Shown here: piece by piece, positions 1 to 64,000 of the stretch | Layout: the number at the start of each line of letters is the position of its first letter | How positions within the stretch are numbered: position 1 is the first letter of the stretch | Origin: Flavihumibacter fluminis | GTDB lineage: Bacteria; Bacteroidota; Bacteroidia; Chitinophagales; Chitinophagaceae | NCBI RefSeq assembly: GCF_021491375.1 | Contig: NZ_JAKEVY010000003.1 | Span: 744,001 to 808,000, forward strand | DNA: 64,000 bases | Direction of reading: 5' to 3' | Program-made: the position numbers and the translations under genes | Notes under the pieces: generated by a model | Told to the model about the DNA's origin: nothing | The model's database searches: none | Seen by the model: the letters and a program-made list of their open reading frames with translations, nothing else

Positions 1-1
1 G

Positions 2-229
2 AATGACTGGCAGATTCAGTATATCTCAAATAAAAAACCAACACCTGGAGAAAAGGGTCCGGCTATTAGTCGCGATTTCTGGAAAGTATTTCCTGAATTC
101 ACGTATCCCTCTACCAGCTGGAAACAGGGGCTTAATGAAGCTGGCTATTCGGTGCTGATGCTGCTAGCCTGGTTCCTTTTTTCCCTTTGGTTGCTGATTT
201 TCCGTTCACAAAAATTAAATGCCCTCTAA
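2..229 (+). CDS. ABC-2 type permease, DUF3526-like, C-terminal fragment
   Basis: Open reading frame entering from the left edge and ending at TAA 227-229, with about 75 residues visible. The visible part has a soluble stretch rich in aromatic residues and then one hydrophobic helix (around AGYSVLMLLAWFLFSLWLLI), followed by a short basic tail. The next gene starts 3 nt later and has the same overall design, a large extracytoplasmic loop and terminal helix, so this is most likely the first of two tandem permease subunits of an ABC exporter of the DUF3526 type. The ATPase would lie further left, outside the window. Family assignment is inferred from the C-terminus and the neighbour only. Confidence 0.6.
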   Translation, partial: NDWQIQYISNKKPTPGEKGPAISRDFWKVFPEFTYPSTSWKQGLNEAGYSVLMLLAWFLFSLWLLIFRSQKLNAL

Positions 230-232
230 ACG

Positions 233-1576
233 ATGTGGAAGCTTTGTATAAAAAACTTTGTTCGGACCTCCGTCGCCCAGGTAGGTATATCCGCCGTTTT
301 AATTGCTGGTATCATCAGTTTGCTGATTGGAAGACAGCACCTGGTTAAACAACAGGAAGCAGTTAAGCAAACAATGGTTGCTCAAAACGAGCACATTAAT
401 CGAAATAAAGAGTTTTTTTCCGCTGAACTTGGATTGCTGTTTTATTATCTGAAGTTCAGTCTTGTCAATGAGTTGGATCCCATAAATGGCCTGAGCATTG
501 GGCAGCGGGATGTAAATCCTTCTATCCAAAGTGTTACAATCCGGAACCTGGAGAACCAGCGTTATGATACTGACCTGTACAATCCGAATGTATTGCATGC
601 GGGGAATCTTGATCTGAGTTTTGTTTTACTCTACTTATTCCCATTATTAATCATAGCATCCTGTTATTCTGTTTTGTCGGCAGACCAGGAAGCCGGTACC
701 TGGAATATGACCCGGGTGCAAGCCCGAAAACCTGCTGCTTTACTTTGGAAAAGCATCGTAATCCGTATGGGCTTTATGTTCTCCTTATTTTTTGTTTTGA
801 TCGGCCTTGCTTTTGTTTTATTACCCTTATCCATTAATTACAGGATTTTGCTGTTTGTAGGAACAGGGATGGCTTATTTGTTATTTTGGTTTGGCCTTTG
901 TGCATTCATTATTTCATTGAATAAAAATTCCAGTACGAATGCAATGCTTTTATTGAGCTGCTGGATTTTGTTAGCCATCATTTTACCTGCAGCGGTTAAC
1001 AACTACCTGACCTCCCGCTATCCGGTACCTGAAGCATTATCCACGATGGTAGAACAACGGGAAGCCTATCACGAAAAATGGGATATGGAAAAGACGCCCA
1101 CATTGAAGGCTTTTTACAAGGTTTATCCGGAATATGAAAAATACGGATATCCGCAGGAAAACTTCAGCTGGCTTTGGTATTATGCAATGCAACATTTAGG
1201 TGATGAGGAGTCTAAAGAGCAAAGCGCATCCTTCATGAACAAATTGGCTAAACGGGAAGCTGCTGCCCGATCCATTTCTTTCTTTATACCAACCCTTCAT
1301 ACACAACATCAGTTTAATTCATTGGCTAAAGCCGGATTGGAAAATCATTTGTTGTTTCTGAAGCAAACTGCAAATTTTCATGAGTCTTTAAGAAAACAGG
1401 TTTACCCGCTGATCTTCGAAAACAGGCAGGTCGATGAAGTGAATTGGAAAGCGTTATCGGTTCAGAAATTTGAGGAAAATCAACATAATGATTGGGTGCC
1501 GGTCTTCCTTCCCTTCCTGGTTTTCATCCTGGGATTATTTGGAATCAGTTGGAAAAGATTGCATTCAATGGTATAA
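233..1576 (+). CDS. ABC-2 type transporter permease (DUF3526-like)
   Basis: A 447-residue integral membrane protein. It has one N-terminal helix (about residues 14-33), a large extracytoplasmic domain (about 34-125), a cluster of about four helices (128-260), a second large loop (260-415) and a final helix (about 420-440). This topology is typical of DUF3526 permeases of Bacteroidota ABC exporters. The ATG lies 3 nt after the stop of the preceding permease fragment, so the two are probably co-transcribed and form a heterodimer. Substrate is unknown. Such permeases often sit beside TonB-dependent receptors and metal-handling genes, and the next gene is a COG0523 metallochaperone GTPase, but that link is only contextual. 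Confidence 0.75.
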
Positions 1577-1592
1577 GTATAAAAATCTAATT

Positions 1593-2786
1593 ATGAATAA
1601 AAAATTACCGGTAACCGTGTTAAGTGGATTCCTGGGTGCAGGAAAAACTACGTTATTGAATCATGTTCTCAAAAATAAAGAAGGACTTAAAGTTGCTGTT
1701 ATTGTAAATGACATGAGCGAAGTGAATATTGACGCGCAATGGGTAAAGAATGAAGAGACACTTCATAAAACAGAAGAAAAGCTGGTCGAAATGAGTAATG
1801 GTTGTATTTGTTGCACGTTGAGGGAAGACTTACTGATTGAAGTTGAGAAGCTGGCTACGGAAAATCGTTTTGACTACCTGTTAATTGAAAGCACAGGCAT
1901 AAGTGAACCTTTACCGGTTGCTCAAACCTTCAGTTACCAGGATGAACAAAGTGGAATTGATCTGGGTCGCATTGCCCGGCTGGATACCCTGGTAACCGTA
2001 GTAGATGCCTTTAATTTTATACGGGATTATTCTACCATGGAAAGCCTGCATGACCGAAAGCTGACAGAGATGGCAGAAGATCAACGGACCATAGTAGATC
2101 TGCTTACCGATCAGGTTGAATTTGCTAATGTTATTATTCTTAATAAGACAGATCTTGTATCAGCAGACCAGGTAGGTGTCCTGCGTACTGTTTTGAAAAA
2201 ATTAAATCCAGGCGCCCGGGTTATTGAATCCAGTTTTGGTATTATCCCACTTAAAGAAATCTTAAATACCGGTTTGTTTGATTTCGAAAAAGCAAGTGAA
2301 ATGGAAAGCTGGAAAGAAGAAAGAGAAAAGGAACATACTCCCGAAACGGAAGAGTATGGAATCAGTTCTTTTGTATTCACAGCAAAAGCACCTTTTCATC
2401 CCGAACGTTTCTGGGCGTTCCTGAACGACCAATGGCCAATCAATATTATTCGGAGTAAAGGCGTATTCTGGATTGCAAGTCGCCCAGATGAAGCACTGAA
2501 CTGGAACCAGGCTGGTGGAAGTTTACGGGTGGATAAAGCCGGGTCCTGGTGGTGTTCCATGCCCTATGGGGAACGAATCCGGTATGCTGCTTTTGTTGAC
2601 AATCAGGCTGCCATTGAGCGTCGATGGGACAAAGCATTTGGGGACCGGTTCAATGAACTGGTAATAATAGGGCAGGAGCTGGACAGGCAGGTAGTGGAAG
2701 TACAATTACAATCCTGCTTATGTACTGAAAAAGAAATAGCAGCAATGAAAAACGGACAACGGTTTAAAGACCGGTTTCCGGTATAA
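1593..2786 (+). CDS. COG0523 GTPase, CobW/ZNG1-type metallochaperone
   Basis: A 397-residue G3E-family GTPase. The start at 1593 was chosen because it places the P-loop (GFLGAGKTT, about residues 12-20) at the N-terminus, as the family requires; an in-frame extension to 1470 would overlap the upstream gene. A GCICC metal-binding motif follows (Cys71, Cys73, Cys74), then an ESTG switch region, an NKTD base-recognition motif near residue 185 and a CobW C-terminal domain. A further Cys pair lies near the C-terminus (SCLC). COG0523 proteins use GTP hydrolysis to hand metal, usually Zn, to client proteins under limitation. The exact client is not evident here. It sits 16 nt after the ABC permease and 38 nt before the flavoprotein. 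Confidence 0.85.
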
Positions 2787-2824
2787 ATGGAACTTAAAAC
2801 ATTTTATCATCGTAAGAATAGAAT

Positions 2825-3718
2825 ATGAATAAAGCAATTGAAGTTGTAATAATAGGGGGATCCTATGCGGGTATGTCAGCAGCCATGGCACTCGGACGTT
2901 CATTAAGAGAAGTATTGGTTATCGATAATGGTCAGCCATGTAACAGGCAGACCCCGCATTCTCATAATTTCCTGACCAGGGATGGCGCCACCCCCGCATT
3001 TATCGCATCAGTTGCAAAAGAGCAGGTGCTGGAGTACCCAACTGTTCATTGGTTGGATGAAACCGTAAGCAGGGTAGAAGAAACCGATGATGGACTCCTG
3101 GTATATACCTCGGATGGTTTGCAATTTCATACCAAAAAACTCCTTCTGGCAACCGGAGTAAAGGATGAACTGTTATCCATTCCGGGTTTTGCAGTCTGTT
3201 GGGGCATCTCAGTTTTACACTGCCCATACTGTCATGGGTATGAGGTCAGAAATGAAACATTGGCTGTGTTATCCAATGGAGAAATGGCAATGGAATTTGT
3301 ACAGCTGATCCGGCAATGGTCATCCAGGATTCAATTGCTTACCAATGGAAATCCTATGCTTACACAACAGCAACTGGCTCAATTGGAAAAAGCCTGTATT
3401 CCGGTAAAGTCTTCACCCGTTAAGGAAATCTTACATAAGGATGGCTATCTCTATCAGGTTCAATTCGAAGACGGATCACTTATCCCTTTAAAAGCGCTCT
3501 TTTCAAGGGTTCCGTTTAGTCAAAGTCCATTGGTTCAGCAACTGGGACTTTCATTGAACGATCATGGCTATATTACCGTTACTCCTTTTCAGCAAACATC
3601 CCTCACAAATGTTTTTGCTGCAGGCGATTGTACAACTCCAATGCGTTCCGTTTCAACGGCAGTGGCTCAGGGAACCATGGCGGGTGCGGCTATCAACAAA
3701 TTTCTTTTAGAGTGGTAA
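2825..3718 (+). CDS. Thioredoxin reductase-like NAD(P)/FAD oxidoreductase
   Basis: A 297-residue pyridine nucleotide-disulfide oxidoreductase. The N-terminal FAD-binding Rossmann motif is IIGGSYAGMSAA (about residues 9-20). A redox-active CPYC pair lies at 133-136, followed by HGYE. The C-terminal FAD motif NVFAAGDCTT is near residue 265. The layout matches thioredoxin reductase-like proteins. The central NADPH-binding region (about 145-165) has no clear GxGxxA motif, which suggests a member of the variant TrxR-like group found in many soil bacteria rather than canonical TrxB. No thioredoxin gene adjoins it, so the partner is unknown. Confidence 0.8.
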   Translation: MNKAIEVVIIGGSYAGMSAAMALGRSLREVLVIDNGQPCNRQTPHSHNFLTRDGATPAFIASVAKEQVLEYPTVHWLDETVSRVEETDDGLLVYTSDGLQFHTKKLLLATGVKDELLSIPGFAVCWGISVLHCPYCHGYEVRNETLAVLSNGEMAMEFVQLIRQWSSRIQLLTNGNPMLTQQQLAQLEKACIPVKSSPVKEILHKDGYLYQVQFEDGSLIPLKALFSRVPFSQSPLVQQLGLSLNDHGYITVTPFQQTSLTNVFAAGDCTTPMRSVSTAVAQGTMAGAAINKFLLEW

Positions 3719-3721
3719 TTG

Positions 3722-3835
3722 TTATAAAACAAAATAAAGAACTACCAGGAAAACCAGCAGTACAATCAGAATACTTTTTGTAGGATATCCATCCTTTTCT
3801 TTTTCTTCTGACGGTTCATTTATTGGAATATTCAT
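3722..3835 (-). CDS. Small single-pass membrane protein (37 aa)
   Basis: An ORF below common length cut-offs: ATG at 3835 and TAA at 3724-3722. The first 18 residues are charged (NEPSEEKEKDGYP) and are followed by one hydrophobic helix (SILIVLLVFLVVLYFVL) that runs to the C-terminus. It is the last of three consecutive tiny membrane ORFs on this strand, beginning 30 nt after the stop of the second. The charged/hydrophobic partition and clustering support a real gene, but I know no family for it. An accessory subunit of a membrane complex is possible. Confidence 0.5.
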   Translation of the reverse strand: MNIPINEPSEEKEKDGYPTKSILIVLLVFLVVLYFVL

Positions 3836-3865
3836 CTGATACAAGTTTAGTTAATGGTATTAGCC

Positions 3866-3991
3866 CTAGTGAAACCATCCCAGCTTGAAATAGGCAATCC
3901 AGGAAAAGGCTACCAACAGACCGAAGACCAGTACGACCAGCAAAAAGTCTTTTAAAGTCGGGGGTTTATATTTGTAAGTTTGTTTTTTCAT
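3866..3991 (-). CDS. Small single-pass membrane protein (41 aa)
   Basis: ATG at 3991, stop TAG at 3868-3866. The N-terminus is strongly basic (KKQTYKYKPPTLK), followed by one helix (FLLVVLVFGLLVAFSWIAYF) and a short KLGWFH tail. By the positive-inside rule the N-terminus is cytoplasmic. It begins 8 nt after the stop of the preceding tiny ORF, which indicates an operon. The size and design recall small stabilising subunits such as KdpF or cytochrome oxidase accessory peptides, but no specific homology is recognised. Confidence 0.55.
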   Translation of the reverse strand: MKKQTYKYKPPTLKDFLLVVLVFGLLVAFSWIAYFKLGWFH

Positions 3992-3999
3992 GGTAGTGA

Positions 4000-4113
4000 C
4001 TAGTTAAAGAGAGCTTTACATACAAAGGCAAAAACTATCAGTGTGAGGTAAATGACATAAAGGATATGAATCGGGCGTACCTTGCGATTCAGGATTCGAA
4101 AATTCGTTTTCAT
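4000..4113 (-). CDS. Small single-pass membrane protein (37 aa)
   Basis: ATG at 4113, stop TAG at 4002-4000. The basic N-terminus (KTNFRILNRKVRP) is followed by one helix (IHILYVIYLTLIVFAFVC). It is the first of three tandem micro-ORFs and lies 194 nt downstream of the histidine kinase stop. That gap holds an inverted repeat and a GG-N10-GG element matching the pair found upstream of the kdp operon. Its role is unknown. Shared regulation with kdp is inferred from the repeated non-coding architecture. Confidence 0.5.
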   Translation of the reverse strand: MKTNFRILNRKVRPIHILYVIYLTLIVFAFVCKALFN

Positions 4114-4138
4114 ATATTCATTGTTTGAATACACTTAT

Positions 4139-4152
4139 CCAAACCGGATACC
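4139..4152 (-). promoter_or_regulatory. GG-N10-GG element, candidate degenerate -24/-12 promoter for the micro-ORF cluster
   Basis: On the minus strand the sequence reads GGTATCCGGTTTGG. The two GG pairs are separated by 10 nt, the spacing of sigma-54 promoters, although the -12 position has GG rather than GC. It lies 25 nt before the ATG at 4113. The element upstream of the kdp operon shares the pattern GG-N-ATC-N-G-NN-TTGG. Functional assignment is inference. Confidence 0.25.
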
Positions 4153-4252
4153 GGATTGATGAATATTATAAGAACTTGATTATAGATTTGATTATCAATA
4201 GTTTATTTATTCTGATAACAGTTGTAAAAGAGTTACCCAGAAATAGATCCCT

Positions 4253-4284
4253 TTCAAAATGACATTGCAATATGCCATTTTGAA
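4253..4284. promoter_or_regulatory. Inverted repeat TTCAAAATG-N14-CATTTTGAA, candidate enhancer/operator
   Basis: Perfect 9-bp arms at 4253-4261 and 4276-4284 with a 14-nt spacer. There is no T-tract after it on either strand in a terminator position, so a protein-binding site is more likely. The same arms with a 13-nt spacer occur at 12941-12971 upstream of the kdp operon. Confidence 0.45.
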
Positions 4285-4307
4285 AACCTGGTCCGGCTAG
4301 TAAGTGA

Positions 4308-6002
4308 TTAATTTGATTTGAATGGTAAGGTGAATCCAAACGTACTCCCTTCTCCCATGTTACTTTTTACCCAAATGGTACCACCCATTGCCTCTACCAT
4401 TTCTTTGCAGATGGCCAGCCCGATTCCTGATCCTTTTTTACTGGATTGTCCGGGTACCTGGTAAAATCGTTCGAAAATCCGTGCCTGTAAGGAAGCTTCA
4501 ATTCCAGGGCCGTGGTCTTTCACGGAAAACTCTATGGCAGCCGGAGTTTGTACAACCTGTAACAAAATGGTATCATCAGGCGGACTAAATTTTATCGCAT
4601 TTGTAAGCAGGTTGTTAAGTATCCAAACTATTTTATCCGGATCACCTTCCATTTCCGGAAGTGTGGTGGGAATGCTCTTTTCAATTTGAACTGTTTTCTC
4701 TTTTGCCGCCGCAGCCACTGCAGTTACTGATTCTTCTACTACTTTTGTAATAGTTACAGGCTGTTTCTTCAATTGAATCCTTCCTGTTTCAATCTGTGCC
4801 AGATTCAGTAATTCACTTAATATCCGAACCATTCTCTGGTTATCTGCACTCAGATTGTTTATTAACTCTTTCTGCTCAGGGGTTAATTTCCCAATTCGTT
4901 CATCGTTTAATAATTTAAGACTGAAATCAGATGCTGCCAACGGAGTTTTTAATTCATGTGAAATGGTTGCAATAAAGTTTGTTTTGGCTACATCCAATTC
5001 TTTGAACGAGGTTATGTTTTTAAGTACAATCAGTTTTGCACTTGTGCTTTCCTGTTCTATTTCGATGGTTTCTTTTAAGAAGTAATTTTCCCGGTTCTCA
5101 ATGATCACTTTAAACGGGTTATTGGTCTTTTCTTCCAATAGAAACCGAAATAAATCATTCCGGCTGGCAAGAATAGCTGATTTTACCCCAACTACCTCTT
5201 TTGCAGCTACGCCAAGTAACTGTAAGGCCTGCTCATTGGCAAATAATATGGTATCATTTTTATCAATTCCTATACTCGCATCTTTGAGACTGTTGATAAC
5301 CGCCTCTGCTCTTGATTTTTCAAATATGAGTTTGGCAACATTGCTGCTTTCAAAATATTCCAGTCGTTCTGCCATCTCATTAAAGGAGTTGGCTAATTGG
5401 CCAAATTCATCCTTTGACTGAATATAGATTCGGTGGTGGTAATTTTTTTGACTTATTTCATTGATTGCTTCTGTTAATTTGGTAATGGGATCAGTTAGAA
5501 CAGATGGAAAGTTTACTGAAAAAGTAAAACCTATGAGTAAAATTATAGCTACCGAAGTAATGATAATGGTTACCGCCTTTTCAGATGCAGCTTCGGAGTT
5601 TTCTGATTTTTGTTGAATAGCCTGCATATTGAGGGAAAGGATCTTTTGCAGTTGCTGCCGAAATAATCCTGCATCACTATTGTCGCCATTTTGTAGTTGT
5701 ACAAAAGCATTTCGTAATAATGCGGTCGCTTCTTTCTCTCCGTCTTCAGTGATATTGGTTTCCTGTTTTTGCAGATAAAATTCAATGGAGTCTGCATAGC
5801 CAGGGTTTCCCAGTTGTAAACTGTCAAACGCAATCTGCATCCGGTGCGCATATTGCAGCGACTCATAATTGGCCGTTAGTATATTGTTGGTTTGTTGCCG
5901 GAGTTTGACCAGGTAAAAAATCCCTACCCCTCCCGAGGACATTACCAGAAAGAAAAGGAAAATAGTTCCTAATCGGATTTTATTTTTAACTGTTCCTATC
6001 AT
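4308..6002 (-). CDS. Sensor histidine kinase with HAMP and PAS domains, coupled to the KdpD fragment
   Basis: A 564-residue membrane histidine kinase. It has TM1 (about 12-33), a periplasmic helical sensor region (34-143), TM2 (144-164), HAMP (about 165-220), PAS (about 232-335) and HisKA with the H-box FIATISHELKTPL (His349). The HATPase has an N-box (NNLLTNAIKFSP), a G1 box (KDHGPGIE) and a G2 box (GSGIGLAICKEM). Its ATG shares one base with the stop of the upstream kdpD-like gene (TGATG), so the two are translationally coupled. I infer that the KdpD/Usp protein acts in trans on this kinase, replacing the fused KdpD architecture. No response regulator adjoins it; the NtrC-type regulator at 12977-14293 is the best candidate partner. 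Confidence 0.88.
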   Translation of the reverse strand: MIGTVKNKIRLGTIFLFFLVMSSGGVGIFYLVKLRQQTNNILTANYESLQYAHRMQIAFDSLQLGNPGYADSIEFYLQKQETNITEDGEKEATALLRNAFVQLQNGDNSDAGLFRQQLQKILSLNMQAIQQKSENSEAASEKAVTIIITSVAIILLIGFTFSVNFPSVLTDPITKLTEAINEISQKNYHHRIYIQSKDEFGQLANSFNEMAERLEYFESSNVAKLIFEKSRAEAVINSLKDASIGIDKNDTILFANEQALQLLGVAAKEVVGVKSAILASRNDLFRFLLEEKTNNPFKVIIENRENYFLKETIEIEQESTSAKLIVLKNITSFKELDVAKTNFIATISHELKTPLAASDFSLKLLNDERIGKLTPEQKELINNLSADNQRMVRILSELLNLAQIETGRIQLKKQPVTITKVVEESVTAVAAAAKEKTVQIEKSIPTTLPEMEGDPDKIVWILNNLLTNAIKFSPPDDTILLQVVQTPAAIEFSVKDHGPGIEASLQARIFERFYQVPGQSSKKGSGIGLAICKEMVEAMGGTIWVKSNMGEGSTFGFTLPFKSN

Positions 6003-7135
6003 CAGGATAATATGACTAAATCAACATCATTTTTTGTCAATGTTTTTAAGAGCTGATTAAAAACACCCGTTTTTAAAATAATCTGCCATAGTTTGAGATG
6101 GGGCTTTCCAATACACACGGTTGTAATTTGGCGCTCTTCTATAGTTTTAAGAATGGCCGCCGAAATATCGTCCTGTTTGTACTGAATGATTTCAGCACCC
6201 AGTTCAGTGGCGTTTTTAAAGTTATTGATTAAATGCCGTTGTATATCCAGGGGGATTTTATCCGGCGCCTCCCTGGCTGTTTGTACATAGAGCACAAACC
6301 ACTGACTGTTGTAATAGGATGCCAGCCTGGCTGTTTTTCGGATGATCCTTTGTGCTATTTCATGGTTACTGGAAACACAGGCCAGGAAACGTTCGTGCCG
6401 GAAGGGATTTTTTTTATATTCAATAGAATATTCTACTTTTCTTTCCACCTGTCCAGCTACCTCCTTTAGTGCCAGTTCCCTTAACTGAAGGATTTTATCC
6501 GGCTGGAAAAAATTGGTTAATGCCTGTTGAACTTTACTATGATCATATATTTTGCCTTCCCGCAGGCGACGTATCAATTCATCGGCCGGCAAATCAATAT
6601 TTACAACTTCATCCGCCACCTGCAGTATTTTATCCGGAACCCGTTCCTGCACTTCGATCCCAGTAATACCTTTTACATCTTCATTTATACTTTCAATATG
6701 CTGAATGTTTATTGCTGAAATTACATTGATTCCAGCATTTAATACATCCAGCACATCCTGCCACCGTTTTTCATTTTTACTTCCTGGAATATTGGAATGG
6801 GCCAGTTCATCTATCAATACCACTTCCGGATGAACTAAGAGGATTGCCTGCACGTCCAGTTCTTCCAACCGCTTTCCTTTATAGAAAACCTCACGCCTTG
6901 GTATCAGAGGTAAGCCTTCAACCAGGGCGTGAGTTTCTTTTCTGTTATGCGTTTCGATATAACCAATCCGCACATCCACACCATCCTTCAGTAATTGATG
7001 TGCTTCCTGCAACATGCGATAGGTTTTTCCCACCCCCGCACTCATGCCAATATAAACTTTGAGTTTACCCTTTTCATTTCGGGAACCACCTATTTTTTGT
7101 AACCATTCTTCCGGGCTATGTTGCTTTTCAGTCAT
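6002..7135 (-). CDS. kdpD: KdpD N-terminal sensor plus Usp domain, without a kinase module
   Basis: A 377-residue soluble protein corresponding to the cytoplasmic N-terminal half of KdpD. The KdpD sensor domain (about 25-235) has a Walker A motif (GMSAGVGKT, about 30-38) and a Walker B motif (VVLIDELAHSN). A universal stress protein-like domain (about 245-377) follows. The DUF4118 membrane region and the HisKA/HATPase domains of full-length KdpD (about 890 aa) are absent. The protein ends normally at the TGA shared with the next gene, so this is a domain-split arrangement and not a truncation by mutation. In E. coli KdpD this region binds ATP and ligands and modulates kinase output. Here it probably modulates the co-translated kinase at 4308-6002. 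It lies 25 nt after the porin gene in the kdp operon. Confidence 0.88.
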   Translation of the reverse strand: MTEKQHSPEEWLQKIGGSRNEKGKLKVYIGMSAGVGKTYRMLQEAHQLLKDGVDVRIGYIETHNRKETHALVEGLPLIPRREVFYKGKRLEELDVQAILLVHPEVVLIDELAHSNIPGSKNEKRWQDVLDVLNAGINVISAINIQHIESINEDVKGITGIEVQERVPDKILQVADEVVNIDLPADELIRRLREGKIYDHSKVQQALTNFFQPDKILQLRELALKEVAGQVERKVEYSIEYKKNPFRHERFLACVSSNHEIAQRIIRKTARLASYYNSQWFVLYVQTAREAPDKIPLDIQRHLINNFKNATELGAEIIQYKQDDISAAILKTIEERQITTVCIGKPHLKLWQIILKTGVFNQLLKTLTKNDVDLVILS

Positions 7136-7160
7136 ACAATACTACACAGGTATAATGATT

Positions 7161-8252
7161 TTAAAATCCAATGGCTGTTGAGAACGTAATGGCGGTATTA
7201 TTCCTGCTATTCGCTCCTTCTTTTTCAAAAATTTCATCTTTGCTGTTAAGATGACGAAGTTCCAATCTCAGCAGTACATTAGTTAAAGGAGAATAATCAA
7301 CATTTACCGAAGCTCCGGTAGTCTTAAAACCATTAGGTGTTCCGGTTCCAATTATTACTCCATTTGCGTCACTGAAATATTCACCCCTGAAGGCAAACGC
7401 CCAATTAGAACTTGGAGTAATACGTAAAATGGCTACAGGTGTATACCAGGTATTCAACTCTTTATCCTTTGGAGTTTGCTGCTCCAGGCCAATATCCAGA
7501 CTGGTAATCAAGCCAATTTTTTCAGACAATTGAAAAACTCCATACAAATTGTTATGATATCTCCAGAGCCTGGCACTATCCGGTTTGTCTGTTCCTATGA
7601 AAGTACTGTAGTTTAGCGTCACTTTATCAGATGGTTTGTACGTAAGCTGAGTTCCCCAGCTCAATAGTGAATTTCCTTCTACTCTTGTAATACGCTGCCA
7701 ACCATTCAATGCCAGTGCTGCCAACTGCAATTTCCCATCGGCGCTGGCATAGGAAAGTTTAGCACCGCTTTCAAAATAGGGTGTATTTTCGGCTACCATA
7801 CTTCTGGTAAGGGTCCAGTTGTCTTTTCCGATAGCGGATTCGAAGCCAATATGCGAGGGTATGATCCCGATGTCTAACCAGATATCATTTTTGGCGCTCA
7901 GCTTATATCCTGCATTTGCCTCAAAAATATTTTTTAGCACGCCAGGTTCGGCCGCATAGTTGGCATTCATATAGCTACCAACACCAATTGCCAGATTTGC
8001 ACGGGTTCGTTCTGTAGCATATGCTGCTTTTACAAATCCAACATTCAGATTAAATTCATTGTGACGATTAAAATTGTACAAAAACCCCGGCCTGTTATTA
8101 TTGTCCGGCCGGTTGAAGTCATAACTGTAATAACCTTCCACGTATCCGCTAATTGTCAGCGGATTGGTGGTTTGCTTTGTCTGTTGAGTACTGTCCTGCG
8201 CATGAGCAGCCAGGGTAGTTAAGGCGGCTGCCATCAAAACTGTCTTTTTCAT
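7161..8252 (-). CDS. Outer-membrane beta-barrel porin in the kdp operon
   Basis: A 363-residue protein with a cleavable signal peptide (MKKTVLMAAALTTLAAHAQ). The mature part has alternating beta-strand patterns throughout, many aromatic residues and a terminal phenylalanine (STAIGF), the usual outer-membrane insertion signal. It resembles the putative beta-barrel porin-2 (BBP2) type found next to kdpC in Bacteroidota. It starts 7 nt after kdpC and ends 25 nt before kdpD, so it is embedded in the K+ operon. A role in passage of K+ across the outer membrane under limitation is inferred from position only. Confidence 0.78.
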   Translation of the reverse strand: MKKTVLMAAALTTLAAHAQDSTQQTKQTTNPLTISGYVEGYYSYDFNRPDNNNRPGFLYNFNRHNEFNLNVGFVKAAYATERTRANLAIGVGSYMNANYAAEPGVLKNIFEANAGYKLSAKNDIWLDIGIIPSHIGFESAIGKDNWTLTRSMVAENTPYFESGAKLSYASADGKLQLAALALNGWQRITRVEGNSLLSWGTQLTYKPSDKVTLNYSTFIGTDKPDSARLWRYHNNLYGVFQLSEKIGLITSLDIGLEQQTPKDKELNTWYTPVAILRITPSSNWAFAFRGEYFSDANGVIIGTGTPNGFKTTGASVNVDYSPLTNVLLRLELRHLNSKDEIFEKEGANSRNNTAITFSTAIGF

Positions 8253-8259
8253 TTATGAT

Positions 8260-8814
8260 TTATTTTAAAGCATCCAGTGCTATATTCAATTTGAGCACAT
8301 GTACGAGGTCTGGCCCAATAGGATTCGTTTCAATATGATTGTTAACGAGGTCTTCTACTTTGTTTTTATCCAGCTTTCTTATCCGTGCTACCCGATCCAC
8401 CTGTATCAAAGCGGCAGCGGGGGATATATGTGGATCAAGTCCACTGCCGGATGCTGTTACCAGTTCAGCCGGTATTTGCTCTTTTGTGATGGCAGGATTA
8501 TGAACGAGGAAACTGTCAATTCTTTCCTGAACCAACGCAAGGTAATCCGGATTGGAAGGACCTTTATTACTTCCACCAGAACCACTTGCATTATAGTTAA
8601 CCGCTGATGGACGCCCCCAGAAATACCGGTCCTTCGTAAATTGCTGACCCAGTTTTTCATACCCGACAACTTTCCCGTTTACCTTAATGGTTTCGCCATC
8701 ACCTCCTCCAGGCGACATTTTACCAATAACAGTCACTATTCCGAAATAGATCCCGCAACAAAGTACCAGCATTACCGCTGTCATTTTTACCGAGGGTAAT
8801 AGATATTTTTTCAT
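8260..8814 (-). CDS. kdpC: K+-transporting ATPase subunit C
   Basis: A 184-residue KdpC. It has one N-terminal transmembrane helix (about 10-31) followed by a periplasmic domain. Family hallmarks visible include DRYFWGRPSAVNYN, the SGSGGSN loop, the PAELVTASGSGLDPHIS segment and a C-terminal IGPDLVHVLKLNIALD motif. KdpC stabilises the KdpA-KdpB complex and raises ATP affinity. Length is normal (about 190 aa). It begins 19 nt after kdpB in the operon. Confidence 0.95.
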   Translation of the reverse strand: MKKYLLPSVKMTAVMLVLCCGIYFGIVTVIGKMSPGGGDGETIKVNGKVVGYEKLGQQFTKDRYFWGRPSAVNYNASGSGGSNKGPSNPDYLALVQERIDSFLVHNPAITKEQIPAELVTASGSGLDPHISPAAALIQVDRVARIRKLDKNKVEDLVNNHIETNPIGPDLVHVLKLNIALDALK

Positions 8815-8833
8815 TTCTGCTTATTTCTTTTAG

Positions 8834-10894
8834 TTAGATAAATAGGCCGATGATCACATCAATCAGCTTGATTCCGAGGAAGGGCACAAGTACCCCGCCA
8901 AACCCGTATATCAGCAGGTTTCTGCGAAGGAGCGCAGAAGCGCCAATTGGTTTATAGGCCACTCCCCGCAAAGCCAGCGGAATCAGTATGGGTATAATTA
9001 TCGCATTGAAAATAATGGCGGATAAAATAGCTGTCTCCGGACTTTTCAGGTTCATGATGTTCAATCCTTGTAAGGATGGTATAGAAGCCACAAACAATGC
9101 CGGAACAATAGCAAAATATTTCGCCACATCGTTGGCAATAGAAAAGGTTGTCAATGTACCCCTGGTAATTAAGAGTTGTTTTCCAATTTCCACTACTTCA
9201 ATCAGTTTGGTTGGATCGTTGTCGAGGTCAACCATGTTGCCGGCTTCTTTGGCCGCCTGCGTTCCACTGTTCATGGCTACACCAACATCTGCCTGGGCCA
9301 ATGCAGGAGCATCATTGGTACCATCACCCATCATGGCTACCAGTTTCCCTTTAGCCTGCTCTTCTTTGATATAATTCATTTTGTCCTCAGGTTTCGCTTC
9401 TGCAATGAAATCATCCACCCCAGCTTTTTCAGCAATGAAGCGCGCAGTGAGTGGGTTATCACCCGTTACCATTACTGTTTTTACGCCCATTTTGCGAAGT
9501 CGTTCAAAGCGGTCCTGCATGCCCGGTTTAATGATATCCTGCAGTTCAATTACTCCACGAACAATAGTATTTTCAGCTACCACCAATGGGGTGCCGCCAT
9601 TTTTAGCTATACTGTTTACCTGTTCTGTTACAGCATCAGGAAACTGACCCCCATTTTTAAGGATGTAATTCCGGATACTATCCTGCGCGCCTTTTCGTAT
9701 CCGCCTGCCATCCGGGAGATTTACACCACTGCTTCGGGTTTCTGCTGTGAAACCAATAAATTCCATTCCGTTGCTACGATGCATGTTAATGCCTTTCTGA
9801 CCCGCCAGTTCCACAATGGATTTTCCTTCCGGGGTTTCATCTGCCAGTGAACTTAATGCAGCGAGCTCTATGAATTTTTTCTCCTCATTGCTATCAACTG
9901 CATAAAAATTAGTGGCCTTCCGGTTTCCGATGGTGATAGTACCTGTTTTGTCCAGCAACAAGGTATCCACATCGCCAGCGGTTTCAACTGCCTTGCCGCT
10001 TTTCGCTATTACATTAGCCCTTAATGCCCTGTCCATACCTGCAATTCCAATAGCAGATAACAATCCGCCAATAGTAGTAGGAATCAGGCAAACAAAGAGA
10101 GAGATAAAGGCTGCGATGGTTATCGGCGTATTGGCATAATCAGCAAATGGTTTAAGGGTAACGCATACAATTATGAATACAATTGTGAAAGATGCAAGCA
10201 GAATGGTTAACGCAATTTCATTCGGTGTTTTCTGCCGGTTGGCACCTTCCACCAGTGCAATCATTTTATCCAGGAAGGTTTCGCCTGGCGCTGTGGTTAC
10301 CTGAACAATAATCCGGTCAGATAATACTTTTGTTCCTCCCGTTACAGAAGATTTATCACCCCCTGCTTCCCGGATTACAGGAGCACTTTCACCCGTTATG
10401 GCACTTTCATCAATGGTAGCAATTCCTTCGATGATTTCTCCATCCATTGGAATCGTATCTCCGGCTTCACAAACAAACCGGTCATTAAGTCTCAACTGTG
10501 CGGAGGATACAACCCGGATTTCTTCCGCAAGACTTCCTCCGCCTACGGGTGATACCAGTTTTGCAGGTGTATCCTGCCTCGTTTTTCGTAAGGTATCAGC
10601 CTGGGCCTTTCCTCTCGCTTCTGCAATGGCTTCTGCAAAATTGGCAAACAGAAGGGTAATGAAAAGGATGATAAAAACAGCCAGATTATACCCCAATGAA
10701 CCCTGTGCTGTATCACCGGTGAATGCGGTATACAGTACTACAAAGAACATGATGAGGGTTCCGATTTCAACGGTAAACATTACCGGATTTTTAATCATCA
10801 ATTTTGGATGAAGTTTGCTGAACGACTGTTTCAAAGCCGTATTCACCAGCGCGGGTTCAAACAATCCAATGGATTTCTTATTGTGAACAGACAT
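8834..10894 (-). CDS. kdpB: K+-transporting P-type ATPase subunit B
   Basis: A 686-residue catalytic subunit of the high-affinity K+ pump. The phosphorylation motif DKTGTIT has its aspartate at residue 315. The actuator TGES loop is at 167-170, and its Ser corresponds to the regulatory serine known in E. coli KdpB. The [13 protein letters not shown] helix is near 271-283, and [10 protein letters not shown] marks the hinge. It hydrolyses ATP to drive K+ import through KdpA. Length and motif order are complete. It starts 21 nt after kdpA. Confidence 0.97.
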
Positions 10895-10915
10895 ATTATT
10901 TCGTTTAATCTACTA

Positions 10916-12631
10916 TTAGCGAATGGAAAAATATTCAGCCAGGGGGCCCAGGGTCAGTGCCGGAAAAAAGGCAAGGGCTGCAATGATTACAATTACAGCA
11001 AATGTCATTATTCCAAAAGTGTAACTGTCACTCCTCAGGGTACCTGCAGTTTCAGGAATGTACTTCTTCTGTGCCAGTAATCCAGCAATCGCCAGGGGGC
11101 CGATGATGGGCAGGTAGCGTCCAAGTATCAATACAAATCCGGTGGATACATTCCAGAATATATTATTGTCTCCCAATCCTTCAAATCCACTCCCGTTATT
11201 GGCAGCGGCTGAACTGTACTCATACAACATTTCTGAAAATCCATGAGCGCCCGGATTGTTCAGCCAGGCTGCTGGTTGCACTGCCCAATTGGCTTCGGGA
11301 TAATACACTAAAATATAAGAAGAAAGGGCTGTTCCCACCAGGATAATAAATGGATGTAATAAGGCAATCAGGGCCGCAATTTTCATTTCCCTGGCTTCTA
11401 TTTTACGTCCCAGGAATTCAGGTGTTCGTCCCACCATCAAACCGGATATAAAGACGGCTATGATCAGGAAGATGAAAAAATTCAGAAAGCCTACACCTAC
11501 TCCACCATAAAAGGCATTGATCATCATATCCAGGATTTGCATGGCTCCGCTTAGTGGTGTATGGCTGTCGTGCATGCTGTTCACAGATCCGTTTGAGGTA
11601 GCCGTAGTGGCAATACCCCAAAGCACAGAAGCTGCCGGACCAAAACGAACTTCCTTGCCTTCCATACTACCGGTTGGTTGCTGGAGTCCCAGTTTTTCCA
11701 GTTCCGGATTACCATTCAGTTCTGACCAGATCGATGTTGAAAGTATGAGCAGAAATCCAAGCGTCATCACAGAAAATATGACCCGGGATAATTTGGGCCG
11801 CTTCAGATAGTAACCAAAGGCAAAGACCAATGCAATTGGAATCAGCAGAATAGAAACGGTTTCAACTGCATTGGTAAAGTAATTGGGGTTTTCAAGCGGG
11901 TGGGATGAGTTTACTCCAAAATAACCACCCCCATTGGTTCCCAACTGCTTGATGGCAATCATGCCGGCTGCAGGACCGCGACTAACAGATACACTGTCTC
12001 CCTGCAGGGTTACAATACTGTCTTTCCCTTTCCAGGAACTGGGTGTGCCGTTAAATAGCAAAAGAACCGCCACCACCAGCGAAAGAGGCAATAAAATCCG
12101 GGTAATGCTTTGTGTAAAGAATACCCAGAAATTACCCAGTTTATCGGTTACTTTATCCCGTAATGCCCGGAATAACACGAATAATGCAGCAATACCAGTG
12201 GCAGCCGTAACAAACTGAAGAAATGCAATCACAAATATCTGAGTCAGATACGTTAATCCGCTTTCTCCGCTATAATGTTGCAGGTTACAATTTACTAAAA
12301 AGGAAATGGCGGTGTTAAAGGCCAGATCCGGTGTTTGTGATGGATTGCCATCAGGGTTAAGAAATAAACTCCCTTGTGAAATCAACAATACAAATGAATA
12401 AACAAACCATACAAGATTGATGGTAAGCAAGGCTTTTAAATGTTGTTTCCAGGTCATTTCTTCCTCCGGATTGATTCCGCAGATCCGGTAGACCAGGCGC
12501 TCTAAGGGAGCCATTAGATTCCAAATGGATTTTTCACCACGAAGCCAGCGGGCAATGCTCCTGCCAAGAAGTATTGCTAAAAGAATGGTCAGGCCATAAA
12601 TCAACACTACGCCAAGAAGTTCTTTGTTCAT
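10916..12631 (-). CDS. kdpA: K+-transporting ATPase subunit A
   Basis: A 571-residue K+-translocating subunit related to the Trk/Ktr channel superfamily, with about ten hydrophobic helices. Selectivity-filter loops are visible as NCNLQHYSGE, TNGGGYFGVNSSHP and ANNGSGFEGLGDN, and TSNGSVNSMHDSHTPL forms a fourth pore loop. Length matches the family (about 560 aa). It begins 12 nt after kdpF, at an ATG. Confidence 0.97.
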   Translation of the reverse strand: MNKELLGVVLIYGLTILLAILLGRSIARWLRGEKSIWNLMAPLERLVYRICGINPEEEMTWKQHLKALLTINLVWFVYSFVLLISQGSLFLNPDGNPSQTPDLAFNTAISFLVNCNLQHYSGESGLTYLTQIFVIAFLQFVTAATGIAALFVLFRALRDKVTDKLGNFWVFFTQSITRILLPLSLVVAVLLLFNGTPSSWKGKDSIVTLQGDSVSVSRGPAAGMIAIKQLGTNGGGYFGVNSSHPLENPNYFTNAVETVSILLIPIALVFAFGYYLKRPKLSRVIFSVMTLGFLLILSTSIWSELNGNPELEKLGLQQPTGSMEGKEVRFGPAASVLWGIATTATSNGSVNSMHDSHTPLSGAMQILDMMINAFYGGVGVGFLNFFIFLIIAVFISGLMVGRTPEFLGRKIEAREMKIAALIALLHPFIILVGTALSSYILVYYPEANWAVQPAAWLNNPGAHGFSEMLYEYSSAAANNGSGFEGLGDNNIFWNVSTGFVLILGRYLPIIGPLAIAGLLAQKKYIPETAGTLRSDSYTFGIMTFAVIVIIAALAFFPALTLGPLAEYFSIR

Positions 12632-12643
12632 AGTCAGTTGTTG

Positions 12644-12724
12644 TTAGAATTTTTCCGGTTTGATCAATACATACAGCAGGTAAATAAATACCAGCACAGA
12701 TAGTACAAATAAGATGCTCATCAT
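12644..12724 (-). CDS. kdpF: K+-transporting ATPase subunit F
   Basis: A 26-residue peptide read directly from the sequence: ATG at 12724, or 12721 if the second Met is used, and TAA at 12646-12644. One hydrophobic helix (ILFVLSVLVFIYLLYVLI) is followed by the KPEKF tail, the signature of KdpF. KdpF stabilises the KdpABC complex in the membrane. Its position directly before kdpA is the canonical kdpFABC order, so the call is firm despite its size. Confidence 0.9.
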   Translation of the reverse strand: MMSILFVLSVLVFIYLLYVLIKPEKF

Positions 12725-12729
12725 GATGA

Positions 12730-12816
12730 TTAGATTTTTTCGAAGAAATCAATGGAGTTGAAAAAAAGCCAGAAACAGAGCAGTCCGGCTACCAGCAGTA
12801 AAATGGATAATAGCAT
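12730..12816 (-). CDS. 28-residue membrane micropeptide preceding kdpF
   Basis: ATG at 12816, TAA at 12732-12730. The product is one hydrophobic helix (LLSILLLVAGLLCFWLFF) with a short polar tail ending in FFEKI. It stops 5 nt before the kdpF start, so it would be the first cistron of the kdp operon. It resembles KdpF in size and layout but lacks KPEKF. It may be a second small subunit or a leader peptide. No family is recognised. Confidence 0.5.
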   Translation of the reverse strand: MLLSILLLVAGLLCFWLFFNSIDFFEKI

Positions 12817-12848
12817 ACGATTCAGAATTGTTGATTGAGCTCCATCAG

Positions 12849-12863
12849 CCAATTCCGATGCCA
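12849..12863 (-). promoter_or_regulatory. Candidate sigma-54 (-24/-12) promoter of the kdp operon
   Basis: Minus-strand sequence TGGCATCGGAATTGG, compared with the consensus TGGCAC-N5-TTGC. The GG at -24 and the TTG of the -12 box match with correct spacing, but the last base is G instead of C. It lies 32 nt before the first ATG of the operon (12816). No TAnnTTTG box was found between here and that ATG. An NtrC-type activator gene (with GAFTGA) lies immediately upstream. Confidence 0.35.
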
Positions 12864-12940
12864 TATCCCAGTTCCAAATTATTCAACAGAATATCAATCA
12901 ATTAAAAAAGGGAAAATTTTATTGATTGCTTGTACGAACG

Positions 12941-12971
12941 TTCAAAATGAAAAGCTTTTTTTCATTTTGAA
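12941..12971. promoter_or_regulatory. Inverted repeat TTCAAAATG-N13-CATTTTGAA, candidate activator site for kdp
   Basis: Perfect 9-bp arms at 12941-12949 and 12963-12971. The spacer is also partly self-complementary (AAAAGCTTTTT). The centre is about 94 bp upstream of the candidate -24 element, a normal distance for a sigma-54 enhancer site. It begins 5 nt past the stop of the NtrC-type regulator gene. The sequence after it on the minus strand (CGTTCGTAC) is not a T-tract, so it is a poor terminator. Confidence 0.45.
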
Positions 12972-12976
12972 AAAAT

Positions 12977-14293
12977 TTAGTGGAGTTGGTATTCTTCCAT
13001 CTTCCGGTAAAGCGTAGTCAGGCCGATACCCAGTAATTTGGCCGTTTCGGTTTTATTGTGGTTACATTGCTCCAGGACTTTCTGTATATGGGCTTTTTCC
13101 ATGCTTGCCAGATCAACGCCTACTGCATCGGGTTGTGAGGGTAGGGAAGAAGGTTCCAGTTCGGTACCGTCTGTCAGGATAACACTTCGTTCTATACAAT
13201 TTTTTAATTCCCGGATATTACCTTTCCAGTTCATTTTACATAACCTGGTAAGATAGGCGTCTGAAATAAACGTTACTTTTTTGTTCATCCTGGCTGCAAA
13301 GACCTGAATGAAATGATTGGCAAGCAGAGGGATGTCTTCAGTGCGGTCTCTCAGTGGTGGTAATTCTATCTGAAATACAGACAAGCGATAATAGAGGTCC
13401 TCCCTGAATCGGCCGGCTTCCATTTCTTTCTGAAGATCCCGGTTGGTGGCAGCGATCAGACGGATATTCACTTTCCTGACCTGGTTGTCACCCAACCGGT
13501 AAAATTCTCCTGTTTCCAGTACTCTTAACAGTTTGGCCTGTAAATCAATCGCCATTTCACCAATTTCATCCAGGAAAAGCGTTCCTTTGTCAGCCTCTTC
13601 CAGCAATCCTTTACCATCTTTTAAGGCGCCGGTAAATGCTCCGGCTTTATGACCAAATAATTCATTCTCCAGTAATTCGCGTGAAAATGCTGAACAGTTG
13701 ATTGCCACAAAGGAATTGTCCTTTCGGTTACTTTCTGCATGGATGGCCTGGGCAAATACTTCTTTACCTGTTCCTGTTTCCCCGGTAAGTAACACGGTGG
13801 TTTCTGTTATGGCTACCCGCTGAGCAGCTGCAATAGCAAATTTGATTCGCTGAGAATTACCCAGTATGGAACTAAAGGAATAGCGGGCGCTGATTTTATC
13901 CTGCAACTCCTTTACTTTAATTTGCAGTTGTTGCTTTTCAATGGCGCGCTGAAGCAGCGGAATGATTTTATTATTATCCTCCCCTTTGGTAATATAATCA
14001 AAGGCCCCGTTTTTCATCGCCTGGATTCCATCCTGAATGGTACCAAATGCGGTCAGAACAATTATCTCGGTTGCAGGAAAATGCTTTTTTAACCAGGAAG
14101 TGAATTCAACTCCGTTTCCATCGGGTAATTTCACATCGCAGATAAGTACAGCAAAGGGTTCCTTTGCCAGCATTTCTTTCGCTGTTTTTAAAGTAGTAGC
14201 TTCTTTTACGACATATCCTTCCAATGCCAGGATCCTGGCTAGTAATCCCCTGAGTTTTACCTCATCATCTATTATCAGTATTGCTGGGTTCAC
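12977..14293 (-). CDS. NtrC-family sigma-54-dependent response regulator
   Basis: A 438-residue regulator. The receiver domain (1-115) has phospho-acceptor Asp53 (LICDVKLPDG). The AAA+ domain has Walker A (GETGTGKE, 171-178) and the sigma-54 contact loop GAFTGA (218-223), plus a Walker B near GTLFLDEIGEM. The C-terminal Fis-type HTH spans about 410-434. The start is GTG at 14293, overlapping the kup stop as GTGA, so translation is coupled to kup. No kinase adjoins it. The HAMP-PAS kinase at the end of the kdp operon is a plausible partner. Inferred role: activation of the downstream kdp operon and possibly the micro-ORF cluster. Confidence 0.9.
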   Translation of the reverse strand: MNPAILIIDDEVKLRGLLARILALEGYVVKEATTLKTAKEMLAKEPFAVLICDVKLPDGNGVEFTSWLKKHFPATEIIVLTAFGTIQDGIQAMKNGAFDYITKGEDNNKIIPLLQRAIEKQQLQIKVKELQDKISARYSFSSILGNSQRIKFAIAAAQRVAITETTVLLTGETGTGKEVFAQAIHAESNRKDNSFVAINCSAFSRELLENELFGHKAGAFTGALKDGKGLLEEADKGTLFLDEIGEMAIDLQAKLLRVLETGEFYRLGDNQVRKVNIRLIAATNRDLQKEMEAGRFREDLYYRLSVFQIELPPLRDRTEDIPLLANHFIQVFAARMNKKVTFISDAYLTRLCKMNWKGNIRELKNCIERSVILTDGTELEPSSLPSQPDAVGVDLASMEKAHIQKVLEQCNHNKTETAKLLGIGLTTLYRKMEEYQLH

Positions 14294-16254
14294 TCCTGTA
14301 TGCGTTTAATTTTTATATCCACCGGCGCTACAATCAATGGGAATTTTTCTATTACAACTTTTCCGGGATCCAATCCGAATCCCTTTTCTTCCGAGAGGCT
14401 GATTTCTTTCAGGAGAAAATGAAACTTCATGACAATCTTTTCCCAGAAACTTAATTCATTGTCCTGGCTCAGGTATTTTTCCATAACGATAAACTGGAAA
14501 TCCCCTGCAATATTGTTTTTACCCAGGCTTTCATAGCGACTGGTTACGTTTACTTCGTGATTGATGACCAGGTCTTCTACCACCTTCCGGAAGAAGAGAT
14601 CAATTTTCGGTTCAACGCGAAAGCCTAACCGAAAATCGATACGAATTATATCGTTTGGAATGATATGGGTTACCTTATACTCCGCTGTGTAAGGATCATC
14701 CAACGTATCCACATGTACAAACCAGTATATATCAGCCCGCTTGGGTTTTTTAAAGAGGATGGAATAAATGATTTTATGTTCGATTTCTTTCTCAATGTCT
14801 GCACTGGTCATATAAACAAGGTGCGTAGCATACCTGGGAACCGTTTTATCATTGCTCAACTCCTGGATCTGTGGTACGTATTGATCCAGCCGGACAAATT
14901 CCACATACCTGTTTTTAATCTTACGGGCCCGGTACCAGTCGTACATGATGAAGAATAAGCCACCTCCTACAATTAAAGTTACATATCCGCCATGTGTAAA
15001 TTTTTCCATATTGGCCCACAAGAATGAAATTTCAATACTCAGGTAGACCAATAGATATAAATAAATGAGCGATGGTTTTGCTCTCTTTTGTACGAGATAG
15101 TTCGCAAACAGAATAGAAGTGGCGATCATACAAAGTGTAATTGCCAGGCCATATGCAGCTTCCATATTGGAAGCTTTTTTAAAGTAAAGCACAATCCCGA
15201 TGCATCCTGCAAACAATAAAAGATTAATGGCTGGTATAAAGAGTTGTCCCCTTGCTTCTGTTGGATATACAATTTTAAATTTTGGCCATAAATTCAATCG
15301 CATGGATTCACTGATCAGGGTAAAGGATCCCGAAATAAGGGCCTGGCTCGCAATGATGGCTGCCGCCGTTGCAATGGTAATTCCGAAATAGAGAAACCAT
15401 CCTGGCATAACCCCATAAAAAGGATTAAAGCCGGTTTCCAGCATGGCTGTAGTTATTACCGATCCTTTATGATTGGATAAAAGCCAGGCGCCCTGTCCCA
15501 GATAATTAAGGATCAGGCAGGATTTTACCAGGATCCAGGAATACCGGATATTCCATTTGCCGCAATGCCCGAGATCAGAATACAGCGCTTCTGCCCCTGT
15601 GGTACAAAGAAACACACCTCCAAGAATATAAAAACCTTTTGGATAGGTCACCAGGAGGTGGATACCATAGTAGGGATTGAAGGCTTTAAATACCACCCAT
15701 TCATCCGTAAAGTGAAGCACCCCCAGTATAGCCAGCATGGCAAACCAGACCGACATTACCGGTCCAAAGAATTTTCCAATAAAGGCAGTTCCGAATTGCT
15801 GAAGAAAAAATAAGACGGTAAGAATGCCAATTACAATATAAATGATGGTGGTTTGGGAAATACTGGAGAAAGCAGGCACCTGCTTTAATCCTTCAATGGC
15901 AGAAGTCACGGATATCGGAGGCGTAATCATTCCATCTGCCAGCAGAGCAGCACCTCCGATCATAGCCGGAATGACCAACCATTTTCGTCTGCGTCTTACC
16001 AGTGCAAACAGGGAGAATACACCACCTTCACCCCGGTTATCTGCCTGCAGTGTTAATACTACATATTTAATAGTGGTTTGTAATGTTAAGGTCCAGATGA
16101 TAAGCGAGAGCGCACCTACTACCAACTCTTCTGTAATTTGCTTTCCGCTGGTAATGGCATTTAATACATATAGTGGAGATGTTCCGATGTCGCCATAAAT
16201 AATGCCCAGGGCGATTAAAATACCCGCTGCGCTGAGTTTCTGGTGTGATCCCAT
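14290..16254 (-). CDS. kup: KUP-family K+ transporter
   Basis: A 654-residue K+/H+ symporter of the KUP/HAK/KT family. The N-terminal signature is GIIYGDIGTSPLYVL (about 18-32), followed by EGGVFSLFALVRR and about 12 transmembrane helices up to residue 440. A soluble C-terminal domain of about 200 residues follows. KUP proteins are constitutive medium-affinity K+ importers, which complements the inducible Kdp pump here. It is divergent from the DUF4118 kinase gene (109 nt between start codons) and coupled to the NtrC-type regulator downstream. Confidence 0.93.
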   Translation of the reverse strand: MGSHQKLSAAGILIALGIIYGDIGTSPLYVLNAITSGKQITEELVVGALSLIIWTLTLQTTIKYVVLTLQADNRGEGGVFSLFALVRRRRKWLVIPAMIGGAALLADGMITPPISVTSAIEGLKQVPAFSSISQTTIIYIVIGILTVLFFLQQFGTAFIGKFFGPVMSVWFAMLAILGVLHFTDEWVVFKAFNPYYGIHLLVTYPKGFYILGGVFLCTTGAEALYSDLGHCGKWNIRYSWILVKSCLILNYLGQGAWLLSNHKGSVITTAMLETGFNPFYGVMPGWFLYFGITIATAAAIIASQALISGSFTLISESMRLNLWPKFKIVYPTEARGQLFIPAINLLLFAGCIGIVLYFKKASNMEAAYGLAITLCMIATSILFANYLVQKRAKPSLIYLYLLVYLSIEISFLWANMEKFTHGGYVTLIVGGGLFFIMYDWYRARKIKNRYVEFVRLDQYVPQIQELSNDKTVPRYATHLVYMTSADIEKEIEHKIIYSILFKKPKRADIYWFVHVDTLDDPYTAEYKVTHIIPNDIIRIDFRLGFRVEPKIDLFFRKVVEDLVINHEVNVTSRYESLGKNNIAGDFQFIVMEKYLSQDNELSFWEKIVMKFHFLLKEISLSEEKGFGLDPGKVVIEKFPLIVAPVDIKIKRIQE

Positions 16255-16320
16255 AATTAAGAATGAGGTGTAAAAGTAATTAGCAGCAAAAGGTTTGAAG
16301 GATTCACAACCCGCTACTTT

Positions 16321-16342
16321 AAAATCTTTATAAAATCTTTAT
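16321..16342. promoter_or_regulatory. Tandem 11-bp direct repeat, candidate KdpE-type binding site
   Basis: AAAATCTTTAT occurs twice in immediate succession (16321-16331 and 16332-16342) between divergent kup and the kdpDE-like pair. OmpR-family regulators bind direct half-sites spaced one helical turn apart, and a KdpE homologue is encoded just downstream. Binding is inferred. Confidence 0.4.
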
Positions 16343-16363
16343 ACGAGGCCTGTACTTTTGCTC

Positions 16364-17446
16364 ATGATCTCCCTGTTCCAGTTATACCGGATTAATCGCA
16401 ACTATCAATACCTCTATAGTGTAGGAGCTGTGTTGCTGGTTGCCGGGAGCTGTTTTATTTTTTCCAGTCTGATTGATTATCACATTGTAGCCTTTTTCTT
16501 ATTGGTTACAGTTTCCCTGGCTGCCGTCAGCTTTGATATCAAGCCTGTTTTAGTGGCAGCGTTGCTTTCTGCTCTGTTATGGGATATCTTGTTTATTCCT
16601 CCCCGCTTTACCTATGTTGTCACCAACCCGGAAGACCTGGTATTGCTGCTGATGTATTTTATAATTGTGCTGATTAATGCAGTGTTAACGTATAGAATCC
16701 GGCAGGTAGAATTACTGGCAAGGCAACGGGCGGAAAAAGGCAGGGAAGTTCATCTGTATAATACCATCCTGAATTCCCTCTCTCACGAATTAAGAACACC
16801 CATCGCTACTATCGTAGGTGCCACAGATAACCTCCTGGATAATAAGGATACCCTGAGTACGGAAAACAAATCCATTCTGTTGCAGGAGATTAGTCATGCC
16901 GCGGAACGACTGAACCTCCAGGTAGAAAACCTCTTGAATATGTCGAGGATTCAATCCGGTCAACTAAAACCTAAACCGGACTGGCTAGATTTACAGGAAC
17001 TGGTATATGGACTGGTGAAAAAATTACAGGACACCCATCCAGCTAAAAGAATTGAATTCCTGCTTTCACCAGATTTGCCTTTTGTTCAGCTGGATAAAGG
17101 AATGCTGGAACAGATTTTATTTAACCTGCTGTCCAATGCATTGGTGCACACTCCAGAACGGATCAACGTGATTGTTTCGTGTACCTATACCAGTGGTTGG
17201 CTTGAATGCCGCGTGGAAGATAGTGGTACCGGATTTCCATTGGAAGAGCAGCAAAAAGTATTTGATCGGTTTTATCGGATAACCGGAACCAAAGGAACCG
17301 GAACCGGATTGGGACTTTCCATCGTAAAAGGATTTACAGAGGCTATGGGGGGTGAAGTTTTGCTTACTGACAGTAACCTGGGGGGTGCCCTGTTTATTAT
17401 TAAGATACCTGCTGTTGCGGCAGCGAAAATGTCGTCAAATGAATAA
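16364..17446 (+). CDS. Histidine kinase with KdpD-type DUF4118 membrane domain
   Basis: A 360-residue kinase. Residues about 18-112 form the four-helix DUF4118 domain typical of the KdpD C-terminal half (note LLWDILFIPPRFTY). HisKA follows with the H-box SLSHELRTPIATI (His141), then a HATPase domain with N-box LFNLLSNALVHTP, G1 EDSGTGFP and G2 GTGTGLGLSIVKG. The N-terminal KdpD sensor/Usp half is missing and is encoded separately at 6002-7135. The ATG at 16364 is preferred over the TTG at 16358. The stop overlaps the kdpE-like start by 8 nt. Likely role: K+- or turgor-related sensing with KdpE. Confidence 0.88.
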   Translation: MISLFQLYRINRNYQYLYSVGAVLLVAGSCFIFSSLIDYHIVAFFLLVTVSLAAVSFDIKPVLVAALLSALLWDILFIPPRFTYVVTNPEDLVLLLMYFIIVLINAVLTYRIRQVELLARQRAEKGREVHLYNTILNSLSHELRTPIATIVGATDNLLDNKDTLSTENKSILLQEISHAAERLNLQVENLLNMSRIQSGQLKPKPDWLDLQELVYGLVKKLQDTHPAKRIEFLLSPDLPFVQLDKGMLEQILFNLLSNALVHTPERINVIVSCTYTSGWLECRVEDSGTGFPLEEQQKVFDRFYRITGTKGTGTGLGLSIVKGFTEAMGGEVLLTDSNLGGALFIIKIPAVAAAKMSSNE

Positions 17447-18128
17447 GGTTCGCATACTTATAATTGAGGATGAGCCTGCATTGAGAACCATGCTGGAAAT
17501 TACCTTGCAGTCGAATAATTACCTGGTTCAGTTGGCTAAAAAGGGAAAGGATGGATTGGTAATGGCAGAAAATCATCCACCGGATCTGATCCTGCTGGAC
17601 CTGGGTTTACCGGATATGGGAGGACAGGAAGTACTGGCAGCGCTTCGGTCCTGGTACACCAATCCAATAATTATCATTAGTGTTTTAAAAGCCGAAGAAG
17701 AGATCATCCGGGCATTGGATGCAGGAGCTAATGACTATCTGTCCAAACCCTTCAGAACCGGGGAATTACTGGCACGAATCAGAGCGGCACTTCGTTCCGT
17801 TGTGACAGAAGACTATCAGTCAGTGCTGCAATTTTCCGGTATAGAGATCAACCTGGATGAACGAACCGTTAAACGCGACGGGGAACTGGTGAAACTAACC
17901 ACCACGGAATACAATCTTTTATTATTACTGGCAAAAAATGAAGGGAAAGTTTTAACGCATGCCTTTTTGCTCAGAACGGTATGGGGACCAGGATTCATCA
18001 ACCAGGCCCAATACCTCCGGGTATTTATCGCCCAATTGCGAAAAAAGCTGGAGCCGAATCCAAACGAACCGGTTTACATCCATACCGAGTCGGGGGTTGG
18101 CTACCGTTTTTTAGGTATGTTTGGATAA
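17439..18128 (+). CDS. kdpE: KdpE-like OmpR-family response regulator
   Basis: A 229-residue regulator. The receiver has DLILLDLGLPDMGG with the phospho-acceptor Asp near residue 50 and the conserved Lys in LSKPF. The OmpR-type winged-helix domain (about 135-229) ends in HTESGVGYRF. The start at 17439 was chosen because it gives the standard receiver N-terminus (MNKVRILIIEDEP) and an 8-nt overlap with the kinase gene; a longer frame back to 17352 lies inside the kinase. Targets probably include the kup/kdpE intergenic region and the antiporter downstream. Confidence 0.88.
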   Translation: MNKVRILIIEDEPALRTMLEITLQSNNYLVQLAKKGKDGLVMAENHPPDLILLDLGLPDMGGQEVLAALRSWYTNPIIIISVLKAEEEIIRALDAGANDYLSKPFRTGELLARIRAALRSVVTEDYQSVLQFSGIEINLDERTVKRDGELVKLTTTEYNLLLLLAKNEGKVLTHAFLLRTVWGPGFINQAQYLRVFIAQLRKKLEPNPNEPVYIHTESGVGYRFLGMFG

Positions 18129-18143
18129 TAATTGTGCTTATCT

Positions 18144-20066
18144 ATGCAGGAAGCTTTCTGGAGGGAATTGCTGGCGGAATTTCATAGGCCACTGTCTAAT
18201 CCCGTGTTAATTTTTTCACTCCTCCTCCTTATAATCCTGCTATCACCCATTCTGCTTCGTAAACTCAATATTCCGGGTATTATCGGGTTGATTATTTCAG
18301 GTGTAGTGATTGGTCCGTATGGGTTAAATATCCTCGCCAAAAATTCTGCAATCGATCTGTTTTCAACTATCGGGTTATTGTATATCATGTTCATCGCCGG
18401 ACTGGAACTCGATCTGAATGAATTTAAAAAGCATAAAAACCGGAGCTTTATTTTTGGCGCGTTAACGTTTTTTATTCCTCTTTCAATCGGTTACCCTGTT
18501 TGTCTTTATATATTAGGGTATGATGCTAATGCCAGTTTTCTGACTGCCAGTATGTTTGCAACCCATACACTGGTTGCCTATCCGATTGTTACACGTTTTG
18601 GAATTTCCAAGCAATCTGCTGTTGCCATTGCTGTAGGAGGTACTATCTTAACAGATACAGCAGTCCTGATTATCCTGGCTGTAATTATGGGTGCCAACAA
18701 AGGAAGCCTTAACCAGGAATTCTGGATCCGGCTCGGCACTTCCCTGGCAATCTTCTCAGCTATCATGTTCTTCCTGATTCCAAGAATTGCCCGCTGGTTT
18801 TTTCGCAAACTGGAAAGTGAAAAGACATCCCATTATATTTTTGTTTTATCAGTGGTGTTCTTTGCCGCCTTCCTGGCTGAAGTAGCAGGAGTGGAGCCCA
18901 TTATTGGTGCCTTCGTAGCCGGATTGGCGCTTAACAAACTGATTCCACATTCTTCCGCGCTGATGAACCGGATTGAATTCATCGGCAATGCCATATTTAT
19001 TCCCTTCTTCCTTATCAGTGTAGGTATGCTGGTGGATGTAAGGGTTGTATTTAATGGGTATACGGCACTGTTTGTGGCTGCCGTCTTAACGATTACCGCC
19101 TTGTTTGGAAAATGGCTGGCAGCTTTTATCAGCCAGAAACTGTTTAGTTACAAAACAGCGGAACGCCAACTGTTGTTTGGATTGAGTTCAGCGCACGCAG
19201 CAGCTACCCTTGCTATCATACTTGTTGGGTTCAGGGAAGGAATCCTGGATGAAAATATTCTGAACGGCACAATTATCCTGATCCTGATAACCTGCCTGGT
19301 TGCCTCTTTCGCTACTGAAAATGCTGCAAAGAAACTGGTATTGGATGCGGATGCCGGTATGGCTATTGAAACGGATTCAGTTACCGACAAAGAGCACATA
19401 TTATTGCCCATTGAAGAACCAGAAAGAATGGAATCCATGCTGGAACTTGCCATCCTTTTCAAGGATAAAAAGTCGCCTCACCCTATCACTGTATTATCCG
19501 TTGTGCCCAACAATGAAGAGGCAGAAAATAATCTCGCTATTGCCCGAAAAAAAATGGAGAAATCCTACCAGATTGCAGCTGCTACTGATACCAATCTGAA
19601 CGTGGTTGCATCTATTGATCATAATATCAACAGCGGCATCGTTCGTACCTCCAAAGAAATCATGGCCAGCCTGGTAATGCTGAACTGGCCGGAAAAGAAT
19701 ACCCTGCTGGAAAAATTCTTTGGTGAGACTACAGAGAATATTTTATCGGGACTTGATCGTAATATAATGATCTGCAACATCCGTTCTGTTCTGATAACTC
19801 ACAAGCGGATACTGCTTTTTTGTCCGCCACTTACTGAAATGGAGAAAGGATTTTCTTCCTGCCTTGATACTATCATGCGGCTTTCAAAAGAATTATCAAT
19901 TCCTGTTTTCTGTTATTGTAATGCAAAGTCCAAAAGGGATATCAGTGCCTATCTGTCAAGCTCCAAATCGGGCACGATAAGTTTTCACCAGTTCGACGAC
20001 TGGGCCGATTTCCTGGTCTTATCCAGGGTAATTTTGCCAAATGATCTGATTGTATTTTTCTCATGA
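18144..20066 (+). CDS. CPA2-type cation/H+ antiporter with Usp-like tail, ended by an in-frame TGA
   Basis: A 640-residue Na+(K+)/H+ exchanger of the KefB/NapA type. About 12-13 helices span residues 15-395. A cytoplasmic region (about 410-640) resembles two universal-stress-type subdomains. The ATG at 18144 is preferred over the TTG at 18132. The frame stops at TGA 20064-20066 right after LIVFFS. The same frame then continues for 76 codons without a stop to TAA 20295-20297, starting RKGSISYDP. That continuation looks like the natural end of the tail domain, so the protein is probably truncated by a nonsense change or read through. It lies 15 nt after kdpE, so it is probably in the same operon. 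Likely role: K+ or Na+ efflux and pH balance. Confidence 0.85.
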   Translation: MQEAFWRELLAEFHRPLSNPVLIFSLLLLIILLSPILLRKLNIPGIIGLIISGVVIGPYGLNILAKNSAIDLFSTIGLLYIMFIAGLELDLNEFKKHKNRSFIFGALTFFIPLSIGYPVCLYILGYDANASFLTASMFATHTLVAYPIVTRFGISKQSAVAIAVGGTILTDTAVLIILAVIMGANKGSLNQEFWIRLGTSLAIFSAIMFFLIPRIARWFFRKLESEKTSHYIFVLSVVFFAAFLAEVAGVEPIIGAFVAGLALNKLIPHSSALMNRIEFIGNAIFIPFFLISVGMLVDVRVVFNGYTALFVAAVLTITALFGKWLAAFISQKLFSYKTAERQLLFGLSSAHAAATLAIILVGFREGILDENILNGTIILILITCLVASFATENAAKKLVLDADAGMAIETDSVTDKEHILLPIEEPERMESMLELAILFKDKKSPHPITVLSVVPNNEEAENNLAIARKKMEKSYQIAAATDTNLNVVASIDHNINSGIVRTSKEIMASLVMLNWPEKNTLLEKFFGETTENILSGLDRNIMICNIRSVLITHKRILLFCPPLTEMEKGFSSCLDTIMRLSKELSIPVFCYCNAKSKRDISAYLSSSKSGTISFHQFDDWADFLVLSRVILPNDLIVFFS

Positions 20067-20297
20067 AGAAAGGGCTCTATTTCTTATGATCCCGTATTTG
20101 ATAATGTTCTGTTTAAACTGGATAAATACTTCAGTTCTACCTCTAAACTGATGGTATATCCAAGTCAGTTTGATACCGACCATAAGTTTGAGGAATACGA
20201 AGACATTAATCCGGAAACGCTCAATAAAGGAATTGAAAAGATCCAGAAAATCGGTCGTGAAATTGGAAATATATTCAAGGGAGGAAAGGGGGATTAA
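20067..20297 (+). pseudogene. In-frame continuation of the antiporter beyond the TGA
   Basis: 76 codons in the same frame as the antiporter, from AGA 20067 to TAA 20295-20297. The translation begins RKGSISYDPVFDN, continues with KLDKYFSSTSKLMVYPSQF, and ends in a charged helix. The RKGS...SY and YPSQF segments are what I would expect at the end of such a C-terminal domain in Bacteroidota antiporters. Codon choice looks coding. It has no convincing start codon of its own. It is best read as a separated tail from a single-base nonsense change, a sequencing error, or a readthrough extension. Confidence 0.65.
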
Positions 20298-20326
20298 AGT
20301 AATATCTTCAGGCAAAGCAACTGCAA

Positions 20327-21091
20327 ATGAAAACCTGGTTATTGGTCCTTAGCCTGTTTGTGGGCAGCACCCTTTATTCGCAATCCAACCGACTGATTGC
20401 ACACAGGGGTGGTGTAGTGGATGAGAGCAGTCCGGAAAACAGTCTGCCCGCTTTACAAAAAGCAATTGAACAACACTACTGGATGGTTGAAATTGATCTG
20501 CGCCTTACTGCAGACAGTGTCCTGATCACCCAGCACGACCGGAATTTTAATCGGTATTTTGGTGTTGACAGCCTGGTGACTGCTATGAATTGGTCAGCTG
20601 TACAAAAACTTCGTTCCAATGCAGGAACCCGTGTACTACAATTTGAGGAAGTGCTGCAGCAATGCCAACAAAAGATCCATGTAATGATTGATAATAAAAT
20701 TCAGGGCTTTAATGAATCCCTTTTCCAACGGGTACTCTCCTTGCTTGACAAGTACCAGTTGCGGGAATCAGCTCTGATGATCGGCACAGATGAATCAACT
20801 GAATTTTTCAGGGGAAAGATCAAACTTAGTTGCACCCGCAAACAACTGGAGGAGTATCAACAACGACCTGATTTTAATCCTGCACACTATTACCTTTTTT
20901 CTTCTCAAATCTCCAAAGAGGATGTGACATGGGCAGAAAAGCAGGGAATCCTGGTGGTTGGGGTACTGAATCACCGGAATCCGAATTTAGCGGAAGCAAA
21001 GGAAAAAATGAAACTGCAGGCAGCTGAACTGATCAGATCCGGTGTAAGGATTTTTCAGCTTGATTCTGCATTTAAGGATTTTGTAAACTAA
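20327..21091 (+). CDS. Glycerophosphodiester phosphodiesterase family protein
   Basis: A 254-residue exported protein with signal peptide MKTWLLVLSLFVGSTLYSQ. The GDPD TIM-barrel signature is clear: LIAHRGG (His26, Arg27), PENSLPAL, MVEIDLRLTADSVLITQHD carrying the metal-binding Glu/Asp and catalytic His. The C-terminal part (GVLNHRNPN, ...FQLDS) is more divergent and the protein is slightly shorter than typical GDPDs. It hydrolyses glycerophosphodiesters to glycerol-3-phosphate and an alcohol. It starts 29 nt after the antiporter tail. Confidence 0.8.
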   Translation: MKTWLLVLSLFVGSTLYSQSNRLIAHRGGVVDESSPENSLPALQKAIEQHYWMVEIDLRLTADSVLITQHDRNFNRYFGVDSLVTAMNWSAVQKLRSNAGTRVLQFEEVLQQCQQKIHVMIDNKIQGFNESLFQRVLSLLDKYQLRESALMIGTDESTEFFRGKIKLSCTRKQLEEYQQRPDFNPAHYYLFSSQISKEDVTWAEKQGILVVGVLNHRNPNLAEAKEKMKLQAAELIRSGVRIFQLDSAFKDFVN

Positions 21092-21170
21092 CATCAATTC
21101 ATTGATTCTCAGAACTTCATTTTTGCCAAATTGTTAAATTACTGGTACTAATAGGTAAGATTCAATTAGA

Positions 21171-21227
21171 TGTATATCTTTGCATTCATTAAATAATACG
21201 ATTGCCTGCATCTAGCAGGCATTTTTT
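21171..21227 (+). promoter_or_regulatory. TAnnTTTG promoter followed by a leader hairpin with T-tract
   Basis: A -7 box TATCTTTG lies at 21175-21182; no good -33 box was seen. About 20 nt downstream there is a hairpin GCCTGC-ATCTA-GCAGGC (21204-21220) followed by ATTTTTTG. The hairpin lies before the small ORF at 21256. It could end transcription from the GDPD gene or act as an attenuator in the small gene's leader. Confidence 0.4.
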
Positions 21228-21255
21228 GTGCCCGCTGGTCGATTTAGTAACGAAA

Positions 21256-21480
21256 ATGAAGTGTATGAAGAACCAGTCATTACCTATGCCCAATTGGAAA
21301 AAAATGTATGTAGCCTACCCGGCTGCCAAAAAAACAACCGCAGCTGTTAAACCTGCTGTTCAGGAAACGGAAGCAGTTGAAAACGAACCGGTTTCCATTC
21401 CGGAATTTCAGCGTAAAGCCTTTGTAGGCAATTATTTCGCTGGCCCGCATTGCCTCTTTGATCCGCGACTTTTTAAATAA
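21256..21480 (+). CDS. Small hypothetical protein (74 aa)
   Basis: The start at 21256 gives a 74-residue product; 21265 is an alternative Met, and the longer frame back to 21202 begins inside the hairpin. The N-terminal half is basic and low in complexity (YPAAKKTTAAVKPAV), then acidic. The C-terminus (FVGNYFAGPHCLFDPRLF) is aromatic-rich and looks conserved-like. There is no signal peptide or membrane helix. No family is recognised. It is preceded by its own promoter-like box. Confidence 0.5.
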   Translation: MKCMKNQSLPMPNWKKMYVAYPAAKKTTAAVKPAVQETEAVENEPVSIPEFQRKAFVGNYFAGPHCLFDPRLFK

Positions 21481-21508
21481 CTCCGGCTCTAGGAAGGTTC
21501 AAAAACTT

Positions 21509-21540
21509 GGAGTAAATTAGGGACATAACCTGTTTACTCC
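21509..21540. promoter_or_regulatory. Inverted repeat abutting the start codon of the hydroxylase gene
   Basis: GGAGTAAA (21509-21516) and TTTACTCC (21533-21540) are perfect 8-bp arms with a 16-nt spacer. The right arm ends at the base before ATG 21541. It could be an operator or an mRNA hairpin next to the start codon. Confidence 0.35.
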
Positions 21541-22527
21541 ATGATGGACTTCCTGCTTGCTGTTTGGGAACAATTCCGTTCCTTTTTTGGTTTTGATTCA
21601 CTGATTCAACTGATTGCTGAGGGAGATTACAGCAAACTCAGAACCTTTGAAGGCATTGCTGCTTTTATTTCTCCTGTCATTCCTATCATCCTGATCCTGG
21701 AATTAGTAAGAGGAATTTTTTATAAAAAGTTCAGTGTCATTTCTTATAAGATTCCCTTCTTTTCCTATGTATTGAATGCCTTCCTGGGAAGATTTATTGC
21801 CATTGGTATGACTTTCCTGGTGATCGGATGGCTGGAAGATAAAGCCCTCTTTACCGTACCATTTACCTGGTATTGGTTTGTCTATGGCTATGTGATATGG
21901 GAACTCGCGCATTTTGTTTACCACTACCTTGGGCATAAAGTACGTTTACTCTGGTGCCTGCATTCAACACACCATGCCCCCGAAACAATGCATCTCGGGG
22001 TTACGCACGCACATTTTTTTCTGGAAGCGCCTTACGCTGATTTGATTCGAACAACTATCTGTATTTTATTGGGGGTTCCTCCTCCCATGTTATTTGTAAT
22101 CATGTTTATTGATGGTACCTGGGGTGCGTTTATACATGTGGGTGAGTCAGTAATGAAAAAAGGGAATATGGGAAAACTAGGTCAATGGATTCTCACTCCT
22201 TCCCATCACCGGGTTCACCATGCAAAAAATGTTGAATACATGGATACCAATTTTTGCAACCTGCTCAATATCTGGGACCGTGTTTTCAAAACCTACCAGC
22301 CAGAGAAGGAGCATGTTCAGATTAAGTATGGCATCACACGTGATATTAAACCCAATAATTTTCTGGATGCCTACTTCGGTGAAATCGTTGCGCTTGCAAA
22401 GGATGTGTATCGTGCACCTGGTATAAAGAATAAATTATTGTACCTGGTGATGCCACCGGGCTGGAGTCATACAGGTGAACACAAAACCGCACGTGTCATG
22501 AAACAACAGTTACAGGAAAATAAGTGA
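21541..22527 (+). CDS. Sterol desaturase/fatty acid hydroxylase family membrane protein
   Basis: A 328-residue integral membrane di-iron enzyme. The histidine clusters of the superfamily are present: HFVYH (124-128), HSTHH (141-145) and SHHRVHH (221-227), set between about five hydrophobic helices. Members hydroxylate or desaturate lipids, carotenoids or sterol-like molecules using di-iron and O2. The substrate cannot be told from sequence. The two consecutive ATGs at 21541 and 21544 make the exact start uncertain by one codon. A small membrane protein gene follows 20 nt later. Confidence 0.85.
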   Translation: MMDFLLAVWEQFRSFFGFDSLIQLIAEGDYSKLRTFEGIAAFISPVIPIILILELVRGIFYKKFSVISYKIPFFSYVLNAFLGRFIAIGMTFLVIGWLEDKALFTVPFTWYWFVYGYVIWELAHFVYHYLGHKVRLLWCLHSTHHAPETMHLGVTHAHFFLEAPYADLIRTTICILLGVPPPMLFVIMFIDGTWGAFIHVGESVMKKGNMGKLGQWILTPSHHRVHHAKNVEYMDTNFCNLLNIWDRVFKTYQPEKEHVQIKYGITRDIKPNNFLDAYFGEIVALAKDVYRAPGIKNKLLYLVMPPGWSHTGEHKTARVMKQQLQENK

Positions 22528-22547
22528 TCAACCTAAATACCATTGCT

Positions 22548-22739
22548 ATGCCTGCCAATCTTGCCAAACGCCAATTCAACGGAATCCTCCTGATGGTCAT
22601 TGGAGCATTCATCGGTTTCATCAGTTGTGTACTGAGCCTGATCAACCCCATTCCTGAATTCTATGGTATCTTTTTGTATGGTCTTACTTCTATTGCAATC
22701 ATTCTTGCATTAATCGGACTATACTTTTTACTCGAATGA
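22548..22739 (+). CDS. Small two-helix membrane protein (63 aa)
   Basis: ATG at 22548 was chosen over the overlapping GTG at 22524. The short basic N-terminus (MPANLAKRQF) is followed by two hydrophobic helices (about 13-31 and 42-62) with a short loop (INPIPEFYG). The stop overlaps the mannanase ATG by 4 nt (ATGA), so it is translationally coupled to the GH26 gene. Function is unknown. Confidence 0.6.
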   Translation: MPANLAKRQFNGILLMVIGAFIGFISCVLSLINPIPEFYGIFLYGLTSIAIILALIGLYFLLE

Positions 22740-23848
22740 AATTTTTATTACTTTTCCTGCTTGCGGGTTTTTCTTCTTATGCAGGTGAACCCGCCCCGAT
22801 TGATACGAAAGCTACCAAAGAAACCAGGGCGCTTTATCGTAACCTCCACCAGTTAACTGAAAAGGGTATCCTGTTCGGGCATCAGCATGCCACTGAATAT
22901 GGTCATGGCTGGAGCGGAGAGTCCAATCGATCCGATGTCAAATCGGTTACAGGTTCTCATCCCGCTGTTATTGGTATCGATTTCAGTGGTTTATCCGGCC
23001 GGCCAGACAGCCTGATAAAGCGGGAAGAAAGCCACCTTCGAAAGATTATAACGGATACGTATAACCGGGGTGGGCTCATTACCGTTTCCTGGCATTTCAA
23101 CAATCCGCTTTCGGGAGGTGGATTTTATTGGAAAGAAGGCGTATCAAAGGCTTCTGTGAGAGAAATGATCCCAGGCGCTGTAGCACATGATACATATAAA
23201 AGCATTCTCAGAAGAATAGCTGATTTTTTGCATACGGTAAAGGGTGCTGGTGGTGAACCCATCCCAATGATCTTCCGGCCCTTTCATGAACTGGATGGTA
23301 GCTGGTTCTGGTGGGGGAAAAATCATTGCAGTCCGGATGAAATAAAGACGCTCTGGAGATTCACAGTCACCTATATGCGTGATTCAATGAATATTCATCA
23401 GCTGCTCTATGCCTTTTCACCGGATTGTACTTTTCAATCTGAATTCGAATTTCTGGAGCGATACCCTGGTGACGACTTTGTTGATATGGTAGGCATGGAT
23501 AACTATGCCGATTTTGGTCGGGATGGAAAATATAATCTTCCCGCTGCACTAAAAAAATTACAGATCGTCCAGGCTTATGCCAACAAGTCCGGCAAGCTGG
23601 CGGCTCTTACAGAAACAGGACTTGAATCCATTCCAAACCCAAATTGGTGGACAGAAGTATTATTAAAAACGATTACAACACCGGGCTTGCGTTTATCTTA
23701 TGTACTGGTATGGCGAAATGATAAAACAAGTCCAACGCATTATTATGCGCCCTTTCCAGGCCAGGTTAGTGAACCCGATTTTATCCGGTTTTACAACTTG
23801 CCTGTTACGATTTTTGAAAAGGATTTACCGGCTTTATATACCGATTAG
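22736..23848 (+). CDS. Glycoside hydrolase family 26 (beta-mannanase-like), secreted
   Basis: A 370-residue protein with a signal peptide (about 1-17). It is a GH26 TIM barrel: GILFGHQHATEYG near residue 44, then the acid/base glutamate in FRPFHELDGSW (Glu185) and the nucleophile in ALTETGLES (Glu293). The trailing WWTEVLL and the LSYVLVWRND strand also fit the family. GH26 enzymes hydrolyse beta-1,4-mannans. No CBM is fused. The convergent GMC gene overlaps its last 4 nt. Confidence 0.9.
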   Translation: MKFLLLFLLAGFSSYAGEPAPIDTKATKETRALYRNLHQLTEKGILFGHQHATEYGHGWSGESNRSDVKSVTGSHPAVIGIDFSGLSGRPDSLIKREESHLRKIITDTYNRGGLITVSWHFNNPLSGGGFYWKEGVSKASVREMIPGAVAHDTYKSILRRIADFLHTVKGAGGEPIPMIFRPFHELDGSWFWWGKNHCSPDEIKTLWRFTVTYMRDSMNIHQLLYAFSPDCTFQSEFEFLERYPGDDFVDMVGMDNYADFGRDGKYNLPAALKKLQIVQAYANKSGKLAALTETGLESIPNPNWWTEVLLKTITTPGLRLSYVLVWRNDKTSPTHYYAPFPGQVSEPDFIRFYNLPVTIFEKDLPALYTD

Positions 23849-25542
23849 ATATTCCCTTTTTTCATTTCCTGAACGGCATAATCACAGGCTCTTGCGGTTA
23901 ATGCCATATAGGTAATGGATGGGTTTACACAAGATCCGGATGTCATACAGGCCCCATCTGTTACAAATACATTTTTCACCGCATGCAGTTGATTGAACGC
24001 ATTCAGTACAGAGGTTTTTGGATCTCGTCCCATGCGCGCTGTACCCATTTCATGATTGGCATTTCCAGGGAATGAAATCTTGCCACTCACCGTAATATTT
24101 TTGTATCCGGCTTTTTCAAACAATTCCACTCCGGTTTTGGCAGCATCTTCAAACATGCGTTTTTCATTGTCCCGGAACTGTGCATCAAATTGTATGATAG
24201 GTCTTCCGAATGGATCTTTTTTATCGGGATGCAGACTCATTTTATTCTCCTGATAAGGCAGACATTCACCAAAATGATAAATGCTGATCTTCCAGGGACC
24301 TGCTTCACTCATATTCGCTTTTAGCTCTTCACCAATGCCTTCTGCCTGTCCGCGTGTCCGATAGGCGCCTCCCCCAAAATGATATCCTCTCAAAAAATCG
24401 CCGGTTGCCTCAGTAGCATTCCGGAATCTTGGTATATACATATTGGTAGGTCTTCTTCCCTTGTAATAACGATCTTCAAATCCGTCAACATCTGCTGCTA
24501 TTACCAGCCCTTTATGATGATCCATCAGGTTCAGTCCCAATTGCCCACTGTCATTTCCTAAACCATTCGGGAAACGATTGGATACAGAATTTAACAGGAT
24601 AGCTGTTGTGCCGATCGTGGATGCATTGATGAACAAAAGCTTAGCATAGTACTCTTCTGTTTGTTTTGTCTCTGTATCAATGATCTCTACGCCGGTTGCT
24701 TTTCCTTTCTTTTCGTCATATAAAACCTTATTCACCAGTGCATGTGTTCGGATGGTTAATCTTCCTGTTTCCATGGCTGCAGGCAGCGTGCTGGAATTCG
24801 AACTGAAATAGGCACCAAAGGGGCAACCTCTGTGGCACAGACTTCGCGACTGACATACACCCCTTCCCTTGAGCGGTGCCGTTAGGTTAGCGGATCTTCC
24901 AATGATTACTTGCCGGGTGGAATAGGCTTTGGCAATTTTTGCTGTAAAGTCCTTTTCCACACAATTCATTTCGAAAGGAGGTTGAAATACACCGTCTGGT
25001 AAATGCGGAATACCATCTCTATTCCCACTGATGCCTGCAAATGATTCAACATAATCATACCAGGGCGCCAGGTCTTTATAACGGATAGGCCAGTCCACCC
25101 CATGCCCATCTTTGAGATTCGCTTCAAAATCAAGATCACTCCAACGGTAGCAGGCTCTTGCCCATAAAAGGGAACGGCCTCCCAGCACATCCGCCCTGAT
25201 CCAGTCGTACCGTTTTATTTCTTCATACGGGTTTTCCAGATCCCTGGTATAGAAATGTTTATTGTCTTCATTGATGGAATAATGCCTGGTTTGGATGGGA
25301 TATTTTTCCCGGTCGGCTTTACATAAACTGTTGCGGTGTTCAAACTCCCAGGGATGCATCAACGAAGTTGGATAACTGGGATGCTGAACCGGCCCGCCTC
25401 TTTCTAATAAGAGAACGCGTAAACCTTTTTCACATAATTCTTTTGCGGCCCACCCTCCGCTAACGCCGGATCCAACAATGATGGCATCATAGGTATTTTG
25501 ATGTACAACTTTGGTATTTAAGTAAACGGAATCTCCAGGCAT
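23845..25542 (-). CDS. GMC family oxidoreductase
   Basis: A 565-residue FAD-dependent dehydrogenase. The N-terminal dinucleotide fold is YDAIIVGSGVSGGWAAKEL with LLLERGG (about 16-50), and GGRSLLWARACYRW lies in the substrate domain. The C-terminal GMC_oxred_C has HEMGTARMG with the catalytic His and a terminal NPSITYMALTARA. A Cys-rich stretch (CQSRSLCHRGCPFGAYF) is typical of Bacteroidota GMC dehydrogenases that oxidise sugars or polyols. No gluconate-dehydrogenase subunit 3 gene is adjacent. It starts 18 nt after the TIM-barrel isomerase gene, so the two probably act on the same sugar derivative. Confidence 0.88.
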   Translation of the reverse strand: MPGDSVYLNTKVVHQNTYDAIIVGSGVSGGWAAKELCEKGLRVLLLERGGPVQHPSYPTSLMHPWEFEHRNSLCKADREKYPIQTRHYSINEDNKHFYTRDLENPYEEIKRYDWIRADVLGGRSLLWARACYRWSDLDFEANLKDGHGVDWPIRYKDLAPWYDYVESFAGISGNRDGIPHLPDGVFQPPFEMNCVEKDFTAKIAKAYSTRQVIIGRSANLTAPLKGRGVCQSRSLCHRGCPFGAYFSSNSSTLPAAMETGRLTIRTHALVNKVLYDEKKGKATGVEIIDTETKQTEEYYAKLLFINASTIGTTAILLNSVSNRFPNGLGNDSGQLGLNLMDHHKGLVIAADVDGFEDRYYKGRRPTNMYIPRFRNATEATGDFLRGYHFGGGAYRTRGQAEGIGEELKANMSEAGPWKISIYHFGECLPYQENKMSLHPDKKDPFGRPIIQFDAQFRDNEKRMFEDAAKTGVELFEKAGYKNITVSGKISFPGNANHEMGTARMGRDPKTSVLNAFNQLHAVKNVFVTDGACMTSGSCVNPSITYMALTARACDYAVQEMKKGNI

Positions 25543-25560
25543 TTTTCAATATTGGATAGA

Positions 25561-26484
25561 TTATGCAAAATGTGTTTTCATTGCTTGCGGAAAATCTGCC
25601 AGCGCTAGTTCTGGTTCGGCAATTTCGGGATGCCATAATTTTTCCCATTCAAAACTATAAAACCCTTTATAGTTATCCCTTGCAAGCAGGTCTATTCCTT
25701 CAAAAATAGGCACCTGCCCCTTTCCTAAAAAGGTATAGCGAAGTTTTCCTTCATCTTTAATGGCATCCTTTACATGTACATGCCGGATGTATTTTTTCAA
25801 CGCCGGATATACTTTGGCGGGGGCTTCACCAGTTACCGTCCACATGTTGGAAATATCCCAGATCAAACCGATTTTCGGATTATTTACTTCTTTCATGATC
25901 TTTTCCAGATCAGCCAGATAAACAAGGTCGCCATGTGTTTCCATCAATACTTCAACACCTGATCCTTTGGCATGTGCGGATAATTCAAGCAATCCTGCTT
26001 TAATCAGATCCATGGTTTCTTCCCTGCTCTGTTCTTTGGGAAAATTATTGGGGAAGACCCTCACATAGGGACATTTCAGTTGCTCGGCAAGGTCAATAAA
26101 ACGTTTGCCATCCTCCAACTGTTCTTTTCTTTTAACCGCTTCCTTAAAATGCAAGGTGGAGGAAGATCCCAATCCAACAAAACGCAGTCCTTTTTCCTTC
26201 ATACGCGCCATGGTTAATGACCTGGCCGATGCTGAATTGAATACGGGCGATTTCACTAAATCGAGTTCACGCTGAATACCCCGGATCTCCAATCCTTTAT
26301 AGCCATGTTCGGCTGCGAATTGCGTGATCTTGTCAAAGTTCCAGTCGGGGCAACCTAGTGTAGAGAAACTTAGTTTAGGAGCGTATCCGGTTTTTGCAAA
26401 TGCAGGAAGATATAAAAGACCTCCCAGCAAAACCGAACTTGTCTGTAAAAATTCCCTGCGTGAACGGGTTGATTTCGCTTGCAT
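25561..26484 (-). CDS. Sugar phosphate isomerase/epimerase-like TIM barrel, Tat-type signal
   Basis: A 307-residue protein of the xylose isomerase-like TIM-barrel (AP endonuclease 2) superfamily. The N-terminus has a twin-arginine signal (SRREFLQ followed by TSSVLLGGLLYLPAFA). Motifs include GYKGLEIRG, LMETHGD, WDISNM, IRHVHVKDA and SFEWEKLW, which supply the metal-binding Glu, Asp, His and Glu of the family. The likely location is the periplasm. It is first in a two-gene operon with the GMC oxidoreductase. An inverted repeat lies in its upstream region. Confidence 0.82.
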   Translation of the reverse strand: MQAKSTRSRREFLQTSSVLLGGLLYLPAFAKTGYAPKLSFSTLGCPDWNFDKITQFAAEHGYKGLEIRGIQRELDLVKSPVFNSASARSLTMARMKEKGLRFVGLGSSSTLHFKEAVKRKEQLEDGKRFIDLAEQLKCPYVRVFPNNFPKEQSREETMDLIKAGLLELSAHAKGSGVEVLMETHGDLVYLADLEKIMKEVNNPKIGLIWDISNMWTVTGEAPAKVYPALKKYIRHVHVKDAIKDEGKLRYTFLGKGQVPIFEGIDLLARDNYKGFYSFEWEKLWHPEIAEPELALADFPQAMKTHFA

Positions 26485-26523
26485 GTCGAAAAGATAATAA
26501 ATAGCAGGGAATTAGCGGTAATA

Positions 26524-26556
26524 TTCAGGTAATATTGGGATAGTAGATTACCTGAA
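26524..26556. promoter_or_regulatory. Perfect 10-bp inverted repeat between divergent genes
   Basis: TTCAGGTAAT (26524-26533) and ATTACCTGAA (26547-26556) with a 13-nt spacer. It lies between the TIM-barrel gene (minus) and the 57-aa ORF (plus). No T-tract follows on the plus strand. It is a candidate operator. Confidence 0.45.
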
Positions 26557-26566
26557 AGCAACGATT

Positions 26567-26740
26567 ATGGATGCGTTTATTTATACTCTCCTTGCAATCG
26601 CAGTATTGGTTTTTATAATATGGACCTGGAGGGTCAATCGTAAGGAAAAGAAGAAATTAAGTAACCGGCTGAACAGGGACTTCCCTCATCGCGAAACCCA
26701 TAAAGAAACAGGGGACCCTGATGATCTTAAACAGGATTAA
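26567..26740 (+). CDS. Small membrane-anchored protein (57 aa)
   Basis: ATG at 26567, TAA at 26738-26740. An N-terminal helix (AFIYTLLAIAVLVFIIWTW) is followed by a highly charged, Lys/Arg-rich cytoplasmic tail (VNRKEKKKLSNRLNRD) and an acidic end. The stop abuts the convergent PAS gene stop with no gap. No family is recognised; the charge pattern supports a real type III membrane peptide. Confidence 0.5.
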   Translation: MDAFIYTLLAIAVLVFIIWTWRVNRKEKKKLSNRLNRDFPHRETHKETGDPDDLKQD

Positions 26741-27211
26741 CTATAAATCGATTTCCTCTTCAATGGCAACATAGTTGGTTAATCTGCCAGCTTCATTTGC
26801 CACAGGATAGCCCTCAATCAGGCAATTGTAGAGTGTCCCATCCTTTCGATAATTCAGAATGGTGCAGTTGAAGGGCTTCATTTCAGTCAGTGCATTCCGG
26901 ATCATCAGCCTGCTGCTTAGCTGTGTAGCTGGCCCCTGGAATAGTTTCGGTGATTTTCCTATTACTTCCCAGGGTTGATATCCATTCATGCGCTCAATAT
27001 TTTTACTGGCAAACAGAATCTTCAGATCTGCAGTGGTAACCAGTATCGTTTTATTTTCCCATACCAATGCATTATCTAGTGACCTGCCTGGAGAATACTT
27101 CCAATAGCCCGACTCCTGCAAGTGGTTCAGGTAAGAGATATCCTTGCTGAATTCTTCTCTTCGGGATCTGCCCTCCAGTATGATATCCCAACAAAGCAAT
27201 GGATGCGACAT
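26741..27211 (-). CDS. Stand-alone PAS domain protein, LOV-like but lacking the flavin Cys
   Basis: A 156-residue soluble protein consisting of an N-terminal extension (1-50) and one PAS domain (about 55-150). The stretch GKSPKLFQGP (85-94) aligns with the LOV signature GxNCRFLQG, but the photoactive Asn-Cys is Ser-Pro, so LOV-type photochemistry is not expected. The following YRKDGTLYNC and NYVAIEEEI fit PAS_9-type domains. There is no output domain. It may act as a partner for another signalling protein. Confidence 0.75.
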   Translation of the reverse strand: MSHPLLCWDIILEGRSRREEFSKDISYLNHLQESGYWKYSPGRSLDNALVWENKTILVTTADLKILFASKNIERMNGYQPWEVIGKSPKLFQGPATQLSSRLMIRNALTEMKPFNCTILNYRKDGTLYNCLIEGYPVANEAGRLTNYVAIEEEIDL

Positions 27212-27296
27212 ATAAAACTTTTATTGAAACTACGTTAAGGTTCATTGAATCGCATCATTTGTTGAATATTAAGAAGTCAGAATTATGAAAGCCTTA

Positions 27297-27304
27297 TAGC
27301 TTTG
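27297..27304 (+). promoter_or_regulatory. Bacteroidota -7 box upstream of the CBM9-like gene
   Basis: TAGCTTTG matches TAnnTTTG exactly and sits 63 nt before the chosen start codon. No convincing -33 TTTG was found at the usual distance. Confidence 0.35.
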
Positions 27305-27367
27305 TTTCATATTACTGATTTATCAGATAGAAATGTTACACAAATTCTATTTCCGTCACTAGCAAGT

Positions 27368-28159
27368 ATGGTTCAACTTATTACAATATGTGGATTTGCT
27401 CTGGGTAGCATTTGTCAAACTGAATCGCAGAAAGACTCATTACCCAAGCGCTACGATGTGCTGAAAACGCAGCACAAAATTCAGATTGATGGGAAAGTAG
27501 ATAAGGTCTGGAAAAAAGCTGCGTGGACCAGTTATTTCCAGGATATTGAAGGCAGCAAAAAGCCGGTTCCAAGATTTAAAACCCGGGTTAAAATGTTGTG
27601 GGATGAGCAGTACCTGTATATCCTTGCCGAAATGGAAGAGCCTCATCTCTGGGCTACACTTACCGATCGGGATGCTATCATTTTCAACGATCACGATTTT
27701 GAAGTATTTCTGGATCCTAATAACGACCAGGAACAATACTTCGAATATGAAATCAATGCACTAGGTACGATCATGGACCTGTTTATGACCAAGCCGTATA
27801 AAAAAGGCGGACCTATGGTGATGGGCTGGAACTCGGATCGATTGTTATCTGCAGTACAACTTAAAGGTACGCTTAATGATAACCGTGATATTGATAAAGG
27901 CTGGATAGTTGAAATGGCGATTCCCTATAAGGATCTGGAACGTCCAGGCCGTATTTCACAACCTCAACCCGGTGCTACCTGGAGAATCAATTTTTCAAGA
28001 GTGCAGTGGACCATGGACATGGATGGACAATCCTATAAAAGGAGAATAGGGCCGGATGGTAAGCGGCTTCGCGAAGATAACTGGGTATGGTCTCCACAGG
28101 GATTAATTGATATGCATGTGCCTGAACATTGGGGATACATTACATTCAGAGAAAAGTGA
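27368..28159 (+). CDS. Carbohydrate-binding family 9-like secreted protein
   Basis: 263 residues from ATG 27368, which gives a signal-like N-terminus (VQLITICGFALGSICQ). The longer frame to 27302 would begin at the TTG inside the -7 box. The domain (about 25-260) has the CBM9/DOMON-like pattern: IDGKVDKVWKKAAW, RVKMLWDEQYLYILAEM, DHDFEVFLDPNND and GWIVEMAIPYKDL. Such proteins bind sugars or form part of secreted carbohydrate-active enzymes. It is followed 10 nt later by a GHL10-like hydrolase, so a joint role in glycan processing is likely. Confidence 0.8.
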   Translation: MVQLITICGFALGSICQTESQKDSLPKRYDVLKTQHKIQIDGKVDKVWKKAAWTSYFQDIEGSKKPVPRFKTRVKMLWDEQYLYILAEMEEPHLWATLTDRDAIIFNDHDFEVFLDPNNDQEQYFEYEINALGTIMDLFMTKPYKKGGPMVMGWNSDRLLSAVQLKGTLNDNRDIDKGWIVEMAIPYKDLERPGRISQPQPGATWRINFSRVQWTMDMDGQSYKRRIGPDGKRLREDNWVWSPQGLIDMHVPEHWGYITFREK

Positions 28160-28169
28160 ACTAACAAGT

Positions 28170-29246
28170 ATGAGTAACCGCAGAAATTTTATAAAAAACA
28201 GTTTGCTTACAACAGCCTCCCTTTCAATTGGGTCTTCTCTCAGCGCTGCAGATTTGGATTTCAAAAAAAGAAAGGCAAAACACTGGATCTGGACCAGACC
28301 GAATCCCAAGGATTCAGAAGCAGAATTGTATGAACGATATGCTGCATATGCTGCAGCCGGAGTTCGGGGTGTTTTATTTGAAGATGATTCCGAGAAACAT
28401 TTCAGGGCCGCCAAAAAAATGAAGCTGGAAGCGCATCGCTGGAACTGGACCATGAACAAGGGAGTAAAAACCCTGATGGAGCAACATCCAGAATGGTATG
28501 CGATTTCGAGAGAAGGGAAATCGGTTATTGATCATCCGCCCTATGTTGGATATTATCGCTGGTTATGCCCCTCCAAACCAGAAGTTCAGGCTTACCTGAA
28601 ACAGGAAGCAGAACAGATTCTTTCGAAAGATTATATTGATGGTCTGCACCTCGATTACATCCGGTTTTGTGATGTGATACTTCCGCTTAACCTTTGGAAG
28701 AATTACAACCTCGTGCAGCAGCAGGAATTGCCTGCTTATGATTTCTGTTATTGTTCTACCTGCAGAGCTGAGTATAAAAAAATATCCGGTAAAGATCCGC
28801 TCGATCTGCCTTACCCGGATGGCGTTTTGTCCTGGCGTCTCTTCCGTTACAATGCCATCAACAAGGTAGTTAACCAATTAGCAGAAGTTGCCAATCGTCA
28901 TAAAAAATGGATCACTGCGGCAGTATTTCCAACTCCCGAAGTGGCGCGCAGGATTGTACGGCAGGACTGGACCAACTGGAACCTGGATGCTGTATTCCCC
29001 ATGATCTACCATAAGTTTTACCAGGAAGATGTTAAATGGATTGGCGATGCGGTAACGGAAGGGGTTCATTTCCTGGCTGGAAAATTTCCGCTGTATGCTG
29101 GTTTGTACCTTCCCGATTTTGATTCCATGGAAGAACTAAAAACGGGGATTGAACTATCAATGGCAAATGGTGCAGCAGGAGTATCCCTGTTTGGTAATGT
29201 AACTCCTGAGGTATTGGCTACCCTTAAGAGTACGCAATTTGCTTAA
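28170..29246 (+). CDS. GHL10/family 10-like glycoside hydrolase, Tat-type signal
   Basis: 358 residues from ATG 28170, which gives a twin-arginine leader (SNRRNFIKNSLLTTAS). The core resembles the DUF187/GHL10 TIM barrel, with YYRWLCPSKPEVQAYL, the signature DGLHLDYIRFCD, a Cys pair in FCYCSTCRAEY, and DAVFPMIYHKFY. GHL10 proteins are putative glycoside hydrolases with poorly known substrates. The start fits the leader; the upstream extension to 28107 overlaps the CBM9 gene. Its last 23 nt overlap the convergent GNAT gene. Confidence 0.78.
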   Translation: MSNRRNFIKNSLLTTASLSIGSSLSAADLDFKKRKAKHWIWTRPNPKDSEAELYERYAAYAAAGVRGVLFEDDSEKHFRAAKKMKLEAHRWNWTMNKGVKTLMEQHPEWYAISREGKSVIDHPPYVGYYRWLCPSKPEVQAYLKQEAEQILSKDYIDGLHLDYIRFCDVILPLNLWKNYNLVQQQELPAYDFCYCSTCRAEYKKISGKDPLDLPYPDGVLSWRLFRYNAINKVVNQLAEVANRHKKWITAAVFPTPEVARRIVRQDWTNWNLDAVFPMIYHKFYQEDVKWIGDAVTEGVHFLAGKFPLYAGLYLPDFDSMEELKTGIELSMANGAAGVSLFGNVTPEVLATLKSTQFA

Positions 29247-29721
29247 CATAGAAATGTGTATCTACCGGCATTCTCGGAAAAAAATCCGGTAATGCTTCTA
29301 CAGCGATTTTATGAAAGTCATTTTTTTCATAGAATCGCTGTGCTGCTTTTAGCTGCTCTACTGTTCCAAGATAAATACTGCTGATTTCATGTTCTTTACA
29401 CCAGTTAATGGCAGTATCCAGTAATGCCTGACCCAACCCTGTTTCCTTTCCACGATAATCAGCCCGTACAAACATCTTTCGTATGGCAGCAGCCTGGTGC
29501 CCGATGTCAATCAGTCCGATGCTGCCGATTACATTTTCCTGATCTGTTGCAACCCAAAAATTGCCTTTGTTTTTCTGATAAAATTCAGGAATAATCAAAA
29601 GGTCAGGTTGATCTTTAATTGTGACAGGCACACCAAATTCGATTTGCTGTATGGGTAATATCAGGTTGATAACACCCTGCTGGTAGTTATCATGATAAGG
29701 ATGAATGGAAAATGTTTTCAT
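29224..29721 (-). CDS. GNAT family N-acetyltransferase
   Basis: A 165-residue GNAT protein. The acetyl-CoA binding region is RKMFVRADYRGKETGLGQALLDTAI (about 82-106), with ISSIYLGTVEQLKAAQRFYEKNDF as the C-terminal signature. The substrate is unknown. Its ATG overlaps the purU stop by one base (TGATG), so it is coupled to purU. Confidence 0.85.
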   Translation of the reverse strand: MKTFSIHPYHDNYQQGVINLILPIQQIEFGVPVTIKDQPDLLIIPEFYQKNKGNFWVATDQENVIGSIGLIDIGHQAAAIRKMFVRADYRGKETGLGQALLDTAINWCKEHEISSIYLGTVEQLKAAQRFYEKNDFHKIAVEALPDFFPRMPVDTHFYVKQIAYS

Positions 29722-30560
29722 CAGGAAAATACAATGGTTTTATTGCCAGAAACAAAAATACGGTCTTCTAATACCAGTTTTAATGCATCCGCAAGTACGG
29801 ATTTTTCAATTTCATGTCCCGCTTCAATCATGTCGGTTAAGCCATCATCATGTTTTACCGGTATGATCTGCTGAGTAATAATGGGGCCTTCATCCAGATC
29901 GTTGTTTACAATATGCGCCGTGGCACCGATCAGTTTCACACCCCGTTCAAATGCTTTTTTATACGGATTGGCACCAATGAAGGCAGGCAAAAAAGAGTGA
30001 TGGATATTGATGATCCGATCTTTGTAACGTTGTACGAACTCTGGTGTGAGTATACGCATAAATTTAGCCAGCACAAGGTAGTCGGGTTGGTAGGTTTCCA
30101 GCGTTTGCAGGATGGTTTCTTCAAACGCTGTTTTGCTTATACCCTCATGACTTATATAATGAAAGGGAATTTCAAATTTTTCAGTAAATGATTGTAGCAT
30201 GTTATGATTGCCGATTACTGCAAGTATCTCAGCGTGCAGTTCATTAAAATAATGACGAACTAACAGATCGCCAAGGCAATGGTATTCTTTAGTTACCAAC
30301 AGTACGATCCTTTTCTTATTTCTGGGTATGATTTCAACTATTGCGGAGGGTGGCAACAAATACTTAAGTTCCGATTCCAGTTCCTGAGGTTCTAATTCTC
30401 CGGCGATTTCAAGCCTTGCAAAAAACTGTCCGGTTTCGGTTTCCACGTATTCTTTCATCACCAGGATATTGTATCCCCGTTTGAAGAGAATCCCGGCGAT
30501 ACCGGCAATAAGTCCTTTCTGATCCGGGCATTTAATTCTTATGACGTGATTTTTTTCCAT
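29721..30560 (-). CDS. purU: Formyltetrahydrofolate deformylase
   Basis: A 279-residue PurU. The N-terminal ACT domain (about 5-85, starting IRIKCPDQKGLIAGI) is followed by a formyltransferase-like catalytic domain. The conserved motifs are NIHHSFLPAFIGANPY, GVKLIGATAHIV and DLDEGPIITQ, with the catalytic Asp and His. It hydrolyses 10-formyl-THF to formate and THF, supplying formate for purine synthesis and balancing one-carbon pools. Length is typical. It is followed by a coupled GNAT gene. Confidence 0.93.
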   Translation of the reverse strand: MEKNHVIRIKCPDQKGLIAGIAGILFKRGYNILVMKEYVETETGQFFARLEIAGELEPQELESELKYLLPPSAIVEIIPRNKKRIVLLVTKEYHCLGDLLVRHYFNELHAEILAVIGNHNMLQSFTEKFEIPFHYISHEGISKTAFEETILQTLETYQPDYLVLAKFMRILTPEFVQRYKDRIINIHHSFLPAFIGANPYKKAFERGVKLIGATAHIVNNDLDEGPIITQQIIPVKHDDGLTDMIEAGHEIEKSVLADALKLVLEDRIFVSGNKTIVFS

Positions 30561-30605
30561 GCTGCCTGCTTGAGTAACAAATTTACCTGCTTTCTTAAAT
30601 TCGGC

Positions 30606-30613
30606 TACATTTG
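30606..30613 (+). promoter_or_regulatory. -7 box upstream of the CvfB-like gene
   Basis: TACATTTG matches the Bacteroidota TAnnTTTG consensus and lies 26 nt before ATG 30640. No good -33 box was found. Confidence 0.35.
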
Positions 30614-30639
30614 CTTTGCTCCCAGTTCAAATAAACAAT

Positions 30640-31467
30640 ATGATAAAAGTTGGCGAATTCAATACACTGCGGGTTATCCGGACAGTAGATTTTGGTGTTT
30701 TCCTCGATGATGGAAAAGAAGGTATTCTCTTGCCCAAACGATTTGTACCTGCTGGATTAAAGGTCGGTGATGAATTGGAAGTATTTGTTTATCATGATTC
30801 AGAAGACAGGTTGATTGCTACTACGCAGAAACCACTGGGTACTGTTGGAGATATCGTGGCATTAAAAGCAGTGAGTGCAACAAAACTGGGAGCTTTTTTG
30901 GATTGGGGACTGATGAAAGATCTCTTTGTTCCCAAGTCGAAACAACTCGGTACGATGCGGGTTGGTGGTATTTATATTGTCAGAATTTATATTGATGAAC
31001 AGACAGGGCGTGTTGCCGCTACAGAAAAAATTGAAAACTTTCTTTCCAATGAAGACCTCGACCTGAAAGAAAAAGATGCTGTTGATCTGTTGGTCTATCG
31101 TCGTACGGATATCGGTTATCTCTGTATTATAAATGGAAAACATACCGGTGTTTTACACTTTAGTGATATCTACCAGAATATCCAGGTTGGCGACCGGCTT
31201 AAAGGTTATGTACGTAAGATCCGCGAAGAAAATAAAATTGATCTGGCACTTGGCGAGCGTGGCTACCAGCGGGTGAGCGGAGAAGCAGGAAAGATACTGG
31301 AACTGCTCGACCAGCACGGTGGTTTTTTGCCCTACCATGATAAGTCTGATCCTGAGGATATATATGATAACCTCGGGATGAGCAAAAAAGCCTTCAAGAT
31401 GGCAATCGGTAACCTCTTCAAACAGAAACTCATCCGTATCAAGGAAAACGGAATCGAGAAAATTTGA
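30640..31467 (+). CDS. CvfB-like S1 RNA-binding protein
   Basis: 275 residues from ATG 30640, which fits the -7 box and the family N-terminus. It contains tandem S1-like OB folds: about 1-60 (DFGVFLDDGKEGILLPKRF), 70-130 (KLGAFLDWGLMKDLFVPKSKQ) and 145-205. The C-terminal winged-helix is FLPYHDKSDPEDIYDNLGMSKKAFKMAIGNLF (about 225-270), a CvfB hallmark. CvfB-family proteins bind RNA and affect virulence or gene expression in Firmicutes. The role here is unproven. Confidence 0.85.
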   Translation: MIKVGEFNTLRVIRTVDFGVFLDDGKEGILLPKRFVPAGLKVGDELEVFVYHDSEDRLIATTQKPLGTVGDIVALKAVSATKLGAFLDWGLMKDLFVPKSKQLGTMRVGGIYIVRIYIDEQTGRVAATEKIENFLSNEDLDLKEKDAVDLLVYRRTDIGYLCIINGKHTGVLHFSDIYQNIQVGDRLKGYVRKIREENKIDLALGERGYQRVSGEAGKILELLDQHGGFLPYHDKSDPEDIYDNLGMSKKAFKMAIGNLFKQKLIRIKENGIEKI

Positions 31468-31469
31468 AC

Positions 31470-33269
31470 TCAGGAGTAGATCCTTTCGATCTCATCCCGG
31501 TACTTTTCCTGGATTACTTTGCGTTTCAGACTCAGTTTAGGGGTCATTTCGCCGGTTTCAACGGACCAGTCCTGGGGCAGTAATTCAAACTTTTTAATTT
31601 GTTCTACGTGGTTGAAATATTTGTTGAAACTCTCTACCAGGTCGAGGTATAACTCAGCCACTTTAGGATGGCGGATCATCTCCTCATTGCTGGAATATTC
31701 AATATTTTGCTGCCGGCACCAGTCGCGCAGGTTGGCAAAGGAAGGCACGATCAGGGCCCCTACAAATTTTCTTTCTGCACCCACTACCAGCACCTGTTCT
31801 ACATATAAAGACTCCTTGAGTTTGTTTTCAATTGGAAGAGGCGCCACGTATTTGCCTCCGCTGGTTTTGAACATTTCTTTTTTGCGGTCGGTAATCTTCA
31901 GGAATTTACCCTCTTCAAACAATCCGATATCACCCGTACAGAACCAGTCGCCCTGCATCACTTCAGCTGTCAGGTCCGGCCGTTTGTAATATCCCATCAT
32001 AGTGTTCGGTCCGCGGGATAAAATCTCTCCATCTTCAGCAATCTTCACTTCCACACCGTTAATAAGTGTACCAACGGTTCCAAATTTGCGGCCGTGTTTG
32101 CCATAGCGGTTCACTGCAATTACCGGAGACGTTTCAGTAAGGCCATAGCCCTCCATAATCGGAATTTGTGCGGCTGTAAAAATCCGGATGAGTTTTACCT
32201 GGCAGGCCGCGCCGCCACTAACAATCGCTTTGAGATTCCCGCCCAATGCTTCTCTCCATTTACTGAATACCAGTTTATTGGCAAGTGCAAGTTGCGTATT
32301 GTACCAGAATCCCTGGTTTTTATGCAATTCAAAATGATCGGCAAGGTCATGTGCCCAGAAAAAGAGCTTACGCTTAATACCCGTTAGTTCCATTCCTTTC
32401 AGCATAATCTTTTCGTACACTTTTTCGAGCAGGCGGGGTACCGTAGTGAATAGGGTAGGCTTAACTTCCTTGAGGTTATCACCTATGGTTTCCATGCTTT
32501 CAGCATAATAAATAGTGGTGCCGGAAAACAGGTAGATATAGGTAACCATTCGTTCAAAAATATGGTTAAGAGGAAGGAAGCTGAGGGCTTTTTGTCCCTC
32601 TACACCAATTTCCAGGAAAGCCGATTCTATACTGCTCAACACATTACTTAGTACATTCTTGTGCGATAACATCACACCCTTCGGAGTGCCTGTAGTACCC
32701 GATGTATAGATGATGGTGAAGAGATCTTCGTAGGTGATTTTTGAGACGATCGCCGGAATTTGTTGCTGTGCTTCCTCACTGTTGTTCCGGATTACATCTT
32801 TCCAGTGTGCGGCATTAGTAACGTGTTCGAACGTAAAAATGTGCTGGAGACTGGGCACCCTCGACTGGACGCTCAGGATTTTGTGATAGAGTTCTTCATC
32901 GTTCACAAACGCCATTTTAACGCCGGCATCATTCAATACAAACTCAAGTTCCTTGGCGTTGATTGTTGGGTAAACAGGCGTAAGGATGGCTCCTATCTGT
33001 TGAACGGCCAGGTCCACTATCACCCACTCCGGGCGGTTTTTGGAAAGGATGGCAATTTTATCCCTGCCTTCCGGCGTCATATCGCCACAGCTCATACCAA
33101 GGTTGAGCAGGCCCCCACTTAGCTGGTCTACGAGTTCCTTCACTTCCTGAACCGAATACTCTTTCCATTGTCCGTTTTCCTTGCCTGCAAGCAGGGGTTG
33201 GGCGGGATTTTTGTCCATAAGTACCTGCAGACAGTCAAAAAGGCGTTGTGGCTGATTCATATGCATCAA
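31470..33269 (-). CDS. Long-chain fatty acid-CoA ligase (AMP-binding)
   Basis: A 599-residue adenylate-forming enzyme. The P-loop is IIYTSGTTGTPKGV (about 187-199), then MEGYGLTETSP, GDWFCTGDIG and the hinge ITDRKKEMFKTSGGKY. The overall similarity is to FadD15/long-chain acyl-CoA synthetases that activate fatty acids for degradation or lipid synthesis. It stands alone and converges with the CvfB-like gene with only 2 nt between stops. Confidence 0.9.
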   Translation of the reverse strand: MMHMNQPQRLFDCLQVLMDKNPAQPLLAGKENGQWKEYSVQEVKELVDQLSGGLLNLGMSCGDMTPEGRDKIAILSKNRPEWVIVDLAVQQIGAILTPVYPTINAKELEFVLNDAGVKMAFVNDEELYHKILSVQSRVPSLQHIFTFEHVTNAAHWKDVIRNNSEEAQQQIPAIVSKITYEDLFTIIYTSGTTGTPKGVMLSHKNVLSNVLSSIESAFLEIGVEGQKALSFLPLNHIFERMVTYIYLFSGTTIYYAESMETIGDNLKEVKPTLFTTVPRLLEKVYEKIMLKGMELTGIKRKLFFWAHDLADHFELHKNQGFWYNTQLALANKLVFSKWREALGGNLKAIVSGGAACQVKLIRIFTAAQIPIMEGYGLTETSPVIAVNRYGKHGRKFGTVGTLINGVEVKIAEDGEILSRGPNTMMGYYKRPDLTAEVMQGDWFCTGDIGLFEEGKFLKITDRKKEMFKTSGGKYVAPLPIENKLKESLYVEQVLVVGAERKFVGALIVPSFANLRDWCRQQNIEYSSNEEMIRHPKVAELYLDLVESFNKYFNHVEQIKKFELLPQDWSVETGEMTPKLSLKRKVIQEKYRDEIERIYS

Positions 33270-33314
33270 TCGTTAGTGTGTGAATAATCCATTTCAAATA
33301 TAGGTAACCACCTC

Positions 33315-33346
33315 CATAAAAAAACCGGGAGCCGAAGCTCCCGGTT
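33315..33346 (-). terminator. Intrinsic terminator after the YceI gene
   Basis: Perfect 10-bp stem AACCGGGAGC/GCTCCCGGTT (33323-33332 and 33337-33346) with a CGAA loop. On the minus strand it is followed by a run of eight T. Confidence 0.85.
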
Positions 33347-33380
33347 GATCCAACTCAAAACATCACTAGAAAAAAGCGAG

Positions 33381-34022
33381 TTATAATTTGTTGGCGTTGA
33401 TATTCAATTTGATATTAACCTCCGGACGGATGAATTTATCACCCAGGCTCTGGTCATTGCCATAGAACATACCCCACTGGGTACGGTCAATATTGAAGTT
33501 AGCAGAAGCTTTCACGCCTGTCTCTGCTACAGTTACCTGTGCAGGGAAGCTAACATTCTTGGTGCTGTCTTTCAGTGTCAGGTTACCGCTGATTTTGTGG
33601 GTAGCAGTACTGTCGCCGGAAATAGGCTCAACTCCGGTAATCACGAAGCTGGCAGTAGGAAACTTCGCAACATCGAAGAAATCAGCGCTCTTCAGGTGAC
33701 CTTCCAGTTTGTCTTTCATTTCACCGTTCATGTCCAGGTCTGTCAGAGAATTTACGTCAATGGTGAAATTTCCTGCAGTGATGTTTCCTTCAGCAATGCT
33801 GAACTCACCGGTAGAAATTTTCATAGTACCATTGTGCTGACCAACGGGTTTGGTTCCCAGCCATTCTACTACGCTGGAAGTGGTGTCGATACTGTAGGTA
33901 GCCCCTGTGCCGGCAGCAGCAGCCTGTGCGTCAGCGGTAGTTGCAGTTTCTCCTTCCGGAGCATTGTTACAAGCAGTTGCCAGGGCGGCAAAAGCAGCGA
34001 ATACAAAAATTGCCTTTTTCAT
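33381..34022 (-). CDS. YceI family lipoprotein
   Basis: 213 residues from ATG 34022. The lipobox is LATAC (about 14-18), followed by a low-complexity Ala/Thr linker. The YceI lipocalin-like beta-barrel (about 42-210) shows YSIDTTSSVVEWLGTK, HNGTMKISTGEF, LKSADFFDVAKFPTASF and the C-terminal NIDRTQWGMFYG. YceI proteins bind isoprenoid or amphiphilic ligands in the periplasm. The longer frame to 34082 lacks a plausible leader. It has its own terminator and promoter. Confidence 0.9.
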   Translation of the reverse strand: MKKAIFVFAAFAALATACNNAPEGETATTADAQAAAAGTGATYSIDTTSSVVEWLGTKPVGQHNGTMKISTGEFSIAEGNITAGNFTIDVNSLTDLDMNGEMKDKLEGHLKSADFFDVAKFPTASFVITGVEPISGDSTATHKISGNLTLKDSTKNVSFPAQVTVAETGVKASANFNIDRTQWGMFYGNDQSLGDKFIRPEVNIKLNINANKL

Positions 34023-34048
34023 TGTGTGTTGAAATTTTCTTTGTCGAA

Positions 34049-34088
34049 CAAAATTAATAAAAAGTATAACACCAATGTTCAAACATTG
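34049..34088 (-). promoter_or_regulatory. YceI promoter with overlapping palindrome
   Basis: The -7 box TAATTTTG is at 34056-34049 on the minus strand. About 16-23 nt upstream is CAATGTT-CA-AACATTG (34073-34088), a 7-bp inverted repeat that overlaps the possible -33 TTG/TTTG. Binding by a repressor is inferred. Confidence 0.4.
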
Positions 34089-34143
34089 ATTAAATTATTT
34101 GTCAAAATTTGGTAAATATTTTTAAACAATTGAAAATCAATGC

Positions 34144-35172
34144 TTATTTCTTATTGTCCAGGAATCGATAATCCTGGTTCGCAGGTAATTTGAATACCCT
34201 GCCACGCTGGTATTGCAAAAAGGCTTCATATGTGGTGGCATTGGCCTGGGACCATTGCTGGAATGCAGGCAGGTTTTGAGCTGCACCGAAGAGCCACTGA
34301 TTATAGGCTTCAAAATAGCCTTCTCTTAATAATTGACGGTGATATTCAAACAGACGGAAAGGATAAGCGACCGGCTCTTTTTCATACCAGTCGAGTATGA
34401 ATTTGCTGCGCAGTTTGGTTAGGCTGGCTGCACTGATTCCGGAACTTACCGTTCCGGCATGTTTGTCGAAGATTCCGCTTACAGTCAGTTCAAATCCATT
34501 TTTGGGGTTGGCTGGCTGTAATTCACCCATCTTGCCATAGTATTTTTTGTATCCGTTTAGCAGGAGTTCCTTGATCTCCGGAGTACGCCGGCTGTAACTT
34601 TCCAGATTAACGAAAATCTCCCCATAGATCAGTGCCCAGATTTTGTCCTTGGTCAGGTAATAATGCTTGGCAGCATTATAATAATTACCGGAATAATTGG
34701 GATCTGCCGCTATTCCCTTTTCCCATTGCTCTACGGCCGCTTCAAATTTCTCTTTAGCCCAGAGGTATTCTCCAAATTCATTGTACAGTACACCACTATT
34801 GGGATGAATACGTATCCCGTTTTTATAGAGTTTTTCTGCTTCCTTATTTTCTTCAATAGCGCGATAGGTGAGTCCCAGTAACTGAAAACTACGAATATCC
34901 GGCTTGTCCGTGTTCACCAGCTGTTTTCCCAATTCCATGGCTTTTCCATAGTTACGGGCCAGGTAATAAGTGAATAGCAAATCATTTTGCAGGTCTGCAT
35001 TCGCTGGTTCAAGGGATAATGCCTTATTCAAAACCAGCACAGCGTTGGAATAGTCGGATTCCTGCATATATTTCCTTGCATTGGCATGTAAGGATTTGAC
35101 ATCTTCCTGTGCAGCCAGTTCAATACTGCTTCCCAACCAAATCAGACAACACAGAAGAAGGACTTTTCGCAT
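34144..35172 (-). CDS. TPR-repeat secreted protein
   Basis: 342 residues with a signal peptide (MRKVLLLCCLIWLGSSIELAAQ). Several tetratricopeptide repeats span about residues 25-195, for example NAVLVLNKALSLEPANADL, AEKLYKNGIRIHPNSG and AAVEQWEKGIAADPNY. The C-terminal part has no recognised domain. It is probably periplasmic and scaffolds an unknown complex. Its ATG overlaps the DUF1015 stop (TAATG), indicating coupling. Confidence 0.8.
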   Translation of the reverse strand: MRKVLLLCCLIWLGSSIELAAQEDVKSLHANARKYMQESDYSNAVLVLNKALSLEPANADLQNDLLFTYYLARNYGKAMELGKQLVNTDKPDIRSFQLLGLTYRAIEENKEAEKLYKNGIRIHPNSGVLYNEFGEYLWAKEKFEAAVEQWEKGIAADPNYSGNYYNAAKHYYLTKDKIWALIYGEIFVNLESYSRRTPEIKELLLNGYKKYYGKMGELQPANPKNGFELTVSGIFDKHAGTVSSGISAASLTKLRSKFILDWYEKEPVAYPFRLFEYHRQLLREGYFEAYNQWLFGAAQNLPAFQQWSQANATTYEAFLQYQRGRVFKLPANQDYRFLDNKK

Positions 35173-36401
35173 TATTCGTAGATTAAATGAGTCAATAAGC
35201 CATCGCGTAACTTGGGCTCAAACCAGGTACTTTTTGGGGGCATTACATTTCCGCTGTCGGCAATATCAAACAATTGCTGTATACTAACGGGATGAAGACT
35301 GAAAGCGATTTTCATTTCGCCGCTGTTCACCCGCTTTTCCAGTTCGCCTAACCCGCGTATGCCGCCAACAAAATCAATTCGTTTATCCGTCCGCTGGTCT
35401 TTAATGCCAAGCATAGGATCCAGTATCAGTTCCGAAAGAATGGTCACATCCAGCACACCAATCGGATCAGTTTTATACGTTCCTTCTTTGGCTGTCAGTT
35501 TAAACCATTGCTCTCCCAAATACATACCGAATTCATGCAGCCTGGTGGGAGAAAAAGCGGAAGGCATACGCTCCACTTCAAAATGATCATATAAGGCCCT
35601 CAGAAAATCTGATTCAGTATGTCCATTCAGATCTTTTACCACCCGGTTATAGTCCATGATATGTAATTCACCGGCAGGAAACAAGGTCGTTAAAAAATAA
35701 TTGGCATGATCATGATAACCTGCCTCCAGTGATTTCCGCACTTTTGCTGCGGAAGCTGCCCGGTGATGTCCATCCGCTATGTAGGTATATGGTACTTCTT
35801 TGTCAAATAGTTCTGTTAACTGCGCGATGGCTGCCTCCTCGTTAACCACCCAAATAGTATGACCGATACCATCTTCTGCTACGAAATCGTATAATGGTGT
35901 CCGTTGCTTCCAATCTTCAATCAGTGAGTTAATGGCTGCTACATCGCGGTAAGCCAGGAATACATTTCCTGTTTGGGCACCGCTGGTGCGAATATGATTG
36001 ATTCGATCCTGCTCTTTTTCAGGCCTTGTGAATTCATGTTTTTTGATAATGTCCGCTTCATAATCATCTACAGATGAAACTGCAACAAGTCCAGTTTGAT
36101 GCCTGCCATTCATTACGAGTTCATAAATATAATAGCAGGGTTTATCCTCTCTGATAAGTATGCCTTTCGAAAGAAAATCCTGCAGATTGGATTTTGCTTT
36201 TTCATATACTTCAGCGGTATGAATATCAGCAATTCCCGGTAGATCCACTTCGGATTTGGTAATGCGTAAAAAACTGTTGGGATTGTTTTTTGTCTGTTCA
36301 GCAGCTTCTGCTGAATTTAATACATCATAAGGTGGAGACGCTACCTGGGCGGCTTTTTCTGTCTGCGGGCGAACTGCTTTGAATGGTTGTATCCTGGCCA
36401 T
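35172..36401 (-). CDS. DUF1015 family protein
   Basis: A 409-residue soluble protein of the DUF1015 family. The N-terminal motif is ASPPYDVLNSAEA and the central signature is YIADGHHRAASA (about 210-221). In many Bacteroidota this gene neighbours serine biosynthesis genes; here it follows serC by 18 nt. Its biochemical role is not established. Confidence 0.85.
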   Translation of the reverse strand: MARIQPFKAVRPQTEKAAQVASPPYDVLNSAEAAEQTKNNPNSFLRITKSEVDLPGIADIHTAEVYEKAKSNLQDFLSKGILIREDKPCYYIYELVMNGRHQTGLVAVSSVDDYEADIIKKHEFTRPEKEQDRINHIRTSGAQTGNVFLAYRDVAAINSLIEDWKQRTPLYDFVAEDGIGHTIWVVNEEAAIAQLTELFDKEVPYTYIADGHHRAASAAKVRKSLEAGYHDHANYFLTTLFPAGELHIMDYNRVVKDLNGHTESDFLRALYDHFEVERMPSAFSPTRLHEFGMYLGEQWFKLTAKEGTYKTDPIGVLDVTILSELILDPMLGIKDQRTDKRIDFVGGIRGLGELEKRVNSGEMKIAFSLHPVSIQQLFDIADSGNVMPPKSTWFEPKLRDGLLTHLIYE

Positions 36402-36419
36402 GTTATTTAAATGTAAGGA

Positions 36420-37487
36420 TTATCCTTTTTTTGTTGCGAATTCTTTCATGAATTCGGTTAATGTTACTACACTTTCATAGGGTAATGCATTGTACATGCT
36501 GATGCGGAAACCACCAACGGAACGATGTCCTTTCACACCATAAAACCCTTCCGCTTTTGCGGCTGTTAAAAATTCTTTTTCTACCTCCGTATCCTGTATG
36601 GTGAATACCGCATTCATCCGGCTCCGGTCTTTTTTGGCTACCGGTGCTGTATAGATGCTGTTCTGATCAATGGTATCATACAAGAGTTGTGCCTTCTTTT
36701 CATTGATTTGCTGAATAGCTGCTACTCCTCCCTGTTGTTTCAGCCAGCGTAAGGTGAGCATACATACGTATACGGCAAAAACAGGTGGCGTATTCAGCAT
36801 GGAACCGTTTTTAATATGCTCCCTGTAATCCATCATAGTGGGGAGGGCCCGATCTGCTTTACCAAGAATGGAAGGATCCACAATCACCAGGTTTACCCCT
36901 GCTGCACCAATGTTTTTTTGCGCTCCTGCATAGATCAGCGAAAAGCGATTGAAGTCCATCTGCGTGCTCAGTATATCACTGCTCATATCTGCTACGAGTG
37001 GAACATTCGTTTCGGGAATTGAATGCATCTGCGTGCCTTCTACCGTATTGTTGGTAGTATAATGAAAATAGGCTGCATCATTGGGAATCGTATAACCATC
37101 AGGGATATACGAATAATTTTTGTCCTTCGAGCTGGCTACTACTTCTACAGTGCCATATAGTTTGGCATCTTTTATTGCTTTAACTCCCCATGTTCCTCCA
37201 TCCAGATAGGCAGCCTTACGATCTGCTGCCAGGAGGTTCATTGGCACCTGGAAAAACTGTGTGGAAGCACCGCCGTGAAGGAATAATACTTCTTTCTGGT
37301 CATTTAGCTGCATCAGTTCTTTCACCAGTGAGCGGGCTTCGTCCATTACTGCCTGGAAAGCATCGGTGCGATGCCCGATTTCCAATATGGAGAGCCCCAT
37401 GTTATTATAGTTGAGAATGGCTTCGCTGGCCGCCTGGAAGACTTCTTTGGGTAAGATAGACGGGCCTGCATTAAAGTTATGTACCAC
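36420..37487 (-). CDS. serC: Phosphoserine aminotransferase
   Basis: A 355-residue PLP enzyme. It begins with VHNFNAGPSILP, has HGGASTQFFQVPMNLL in the cofactor region, and the PLP lysine in YAGAQKNIGAAG (Lys191). The GHRSVGGFRISMYNAL C-terminal motif is present. It converts 3-phosphohydroxypyruvate and glutamate to phosphoserine. The start codon is GTG; an upstream in-frame TAA and no ATG between support this. SerA is not in the window. Confidence 0.93.
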   Translation of the reverse strand: MVHNFNAGPSILPKEVFQAASEAILNYNNMGLSILEIGHRTDAFQAVMDEARSLVKELMQLNDQKEVLFLHGGASTQFFQVPMNLLAADRKAAYLDGGTWGVKAIKDAKLYGTVEVVASSKDKNYSYIPDGYTIPNDAAYFHYTTNNTVEGTQMHSIPETNVPLVADMSSDILSTQMDFNRFSLIYAGAQKNIGAAGVNLVIVDPSILGKADRALPTMMDYREHIKNGSMLNTPPVFAVYVCMLTLRWLKQQGGVAAIQQINEKKAQLLYDTIDQNSIYTAPVAKKDRSRMNAVFTIQDTEVEKEFLTAAKAEGFYGVKGHRSVGGFRISMYNALPYESVVTLTEFMKEFATKKG

Positions 37488-37546
37488 TTCGTTGGCTGGT
37501 TTGGTGAGTCCGCAAGTTCCTTAAAAAATGTCAATTCTCCTTGCCC

Positions 37547-38512
37547 TTAGTCGCAGGATTTACCCTTGATAGGTTGGCTTCTCCATAAAATACTCAGGCT
37601 GTCAAGTCCTGGCTCTGCATTCGGTTGGGTTTTGTTTGTAACCAATTGTTGCAGGGATGGCTGTCCCGCATTTACCCAGGCCGTGTACCAATAATCTGCT
37701 ACTGCCTGCACTGATTGTCGCATCCGGCGTTCTACCATTCCTTTCAGGGCCTGGTTATACAGCCTGCTGAACTCGCTTGAATACTGTCTCACCAGGGTTT
37801 GCTTGCGCCACTCAAAGGCAAATTTCTGATCGGGTGGAATGGTTTTACTCAGTATCGCTTCCAGCTCCAGCACCGAATCCACAGCGGCTGCACTTTCCAG
37901 GATGATCTGCCAGGTTCTTTCCGCTGGCTGTGGGATATAACTGGCTTTTTCCAGAAAGAAATCCCATTCCTGATCCGCCAGCAATTCAGGTAGCCGGCTT
38001 TCCCAGAAGCCATGAATGCCATGCTGGTTGGTTTTCTGGCCATTGTGATTGGAACTGGTATGCAGGGGCACATGCGCATCTCCGATATAATGCCCGAGAT
38101 CAGCAGAAAGCTTCAGGATCGAAGCGGTATTCTTTCCCCTGAAAGCACTGGTCAGCATACCGAGCACTTGTAAAATACGCCAGGGAAGAATGCCATGCTG
38201 TTGCAGGCTGTCCTCCCCGAATTTTTTACGGGCATCTTCCCATTTTCGGGGTAATTCGGTAAATGGGTATTGGCCATATTGGTCCAGGTCGATGAAATGT
38301 CTTGGCCCTTCTGCTTTTACCACATATCGACGTTTATCCGGATCGGTTGCATGGGTTTGCAGGAAAGCCTGTGATGGCTTGTAGAATACCAGCATTTCCG
38401 GAGGCAGCAGATAAACCGCATACCCATTGATTTTTTCATGTGCAAAGAAACCCCAGCAATAAACGGGGTTATACAGCAGAAGAACTGCTGCCAGTAAACA
38501 TATAGTTCGCAT
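37547..38512 (-). CDS. S1/P1 nuclease or zinc phospholipase C-like protein
   Basis: 321 residues from ATG 38512, giving a signal peptide (MRTICLLAAVLLLYNPVYC). After cleavage the mature protein would begin near WGFFAHEKI, as required for the family, where the N-terminal Trp and a nearby His bind zinc. Further ligands are visible as HFIDLD and LGHYIGDAHVPLHTSSNHNG, then HGIHGFWES. It is an exported Zn-dependent phosphodiesterase or nuclease; the exact substrate is uncertain. Confidence 0.8.
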   Translation of the reverse strand: MRTICLLAAVLLLYNPVYCWGFFAHEKINGYAVYLLPPEMLVFYKPSQAFLQTHATDPDKRRYVVKAEGPRHFIDLDQYGQYPFTELPRKWEDARKKFGEDSLQQHGILPWRILQVLGMLTSAFRGKNTASILKLSADLGHYIGDAHVPLHTSSNHNGQKTNQHGIHGFWESRLPELLADQEWDFFLEKASYIPQPAERTWQIILESAAAVDSVLELEAILSKTIPPDQKFAFEWRKQTLVRQYSSEFSRLYNQALKGMVERRMRQSVQAVADYWYTAWVNAGQPSLQQLVTNKTQPNAEPGLDSLSILWRSQPIKGKSCD

Positions 38513-38525
38513 ATCCAACAATTTC

Positions 38526-39167
38526 CTACTCGCGGGGAGGGGTAGGTTCCTGGTCGGGTTCGGCGATTCCTCCCGATACCACATATTTCATGGCATCAGC
38601 TGGTTTGATATGATCCAATGGACGCACCCTGCTCCTGGGAACGAGATAGGTTTGTCCTGCAAAGGAGTAAGAAAATGGAATGTATACCGTGATATAATCA
38701 GAGAATCCGAATTCGCTGGCATCCTCATCTGTTATAAACCCGATCTGGAATACATCGGGCTGATGCAGAGATACCGCCACCGGTTTATTGAATTTACGTT
38801 TGTTACCTGCAAATGCCTCGAAGAAATCCTTGATGGATGAATAAATGAATTTGATGCCTGGAGCTTTCTCCAGGAACTGGTCGAAAAAACTGAAGAGTCT
38901 GCTGGTGATAAAGTTGGAACTCAGGTACCCGATAACTATCAGCGCCACAATAATGATGATAAACCCTAAGCCATAATTCCGGGTGGATAGTCCGCCCTCG
39001 GGTGTTTCTTCCTGGAAGATGGGAAGCAGGTTATCCACCGAAGAAACAAACCAATAAACCAAATAACCCGTAATTACTACAGGAGCAGTAACCAGTAATC
39101 CTTGTAAGAAATACTGGAAAATTTTTTTCCAACGCCAGCCATCGGTTCGAATCGGTTGATTGTCCAT
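38526..39167 (-). CDS. DUF502 family membrane protein
   Basis: 213 residues with two N-terminal transmembrane helices (about 15-38 and 65-87) and a soluble C-terminal domain. The motifs KAPGIKFIYSSIKDFFEAF, IGFITDE and VYIPFSYSFAGQTYLVPRSRV match DUF502. It starts 218 nt from the TetR gene in the opposite direction and precedes the nuclease-like gene by 13 nt. Function is unknown. Confidence 0.85.
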   Translation of the reverse strand: MDNQPIRTDGWRWKKIFQYFLQGLLVTAPVVITGYLVYWFVSSVDNLLPIFQEETPEGGLSTRNYGLGFIIIIVALIVIGYLSSNFITSRLFSFFDQFLEKAPGIKFIYSSIKDFFEAFAGNKRKFNKPVAVSLHQPDVFQIGFITDEDASEFGFSDYITVYIPFSYSFAGQTYLVPRSRVRPLDHIKPADAMKYVVSGGIAEPDQEPTPPRE

Positions 39168-39201
39168 AGTTCAGTTCCTGGTGCAAACCTACTAAAATGC
39201 G

Positions 39202-39308
39202 GGCAGGCACCCTGCCGGTATTTTAACCCGACTTCGTAGGGCGTGGCGCTACTCCGCTTTTGGCGGATGGCATTCGCCAAGGGAGTGTTGAAGGACGGTG
39301 GAACACTC
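39202..39308. repeat. GC-rich cluster of three short hairpins
   Basis: Three perfect hairpins in about 107 bp between the divergent DUF502 and TetR genes. GGCAGG-CAC-CCTGCC is at 39202-39216, TTGGCG-N9-CGCCAA at 39260-39280 and GAGTGTT-N12-AACACTC at 39283-39308. The stretch is richer in G+C than the surrounding non-coding DNA. It may be a REP-like or other extragenic repeat. Confidence 0.35.
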
Positions 39309-39337
39309 AATTTCTGGACGAATGGTAAAATAATGTG

Positions 39338-39376
39338 ATGGAAACTTTTGTTACATTTAAAGTTTCCATAGTTTTG
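39338..39376 (+). promoter_or_regulatory. Efflux operon promoter inside an 11-bp inverted repeat (TetR operator candidate)
   Basis: Arms ATGGAAACTTT (39338-39348) and AAAGTTTCCAT (39359-39369) are perfect, with a 10-nt spacer. The promoter elements TTTTG (39346-39350) and TAGTTTTG (39369-39376) are 18 nt apart and overlap both arms. A repressor bound here would block RNA polymerase. The TetR gene begins 9 nt after the -7 box. Confidence 0.65.
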
Positions 39377-39385
39377 TGCCCGATT

Positions 39386-40009
39386 ATGAGTGAACAGGAA
39401 ACAAGGGACCGCATTCTTATCCGGAGCCGTGATTTATTTATGAAATACGGCATCCGGAGCGTGAGTATGGATGATATCGCCAGTGAAATGGGGATCAGCA
39501 AAAAAACGATCTACCAGTATTTTGCCGATAAGGAAGAACTGGTGCTGGAAGTGATTCAATGTAAAATCTGTGAATCAAGGGACCGATGTGATATCGATAA
39601 GTTCAGTGCAGAAAATGCCATCGATGAAATGTTTAAAGCGATGGAAATGGTGGAAGAGATGTTTCGGAATATGAACCCCTCCGTGATACTGGATCTGAAA
39701 AAATATCATCCTAAAGCCTATGAAAAATTTCTGCAACACAAAAACGATTTCATCTACAATACCATTCGAGACAATCTGATCAGAGGCATTCAGGAACAAC
39801 TCTACCGTCAGGAACTGAATGTCGACATCATCGCCCGATTCCGTATTGAAAGCATGCTTATGCCATTGGATCCCGTGTTTTACAGCGGGAACAAATTAAC
39901 CCTTGCCGATGTTGAGCAGCAGATTATTGAACATTATCTGTTTGGTATCGTCACACTGGAAGGGTATCGGTTGGTTCTGGAGTATCAGCAAAAAAAGAAA
40001 AAGATCTAA
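39386..40009 (+). CDS. TetR family transcriptional regulator
   Basis: 207 residues from ATG 39386; the longer frame begins inside the operator. The N-terminal TetR HTH (about 8-52) reads DRILIRSRDLFMKYGIRSVSMDDIA then MGISKKTIYQYFADKEEL. The C-terminal ligand/dimer domain is helical and diverse. It is the first gene of the TolC-MFP-RND operon (11 nt to tolC-like), so it is probably an autorepressor acting on the overlapping inverted repeat. Confidence 0.9.
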   Translation: MSEQETRDRILIRSRDLFMKYGIRSVSMDDIASEMGISKKTIYQYFADKEELVLEVIQCKICESRDRCDIDKFSAENAIDEMFKAMEMVEEMFRNMNPSVILDLKKYHPKAYEKFLQHKNDFIYNTIRDNLIRGIQEQLYRQELNVDIIARFRIESMLMPLDPVFYSGNKLTLADVEQQIIEHYLFGIVTLEGYRLVLEYQQKKKKI

Positions 40010-40020
40010 ATCAGTTAACA

Positions 40021-41382
40021 ATGAACAAGCAAACGTTGTGGAGGTTCTTATCAGTTGGATTACTACTTATACTGATAAGCAGCTCTTTGGACAGCTACGC
40101 ACAGGAAGGAAGAAAAACAGAAGCCTTAAGCATCCAGGAAGCAGTTGCCTATGCCAAACAGCACAGTTACCAGGTAAAAAAAGTGCTGGAAGATATTCGT
40201 ATCCAGCAACAGGTAAACCGCGAAGTTACTGCCAGCGCCCTGCCCCAGGTGAATGGTTCTTTTAATCTAATTGATAATATCAAACTGCCGGTCAGCCTGG
40301 TTCCCGGAGAATTTTTTGGTGGAGCACCCGGCACTTTTATTCCGGTACAATTTGGTGTACAGTACTCATCCACCACAGGTGCTGAGCTCAACCAGATCCT
40401 GTTCGACGGACAGGTATTCGTAGGATTGCAGGCACGGAATGCAGCTATGGAATTCGCCCGCAAAAATGCAGAGATCACCGAAGTTTCCATCGCTGTCAAT
40501 GTTCATAAAGTTTACTACCAGTTATTGATCGGTGAACAGCAACTGGAGCTTTTTCATGATAATATAGAACGCTTTGAAAAGCTCTACCATGATACCCGTG
40601 AGATCTATAAAAATGGATTTGCAGAACAATTGGATGTAGACAAGGTCAATGTTACCCTTACCAACCTGCGTACCGATAGCCTGAAACTTAAAACCCAAAT
40701 CAATAACGGTTACTTAGGACTGAAAATGTTGCTGGGTATGCCCCTGACCGACAGCCTTGTGCTAACAGATAAACTCAGCGATGATCTGATCAAGGAAAAT
40801 TTACTGGATTCTGCCTATTCGGTTAATGATCGCCGTGAATTTCAGTTATTACAGATCGGTAAAGAACTGAATGATTATAATGTCAAACGATATAAACTGA
40901 TGGCCCTCCCAACCGTCAGCGTATTTGGGAATTATTTCACCAACGCTCAGCGAAACGAATTCGATTTCTTCAAATCTGGTGGACGCTGGTTCCAGCAAAG
41001 CACCCTCGGGCTTCGCATCAATGTTCCCATTTTTGATGGCAACCGTCGCCGTGCCTTATTAGAACAGGCAAGGTCAGCAGTGAGAAAGACAGAGTATGAT
41101 ATGGAACTGCTCAAGCTTTCCATTGAAAACGATGTAGCCAGTGCCAGGAACCGATACCGTGCATCCGTGCTGGCTGTAGACGCACAAATGGAAAATGTGG
41201 AATTGGCAGAGCGGGTGTATGATCAGACTAAAAAGAAATACGAACAGGGCCTTGGCTCGAATACCGAAATAAATGCAGCACAAACGGAATTAAGAACTGC
41301 TCAAACCAACCTGTTCACAGCTTTATATGAAGCTGCTTTAGCCAAAGTAGATTATCTGACGGCAATTGGAAAAATTTATTAA
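40021..41382 (+). CDS. TolC family outer-membrane efflux protein
   Basis: A 453-residue outer-membrane factor with an N-terminal signal peptide (about 1-28). It has two OEP repeats rich in long coiled-coil helices, such as EIYKNGFAEQLDVDKVNVTLTN and the second-half counterpart KKYEQGLGSNTEINAAQTELR, each preceding a helical hairpin. It forms the outer duct of the tripartite pump encoded by the next two genes. Confidence 0.9.
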   Translation: MNKQTLWRFLSVGLLLILISSSLDSYAQEGRKTEALSIQEAVAYAKQHSYQVKKVLEDIRIQQQVNREVTASALPQVNGSFNLIDNIKLPVSLVPGEFFGGAPGTFIPVQFGVQYSSTTGAELNQILFDGQVFVGLQARNAAMEFARKNAEITEVSIAVNVHKVYYQLLIGEQQLELFHDNIERFEKLYHDTREIYKNGFAEQLDVDKVNVTLTNLRTDSLKLKTQINNGYLGLKMLLGMPLTDSLVLTDKLSDDLIKENLLDSAYSVNDRREFQLLQIGKELNDYNVKRYKLMALPTVSVFGNYFTNAQRNEFDFFKSGGRWFQQSTLGLRINVPIFDGNRRRALLEQARSAVRKTEYDMELLKLSIENDVASARNRYRASVLAVDAQMENVELAERVYDQTKKKYEQGLGSNTEINAAQTELRTAQTNLFTALYEAALAKVDYLTAIGKIY

Positions 41383-41410
41383 TCAACTGAATCCATCTAA
41401 ATCGATTTAT

Positions 41411-42553
41411 ATGCAAACCGGTATACAACAACTACTCTTGTCTTCTTCCCTCTTGCTTTTGGTAGCATGTGGTGGCAGCCTGCTGGAGAAGAAAAAAGCA
41501 GAACTAGCTTCTTTGAAAGAAACGAAAGTGACCACAGAAACAAGGATTGCTGAACTGGAAAAAGAAATCCTGTTATTGGATTCCACTGCCATTCCCCCTG
41601 AAAAGCCAAAACTGGTTGTTACCACTCCCTTATCGTCAGCACCTTTTACTCACTATATTGACCTGCAGGGTAAAATTGAGGCCCAGAATATTTCCTATGT
41701 AACTCCACGTGGAATGGGCGGACAGGTACGTGCTATCTATGTGAAACAGGGTGATGTTGTTTCAAAAGGAAAACTGCTGTTGAAACTGGATGATGCAGTG
41801 ATCCATCAGCAACTGGAAACGGCCAAAACACAACTGGACTATGCTAGAAACCTGTACTCCCGGCAGAAAAATCTCTGGGATCAGAATATCGGTACCGAAG
41901 TTCAGCTGATCACCGCCAAAAACAATGTAGACCAGGCGGAACGCCAGATAGGTATTCTGGAAGAGCAATTGGCGATGACAAACGTATATGCCCAGGTGAG
42001 TGGGATTGCGGATGAAGTAAATATCAAGGTTGGTGAAACCTTTACCGGTTCTCCAATGAATGGTATCCGTATTGTAAATACCAGTGAATTGAAGGCAGTT
42101 GCACAAGTTCCGGAAAATTACCTGGAAAGAGTTAAAGTGGGAAGCCCGGTAAAAGTAATACTGCCCGATATCAGCAAAACATTCAATACAAAAGTGAGTG
42201 TATCAGGAAAGCTGATCGATCCAAACAGTCGTTCTTTCTACATCGAATCCAAAATGCCGACTGACAAACAGATACGTCCTAATCAGATAGCCAATATCCG
42301 GATCGAAGATTATACGGTGAATGATGCTATTACCATTCCTGTGAATACTCTGCAAAATGATGAAAAAGGCAAATTCGTACTTGTAGCAGTGAACGAAAAT
42401 GGTAAACTCAGAGCCAAAAAACGTCCGGTTGAAACAGGCGAACTCTATGGCAATGAACTGGAAATCCACAAGGGACTGCAGGCCGGTGATATCCTGATCA
42501 TTGAAGGATTTCAGGGGCTCTATGATGGGCAGTTGATAACAACTTCCCTATGA
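41411..42553 (+). CDS. RND efflux membrane fusion lipoprotein
   Basis: 380 residues from ATG 41411. The lipobox is LLVAC (about 15-19), then a coiled coil (about 22-55). The biotinyl-lipoyl-like hinge is GQVRAIYVKQGDVVSKGKLLLKL, followed by a helical hairpin (about 135-195), beta-barrel and membrane-proximal domains. It links the RND pump to the TolC-like protein. It begins 28 nt after the tolC-like gene. Confidence 0.9.
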   Translation: MQTGIQQLLLSSSLLLLVACGGSLLEKKKAELASLKETKVTTETRIAELEKEILLLDSTAIPPEKPKLVVTTPLSSAPFTHYIDLQGKIEAQNISYVTPRGMGGQVRAIYVKQGDVVSKGKLLLKLDDAVIHQQLETAKTQLDYARNLYSRQKNLWDQNIGTEVQLITAKNNVDQAERQIGILEEQLAMTNVYAQVSGIADEVNIKVGETFTGSPMNGIRIVNTSELKAVAQVPENYLERVKVGSPVKVILPDISKTFNTKVSVSGKLIDPNSRSFYIESKMPTDKQIRPNQIANIRIEDYTVNDAITIPVNTLQNDEKGKFVLVAVNENGKLRAKKRPVETGELYGNELEIHKGLQAGDILIIEGFQGLYDGQLITTSL

Positions 42554-42571
42554 TTTCAAAGCCATTGACAT

Positions 42572-42622
42572 TCACCATTCACTATTCACCATTCACGGTG
42601 AATGGTGAATAGTGAATGGTGA
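42572..42622. repeat. 51-bp near-perfect palindrome between MFP and RND genes
   Basis: Arms of 25 bp (42572-42596 and 42598-42622) are exact reverse complements around a single G at 42597. The arms are built from CATTCAC-like units (TCACCATTCACTATTCACC). There is no T-tract after it. It lies within the operon, 33 nt before the RND start codon. Confidence 0.8.
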
Positions 42623-42655
42623 GTACAACTAATTGCAAACGAGTAAACTAATAAA

Positions 42656-45600
42656 ATGAGTGCGCTTGAAAATATGAAGGAGAAGTTCAAACAATTTGGA
42701 CCTACTACCTGGAGTATCAAAAATAAAACGTCGATTTATCTCCTGATGATCTTCGTGAGTATTATTGGAGTATTCCAGTTTGTGACACTGCCCAAGGAGC
42801 AGTTCCCGGATATTGTGATTCCTACAATTTATGTACAAACTGTATATGTAGGAAACTCACCCAAGGATATCGAAAACCTGGTTACCCGTCCCATTGAGAA
42901 ACAAATCAAAGGGATTACCGGTGCTAAAATCAAAAAAACCACCAGTACCTCACAGCAGGATTTTAGTGCCATCATCGTGGAATTTGATACGGATGTAAAA
43001 ACAGATGTGGCCCTGCAGAAAGTGAAGGATGCGGTGGATAAGGCAAAAAAAGATCTGCCTACTGATCTTACGGAAGAACCTTCGGTACTGGAGGTTAGCT
43101 TCTCCGAACAGCCAATCATGTATGTGAACGTAAGTGGTGATTTTGATTTGCAGCGACTCAAAAGTTATGCGGATGAATTACAGGATAAGCTCGAAGAATT
43201 GCCACAAATCAACCGGGTTGATCTGGTAGGTGCTCCTGAGCGGGAATTCCAGATCAATGTGGACAATAACCGGATGGAAGCAGCCAATATCACGTTTGAT
43301 GATATCGCCAATGCCGTTGCCCGGGAAAACCTGGATATTTCAGGTGGTTTGCTGGAAGTGGGCAACATGAAAAGAAACCTGCAACTGAAAGGTCAGTTCA
43401 AAACAGCCTTTGATATTGAGAAAGTGATACTACGCAATACCAGTGGTGCACCCATTTATCTTAAGGATATCGCTACTATTAAAGACACTATCAAAGACAC
43501 GGAGAGTTATGCCCGTTTAAATGGCAAAAAAGTAATTACGCTTAACATCATCAAACGTTCCGGTGAAAACCTGATTGAAACATCTGATGAAGTGAAAAGA
43601 GTGGTGGATGAGTTGAAAGCAACAGAGTTTCCTCGTGAACTGAACCTGGTAATTACGGGTGATCAGAGTAAGGCTACCCGCGTTTCCTTCAACGACCTCG
43701 TAAACTCCATTGTGATCGGATTTATCCTGGTACTCATCATTCTGATGTTTTTTATGGGGGTTGTCAATGCCTTCTTTGTAGCATTAAGTGTACCACTTAG
43801 TATGTTCGTTGCCTTCCTCTTCTTACCGGCCGCTGAACTGATTGTTGGGGGAAATGTTACCCTGAACTTTATTGTGCTTTTTGCCCTGCTGTTCGGACTC
43901 GGAATTATTGTAGACGATGCCATCGTTGTTATTGAAAACACCCACCGGATCTTTATGGAGGGTAAGGGCAAAATCAATTCAGAGAAATCAGCAATGATGG
44001 CAGCAGGCGAGGTATTCATTCCTGTATTGGCAGGAACCCTCACCACGCTGGCTCCTTTCGTTCCGCTTTTATTCTGGCCGGGTATTATCGGTAAGTTCAT
44101 GATCTATCTTCCTACCATGCTGATCTTTACCTTATCGGCTTCTCTGGTGGTCGCTTTTATCATGAACCCGGTATTTGCAGTGGATTTTATGAACCACGAT
44201 GAAGGAGATGGCAATAAAACTTCCATTTTTAAAAAGAAAGGATTCTGGATCGCTGTTATCCTGGGTGTATTGCTGATTACAGCAGGTACCAGTTTCGGTC
44301 AGGCATTACCGGGAGCGATTAACTGGTATTTCTTCTGGGGTAATTTGCTATTGTTCTTTGTGGTGCTGGCCATTCTGAATGTTTTTGTCCTGGATAGAAC
44401 CATTCATAACTTCCAGAATCGTGCACTACCCTGGATCATGTCGCACTATGAAAGTTTGCTGCGCTGGTCGCTCCATGGATGGAGGCCTGTAAAAATTCTT
44501 CTCGGTACAATTGGATTACTCATTTTTTCATTTGTATTCTTTGGTCTTCGTAAAGTACCTGTTGTATTCTTTCCTTCCGGAGATCCCAACTTCGTTTATG
44601 TATACCTGAAATTACCTGTAGGAACTTCCGTTCAATACACCGACTCAATTACAAGACAACTGGAGCAACGGGTGTATAAAGTGTTGGATATGGATGGAGG
44701 TAAAAAGCAAAACCCGATTGTAGAATCAGTAATCTCCAATGTGGCGGTAGGTGCCAGTGATCCAATGAGTGGTGATCGTAGCACACGTCCCGAGCTTGGA
44801 AGAATTCAGGTTTCTTTTGTGGAGTTTGAAAAACGCCATGGTGAATCCACCAAACCCATACTCGATTCCATACGGGCAGTTGTAAAAGGTATTCCCGGAG
44901 CAGAGCTGAGTGTTGACCAGGAACAAAGCGGTCCGCCTACCGAACCACCTGTTAATATAGAAATCGCCAGTGAAGATTTTGACAATCTCACGAAATCTGC
45001 TGTTGCTCTCAAAAACTACCTCGATTCCATACAGGTTTCCGGTGTGGAAGAGTTGAAAATGGATATCGATTTGAACAATCCTGAAATTTCGCTTACTATT
45101 AACCGTGAGCGTGCATTGAGGGAAGGCGTTTCTTCGGCCCAGATCGGTATGCAGATCAGAACAGCGCTGTTCGGTCGCGAGATCTCCAAGATAAAAGATG
45201 GGGAAGATGAATACAAAATTCAACTGCGAAATACCGCAGTGCAGCGCCAAAACCTCGTGGATCTGCTCAATATGAATATTGTTTTCCGTGATTTTGCCAG
45301 CGGAGGCGCGATTAAGCGAATTCCAATCAGCTCACTGGTAGATGTTGATTTCACCAGTACACTGGGAAGTGTTAAGCGCAAAAACCAGAAGCGGGTTATC
45401 ACGTTGCGCTCAAATGTATTGTCCGGTTTCACACCAACGGAAGTGAATCAGCGCATTAAAGATCATATTGATAATTTCAATCTCACTGCAGAGGGAGTTA
45501 CCATCCGTCAAACAGGTGAAGGGGAACAACAGGCAGAAACAGGAGCATTCCTTATAAAAGCACTTTTTATTGCATTGATGCTGATTTTGTTCATCCTGGT

Positions 45601-46279
45601 ATTGCAGTTTAATTCCATCAGTAAACCGGTTATTATTCTTACGGAAATTGTATTCAGTGTAATCGGAGTATTACTTGGTTTTGGAATTACCAAAATGGAA
45701 GTGAGTGTGGTGATGACAGGTATTGGTATTGTGGGACTTGCAGGTATTGTGGTGAAGAATGGAATCCTTGTGATCGAATTTGCGGATGAATTGAGGGCAC
45801 GTGGCATGAAAACCCGGGAAGCCGTTATCCAGGCTGGTAAAACCCGGATCATTCCAGTATTGCTGACTGCATTGGCTGCGATTCTGGCGCTGATTCCGCT
45901 GGCAGTTGGATTTAATATCAACTTTATTACTCTGTTCGCAGAACTGGATCCGAAAATTTTCCTTGGTGGGGACAACGCAGTATTCTGGAAGCCACTGAGC
46001 TGGACAATCATTTTTGGATTGACAGTTGCCTTCTTCATGACCCTGGTTGTAGTACCTGCCATGTACCTGATGTCTGAAAGATTGAAAAGGCCCATGCGCA
46101 ACCAATTCGGAGGAAAATGGGTCTCTATCATGGGAATTCCACCATTGACTTTGTTCTTTATTCCAATGGTACTCTACACTATGTTGAAACATAGGATTAG
46201 TGTTGCCAGAAGAAAACGCAAGATCAAAGGCAATGAATCTGATCCTGCCTACAAAGCATTTGTTGGCAGTTGGTTCTAA
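42656..46279 (+). CDS. RND efflux transporter permease
   Basis: A 1207-residue AcrB-like inner-membrane pump. Proton-relay aspartates lie in FGLGIIVDDAIVVIENTHR on TM4, and there are two large periplasmic porter/docking regions. It is about 150 residues longer than typical AcrB proteins. The extra length comes from an insertion with about two further helices after the TM6 region (VDFMNHDEGDGN...WIAVILGVLLIT...FFWGNLLLFFVVLAIL), an extended final loop and a basic C-terminal tail. It works with the upstream MFP and TolC proteins to export drugs, lipids or metabolites. The substrate is not evident. Confidence 0.9.
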   Translation: MSALENMKEKFKQFGPTTWSIKNKTSIYLLMIFVSIIGVFQFVTLPKEQFPDIVIPTIYVQTVYVGNSPKDIENLVTRPIEKQIKGITGAKIKKTTSTSQQDFSAIIVEFDTDVKTDVALQKVKDAVDKAKKDLPTDLTEEPSVLEVSFSEQPIMYVNVSGDFDLQRLKSYADELQDKLEELPQINRVDLVGAPEREFQINVDNNRMEAANITFDDIANAVARENLDISGGLLEVGNMKRNLQLKGQFKTAFDIEKVILRNTSGAPIYLKDIATIKDTIKDTESYARLNGKKVITLNIIKRSGENLIETSDEVKRVVDELKATEFPRELNLVITGDQSKATRVSFNDLVNSIVIGFILVLIILMFFMGVVNAFFVALSVPLSMFVAFLFLPAAELIVGGNVTLNFIVLFALLFGLGIIVDDAIVVIENTHRIFMEGKGKINSEKSAMMAAGEVFIPVLAGTLTTLAPFVPLLFWPGIIGKFMIYLPTMLIFTLSASLVVAFIMNPVFAVDFMNHDEGDGNKTSIFKKKGFWIAVILGVLLITAGTSFGQALPGAINWYFFWGNLLLFFVVLAILNVFVLDRTIHNFQNRALPWIMSHYESLLRWSLHGWRPVKILLGTIGLLIFSFVFFGLRKVPVVFFPSGDPNFVYVYLKLPVGTSVQYTDSITRQLEQRVYKVLDMDGGKKQNPIVESVISNVAVGASDPMSGDRSTRPELGRIQVSFVEFEKRHGESTKPILDSIRAVVKGIPGAELSVDQEQSGPPTEPPVNIEIASEDFDNLTKSAVALKNYLDSIQVSGVEELKMDIDLNNPEISLTINRERALREGVSSAQIGMQIRTALFGREISKIKDGEDEYKIQLRNTAVQRQNLVDLLNMNIVFRDFASGGAIKRIPISSLVDVDFTSTLGSVKRKNQKRVITLRSNVLSGFTPTEVNQRIKDHIDNFNLTAEGVTIRQTGEGEQQAETGAFLIKALFIALMLILFILVLQFNSISKPVIILTEIVFSVIGVLLGFGITKMEVSVVMTGIGIVGLAGIVVKNGILVIEFADELRARGMKTREAVIQAGKTRIIPVLLTALAAILALIPLAVGFNINFITLFAELDPKIFLGGDNAVFWKPLSWTIIFGLTVAFFMTLVVVPAMYLMSERLKRPMRNQFGGKWVSIMGIPPLTLFFIPMVLYTMLKHRISVARRKRKIKGNESDPAYKAFVGSWF

Positions 46280-46298
46280 AACTTAGTAATTTTATTCC

Positions 46299-47093
46299 AT
46301 GAGAAGTAATCACGAAATTGACTACAGGATTTATGGGGAAGAAATGCAATACGTTGAAGTAGAGCTGGACCCCAATGAAACGGCCGTTGCTGAAAGCGGA
46401 AGTTTTATGATGATGGACGATGGCGTTCAAATGGCCACTATTTTTGGCGATGGTTCCAAACAGCAAACCGGTGGTTTTCTGGGTAAGCTGGTGAGTGCAG
46501 GTAAACGCGTGTTAACAGGTGAAAGTTTGTTCATGACAACCTTTACCAATATGGCGCATGGAAAAAAGAGAGTAAGTTTTGCATCACCTTATCCCGGTAA
46601 AATCATTCCACTGGATCTGATGCAGTTGGGAGGAAGGGTGATCTGTCAGAAAGATGCTTTTCTCTGTGCTGCAAAGGGTGTGAGCGTGGGAATCGCATTA
46701 CAACGCAAACTGGGTACCGGTATTTTTGGTGGTGAAGGTTTCATCATGCAGAAACTGGAAGGAGATGGTATGGCCTTTGTGCATGCAGGTGGCCATGTTT
46801 TTGAGCGTGAACTCCAGCCCGGAGAAACCTTGAAACTGGACACTGGTTGCGTGGTTGCTTACACACAAACAATCGACTTTGATATCCAGTTTGTAGGAGG
46901 AATCCGGAATACCATTTTTGGTGGTGAAGGATTGTTTTTTGCAACGCTTCGCGGACCAGGTAAGGTATGGATTCAAACCCTGCCAATCAGCCGCCTTGCC
47001 AGCCGCATCATGCAATATGGGGGACCCCGGAGAAAAGAAGAGGGTGGTATCCTGGGCGGACTTGGAAACGTTCTGGATGGAGATGGATGGTAA
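46299..47093 (+). CDS. AIM24/TIGR00266 family protein
   Basis: A 264-residue protein with the AIM24 double-stranded beta-helix fold. Motifs include YVEVELDPNETAVAESGSFMMMDDGV, TNMAHGKKRVSFASPYPGKI, FGGEGLFFATLRGPGKVWIQTLP and a Gly-rich tail. The family is widespread, but its biochemical role is unclear. It follows the RND gene by 19 nt, so it may be in the efflux operon. It ends at its own terminator. Confidence 0.88.
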   Translation: MRSNHEIDYRIYGEEMQYVEVELDPNETAVAESGSFMMMDDGVQMATIFGDGSKQQTGGFLGKLVSAGKRVLTGESLFMTTFTNMAHGKKRVSFASPYPGKIIPLDLMQLGGRVICQKDAFLCAAKGVSVGIALQRKLGTGIFGGEGFIMQKLEGDGMAFVHAGGHVFERELQPGETLKLDTGCVVAYTQTIDFDIQFVGGIRNTIFGGEGLFFATLRGPGKVWIQTLPISRLASRIMQYGGPRRKEEGGILGGLGNVLDGDGW

Positions 47094-47111
47094 AACCAAT
47101 CAACACTATAG

Positions 47112-47138
47112 AAAGCCGGGCTTAGTCCCGGTTTTTTT
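47112..47138 (+). terminator. Terminator after the AIM24-like gene
   Basis: Stem AAAGCCGGG/CCCGGTTTT with a CTTAGT loop and one G-T pair, followed by T7. It overlaps the first bases past the convergent hydrolase stop. Confidence 0.75.
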
Positions 47139-47979
47139 ATGGCTTCCGCTCAAGTAATTTTTTTCGGATGGGTTGGAATTCAGTCCAGGGAATAAAATGT
47201 CCACCATCCAGCCAAAGCGTGTCCAGTTTGGGGGCATTGATCAGTTTCTTCAAACCGAACTCAACATTGACAGGTGGTACCCAACTATCGGTTCGTCCGT
47301 GTATAAAATAAACCGGCAGGTTAATAGCACTTAATGCCGGCTCCATCTGTTTCAGGTCCTTTTTCAGATAGATCAGTTCCGTATTAGAAGGCCTGAATGC
47401 ACCGGGTAAAAAAAGCTTGAGTGGTGTTTTATCCATCACATACCGCCATCTTTCCGGTTTCTCAGCAGCCGGATCTATGCTTCCGGAAATAATTACCAAC
47501 CCGGTTGCCAGTTGTGGATAATCCAGGGCCAATTGCAGGATCATCGGTCCACCCAGGCTATGTCCCACAAGCCAGAAGGCCTCCTTATTTTTAAGTGATT
47601 CAAGTACAGGTCCGATTATCCGCGATTGGTCCGGCAGGTTCAGCGCTTTTCCGAAATTACTGTATCCGAAACCCGGGCGATCAATACTGATCAGGCGGTA
47701 GTGCGCTCTCAGTGTACTATCTTTTAAATAACGGTCAAAAGCATTCCAGCTTCCCGGTGTTCCATGAATGAAAACGAGTGTGGGCAGGCTATCATTTCCT
47801 GTTTGCACATAATGCAGCGGAAAGCCCTCCTCATTTATAGTAGCTGTTTTCAACGGGATGCCATCTTTTTGAAAGCTGCTGATCGCTTTTGAATCAGCAG
47901 TTCTGAATGTGAAACAACTTTGTGCGAGGATCAGCCATCCACCCAAAACCAGTAAAATCAGCAACAATGATTTTTTCAT
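47137..47979 (-). CDS. Alpha/beta hydrolase, probable lipoprotein
   Basis: 280 residues from ATG 47979. The N-terminal helix ends in a possible lipobox (LAQSC, about 15-19). The oxyanion motif is LVFIHGTPGSWNAF and the nucleophile elbow is LVGHSLGGPM (Ser). A late Asp (HGRTDSWVP) and a C-terminal His (LDGGHFIPW) complete the catalytic triad. The substrate is unknown. The gene diverges from the M20 amidohydrolase with only 42 nt between starts. Confidence 0.85.
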   Translation of the reverse strand: MKKSLLLILLVLGGWLILAQSCFTFRTADSKAISSFQKDGIPLKTATINEEGFPLHYVQTGNDSLPTLVFIHGTPGSWNAFDRYLKDSTLRAHYRLISIDRPGFGYSNFGKALNLPDQSRIIGPVLESLKNKEAFWLVGHSLGGPMILQLALDYPQLATGLVIISGSIDPAAEKPERWRYVMDKTPLKLFLPGAFRPSNTELIYLKKDLKQMEPALSAINLPVYFIHGRTDSWVPPVNVEFGLKKLINAPKLDTLWLDGGHFIPWTEFQPIRKKLLERKP

Positions 47980-48021
47980 AAATAGCCTAACTTGTACAAA
48001 CAGATTTAAAATTAGTTCGAT

Positions 48022-49476
48022 ATGAAGAAAGGTTTCCTGATTGGTAGTTTGTTGATACCCGCTGTATTGTTTGCGCAAAAGAAACCCACGGTGAAGGAAT
48101 TGGATAAATGGAAAACACAGACTTCTTCGGTTATACAGGAACGTTATAATCTTTATAAAGATATTGCATTTAAGATATGGGACTATGCAGAGTTAGGTTA
48201 TAAAGAAGTAAAAAGTTCCGCCTTATTACAGGAGACATTGAAGAACAGTGGGTTCAGCGTAGAAGCAGGGGTGGCCGGCATTCCAACTGCATTTGTTGCC
48301 ACCTATGGTTCAGGATCGCCGGTATTGGGAATATTAGCTGAATTTGATGCATTACCGGGCTTATCGCAACAGGCAGTTGCTGAAAAAAATCCGATAGCCG
48401 GACAGGCAAACGGACATGGATGCGGGCATCATTTATTTGGGACCGCCTCTGTAGCGGCTGCCATCGCAGTGAAAGAACAACTTCAGGCCCAGGGATGGAA
48501 GGGTACGATTAAAGTTTATGGAACACCGGCGGAAGAAGGAGGTTCCGGAAAAGTATATATGGTTCGGGCCGGGTTATTTGATGGAGTGGATGGGGTATTG
48601 CACTGGCATCCGGCTGATGAAAATACTACCTGGGCGGATGGTGCACTGGCTAATAAATCAGCCAAGTTTCGGTTTTATGGAACTGCTGCACATGCAGCGG
48701 CAGCACCAGATAAAGGAAGATCCGCTTTGGATGCAGTAGAGGCAATGAATCATATGGTGAACATGATGCGGGAACACATTCCATTCGATGCGAAAATCCA
48801 TTACGTAATTACACAGGGTGGGAAGGCTCCGAACGTGGTACCTGATTTTGCTGAAGTGTACTATTATGTACGGCATCCAAACAGGGAAATTGTTATGCAG
48901 TTGTTTGAACGCATTCAAAAAGCAGCTGAAGGGGCTGCAATTGGAACTGAAACCCGAACTGATTTTGAGATTATTGGGGGAACATATGATTTGTTGCTCA
49001 ATAACCAGCTTGCGGAAATCATGCAGGCGAACCTTGTTAAAGTAGGAGGGGTTACTTACACTAGTTCTGAAAAGGAGTTTGCCAGTAAAATACAGGATGG
49101 CCTGGGATTTAAAACTGATCCGATTGAAACAGCAGGAACGGTAAAGCCCATCCAGATTAATACCGGAAAAACCACCGGCTCAACGGATGTGGGCGATGTA
49201 AGTTATACGGTACCAACGGTGGGCTTACGTGCCGCCACCTGGGTTCCGGGTACACCAGCCCATAGTTGGCAGGCGGTTGCCTGTGGGGGAACGGAAATCG
49301 GAATCAAAGGAATGATGGTGGCCGCGAAGACTATGGCGATGACCTTACTGGACCTGTTGCACCAACCGGAGCAATTGAGTAAGGCCAAAGCGGAGTTCGA
49401 TGCTGCCCGTGGTCCAGGCTTTCGATACATTCCATTGTTAGGAGATCGCCCGCCCGCCCTCAATTACCGAAACTGA
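48022..49476 (+). CDS. M20-type amidohydrolase, exported
   Basis: 484 residues with a signal peptide (MKKGFLIGSLLIPAVLFAQ). It is an AbgB-like peptidase M20 member, with LAEFDALPGL, GHGCGHHLFGTA (metal-binding Cys/His), YGTPAEEGGSGK (metal-bridging Glu) and the dimerisation domain near HAAAAPDKGRSALDAVEA. It probably hydrolyses amide bonds of aminoacyl or acyl amino acid compounds in the periplasm. Confidence 0.88.
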   Translation: MKKGFLIGSLLIPAVLFAQKKPTVKELDKWKTQTSSVIQERYNLYKDIAFKIWDYAELGYKEVKSSALLQETLKNSGFSVEAGVAGIPTAFVATYGSGSPVLGILAEFDALPGLSQQAVAEKNPIAGQANGHGCGHHLFGTASVAAAIAVKEQLQAQGWKGTIKVYGTPAEEGGSGKVYMVRAGLFDGVDGVLHWHPADENTTWADGALANKSAKFRFYGTAAHAAAAPDKGRSALDAVEAMNHMVNMMREHIPFDAKIHYVITQGGKAPNVVPDFAEVYYYVRHPNREIVMQLFERIQKAAEGAAIGTETRTDFEIIGGTYDLLLNNQLAEIMQANLVKVGGVTYTSSEKEFASKIQDGLGFKTDPIETAGTVKPIQINTGKTTGSTDVGDVSYTVPTVGLRAATWVPGTPAHSWQAVACGGTEIGIKGMMVAAKTMAMTLLDLLHQPEQLSKAKAEFDAARGPGFRYIPLLGDRPPALNYRN

Positions 49477-49477
49477 T

Positions 49478-49864
49478 TCAACGTGCCAGTTCAATGATCT
49501 GGATGGTGTTGGCACCGTCAGTAGATTTCCATTGCTGAAAGTGGCGTTTGTCGCGCACAATGATCCAGCTTTTGGCAAAATCGGTATTGTTGCCACTAAT
49601 AGTTACAGTATTGCCGTGACGCACCCATTCAAAAGGCTGGTTATCGAATTTGGTGATGCCAAGAATAGAATATTGTATATCCTTTTCACCTGTTCCATTT
49701 CGGTTGAATTCCATCGAACCCACATTACTAATAATTAGACCGGATTCTCCCTGTTTGATTACTTCAAATCGTTGTACATTCCAGTTCCCAACTGGCCTTG
49801 GTGAACAGGCGGTGAAGCCTGTGATTAATGCTGCTAATGAGCCTGTTAAAAATAACTTATACAT
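49478..49864 (-). CDS. Small lipoprotein, lipocalin-like
   Basis: 128 residues from ATG 49864. The lipobox TGFTAC (about 15-20) follows a hydrophobic segment. The mature part has the pattern of a small beta-sheet protein (GNWNVQRFEVIKQGESG, SMEFNRNGTGEKDI, HFQQWKSTDG), resembling lipocalin-like lipoproteins of Bacteroidota. No precise family is recognised. Confidence 0.65.
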   Translation of the reverse strand: MYKLFLTGSLAALITGFTACSPRPVGNWNVQRFEVIKQGESGLIISNVGSMEFNRNGTGEKDIQYSILGITKFDNQPFEWVRHGNTVTISGNNTDFAKSWIIVRDKRHFQQWKSTDGANTIQIIELAR

Positions 49865-49924
49865 GCCCGTTATAGACCAAGAATCATTCCGTTTAATAAA
49901 GGCTTGATTTTTTTCGAAAAACAT

Positions 49925-49957
49925 AAAAAAACAGGGCTAAGGTAGTATAGCCCTGGG
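49925..49957 (-). terminator. Terminator after the TlpA-like gene
   Basis: Stem CAGGGCTA/TAGCCCTG (49934-49941 and 49950-49957) with an 8-nt loop, followed on the minus strand by T7. Confidence 0.8.
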
Positions 49958-49988
49958 GAAAATATTGCTCAATATGTGAAGATTGTTA

Positions 49989-51899
49989 TCAGTTTGAAGC
50001 ACTGCTAGCTTCTTCAGCAAGCTGAATCATGGCAGAAATTTCATCTACTGTTTGTGATTCATTTCCTCCATATCCAACTGATTTAAAACGTACTTTACCA
50101 TTTTTATCCAGGATGAATTTGGTTGGGATACCATCTACTTTGAAACTACTTACCATTTTATCCTCAGTATCCAGCGCATGTTGGGTAAAGGAATAGGGTT
50201 TGCCCTTAAAGAATTCCTCAACATTTTTCTTTTTGTCTTCTGCCTGCTCCCAGGTATTAACAAAAAGAAAAACTACATCCGGGTTTTTAGCATGTTTTTG
50301 TTGTGCGGTATACATGGCAGGGAAGGAGGCTATGCAGGGACCACACCAGGTTGCCCAGAAATCAACTACTACAACTTTTCCTTTCAGGGAAGCCAGGCTC
50401 ACTTCTCCACCATTCAGATCTTTTAATTTAAAATCAGGAGCTGGTTCATTCAGGATAGACGCCCTCAATTCCTTCATTTTATTCTCTTTCATTTGTTGAG
50501 TGAGGCCGTCGAAGTATTGATCAAATGGCTGTTTCTTTTTGGAGGCAGTGTACAGTGTTTCCAGCTGTTTCTTCATACCACTCGAGTAGGCCCCTTTAAT
50601 AACAGACTTTTCCAGAAAATCAAGGGCTTTGGCAGCACCTTTTTCTTTTTCCAACAATAAGGCATACCGTTCATTATATTCAGAAGATCCGGTACCAACT
50701 AAATCAATGGAACGCTGCATATATTTAAAGCCTTCCTTATAGTTCCCCTGTTGATATAGTATGTAGGCGTACGTGTCTGAAAACATTCCTTCTGCTTCAT
50801 CCAATTCTTTCAGGTAATCTGTTCGGGTGTTATAGCTGGGTTTGTTACTCAATGCCTTTTTCTCCAGGTCTAAAACCTCTAATGATTGTTTGGATATTTT
50901 AGCAGCCTCCTCAAGATTTGCCCCTTTTTCGGCAGCATTCCATGCAATGCTGTTCAGCATTGATGCCAGATTAATTCCTTTCTGGTTAGTTTCTACTATT
51001 TCCCGTGCTTTGGAAAGATTTCCTTCCCTGCCATGCATTACTGCAATATTGGATTCAATATTGGTAATTACGTTTTTTTGCCATTCCTGCGGCGCTCCTT
51101 TTATGGAATTTTTAAAACTGTCAAGCAAGGCGGCTTTTCCAGCGGCGGTTTTTTCAGCATTGAACCTGGGATATAATTCTCGCACTTTCCAGGAACCATC
51201 CGGATATTTCAACTTTAAATAGGCTGTCAATAATTTACTCAATGGCTTATTGCCATACCGGTCAGCAAAAAAAGGAGCCTGGAATAAATCATCTTCTATT
51301 ATGTTTGGATCAGAAGGTAAATCTGCCAGATAATTGATCAATGCAGTACTGTCTTTTTTTTGTTGATAATATGTAATGGTTTCATTAAAACTGGCATCTT
51401 TGGGTAAGCCCTGATCATAGTATTTATTGAAATAATAATCAGCCTTTTTCTCGTCGGGTTCAAAGCCCATTCTTTCTCCACTTCCCCGATAAAAATTCCA
51501 CATGCTGTAATAGGATTCCTTTATCGGTTCACCTGAATCATCCATCACAAAAAAGGCATAGCCCTTCTTATCATTATTATCCGTTTCTTTTCCTGCAACA
51601 ATTTTTACAAAAAATGCAGCGGCACTGTCTGGCAATTGAAAGTTACCTGTCCAGTTAGTTTTGTTTTTTTTCAACTGCAGCTCACTTGCTTCCATTCTTT
51701 TTCCGATAAAATAGTAGATAGCCGCTGTTAATGTGGGTTGCTTTTTAAAAGTTGCCGATTCCGGCTGGTAGTTAAAGGTGATGTTACTACCTGGACGAGG
51801 AGATTCCGGTTGTATCTGTAATCGGGAATAGCTTACCTGTTGTGCAACAGCAGAAATACCGGTGACAATTACAGTCAGCAAGAGCAGTAGTTTTTTCAT
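49989..51899 (-). CDS. TlpA family thiol-disulfide protein with TPR-like region
   Basis: 636 residues with a signal peptide (MKKLLLLLTVIVTGISAVAQ). An Ig-like N-terminal region is followed by helical TPR-like repeats (about 200-470). The C-terminal thioredoxin/AhpC-TSA domain has VVVDFWATWCGPCIASFPAMY (about 515-535) with the redox pair CGPC. Such large Bacteroidota TlpA-like proteins are periplasmic; their substrates are mostly unknown. It ends at its own terminator. Confidence 0.85.
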   Translation of the reverse strand: MKKLLLLLTVIVTGISAVAQQVSYSRLQIQPESPRPGSNITFNYQPESATFKKQPTLTAAIYYFIGKRMEASELQLKKNKTNWTGNFQLPDSAAAFFVKIVAGKETDNNDKKGYAFFVMDDSGEPIKESYYSMWNFYRGSGERMGFEPDEKKADYYFNKYYDQGLPKDASFNETITYYQQKKDSTALINYLADLPSDPNIIEDDLFQAPFFADRYGNKPLSKLLTAYLKLKYPDGSWKVRELYPRFNAEKTAAGKAALLDSFKNSIKGAPQEWQKNVITNIESNIAVMHGREGNLSKAREIVETNQKGINLASMLNSIAWNAAEKGANLEEAAKISKQSLEVLDLEKKALSNKPSYNTRTDYLKELDEAEGMFSDTYAYILYQQGNYKEGFKYMQRSIDLVGTGSSEYNERYALLLEKEKGAAKALDFLEKSVIKGAYSSGMKKQLETLYTASKKKQPFDQYFDGLTQQMKENKMKELRASILNEPAPDFKLKDLNGGEVSLASLKGKVVVVDFWATWCGPCIASFPAMYTAQQKHAKNPDVVFLFVNTWEQAEDKKKNVEEFFKGKPYSFTQHALDTEDKMVSSFKVDGIPTKFILDKNGKVRFKSVGYGGNESQTVDEISAMIQLAEEASSASN

Positions 51900-51929
51900 T
51901 CCGTAAGGTTTATGTTATCATAAATGTAC

Positions 51930-51974
51930 CGCATAAAAAGAAAACCGTTTAAGCCGGGAGGCGTTAAACGGTTT
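51930..51974 (-). terminator. Terminator after ricT
   Basis: Stem AAACCGTTTAA/TTAAACGGTTT (51942-51952 and 51964-51974), 11 bp with an 11-nt loop. On the minus strand it is followed by TTTTCTTTTTATG. Confidence 0.7.
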
Positions 51975-52004
51975 ATAAAATTTTACTACATTAAACTAGT
52001 ATAC

Positions 52005-53414
52005 TTATGCGCCAGGGTTCGGACCGGGTTTGGGTCCTTTTGGAGCTCCACCTCCCTGAGTTGGACCACCACCCTGGTTACCACCTCCCTGTCCCTTAGG
52101 ATTTCCACCTTGCGGCCTTGGTGGACGTGGGCCTCTTTCCTGTTGTTGTGGTCTTGCGGGTCTTGCTCCCGACTGCTGACCACCACCCTGCGCCGGACGA
52201 TTTTGCTGCGGCCTGCCCTGTTGGGTTGCCGGAGTTTTTCCCTGCTGTTGGGGACCAGCTGGTCGATTTCCTCCCTTCTGTCTTTGTTGTTGCTGTTGCT
52301 GCTGTTGTTGTTTTCTGCGGCGATCATTTTTCTCCAGGCTGCGCAGGCTGATTTGTCCCACTACATCCACAAATTCCGGCTCTACTTCCTTGGGCTTGGT
52401 ACTGGTTACATCTACCGCTTCCAGTTCATCCGGGATGATTCCCTGCGCATTCTGTGAAAGAATCTTACGTACCCGCTCTATCGTCAGTGGATACTGTTTG
52501 TTACTATCAGGTAATGTATACCACATCAGGTTTTTGAAAATATCCTTCTTGATCAGCGTTGCCGTTCCTTTTGCAACCCGAATGGTATCTGCGCGATCCG
52601 GAAAACTTTGAAGCGCATCCAGGTAGGTATCCAGCTCATAATTCAGACAGCATTTCAAACGGCCACATTGTCCGCTTAATTTGGTCTGGTTAATACTCAG
52701 GTTCTGGTAACGGGCTGCCGTCGTATTTACACTTTTGAAATCTGTAAGCCAGGTACTGCAACAAAGTTCCCGACCGCAGCTACCAATTCCACCAACTTTT
52801 GCGGCTTCCTGGCGGGCCCCGATCTGTCGCATTTCAACTTTCACTTTGAACTCGCTGGCGTATATTTTGATTAACTCACGAAAATCCACCCGATCATCCG
52901 CTATATAAAAGAAGGTAGCTTTTCGTCCGTCTGCCTGAATCTCTACTTCGCTGATCTTCATTTCCAGTTTTAACTGGCGGGCAATGGCACGTGCGCGAAT
53001 CAAGGCTTCGGCTTCCCGGGCCTTATTGGTTTTCAGCAATTCCAGGTCTCGTTCATTTGCCCTGCGCAATACTTTCTTCATCTCGGGGTCAAACTCATTT
53101 ACCCCGCGTTTTTTCATTTGAATTCGTACAATCTCGCCCATCAGATTTACTTCGCCAACATCCACCCCGCTTACTCCTTCTACTGTTACCAGTTCCCCTT
53201 TTTCAAAAACGGTGAGGGTATTGTTGCGAAAAAAATCCTTTCTGCTGCCATTATTAAAAGAAATCTCAACCACTTTACATGCCGCTTCCGGATCTGCAAA
53301 GGGAAGATTCTGTAGCCAGTCGTACGCATTCATCCGGTTGCATCCGCCCGTTGCGCATCCGCCGTTGCTTTTACAACCATTTGGTTTTCCTGTTCCACAA
53401 CTACTGCATCCCAT
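52005..53414 (-). CDS. ricT: RicT/PSP1-domain protein with long disordered tail
   Basis: 469 residues. The first 30 residues hold six Cys in CSSC, GCKS and GGC-type spacings. The PSP1 core (about 60-330) contains the conserved Cys clusters SCGRELCCSTW and QCGRLKCCLNYE. The last 115 residues are low complexity: a run of ten Gln near 370, then Gln/Gly/Pro/Arg-rich sequence to the end. In Bacillus, RicT is part of an Fe-S complex that affects RNA processing. The tail is much longer than the family core requires. It follows the delta-prime gene by 55 nt. Confidence 0.85.
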   Translation of the reverse strand: MGCSSCGTGKPNGCKSNGGCATGGCNRMNAYDWLQNLPFADPEAACKVVEISFNNGSRKDFFRNNTLTVFEKGELVTVEGVSGVDVGEVNLMGEIVRIQMKKRGVNEFDPEMKKVLRRANERDLELLKTNKAREAEALIRARAIARQLKLEMKISEVEIQADGRKATFFYIADDRVDFRELIKIYASEFKVKVEMRQIGARQEAAKVGGIGSCGRELCCSTWLTDFKSVNTTAARYQNLSINQTKLSGQCGRLKCCLNYELDTYLDALQSFPDRADTIRVAKGTATLIKKDIFKNLMWYTLPDSNKQYPLTIERVRKILSQNAQGIIPDELEAVDVTSTKPKEVEPEFVDVVGQISLRSLEKNDRRRKQQQQQQQQQRQKGGNRPAGPQQQGKTPATQQGRPQQNRPAQGGGQQSGARPARPQQQERGPRPPRPQGGNPKGQGGGNQGGGPTQGGGAPKGPKPGPNPGA

Positions 53415-53469
53415 ATATGTCTAATAAAATGAATGTGAATTAATTGTATTTTACAAATATAGGCGAAAA

Positions 53470-54687
53470 CTACCACGGCTCCACCCTGGCCCGATCGCGA
53501 AGAATATGGAATAACTGGAGGCTCAAAGCATGAAAGAGCATTTTCGCATTAGCATTTCTTTCAATATAATAGGCGGCTTTATCCAATTCCTCTACAATAG
53601 CTTCCTGTTGTGCCAGGTCGGCCATTTTATTAATTCGTAGTATGAAGTCTCGTTCGGCAACAGGAAGATTGGAAGCCCATTCACTGTTTTCACCCAAAAT
53701 CCGGATCCGGATACTCTGTTGCAACAGGTGATTGAAAAAGCGAAGGAACTGCTTTTGCTTTTCTCTTCCCTGTTTGCTTATGTCCTCGATCCATTTAACC
53801 AGGGAGACAGGCCCATTTTTCAAAATGGCATTCAGCCACTCCCGTACCAGTAATTGCCAGTCTTCGCCTGCATGATTCAGTTCGGCAAGCGCTTCGCGAT
53901 AATTTCCTTCTGTGATGGCTGCGATTTGACGCGCCTGTTTTTCATCCACACTTCGTTTCATTATCAATGCATTGGCAACGTCCTGATCCGACAAGGGAGG
54001 AATTCTTACCAGCTGACAACGCGATAGTATGGTAGGCAGGATTAATGCTTCACTTTCCGCAACTAACAGAAAGAGTGTATTCGGTGGGGGCTCTTCAATC
54101 AGTTTTAGCAGTTTGTTGCCTTCCTTGCCCAGCATTTCCGGCATCCACATCACAAGGATCTTATACTTGCTTTCAAAGGTTTTCAGGCTTAGCTTCCGTA
54201 TGATCTCATTACATTCTTCGGAAGTAATATTACCCTGTTTGTTTTCAGCCTGGATGAACTGCAGCCAGTCGTAAAGGCTGCCATAAGGCTGCTCACCGAT
54301 AAAACTTCTCCACTGGGTAATATAATCCGTACTGATGGGCTTGTCGCCACTTTTTTTAGGTATAACCGGATAGGAATAATGGATGTCTGGGTGCACCAGT
54401 GCAGTAGCTTTTGTGCAGGCTGCACAACTACCACAAGCTGCGGATGGAAATACAATCTCTTCGACTGGTTCAGCTTCACCAAATAAGGAGGGACCTTGCG
54501 GAACCGGGTTCAGTGCCAGCTGGACTTTCTCACATACTATATATTGTGCAAAGGCAAGCGCCAGGGGTAATCCGCCAGAACCATCTTTCCCTAATAAAAG
54601 CAAAGCATGGCTCAATCGGTTGGATTGAACCATGTCGCGTAATTGATCTTTTATTTCTTCCTGGCCTACTATATCGTCGAAAAACAT
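53470..54687 (-). CDS. holB: DNA polymerase III subunit delta prime
   Basis: 405 residues of the clamp-loader AAA+ family. The N-terminus is IVGQEEIKDQLRDMVQSNRLSHALLLLG. The P-loop is degenerate (GKDGSGGLP lacks the catalytic Lys), as in other delta-prime subunits. The Zn module has C-x2-C pairs (ACGSCAACTKA). Later motifs are LLKLIEEPPPNTLFLLVAES and ILSRCQLVRIPPL. It loads the sliding clamp within the replisome. Confidence 0.85.
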   Translation of the reverse strand: MFFDDIVGQEEIKDQLRDMVQSNRLSHALLLLGKDGSGGLPLALAFAQYIVCEKVQLALNPVPQGPSLFGEAEPVEEIVFPSAACGSCAACTKATALVHPDIHYSYPVIPKKSGDKPISTDYITQWRSFIGEQPYGSLYDWLQFIQAENKQGNITSEECNEIIRKLSLKTFESKYKILVMWMPEMLGKEGNKLLKLIEEPPPNTLFLLVAESEALILPTILSRCQLVRIPPLSDQDVANALIMKRSVDEKQARQIAAITEGNYREALAELNHAGEDWQLLVREWLNAILKNGPVSLVKWIEDISKQGREKQKQFLRFFNHLLQQSIRIRILGENSEWASNLPVAERDFILRINKMADLAQQEAIVEELDKAAYYIERNANAKMLFHALSLQLFHILRDRARVEPW

Positions 54688-54699
54688 TCGGCGAATATA

Positions 54700-55212
54700 C
54701 TAATTCAGGTACTTGGTAATTGCTTCGTCAGTGGGTTTAACGCCGCTTGGGAATACAGCCAGCAGTTTACCGTTTTCATCAATCAGGAACTTGGTAAAAT
54801 TCCATTTGATTGGTTCTTTTACTCCCATCTTACCCGCTTCTTCGGTGAGGTATTTAAACAGGGGATGGATATCGGATCCTTTCACACTTACTTTTTCGGC
54901 CATCGGAAAACTTACCCCAAAGTTTTTCTTACAAAAACTGGCGATCTCTTCATTGGAGCCGGGTTCCTGTCCACCGAAATTGTTGGCTGGAAAACCTACC
55001 ACCGTTACTTTTGAACCGTATTTTTCATACAGCTCCTGGAGGTCAGCATATTGCTTGGTATAACCACATTTGGAGGCTGTGTTCACGATCAGCATTTTTT
55101 TGCCTTTGAACTGGGCCATATCCATAGGTTTACCATCAAGTGTCTTTAGTTTAAAATCGTAAATACCTGTAGTAGCTATCAGCAACATAGATATTATTAA
55201 TGTTTTGAGCAT
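54700..55212 (-). CDS. Glutathione peroxidase family protein
   Basis: 170 residues with an N-terminal signal-like helix (MLKTLIISMLLIATTG). The catalytic Cys is in VNTASKCGYTKQ (Cys49), with FPANNFGGQEPGSN and KWNFTKFLID giving the Gln and Trp of the active site. It uses Cys rather than selenocysteine, so it probably takes thioredoxin as reductant. Its stop is 12 nt before the delta-prime ATG. Exported forms protect the periplasm from peroxides. Confidence 0.9.
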   Translation of the reverse strand: MLKTLIISMLLIATTGIYDFKLKTLDGKPMDMAQFKGKKMLIVNTASKCGYTKQYADLQELYEKYGSKVTVVGFPANNFGGQEPGSNEEIASFCKKNFGVSFPMAEKVSVKGSDIHPLFKYLTEEAGKMGVKEPIKWNFTKFLIDENGKLLAVFPSGVKPTDEAITKYLN

Positions 55213-55250
55213 AAGAATACATTTATCAGTTATCTAACAAATATCCGTCA

Positions 55251-56645
55251 TTATTGTTTTTCATAAGCGCCCAGGTCGGGCATCCCGACAGGTCTTTTTT
55301 TTCCATCCAGGTCAAGTGTTGTGCCGGTAATGATTCCACGATCGATAGCAGGAGACATATCTTTCAGCCGGAAATTATAGGTGCCTGATCCAGGTTCCAG
55401 CAATTCAAATTGCGGATCAAGATTGGTTTCGGTATCAGCTACTTCGATATGCTGCACGGGCTGGCTCATTTTCCAGATACCAGTTTCAAACCGGACCAGG
55501 TATGGCTGCGTACCTTCCCGAAGGGCTACCATTTCATTTTCGACAGTACCACCTCCACTCCATATTATACTGTTGCGGAAGAATGCCTCCAGTGCAGCTT
55601 GCACAGGGTTGCCATTCACCAGAACAGAGTTGCTGATTAATACCACCGGATCTTTGTGTACAATAAGGTTATTGGAATAAGCAGCAAGCGTGGCATGATT
55701 AAAATTATATTTTCCGCCGCCGCCGATCTGCAGGTTCTTGCCACAATTACTGATCAGCAGGTTATTGGCCCGAACTGAACTGTTGATGCAAAGCAGTCCG
55801 GCATCAAATGCATTGTCAATGATGACCTGGTCCATTTCCAATTTGTATTCACCAACTGTTTCCCTTCCTTCCAAAACAACAGCCTGGTAGGCATTCCGGA
55901 TATTCGTGTATGCAAAACGGTTAGTATGGCTGGTATTGGTAAAATAAATCCCTGGCCAGGAAGCGGGGAAACCAGCATAGGGCTGGTCTAACCGATCACC
56001 TGTGAATACTACCCGATCTGTTTGAGCGGTATCGCCTGCTGCCTGCAAGCTTCCCTTTACGAGGATAGGAGCATCTGCATGCACATAGATCCGGGTGCCT
56101 TTGGAAATGGAAAGTGTGGTGTTTTCTTCAATGGTGAAAGGACCAATTAAAACATAGGGTAATGAATTGTCCCAACTGGTATTGCTGCTGATGATTCCAT
56201 TCCGGATATAACGTGCATTTTGTCCGTATGCATCCAGCTGGATCCACTTTTCCTGTCCGTTCCATTGAATGGAAATACTATCCCGGACCAGGAAAGGAAG
56301 TGTTTCACTATTGGCGGGAATCTGAAGGTTTACGAAAACATGTGCACTGTCGCCGGCGGCTATTTCCACAGCTTCCACCAATGGCCCTGGTTCACCATTC
56401 ACATTCATTCTGAATACTCCTGTGTTTGAACCTGCAAGGCGAATGGAACTGATGCGGATGCGTTGATCATTATTATTAATGATCCGAAAAGATTGGGTTA
56501 TTGAACCTGCTGTTGTGAATACAGTATCGAAGTGAAGACTATCTGCACTGAGACCTAAAGGAGCATCCGAACTGGTTAGCAAGCTGTCTTTGCTACAGGA
56601 TATGATAAGCATACTGAAAATAAACAACCACAGAAATCGCCCCAT
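55251..56645 (-). CDS. Lipoprotein with right-handed beta-helix region
   Basis: 464 residues with lipobox LIISC (about 13-17). An Ig-like/DUF1573-like domain (about 25-140: FDTVFTTAGSITQSFRIINNN) is followed by repeated short beta segments typical of a parallel beta-helix (about 150-400) and a C-terminal LGAYEKQ motif common to such proteins. It is anchored in the outer or inner membrane. Role is unknown. Confidence 0.75.
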   Translation of the reverse strand: MGRFLWLFIFSMLIISCSKDSLLTSSDAPLGLSADSLHFDTVFTTAGSITQSFRIINNNDQRIRISSIRLAGSNTGVFRMNVNGEPGPLVEAVEIAAGDSAHVFVNLQIPANSETLPFLVRDSISIQWNGQEKWIQLDAYGQNARYIRNGIISSNTSWDNSLPYVLIGPFTIEENTTLSISKGTRIYVHADAPILVKGSLQAAGDTAQTDRVVFTGDRLDQPYAGFPASWPGIYFTNTSHTNRFAYTNIRNAYQAVVLEGRETVGEYKLEMDQVIIDNAFDAGLLCINSSVRANNLLISNCGKNLQIGGGGKYNFNHATLAAYSNNLIVHKDPVVLISNSVLVNGNPVQAALEAFFRNSIIWSGGGTVENEMVALREGTQPYLVRFETGIWKMSQPVQHIEVADTETNLDPQFELLEPGSGTYNFRLKDMSPAIDRGIITGTTLDLDGKKRPVGMPDLGAYEKQ

Positions 56646-56684
56646 ACCATCAAAAATAAGGCAGGCAGCAGGAAATGGGAAATT

Positions 56685-57383
56685 TTAATGGGGTAGGGTA
56701 TAAGCAAAACAGAGCAGGCTTAGTCGGGTACCGGGCACCTGAAGTATTTTTTCACCCATGGCCTCCAGGGTGGCACCGGTTGTGATGACATCATCAATTA
56801 ATAATACGTGTTTCTGTTCGATGGCAGTAGGTTTACTGACGCGGAAAACTTCCCGCATATTTTGCCAGCGTTCGGATCGGTGCTGTGTTGTTTGGGAACG
56901 GGTTGGGGTAATTCTTTCCAGGCAATCGGAATATAAGGGAAGGCCGGTTTGCTGTTGAATGCCGATTGCCAGCAGTTCAGCCTGGTTATATCCTCTTGTT
57001 GCTTTTCTTTTGGGATGAAGTGGCATCGGCAGGAGGCAGTCTATTTTTGAAAACCAGTCTGCAGATTGAAGGTGAAAGCCCATCCATGCGCCCAATTGAA
57101 GTCCTAACTCTTTTCTGTAAGCATATTTTAGCTGGTGTAAAATTTCTTGTACGATGCTTTTGTGTGTGAAATAGGTGGTAGCAGCAGCATGTTCAAGTGA
57201 AAGCCTGCCATAAAAAATCTTTTCTACCTCATTGGCTGGCAACTGAGTAAATCCGGTTACGGGTAGTTCAAAAAGGCAGGAACTGCAAATGCCAGCATTC
57301 TCCGGTAATTGATTGGTACCGCAAGCAGCACAGATGTGTGGAAAGAAAACAGATTGGATGGCATGCAGTAATGGCGAGTTCAT
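56685..57383 (-). CDS. comF: ComF family phosphoribosyltransferase-like protein
   Basis: 232 residues. The N-terminal zinc-finger-like CAACGT...CSSC (about 18-37) is followed by a type I PRTase fold with KRATRGYNQAELLA and the PRPP loop LLIDDVITTGATLEA (about 193-207). ComF proteins take part in DNA uptake for transformation in many bacteria. It stands between radA and the beta-helix lipoprotein on the same strand. Confidence 0.88.
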   Translation of the reverse strand: MNSPLLHAIQSVFFPHICAACGTNQLPENAGICSSCLFELPVTGFTQLPANEVEKIFYGRLSLEHAAATTYFTHKSIVQEILHQLKYAYRKELGLQLGAWMGFHLQSADWFSKIDCLLPMPLHPKRKATRGYNQAELLAIGIQQQTGLPLYSDCLERITPTRSQTTQHRSERWQNMREVFRVSKPTAIEQKHVLLIDDVITTGATLEAMGEKILQVPGTRLSLLCFAYTLPH

Positions 57384-57441
57384 TCGCCAAGCTACAAAGG
57401 TGGGCTCTCGGTTGCAAGCGTGTTTTCACCGGATTGTTACA

Positions 57442-58809
57442 TCACCCAAATAACAACTGATAAACATCTTCTACTCTTGCCAGCGGTACTATTTCTATAT
57501 TACCAGTATGGGTGATGTTTCCTTTTTGTCCAAATCGGGAGATGAGTATTTTCTCTAGTCCGAGTTTTTCCGCTTCAGAAATTCGTTGTTCTACTCGATG
57601 TACGGAACGAATTTCTCCACTGAGTCCAACTTCTCCGGCAAAACAGGTGGTTGATGGAATCGGGATATCGGTAAAGGAACTGAGCAGCGCACATAATACC
57701 GCCAGGTCGATAGCCGGGTCCTCTACTTTTAATCCGCCGGCAATGTTCAGAAATACATCTTTGGTGCCGAATTGAAAGCCGCCTCTTTTTTCCAATACGG
57801 CTAATAAAAGCTGTAAACGTCGCGAGTCAAATCCTGAAACAGTACGTTGGGGCGTGCCATAAACGGATGGTGTAACCAATGCCTGCACTTCAATCAGGAA
57901 GGGACGCATTCCCTCAATAGCGGCTGCGATGGCGATGCCGCTGAGTTGTTCACCAGTATGGGATAACAGAATATCACTTGGATTGAGTACTGGTTTCATA
58001 CCGGCAGAGCTCATTTCATAAATGCCTAATTCGGAAGTGCTTCCAAAACGGTTTTTCTGAGTGCGAAGAATCCGGTAGGCATAGTGGCGGTCGCCTTCAA
58101 ATTGTAACACAGAGTCTACCATGTGTTCCAGGATTTTTGGTCCGGCTATTGCACCGTCTTTCGTAATATGCCCGATCAGGAATACCGGTGTATTGGATTC
58201 TTTTGCATACCGTTGCCATTCTGCTGCTGTTTCTCTTATTTGAGAAACACTGCCAGGAGAAGATTCAATGGTAGGGGTATATAAGGTCTGAATGGAATCG
58301 ATGATAACCAGGTCGGGCTGGAGTTGTTTTATCTCCTGAAAAATTTGCTGGGTATTCGTTGCCGTTAGTAAATAGAAGTTTTCACTTTCGTAGGGAAGTC
58401 TTGCTGCCCGAAGTCTTACCTGTTGTTCGCTTTCTTCTCCACTTACATATAAAACTTTCACCTGGTTGAGTTGCAATCCTAATTGTAAGAAGAGTGTTGA
58501 TTTGCCGATTCCCGGTTCACCTGCAACAAGAATAATGCTTCCATTTACAATTCCTCCTCCGAGTACACGATTCAATTCGGTATCGGGTGTTACCAATCTT
58601 GCTTCTTTGGTTACCGGAACATCCTGTAATCTTGTAACAACTGCTTTATATGCTGAACCTTGTTGCCATGGATTGGAAGGTGCTGATTCTTTTTGTTTGA
58701 TTTCTTCAACGAAGCTGTTCCATTGTTGACAAGCGGGACATTTACCTAACCATTTGGGACTTTCATATCCACATTGCTGACAGAAGAATGCTGATTTGGT
58801 TTTGGCCAT
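57442..58809 (-). CDS. radA: DNA repair protein RadA
   Basis: 455 residues from ATG 58809, which places the Zn finger (Cys10, 13, 24, 27) at the N-terminus as in all RadA. The P-loop is AGEPGIGKSTL (about 96-106), then the RadA-specific KNRFGS motif and a C-terminal Lon-protease-like domain with GEIRSVHRVEQRISEAEKLG. RadA drives branch migration in recombination. The longer frame to 58956 lies in a structured leader. Confidence 0.93.
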   Translation of the reverse strand: MAKTKSAFFCQQCGYESPKWLGKCPACQQWNSFVEEIKQKESAPSNPWQQGSAYKAVVTRLQDVPVTKEARLVTPDTELNRVLGGGIVNGSIILVAGEPGIGKSTLFLQLGLQLNQVKVLYVSGEESEQQVRLRAARLPYESENFYLLTATNTQQIFQEIKQLQPDLVIIDSIQTLYTPTIESSPGSVSQIRETAAEWQRYAKESNTPVFLIGHITKDGAIAGPKILEHMVDSVLQFEGDRHYAYRILRTQKNRFGSTSELGIYEMSSAGMKPVLNPSDILLSHTGEQLSGIAIAAAIEGMRPFLIEVQALVTPSVYGTPQRTVSGFDSRRLQLLLAVLEKRGGFQFGTKDVFLNIAGGLKVEDPAIDLAVLCALLSSFTDIPIPSTTCFAGEVGLSGEIRSVHRVEQRISEAEKLGLEKILISRFGQKGNITHTGNIEIVPLARVEDVYQLLFG

Positions 58810-58880
58810 GATGAAGGTGAAATGTGAGACGTGAGAAGTGAGACGAAATATGTTTTTGAATGCAAACTTAGATGAAAGTA

Positions 58881-58908
58881 AAAAGGCCAGCATTGCTGCT
58901 GACCCTTT
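58881..58908 (-). terminator. Strong hairpin with T-tract upstream of radA
   Basis: On the minus strand AAAGGGTCAGCA-GCAA-TGCTGGCCTTTT forms a 12-bp stem with two G-U pairs and a GNRA-type loop, then T5. No minus-strand gene precedes it within the window, so it ends either a small RNA or a radA leader (attenuator). Confidence 0.6.
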
Positions 58909-59010
58909 ACTTACTAACCCATTAAATTCTTGCACTAAATTACGAATAAGGGGCACATTTCAAAATAAATTTTTGCCCCTGTGAATAACTTTTGCAGGTT
59001 GGGGGCGGGG
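58885..59010 (-). ncRNA. Candidate small RNA or radA leader
   Basis: The 428-nt stretch 58810-59237 holds no convincing gene. On the minus strand it contains a hairpin GGGGCA-N18-TGCCCC (around 58950-58980), a promoter-like TTTTG-N18-TAATTTAG pair ending near 58935, and then the strong terminator at 58881-58908. The rest of the stretch (59011-59237) is leader or promoter DNA for the Zn peptidase gene with no feature I can name. Confidence 0.25.
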
Positions 59011-59237
59011 TGGGCGAGACCTTTAAGGTGGTATTTAAATCGTTGATAATAAATAAATTATGTTTACATATTAAAAATGACGAAAACCTCTCATAGGTAA
59101 TATTGTCAGGTTGAATTCGGGTGATTTTACCCGGGTGACAAAACGGCGGAAGTCCCGCGTAAAAAAGGCTGATTTGGAGGAAATTAGTTAAATTGGAAAG
59201 TGGTTTGATAATAGAATTGTTGCTTAAAAATTGACTT

Positions 59238-59924
59238 ATGACACCTTCCATTATGTTCGTTTCGTTGTTGTTTGTGGGCATCAGTTTGCTGGTTTCCTAC
59301 ATGCTGAAGAGTAAGATCCGGAAGTATTCGGAAACACCGATGCGTTCAGGGCTATCCGGACAGGAGATCGCGCAGCGTATGTTAAAAGAAAATGGTATAT
59401 ATGACGTGCAGGTAACCATGGCTCAGGGTTTTCTGAGCGACCATTATAATCCATTAACTAAAACGGTTGCTTTAAGTCCGGATATCTACCAGGGTCGGAA
59501 CGTGGCAGCTGCTGCAGTGGCTGCACATGAATGTGGCCATGCCATCCAGCATGCAACAGCGTATCCCTGGTTAACCATGAGATCCAAGCTGGTACCGGTT
59601 GTTCAAATGAGTTCCATGCTGGTACAGTGGGTACTATTGGCGGGTATTATGCTAATTAATACCTTCCCCAGCCTTTTGCTTGGCGGTATTATACTTTTTG
59701 GTCTTACTACTTTGTTTTCTTTAATCACCTTGCCAGTAGAGTTTGACGCCAGCAAAAGGGCCCTTGCCTGGCTGGAGCAGACCAATATCACTACTGCTCA
59801 GGAGCAGCCACAGGCAAAGGATGCGCTGAAATGGGCGGCCATGACCTATGTTGTTGCGGCGATAGCCTCATTGGTAACATTGATCCAATACATCTTTATA
59901 TATATGGGAAGAAGCAGAGAATAA
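59238..59924 (+). CDS. Membrane zinc metallopeptidase (Zn_peptidase_2-like)
   Basis: 228 residues. It has an N-terminal helix (about 5-23), a catalytic domain with AAHECGHAIQH (HExxH variant, 96-105), and three C-terminal helices (about 125-165 and 200-222). The PVEFDASKRALAWL segment supplies the third ligand region. This YugP-like family has no defined substrate. It ends at a strong terminator. Confidence 0.88.
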   Translation: MTPSIMFVSLLFVGISLLVSYMLKSKIRKYSETPMRSGLSGQEIAQRMLKENGIYDVQVTMAQGFLSDHYNPLTKTVALSPDIYQGRNVAAAAVAAHECGHAIQHATAYPWLTMRSKLVPVVQMSSMLVQWVLLAGIMLINTFPSLLLGGIILFGLTTLFSLITLPVEFDASKRALAWLEQTNITTAQEQPQAKDALKWAAMTYVVAAIASLVTLIQYIFIYMGRSRE

Positions 59925-59941
59925 CTGCTTCTTAAAAATGT

Positions 59942-59977
59942 AAAGCCGGTTTGTAAAGTACAAACCGGCTTTTTTTA
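59942..59977 (+). terminator. Strong terminator after the Zn peptidase gene
   Basis: Perfect 14-bp stem AAAGCCGGTTTGTA/TACAAACCGGCTTT with an AAG loop, then a T-tract. Confidence 0.9.
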
Positions 59978-60242
59978 TACATAAACAAATAGTTATAAAA
60001 AATATATAAAGCAAACGGTTAAAAAATCATGTTAATTATTGAATATTGTTATTGAAGATAAATATGTAATTTAAATTAATATAACATATTTTTCTAAACT
60101 TTTTTTACCATAAAAACAGCAGAATTGGAAACTAAACTGTCTAGCTATTAATAATTTGATATTTTTTTAACAAAAAACCCTCAAATTTGTCGGGTTGAAT
60201 TTTTAACCGCCACCTTTTTTGGCAAAACTAACACACGTGAAT
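59978..60242 (+). other. AT-rich leader of the susCD operon
   Basis: 265 nt with no ORF. It is very AT-rich, with runs of A and T and no exact TAnnTTTG box. It probably holds the susC promoter and a long 5' leader. No sigma/anti-sigma or hybrid two-component gene is adjacent within the window. Confidence 0.4.
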
Positions 60243-63200
60243 ATGGCTGCAAGAAAAAAAATGGCCGGATGGCTCTGGAGCCTTGTGCTTCTGTTCGCTG
60301 CACTTACGGTGCAGGCCCAGGACCGGCAAATCACCGGAAAAATTACGGATCGTTCAAATGGTTCTCCCATGGTTGGAGCTACCGTTACAGTTAAGGGAAC
60401 TACAATTTCGACTTCTACAGAAGTTGATGGAACATTCAGACTCTCTGTTCCCGCCAATGCAAAAACTTTAGTAATTACATCCATTGGATTCCAGTCTACT
60501 GAAGTGCCTGTAACTGAAAGAGTGGATGTTAGCATGGTAACGGGAAATGATGCCCTAAGTGAAGTGGTTGTTGTCGGGTATGGTTCACAGGTTCAGCGTG
60601 AACTAACCGGTAACATTGCACGGGTTAAATCAAAGGACATTGAGAACCTTCCCTTACCAACCGTTGACCAAGCTTTACAAGGTAAAGCCGCGGGGGTATT
60701 CGTAAATGCCCAATCCGGAAAGCTTGGTCAGGCCGTTACAGTCAGGGTTAGGGGCAACTCCTCAATTAGTGCGAGTAGTCAACCACTATATGTATTGGAT
60801 GGCGTGCCCATTACAACCGATGATCAGAGTTCATATGGTGGTAATATGAACCCCCTAATTGATCTTAACCCTAATGATATTGAGTCAATCGATGTACTTA
60901 AAGATGCTGCAGCGGGTGCTATTTATGGTTCACGAGCTGCTAATGGGGTGGTTTTGATCACTACTAAAAAAGGCAAGACTGGTAAAACTAATATTTCTGC
61001 AAATTTTCAAACAGGATTTTCAGAAGCCACTCGAAGAGTGGATTTCATGAATGCAAAAGAATATTCTGAACAACTATTGAAAGCAGCTGGATATACAGAT
61101 AACTTCGACGGACTCGACCCATCTGACCCTACCAGTACTACAAGTTATGTTCTTGATTTCCTCGACTTTTTTAGCTTTGGAGAGTGGTCGCCAACATCCA
61201 CTGCGAACTATGATTGGCAGGATAAGGCGTTCCAGCGTGGCAATTATAACCAGGCTGATATCCAATTGTCTGGAGGTAATGATAAAACACGTTTCTACAG
61301 TTCATTACAATATCTGGATCAAATTGGAACAATAGTAGGTAATGATCTGAAGAGATTGTCTGGTAGAATTACACTTGACCATAAGGCTAATAATTGGTTG
61401 AATGTCGGATTTACCAGTAGTTTGGCAAGAACTACAACAAGACGTCTGCCGGATGACAACGCCTTTTCAAACCCTTTACAGGCATCAGCATTGCCCAACA
61501 TCACACCATTTACTGATCCGGAAACCGGTTTGATGACTGGAACTCCTCCAGGTGAAGTAAACACTCCTCTTTATTACAATCCATTCCTTACAGTTAAATA
61601 TGGCAGATTCACACAGCAGAGTTATCGTAATTTTAGTAATGCATATGCTGCTGCAACTATTCTGCCGGGATTAACCTTTAAAACAGAATTTGGATTGGAC
61701 CTGTTATCGCAAGAAGAAGAAAGTTATTTCCAGTCACAAACAGTGCGTAACCAAACAAGAGCTGGAAATGGCTTAGGCTCTTATTCTACAGCGTTTGTAT
61801 TTAATTACAACTCAAACAATTATTTTACTTATCTGAAAAATTTCGGGAAACATTCCATTGAAGGAACGCTTGGAATGCAGTACCAGAAGTCGTTATCTAA
61901 ATATAGTTTTACAGAAGGTTTGCAATTCCCATCTGATTCCTACCAGAAAATTATCAGTGCTGCAACTAAATCAGATGGAAGTTCATCTGAGACAGAGTTT
62001 GCTTTCCTTTCTTATTTTGGACGTGTAAACTATAAGTTTGACGACAAATATCTCTTATCGCTCAGTCTGCGTAGAGATGCTTCATCCCGTTTCGGTAGAA
62101 ATTCACGCTACGGATATTTCCCAGCTGCTTCAGTTGGCTGGATCATTTCGGATGAGAAGTTTTTCAATAAAAGCGACTTTTTATCTTTCCTGAAGTTAAA
62201 AGCCAGCTATGGTGTTGTGGGTAATGCTGAAATCGGAAACTTCCCTCAACTTGGCCTGTTTACCGGGGATGCCGGATATGCAGGAAGTGGTGGTCAGCGT
62301 CCTTCCCAAATTCCTAACCCGGATCTGAAATGGGAAACTACCGCACAGTTTGATGTAGGTATTAATTATGGATTTTTCAATAACAGAATCACCGGTGAAA
62401 TTGATTACTATATTAAAAAGACCTCCGATTTGTTGCTGAATGTAAACGTACCAGCAACAACAGGATTTAACACACAAGTTCGAAATGTTGGTAGTCTTGA
62501 AAATAAGGGCGTTGAGTTTGTATTGAATACAGAAAACCTGGTTGGTAAATTCAGATGGTCAACCAATATTAACCTTGCATATAATCGTGGCCGTGTTACT
62601 GATATTGATGGTCAGATTATTGAAGGTGGTATCAGCAGTATGAACCGCGTTATGGAAGGCCAACCAATTGGTGTTTTTTACACAGTTGAATATGCTGGTG
62701 TAGATCCGCAGAATGGTGATGCACTTTTCTATAGAAATACAAACAATAACGGACAGTTAGACAAGACAACCGTTAATGCCAGTGGTTACAATCAGGCGCA
62801 ACGTATAGTTACAGGCGATCCGAATCCGGATTGGATTTTCGGAATTACCAATAACTTCTCCTATAAAGGATTTGATCTTTCAGTTTTCTTTAATGGCGTT
62901 TTTGGAAACCAGATCAATATTTATGGTATGGGTCGGTATTCCTCTGCTAACTTCCGCTTCGAAGACAACCAGACAAGGGATCAACTTGCTGCCTGGACCA
63001 CACCAGGCCAGGTTACCAATGTTCCACAAGCAAGATTGTTCTTCAACAATGGTGCACAGGTTAGTAGCCGTTACATCGTTGATGGTTCCTTCATGCGCTT
63101 ACGTAATATAACCTTAGGATACAACCTGCCAAAAGCTATAACATCAAAAATTAAACTGGACAGAGTGCGATTGTATGTTAGTGGTCAGAACCTGTTAACA

Positions 63201-63332
63201 TTTACTAATTATCCATATTGGGATCCGGAAGTTAATGCTGATTCATTTGATTCCAATATTGCTAAAGGAAATGACTTCTACACACCACCACAGCCAAAAA
63301 CTGTTTTATTTGGTCTGAACATCGGTCTGTAA
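60243..63332 (+). CDS. SusC/RagA family TonB-linked outer-membrane receptor
   Basis: 1029 residues from ATG 60243 (the TTG at 60219 is less likely). A signal peptide (about 1-28) is followed by a carboxypeptidase-D-like plug extension (about 30-105, ITGKITDRSNGSPMVGATVTV) and the TonB plug with LSEVVVVGYGSQVQRELTGN and ALQGKAAGVFV. The rest is a 22-strand beta-barrel. It imports glycans or other nutrients with the SusD partner that follows 36 nt later. The substrate cannot be told from sequence. Confidence 0.93.
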   Translation: MAARKKMAGWLWSLVLLFAALTVQAQDRQITGKITDRSNGSPMVGATVTVKGTTISTSTEVDGTFRLSVPANAKTLVITSIGFQSTEVPVTERVDVSMVTGNDALSEVVVVGYGSQVQRELTGNIARVKSKDIENLPLPTVDQALQGKAAGVFVNAQSGKLGQAVTVRVRGNSSISASSQPLYVLDGVPITTDDQSSYGGNMNPLIDLNPNDIESIDVLKDAAAGAIYGSRAANGVVLITTKKGKTGKTNISANFQTGFSEATRRVDFMNAKEYSEQLLKAAGYTDNFDGLDPSDPTSTTSYVLDFLDFFSFGEWSPTSTANYDWQDKAFQRGNYNQADIQLSGGNDKTRFYSSLQYLDQIGTIVGNDLKRLSGRITLDHKANNWLNVGFTSSLARTTTRRLPDDNAFSNPLQASALPNITPFTDPETGLMTGTPPGEVNTPLYYNPFLTVKYGRFTQQSYRNFSNAYAAATILPGLTFKTEFGLDLLSQEEESYFQSQTVRNQTRAGNGLGSYSTAFVFNYNSNNYFTYLKNFGKHSIEGTLGMQYQKSLSKYSFTEGLQFPSDSYQKIISAATKSDGSSSETEFAFLSYFGRVNYKFDDKYLLSLSLRRDASSRFGRNSRYGYFPAASVGWIISDEKFFNKSDFLSFLKLKASYGVVGNAEIGNFPQLGLFTGDAGYAGSGGQRPSQIPNPDLKWETTAQFDVGINYGFFNNRITGEIDYYIKKTSDLLLNVNVPATTGFNTQVRNVGSLENKGVEFVLNTENLVGKFRWSTNINLAYNRGRVTDIDGQIIEGGISSMNRVMEGQPIGVFYTVEYAGVDPQNGDALFYRNTNNNGQLDKTTVNASGYNQAQRIVTGDPNPDWIFGITNNFSYKGFDLSVFFNGVFGNQINIYGMGRYSSANFRFEDNQTRDQLAAWTTPGQVTNVPQARLFFNNGAQVSSRYIVDGSFMRLRNITLGYNLPKAITSKIKLDRVRLYVSGQNLLTFTNYPYWDPEVNADSFDSNIAKGNDFYTPPQPKTVLFGLNIGL

Positions 63333-63368
63333 TTGAAGTGTTTGATTGTTTATTTTAATATTTAAATT

Positions 63369-64000
63369 ATGAGAATTTCGATAATAGCTATAGCATTAAC
63401 CGCAATATTTGCTTCTTGCGAAAAGGGGCTCAATATTGAGCCAACCGCAAGTATTTCAGCTGAAAGGGCGCTCCTGACTGAAAGCGATGTGCGTGTAACC
63501 TTGATTGGTGCCTATGATGGTCTCCAAAGGGCTACAGTTCTTGGAGGTGATATTCAGGTAATCAACGAATTACTGGGTAATACCGATAATATTCGATTTA
63601 CCGGTACTTTTGCAGGTTTGTCGGACATTGCTTTCCTTGAAATGTCAGCTCCTAATACGTTTGCTCGTGATACCTGGGCTGCAGCTTATAACACCATTCT
63701 TCGTTCAAACTATGTGCTCTCTGCACTGGATAAAGTAACCTCTTCCCAGGCTACAAAGGATCGTTTTGAAGGAGAAGCTTTATTTATCAGGGGTGTTTTA
63801 TATTTTGAATTGGTTAAATTGTTTGGTAAAGCATGGGGTGATGGAGATAACAATGCAAACCCTGGTGTTCCAATTATACTTGCTCCGACAACTTCAGTTA
63901 CGCCTGAGAGTTATGTTTCCAGAAATAGCGTTGCACAAGTATATCAAAGAGCAATTGATGATTTGACTAGAGCTGAAAGTCTTCTTCCTGCAAGGAATTC
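63369..64000 (+). CDS. SusD/RagB family lipoprotein, 5' part
   Basis: ATG at 63369; the frame runs off the window with 210 residues visible. The lipobox is IFASC (about 13-17). SusD features are present: LTESDVRVTLIGAYDGLQ, WAAAYNTILRSNYVLSAL, and FEGEALFIRGVLYFELVKLFG (the conserved RAxxYFxLVxxFG-type motif). It binds substrate on the cell surface for the upstream SusC. Confidence 0.9.
   Translation, partial: MRISIIAIALTAIFASCEKGLNIEPTASISAERALLTESDVRVTLIGAYDGLQRATVLGGDIQVINELLGNTDNIRFTGTFAGLSDIAFLEMSAPNTFARDTWAAAYNTILRSNYVLSALDKVTSSQATKDRFEGEALFIRGVLYFELVKLFGKAWGDGDNNANPGVPIILAPTTSVTPESYVSRNSVAQVYQRAIDDLTRAESLLPARN

What the first reader, a model, noticed from the sequence alone, without database searches (positions are those of the whole stretch)
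4113..4284. Twin of the kdp regulatory module in front of three unannotated membrane micropeptides
The palindrome arms TTCAAAATG/CATTTTGAA recur at 4253-4284. A GG-N10-GG element (4139-4152) sharing GG-N-ATC-N-G-NN-TTGG with the kdp element lies 117 bp downstream of its centre, and a tiny membrane ORF starts 25 nt later. The same three-part layout at two places 8.7 kb apart suggests one regulon that includes small membrane proteins.
Basis: partly seen in the sequence, partly recalled or inferred. Interest (0 to 1): 0.75.

Follow-up and report, generated by a model that had tools for sequence, protein, structure and literature searches.

The report
Second kdp-type promoter for potassium micropeptides
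A bacterium's high-affinity potassium-uptake gene cluster carries a second copy of its control switch, which probably turns on two (perhaps three) tiny membrane proteins whose relatives in other bacteria mostly sit beside potassium-transporter genes.

Summary
The palindrome occurs exactly twice in the 4.71-Mb genome (Flavihumibacter genus), both at kdp. It is best read as an activator site, two TTCA-N3-TGAA dyads about two helical turns apart; GG-N10-GG is a sigma-54-type promoter; the likely activator is the NtrC-type response regulator at 12977-14293. In relatives, 66 of 137 kdp leaders have a strong site (shuffles 7-12), and 48 of those 66 have a promoter element 85-130 bp downstream, mostly at 94-98 or 115-122 bp; the window's modules fit one cluster each. 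Flavihumibacter sp. UBA7668 has the same second module, with P1 and P2 conserved; seven other same-genus loci do not. P1 and P2 resemble micro-ORFs of relatives' kdp leaders; P2 relatives also abut kup, another K+ transporter. A ~27-aa micropeptide ('K27') precedes kdpF in 130 of 139 loci examined. None reaches a Pfam or NCBIfam cut-off. P3 is weak. Control of kdp by a response regulator with a split sensor is published for Desulfovibrio; these micropeptide families and their own promoter seem new. Binding, expression and function are inferred.

The parts
4253..4284 (-). Proposed activator site of module 2: two imperfect TTCA-N3-TGAA dyads, 21 bp apart
   Evidence: Exact arms; two copies genome-wide; counterpart in L197
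4138..4153 (-). Sigma-54-type promoter CGGTATCCGGTTTGGA (-24 GG 4152-4151, -12 GG 4140-4139); predicted start near 4127
   Evidence: Same class of element 115-122 bp from the site in relatives; the start position is inferred from spacing
4000..4113 (-). P1 micropeptide, 37 aa, one predicted TM helix
   Evidence: Profile of relatives' kdp-leader ORFs finds it at E=2.8e-7; dN 0.46, dS 1.17 against L197
3866..3991 (-). P2 micropeptide, 41 aa, one predicted TM helix; family linked to K+ transporter genes
   Evidence: phmmer 6.8e-10 to a same-genus kdp-leader ORF; dN 0.16, dS 2.19 against L197; relatives beside kdpA or kup
3722..3835 (-). P3, possible 37-aa micropeptide; weakly supported, its end overlaps a terminator-like hairpin 3761-3741
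   Evidence: One weak reciprocal match in the L137 kdp leader, E about 0.0015; no counterpart in L197; no convincing family hit; hairpin
4308..6002 (-). Histidine kinase (HAMP, PAS, HisKA, HATPase), proposed partner of the NtrC-type regulator
   Evidence: Pfam; pairing inferred
6002..7135 (-). KdpD sensor-domain protein without kinase
   Evidence: PF02702 2.2e-91; NF038185 KdpD_non_kinase 364 bits, below its cut-off of 550
7161..8252 (-). OmpL-like beta-barrel porin (bbp2)
   Evidence: PF07642
8260..8814 (-). kdpC
   Evidence: PF02669
8834..10894 (-). kdpB
   Evidence: Translation and orthologous gene between kdpA and kdpC in relatives; not run against Pfam
10916..12631 (-). kdpA
   Evidence: PF03814
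12644..12724 (-). kdpF, 26 aa
   Evidence: PF09604 3.9e-9; TIGR02115 4.9e-8
12730..12816 (-). 'K27' micropeptide, 28 aa here, start ATG 12816
   Evidence: Homologue upstream of kdpF in 130 of 139 kdp leaders examined
12848..12863 (-). Sigma-54-type promoter TGGCATCGGAATTGGC of kdp; predicted start near 12837
   Evidence: 94 bp from the site centre, within a cluster seen in relatives
12941..12971 (-). Proposed activator site of kdp: two TTCA-N3-TGAA dyads, 20 bp apart
12977..14293 (-). NtrC-type response regulator (receiver, sigma-54 interaction domain, Fis-type HTH), proposed activator
   Evidence: Pfam; a similar gene lies in 47 of 60 fetched relatives' kdp loci
14290..16254 (-). kup K+ transporter, overlapping the regulator gene by 4 bases
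   Evidence: PF02705

Best explanation
The finding is a second output of the kdp potassium switch. Low K+ is sensed by the split KdpD/kinase pair (6002-7135 and 4308-6002), which phosphorylates the NtrC-type regulator (12977-14293). Its dimers bind two tandem TTCA-N3-TGAA dyads at each palindrome and, by DNA looping, activate sigma-54 RNA polymerase at -24/-12 promoters about 94 or 117 bp downstream. One promoter drives K27-kdpF-kdpA-B-C-porin-kdpD-kinase; the other, just after the kinase gene, drives P1 and P2 (perhaps P3). P1 and P2 are single-helix membrane peptides of families found elsewhere in kdp leaders or beside kup, so they most likely act as accessory subunits or modulators of K+ uptake, as KdpF does. 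Shown: the sequence elements, their conservation and spacing, genome-wide uniqueness, ORF conservation, transporter linkage. Inferred: signal, phosphorylation, binding, transcription, translation and peptide function.
For: Only two sites at 0-2 mismatches genome-wide, spacers 13 and 14. The regulator has the sigma-54 interaction domain and the genome has two sigma-54 DNA-binding-domain loci. In 61 upstream regions all 7 close dyad pairs (<40 bp, up to 1 mismatch per dyad) are 20-22 bp apart. 30 of 61 loci have site plus promoter before kdpA against 0 of 61 in each of 5 shuffles. Of 137 leaders 66 have a strong site (controls 5-12) and 48 of these 66 have a promoter element at 85-130 bp, 45 of them at 94-98 or 115-122. 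Second module conserved after the kinase gene in L197. P1 and P2 homology. P2 beside kdpA or kup in 20 of 22 order-wide matches, 14 of 15 among those not used as seeds.
Against: No binding, expression or ribosome data. 71 of 137 leaders lack a strong site and 18 of the 66 with one lack a promoter element at 85-130 bp under the scoring used. The scoring was shaped on the first 61 loci, the loci are related to each other, and shuffles had fewer sites to test. L198-L204 (seven same-genus loci) lack the module after the kinase gene; P1 is in 3 of 15 genomes of the genus. Looser dyad pairs occur at many spacings, with a peak at 19-21 bp. The palindrome can form an RNA hairpin. Most P1/P2 seeds came from kdp leaders, which favours kdp-linked hits. 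P3 is poorly supported.
Confidence: 0.8

Rival explanations
1. The palindromes are intrinsic terminators of the genes just upstream (kinase and regulator), and their likeness is a shared terminator sequence.
For: They lie 23 and 5 bases after a stop codon. On the minus strand both fold well as RNA (-17.9 kcal/mol, z -3.2; -11.4, z -4.0), and 4286-4251 is called terminator-like with a broken T-rich tail (only 3600-4400 was scanned). In L231 the promoter-proximal dyad extends to CCCTTTCA-N3-TGAAAGGG plus a T-run, so a double role is possible in relatives.
Against: Only two copies in the genome, both at kdp. No T-run follows the kdp site on the minus strand. Preferred distances to the sigma-54-type element. 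In L041 and L046 the site lies between divergent recognised genes, where no such gene ends.
Confidence: 0.1
2. The micro-ORFs are not translated; the module makes a small RNA or an untranslated leader.
For: Very short ORFs with no family above a cut-off; predicted 5' leader only about 14 nt (inferred); the last ORF overlaps a terminator-like hairpin.
Against: P2 amino acids are conserved while synonymous sites are near saturation (dN 0.16, dS 2.19; short sequences, rough). P1 and P2 have protein-level homologues in other loci. No Rfam match in 1-20000.
Confidence: 0.08
3. P1/P2 are single-helix membrane toxins or general stress peptides that only happen to be near kdp.
For: Size and hydrophobicity resemble single-helix toxic peptides such as DinQ and TimP (listing and abstract starts only).
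Against: P2 relatives are mostly beside K+ transporter genes, and the one P1 match outside a kdp cluster adjoins kup. An antisense RNA partner was not looked for.
Confidence: 0.07

Closest known systems
Desulfovibrio vulgaris Hildenborough DVU3334-3339 kdp system (PMC3333781, abstract and passages seen)
   Same: A response regulator targets its own kdpFABC operon; the sensor is split into a K+-sensor/UspA protein and a kinase protein; 22 of 29 DNA-binding RRs there are NtrC-family
   Different: The passages seen mention no second promoter for micropeptides; its DNA motif was not available to compare. That DVU3334 itself is of the sigma-54 type is recalled, not seen in a passage
E. coli KdpDE-kdpFABC (recalled)
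   Same: KdpD senses K+ limitation and controls kdpFABC
   Different: KdpE is an OmpR-type regulator on a sigma-70 promoter (recalled); here the regulator is NtrC-type and the promoter sigma-54-type
KdpF (PF09604 / TIGR02115)
   Same: Tiny single-helix peptide encoded with the pump
   Different: P1, P2, P3 and K27 give no KdpF match; K27, P1 and P2 types occur in leaders that also have a kdpF
Small membrane modulators of transporters such as AcrZ (listing and abstract start)
   Same: Single-helix peptide acting on a large transporter
   Different: No sequence relation shown; P1/P2 function untested

Membership tests
Sigma-54-dependent promoter | GG at -24 and G(C) at -12, 10 bp between | tested here: met
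   GG-N10-G at both sites; the base after the -12 G is G here, and in relatives' elements G in 26, C in 19, A or T in 3 of 48
Sigma-54-dependent promoter | Transcription requires RpoN | not testable with these tools
   Two Sigma54_DBD loci exist in the genome; no expression data
NtrC-family enhancer-binding response regulator | Receiver, sigma-54 interaction AAA+ domain, Fis-type HTH | tested here: met
   PF00072, PF00158, PF02954 in 12977-14293
NtrC-family enhancer-binding response regulator | Binds tandem sites roughly 80-150 bp upstream of the promoter (recalled) | tested here: inconclusive
   Candidate sites at 94 and 116-117 bp, with two clusters of distances in relatives; binding not measured
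KdpD/KdpE two-component system | KdpD sensor domain fused to the kinase, OmpR-type KdpE (recalled) | tested here: not met
   KdpD domain and kinase are separate genes; the neighbouring regulator is NtrC-type
KdpF family | Match to PF09604 or TIGR02115 | tested here: not met
   P1, P2, P3 and K27 give no KdpF match; 12644-12724 does
P2 micropeptide family (defined here) | Basic N-terminus, one helix, conserved K near the C-terminal end, gene in a K+-transporter cluster | tested here: met
   Alignment A2 with invariant K36; linkage. The window copy is in the kdp cluster but about 7 kb from kdpA

The most novel reading that the evidence does not exclude
P1 and P2 (with K27) belong to a previously unnamed set of micropeptides dedicated to K+ uptake; P2, and perhaps P1, can be exchanged between unrelated transporters (the Kdp P-type ATPase and the Kup transporter). 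They either tune those transporters directly or report on them to a shared regulator, and in Flavihumibacter they have gained their own sigma-54 promoter so that peptide dose is set separately from pump dose.
Probability: 0.4. Interest if true: 0.75.

Novelty: new variant of a known kind. Interest (0 to 1): 0.62.

Why it matters
It gives a clear, testable two-promoter regulon and turns unannotated micro-ORFs into candidate potassium-transport subunits, found in many members of this bacterial family and in relatives such as Mucilaginibacter. The Kdp-or-Kup linkage of P2 is unexpected, because KdpFABC and Kup are unrelated machines (recalled); a peptide that serves both would point to a common control point of bacterial K+ uptake. 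It also suggests that an NtrC-type regulator with sigma-54-type promoters is a common way to control kdp in this family.

Tried and rejected
Terminator-only reading: rejected for the reasons under rivals. Known RNA family in 1-20000: no Rfam match at gathering scores. The GTG start of P1 at 4134 and the 12864 start of the kdp-side ORF: rejected because both lie upstream of the predicted transcription start. Direct tblastn of P1-P3 against the 60 loci fetched first gave nothing convincing; profiles were needed. A P2 profile without a same-genus member put window P2 only at E=0.39; it became 1.8e-8 after adding L200. P3: a family search gave no convincing hit besides the window's own (best other E 0.0026, inside a 404-aa frame). 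Below-cut-off matches of P2 (CcmI 0.094, DUF6404 0.033) and P3 (RAMP4 0.025) were disregarded. A permissive site scan gave many chance hits and was replaced by a stricter one with controls. PDB profile searches of the P2 and K27 alignments gave nothing useful. Literature: nine searches (open-licence PMC only) listed no title or abstract start that describes these micropeptides or sigma-54 control of kdp in Bacteroidota; passages of two papers were seen (PMC3333781, PMC12316311), the other listed papers were not opened.

Left out before counts: of 79 relatives with a kdpA match 60 loci were fetched; 19, several on short contigs or with partial genes, were not. One search kept the best 80 of 333. 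149 loci were reduced to 140 distinct ones; 1 (L139) had too short a leader for ORF counts and 3 (L114, L139, L165) for site counts. In the order-wide P2 search at most 19 candidates per genome were scored.

Full report
OBSERVATION. The two palindromes (4253-4284 and 12941-12971) are exact and are the only copies in the window, with none in 100 shuffles, and the only copies in the 4,710,176-base genome. Allowing 3 mismatches with spacers 14 and 13, they are the only places with 0-2 mismatches; the 11 and 6 other places all have 3, against 4 and 3 for the backward-pattern control. Both sites follow the end of a minus-strand gene and precede a GG-N10-GG element and micro-ORFs.

LOCUS. On the minus strand the order is kup, an NtrC-type response regulator overlapping it by 4 bases, site, promoter, K27, kdpF, kdpA, kdpB, kdpC, an OmpL-like porin, a KdpD sensor protein without kinase, a histidine kinase, second site, second promoter, P1, P2 and possibly P3. 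The genus is that of Flavihumibacter: same-genus genomes G155 and G154 have contigs of the same lengths as Flavihumibacter sp. UBA7668 and CACIAM 22H1 and the same kdp gene maps. The KdpD sensor gene is in 9 of 15 genomes of the genus; kdpA is in 80 of 147 family genomes, window included.

WHAT THE ELEMENTS ARE. Each palindrome arm is itself a dyad, TTCA-N3-TGAA. In 61 kdp upstream regions all 7 pairs of good dyads (up to 1 mismatch each) closer than 40 bp are 20-22 bp apart. A looser scan of 137 leaders shows pairs at many spacings with a peak at 19-21 bp. With site and promoter scored together, 30 of 61 loci have the pair before kdpA, against 0 of 61 in each of five shuffled sets; over the whole loci there are 39 pairs against 1-6 in shuffles. 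In 137 leaders 66 have a strong site, against 7-12 in five shuffles and 5 in reversed sequence. Of 60 promoter-like matches within 300 bp of those sites, 48 (in 48 leaders) lie 85-130 bp downstream: 10 at 94-98, 35 at 115-122, 3 elsewhere; the controls, which have fewer sites, have none there. The clusters are about two helical turns apart, and the window's two modules fall one in each (94 and 116 by the script). The scoring was shaped on the first 61 loci and the loci are related, so the counts are not independent trials. The base after the -12 G is G in 26 and C in 19 of 48. The genome has two loci with a sigma-54 DNA-binding domain. A gene like the regulator (53-63% identity where found) lies in 47 of 60 fetched relatives' loci. 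That this regulator binds these sites is inferred from domain type, neighbourhood and uniqueness of the sites.

THE SECOND MODULE. In L197 (UBA7668) the same layout follows the kinase gene: site, promoter element also 116 bp on, P1 and P2 homologues; the DNA between the elements has diverged more. Window against L197: P1 15 of 37 identical, dN 0.46, dS 1.17; P2 30 of 39 compared residues identical, dN 0.16, dS 2.19 (Nei-Gojobori, short sequences, rough). The other seven same-genus loci (L198-L204) show no such module in the 1,600 bases after the kinase gene, and a P1 profile finds 3 of 15 genomes of the genus.

THE MICROPEPTIDES. K27 precedes kdpF in 130 of 139 kdp leaders examined (KdpF in 138). 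In 147 family genomes K27 occurs in 69, all among the 80 with kdpA, and 68 lie within 4 kb of kdpA. A profile of 11 relatives' kdp-leader ORFs, without window or L197 sequence but with one same-genus member (L201), finds window P1 at E=2.8e-7, rank 15 of 4,673 hydrophobic small ORFs; of the 14 ranks above, 11 are the seeds' own loci, two are further kdp-leader ORFs (L178, L050) and one is L197. Window P2 matches a kdp-leader ORF of the same genus (L200) at 6.8e-10. P2 in 147 family genomes: 15 matches, 11 within 4 kb of kdpA, one the window, and three elsewhere that all abut kup; no kup-linked sequence was among those seeds. A second P2 profile in 396 genomes of the order gives 22 matches in 21 genomes: 11 within about 0.7 kb before kdpA, 5 right after kup, 4 right before kup, 1 the window, 1 (L234) with neither. 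Of the 15 matches not used as seeds, 8 are beside kdpA, 6 beside kup, 1 neither. P1 in 147 family genomes: 10 matches, 8 before kdpA (7 of them seeds), the window, and one (L251, E=1.1e-4) whose ORF is convergent with and adjacent to kup. In L230 and L231 the order is regulator, site, weaker promoter-like element, P2, kup. P3 has one weak reciprocal partner (E about 0.0015), the first ORF after the promoter of the L137 kdp leader, and no family support. No Pfam or NCBIfam model reaches its cut-off for P1, P2, P3 or K27.

MECHANISM. The most economical reading is a K+ regulon under an enhancer-binding protein and sigma-54 with two promoters. Peptide function is inferred by analogy with KdpF and from linkage to two kinds of K+ transporter.

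KNOWN AND NEW. In D. vulgaris a response regulator controls its own kdp operon, with the sensor split in two (PMC3333781, passages); that this regulator is itself of the sigma-54 type is recalled. A 2025 survey of sigma-54 regulons has no 'kdp' or 'potassium' in its held main text (PMC12316311, passages). The micropeptide families, their link to both Kdp and Kup, and their separate promoter did not appear in the listings of the searches named under Tried and rejected.

Noticed in passing
G000:C39:78235-78708 and G000:C32:42797-43270 (L205, L206): Two loci with a sigma-54 DNA-binding domain in the window's genome, in open frames of 495 and 478 aa; a second RpoN might relate to the GG form of the -12 element.
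   Followed up: no
L035, about +9420 relative to kdpA: A site plus sigma-54-like element directly before a porin-like (bbp2-related) gene, suggesting a K+-regulated porin.
   Followed up: partly
L041, about -406 relative to kdpA: One site between divergent kdpD-kinase genes and kdpA, with a promoter-like element on both sides.
   Followed up: partly
L079, -270 and +7401 relative to kdpA: A second site differing by one base and an identical promoter element in the same locus, with no longer micro-ORF or large ORF recognised after the second one.
   Followed up: partly
L231, site before P2-kup: The promoter-proximal dyad is extended to a CCCTTTCA-N3-TGAAAGGG stem followed by T's, so it may double as terminator of the upstream gene.
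   Followed up: no
G005:C28:81093-81170: The only K27 match not within 4 kb of kdpA among 69 genomes.
   Followed up: no
window 1470-2786 and 2825-3718: Beside the module, on the other strand: a CobW-type GTPase and a pyridine-nucleotide-disulphide-oxidoreductase-like flavoprotein.
   Followed up: no
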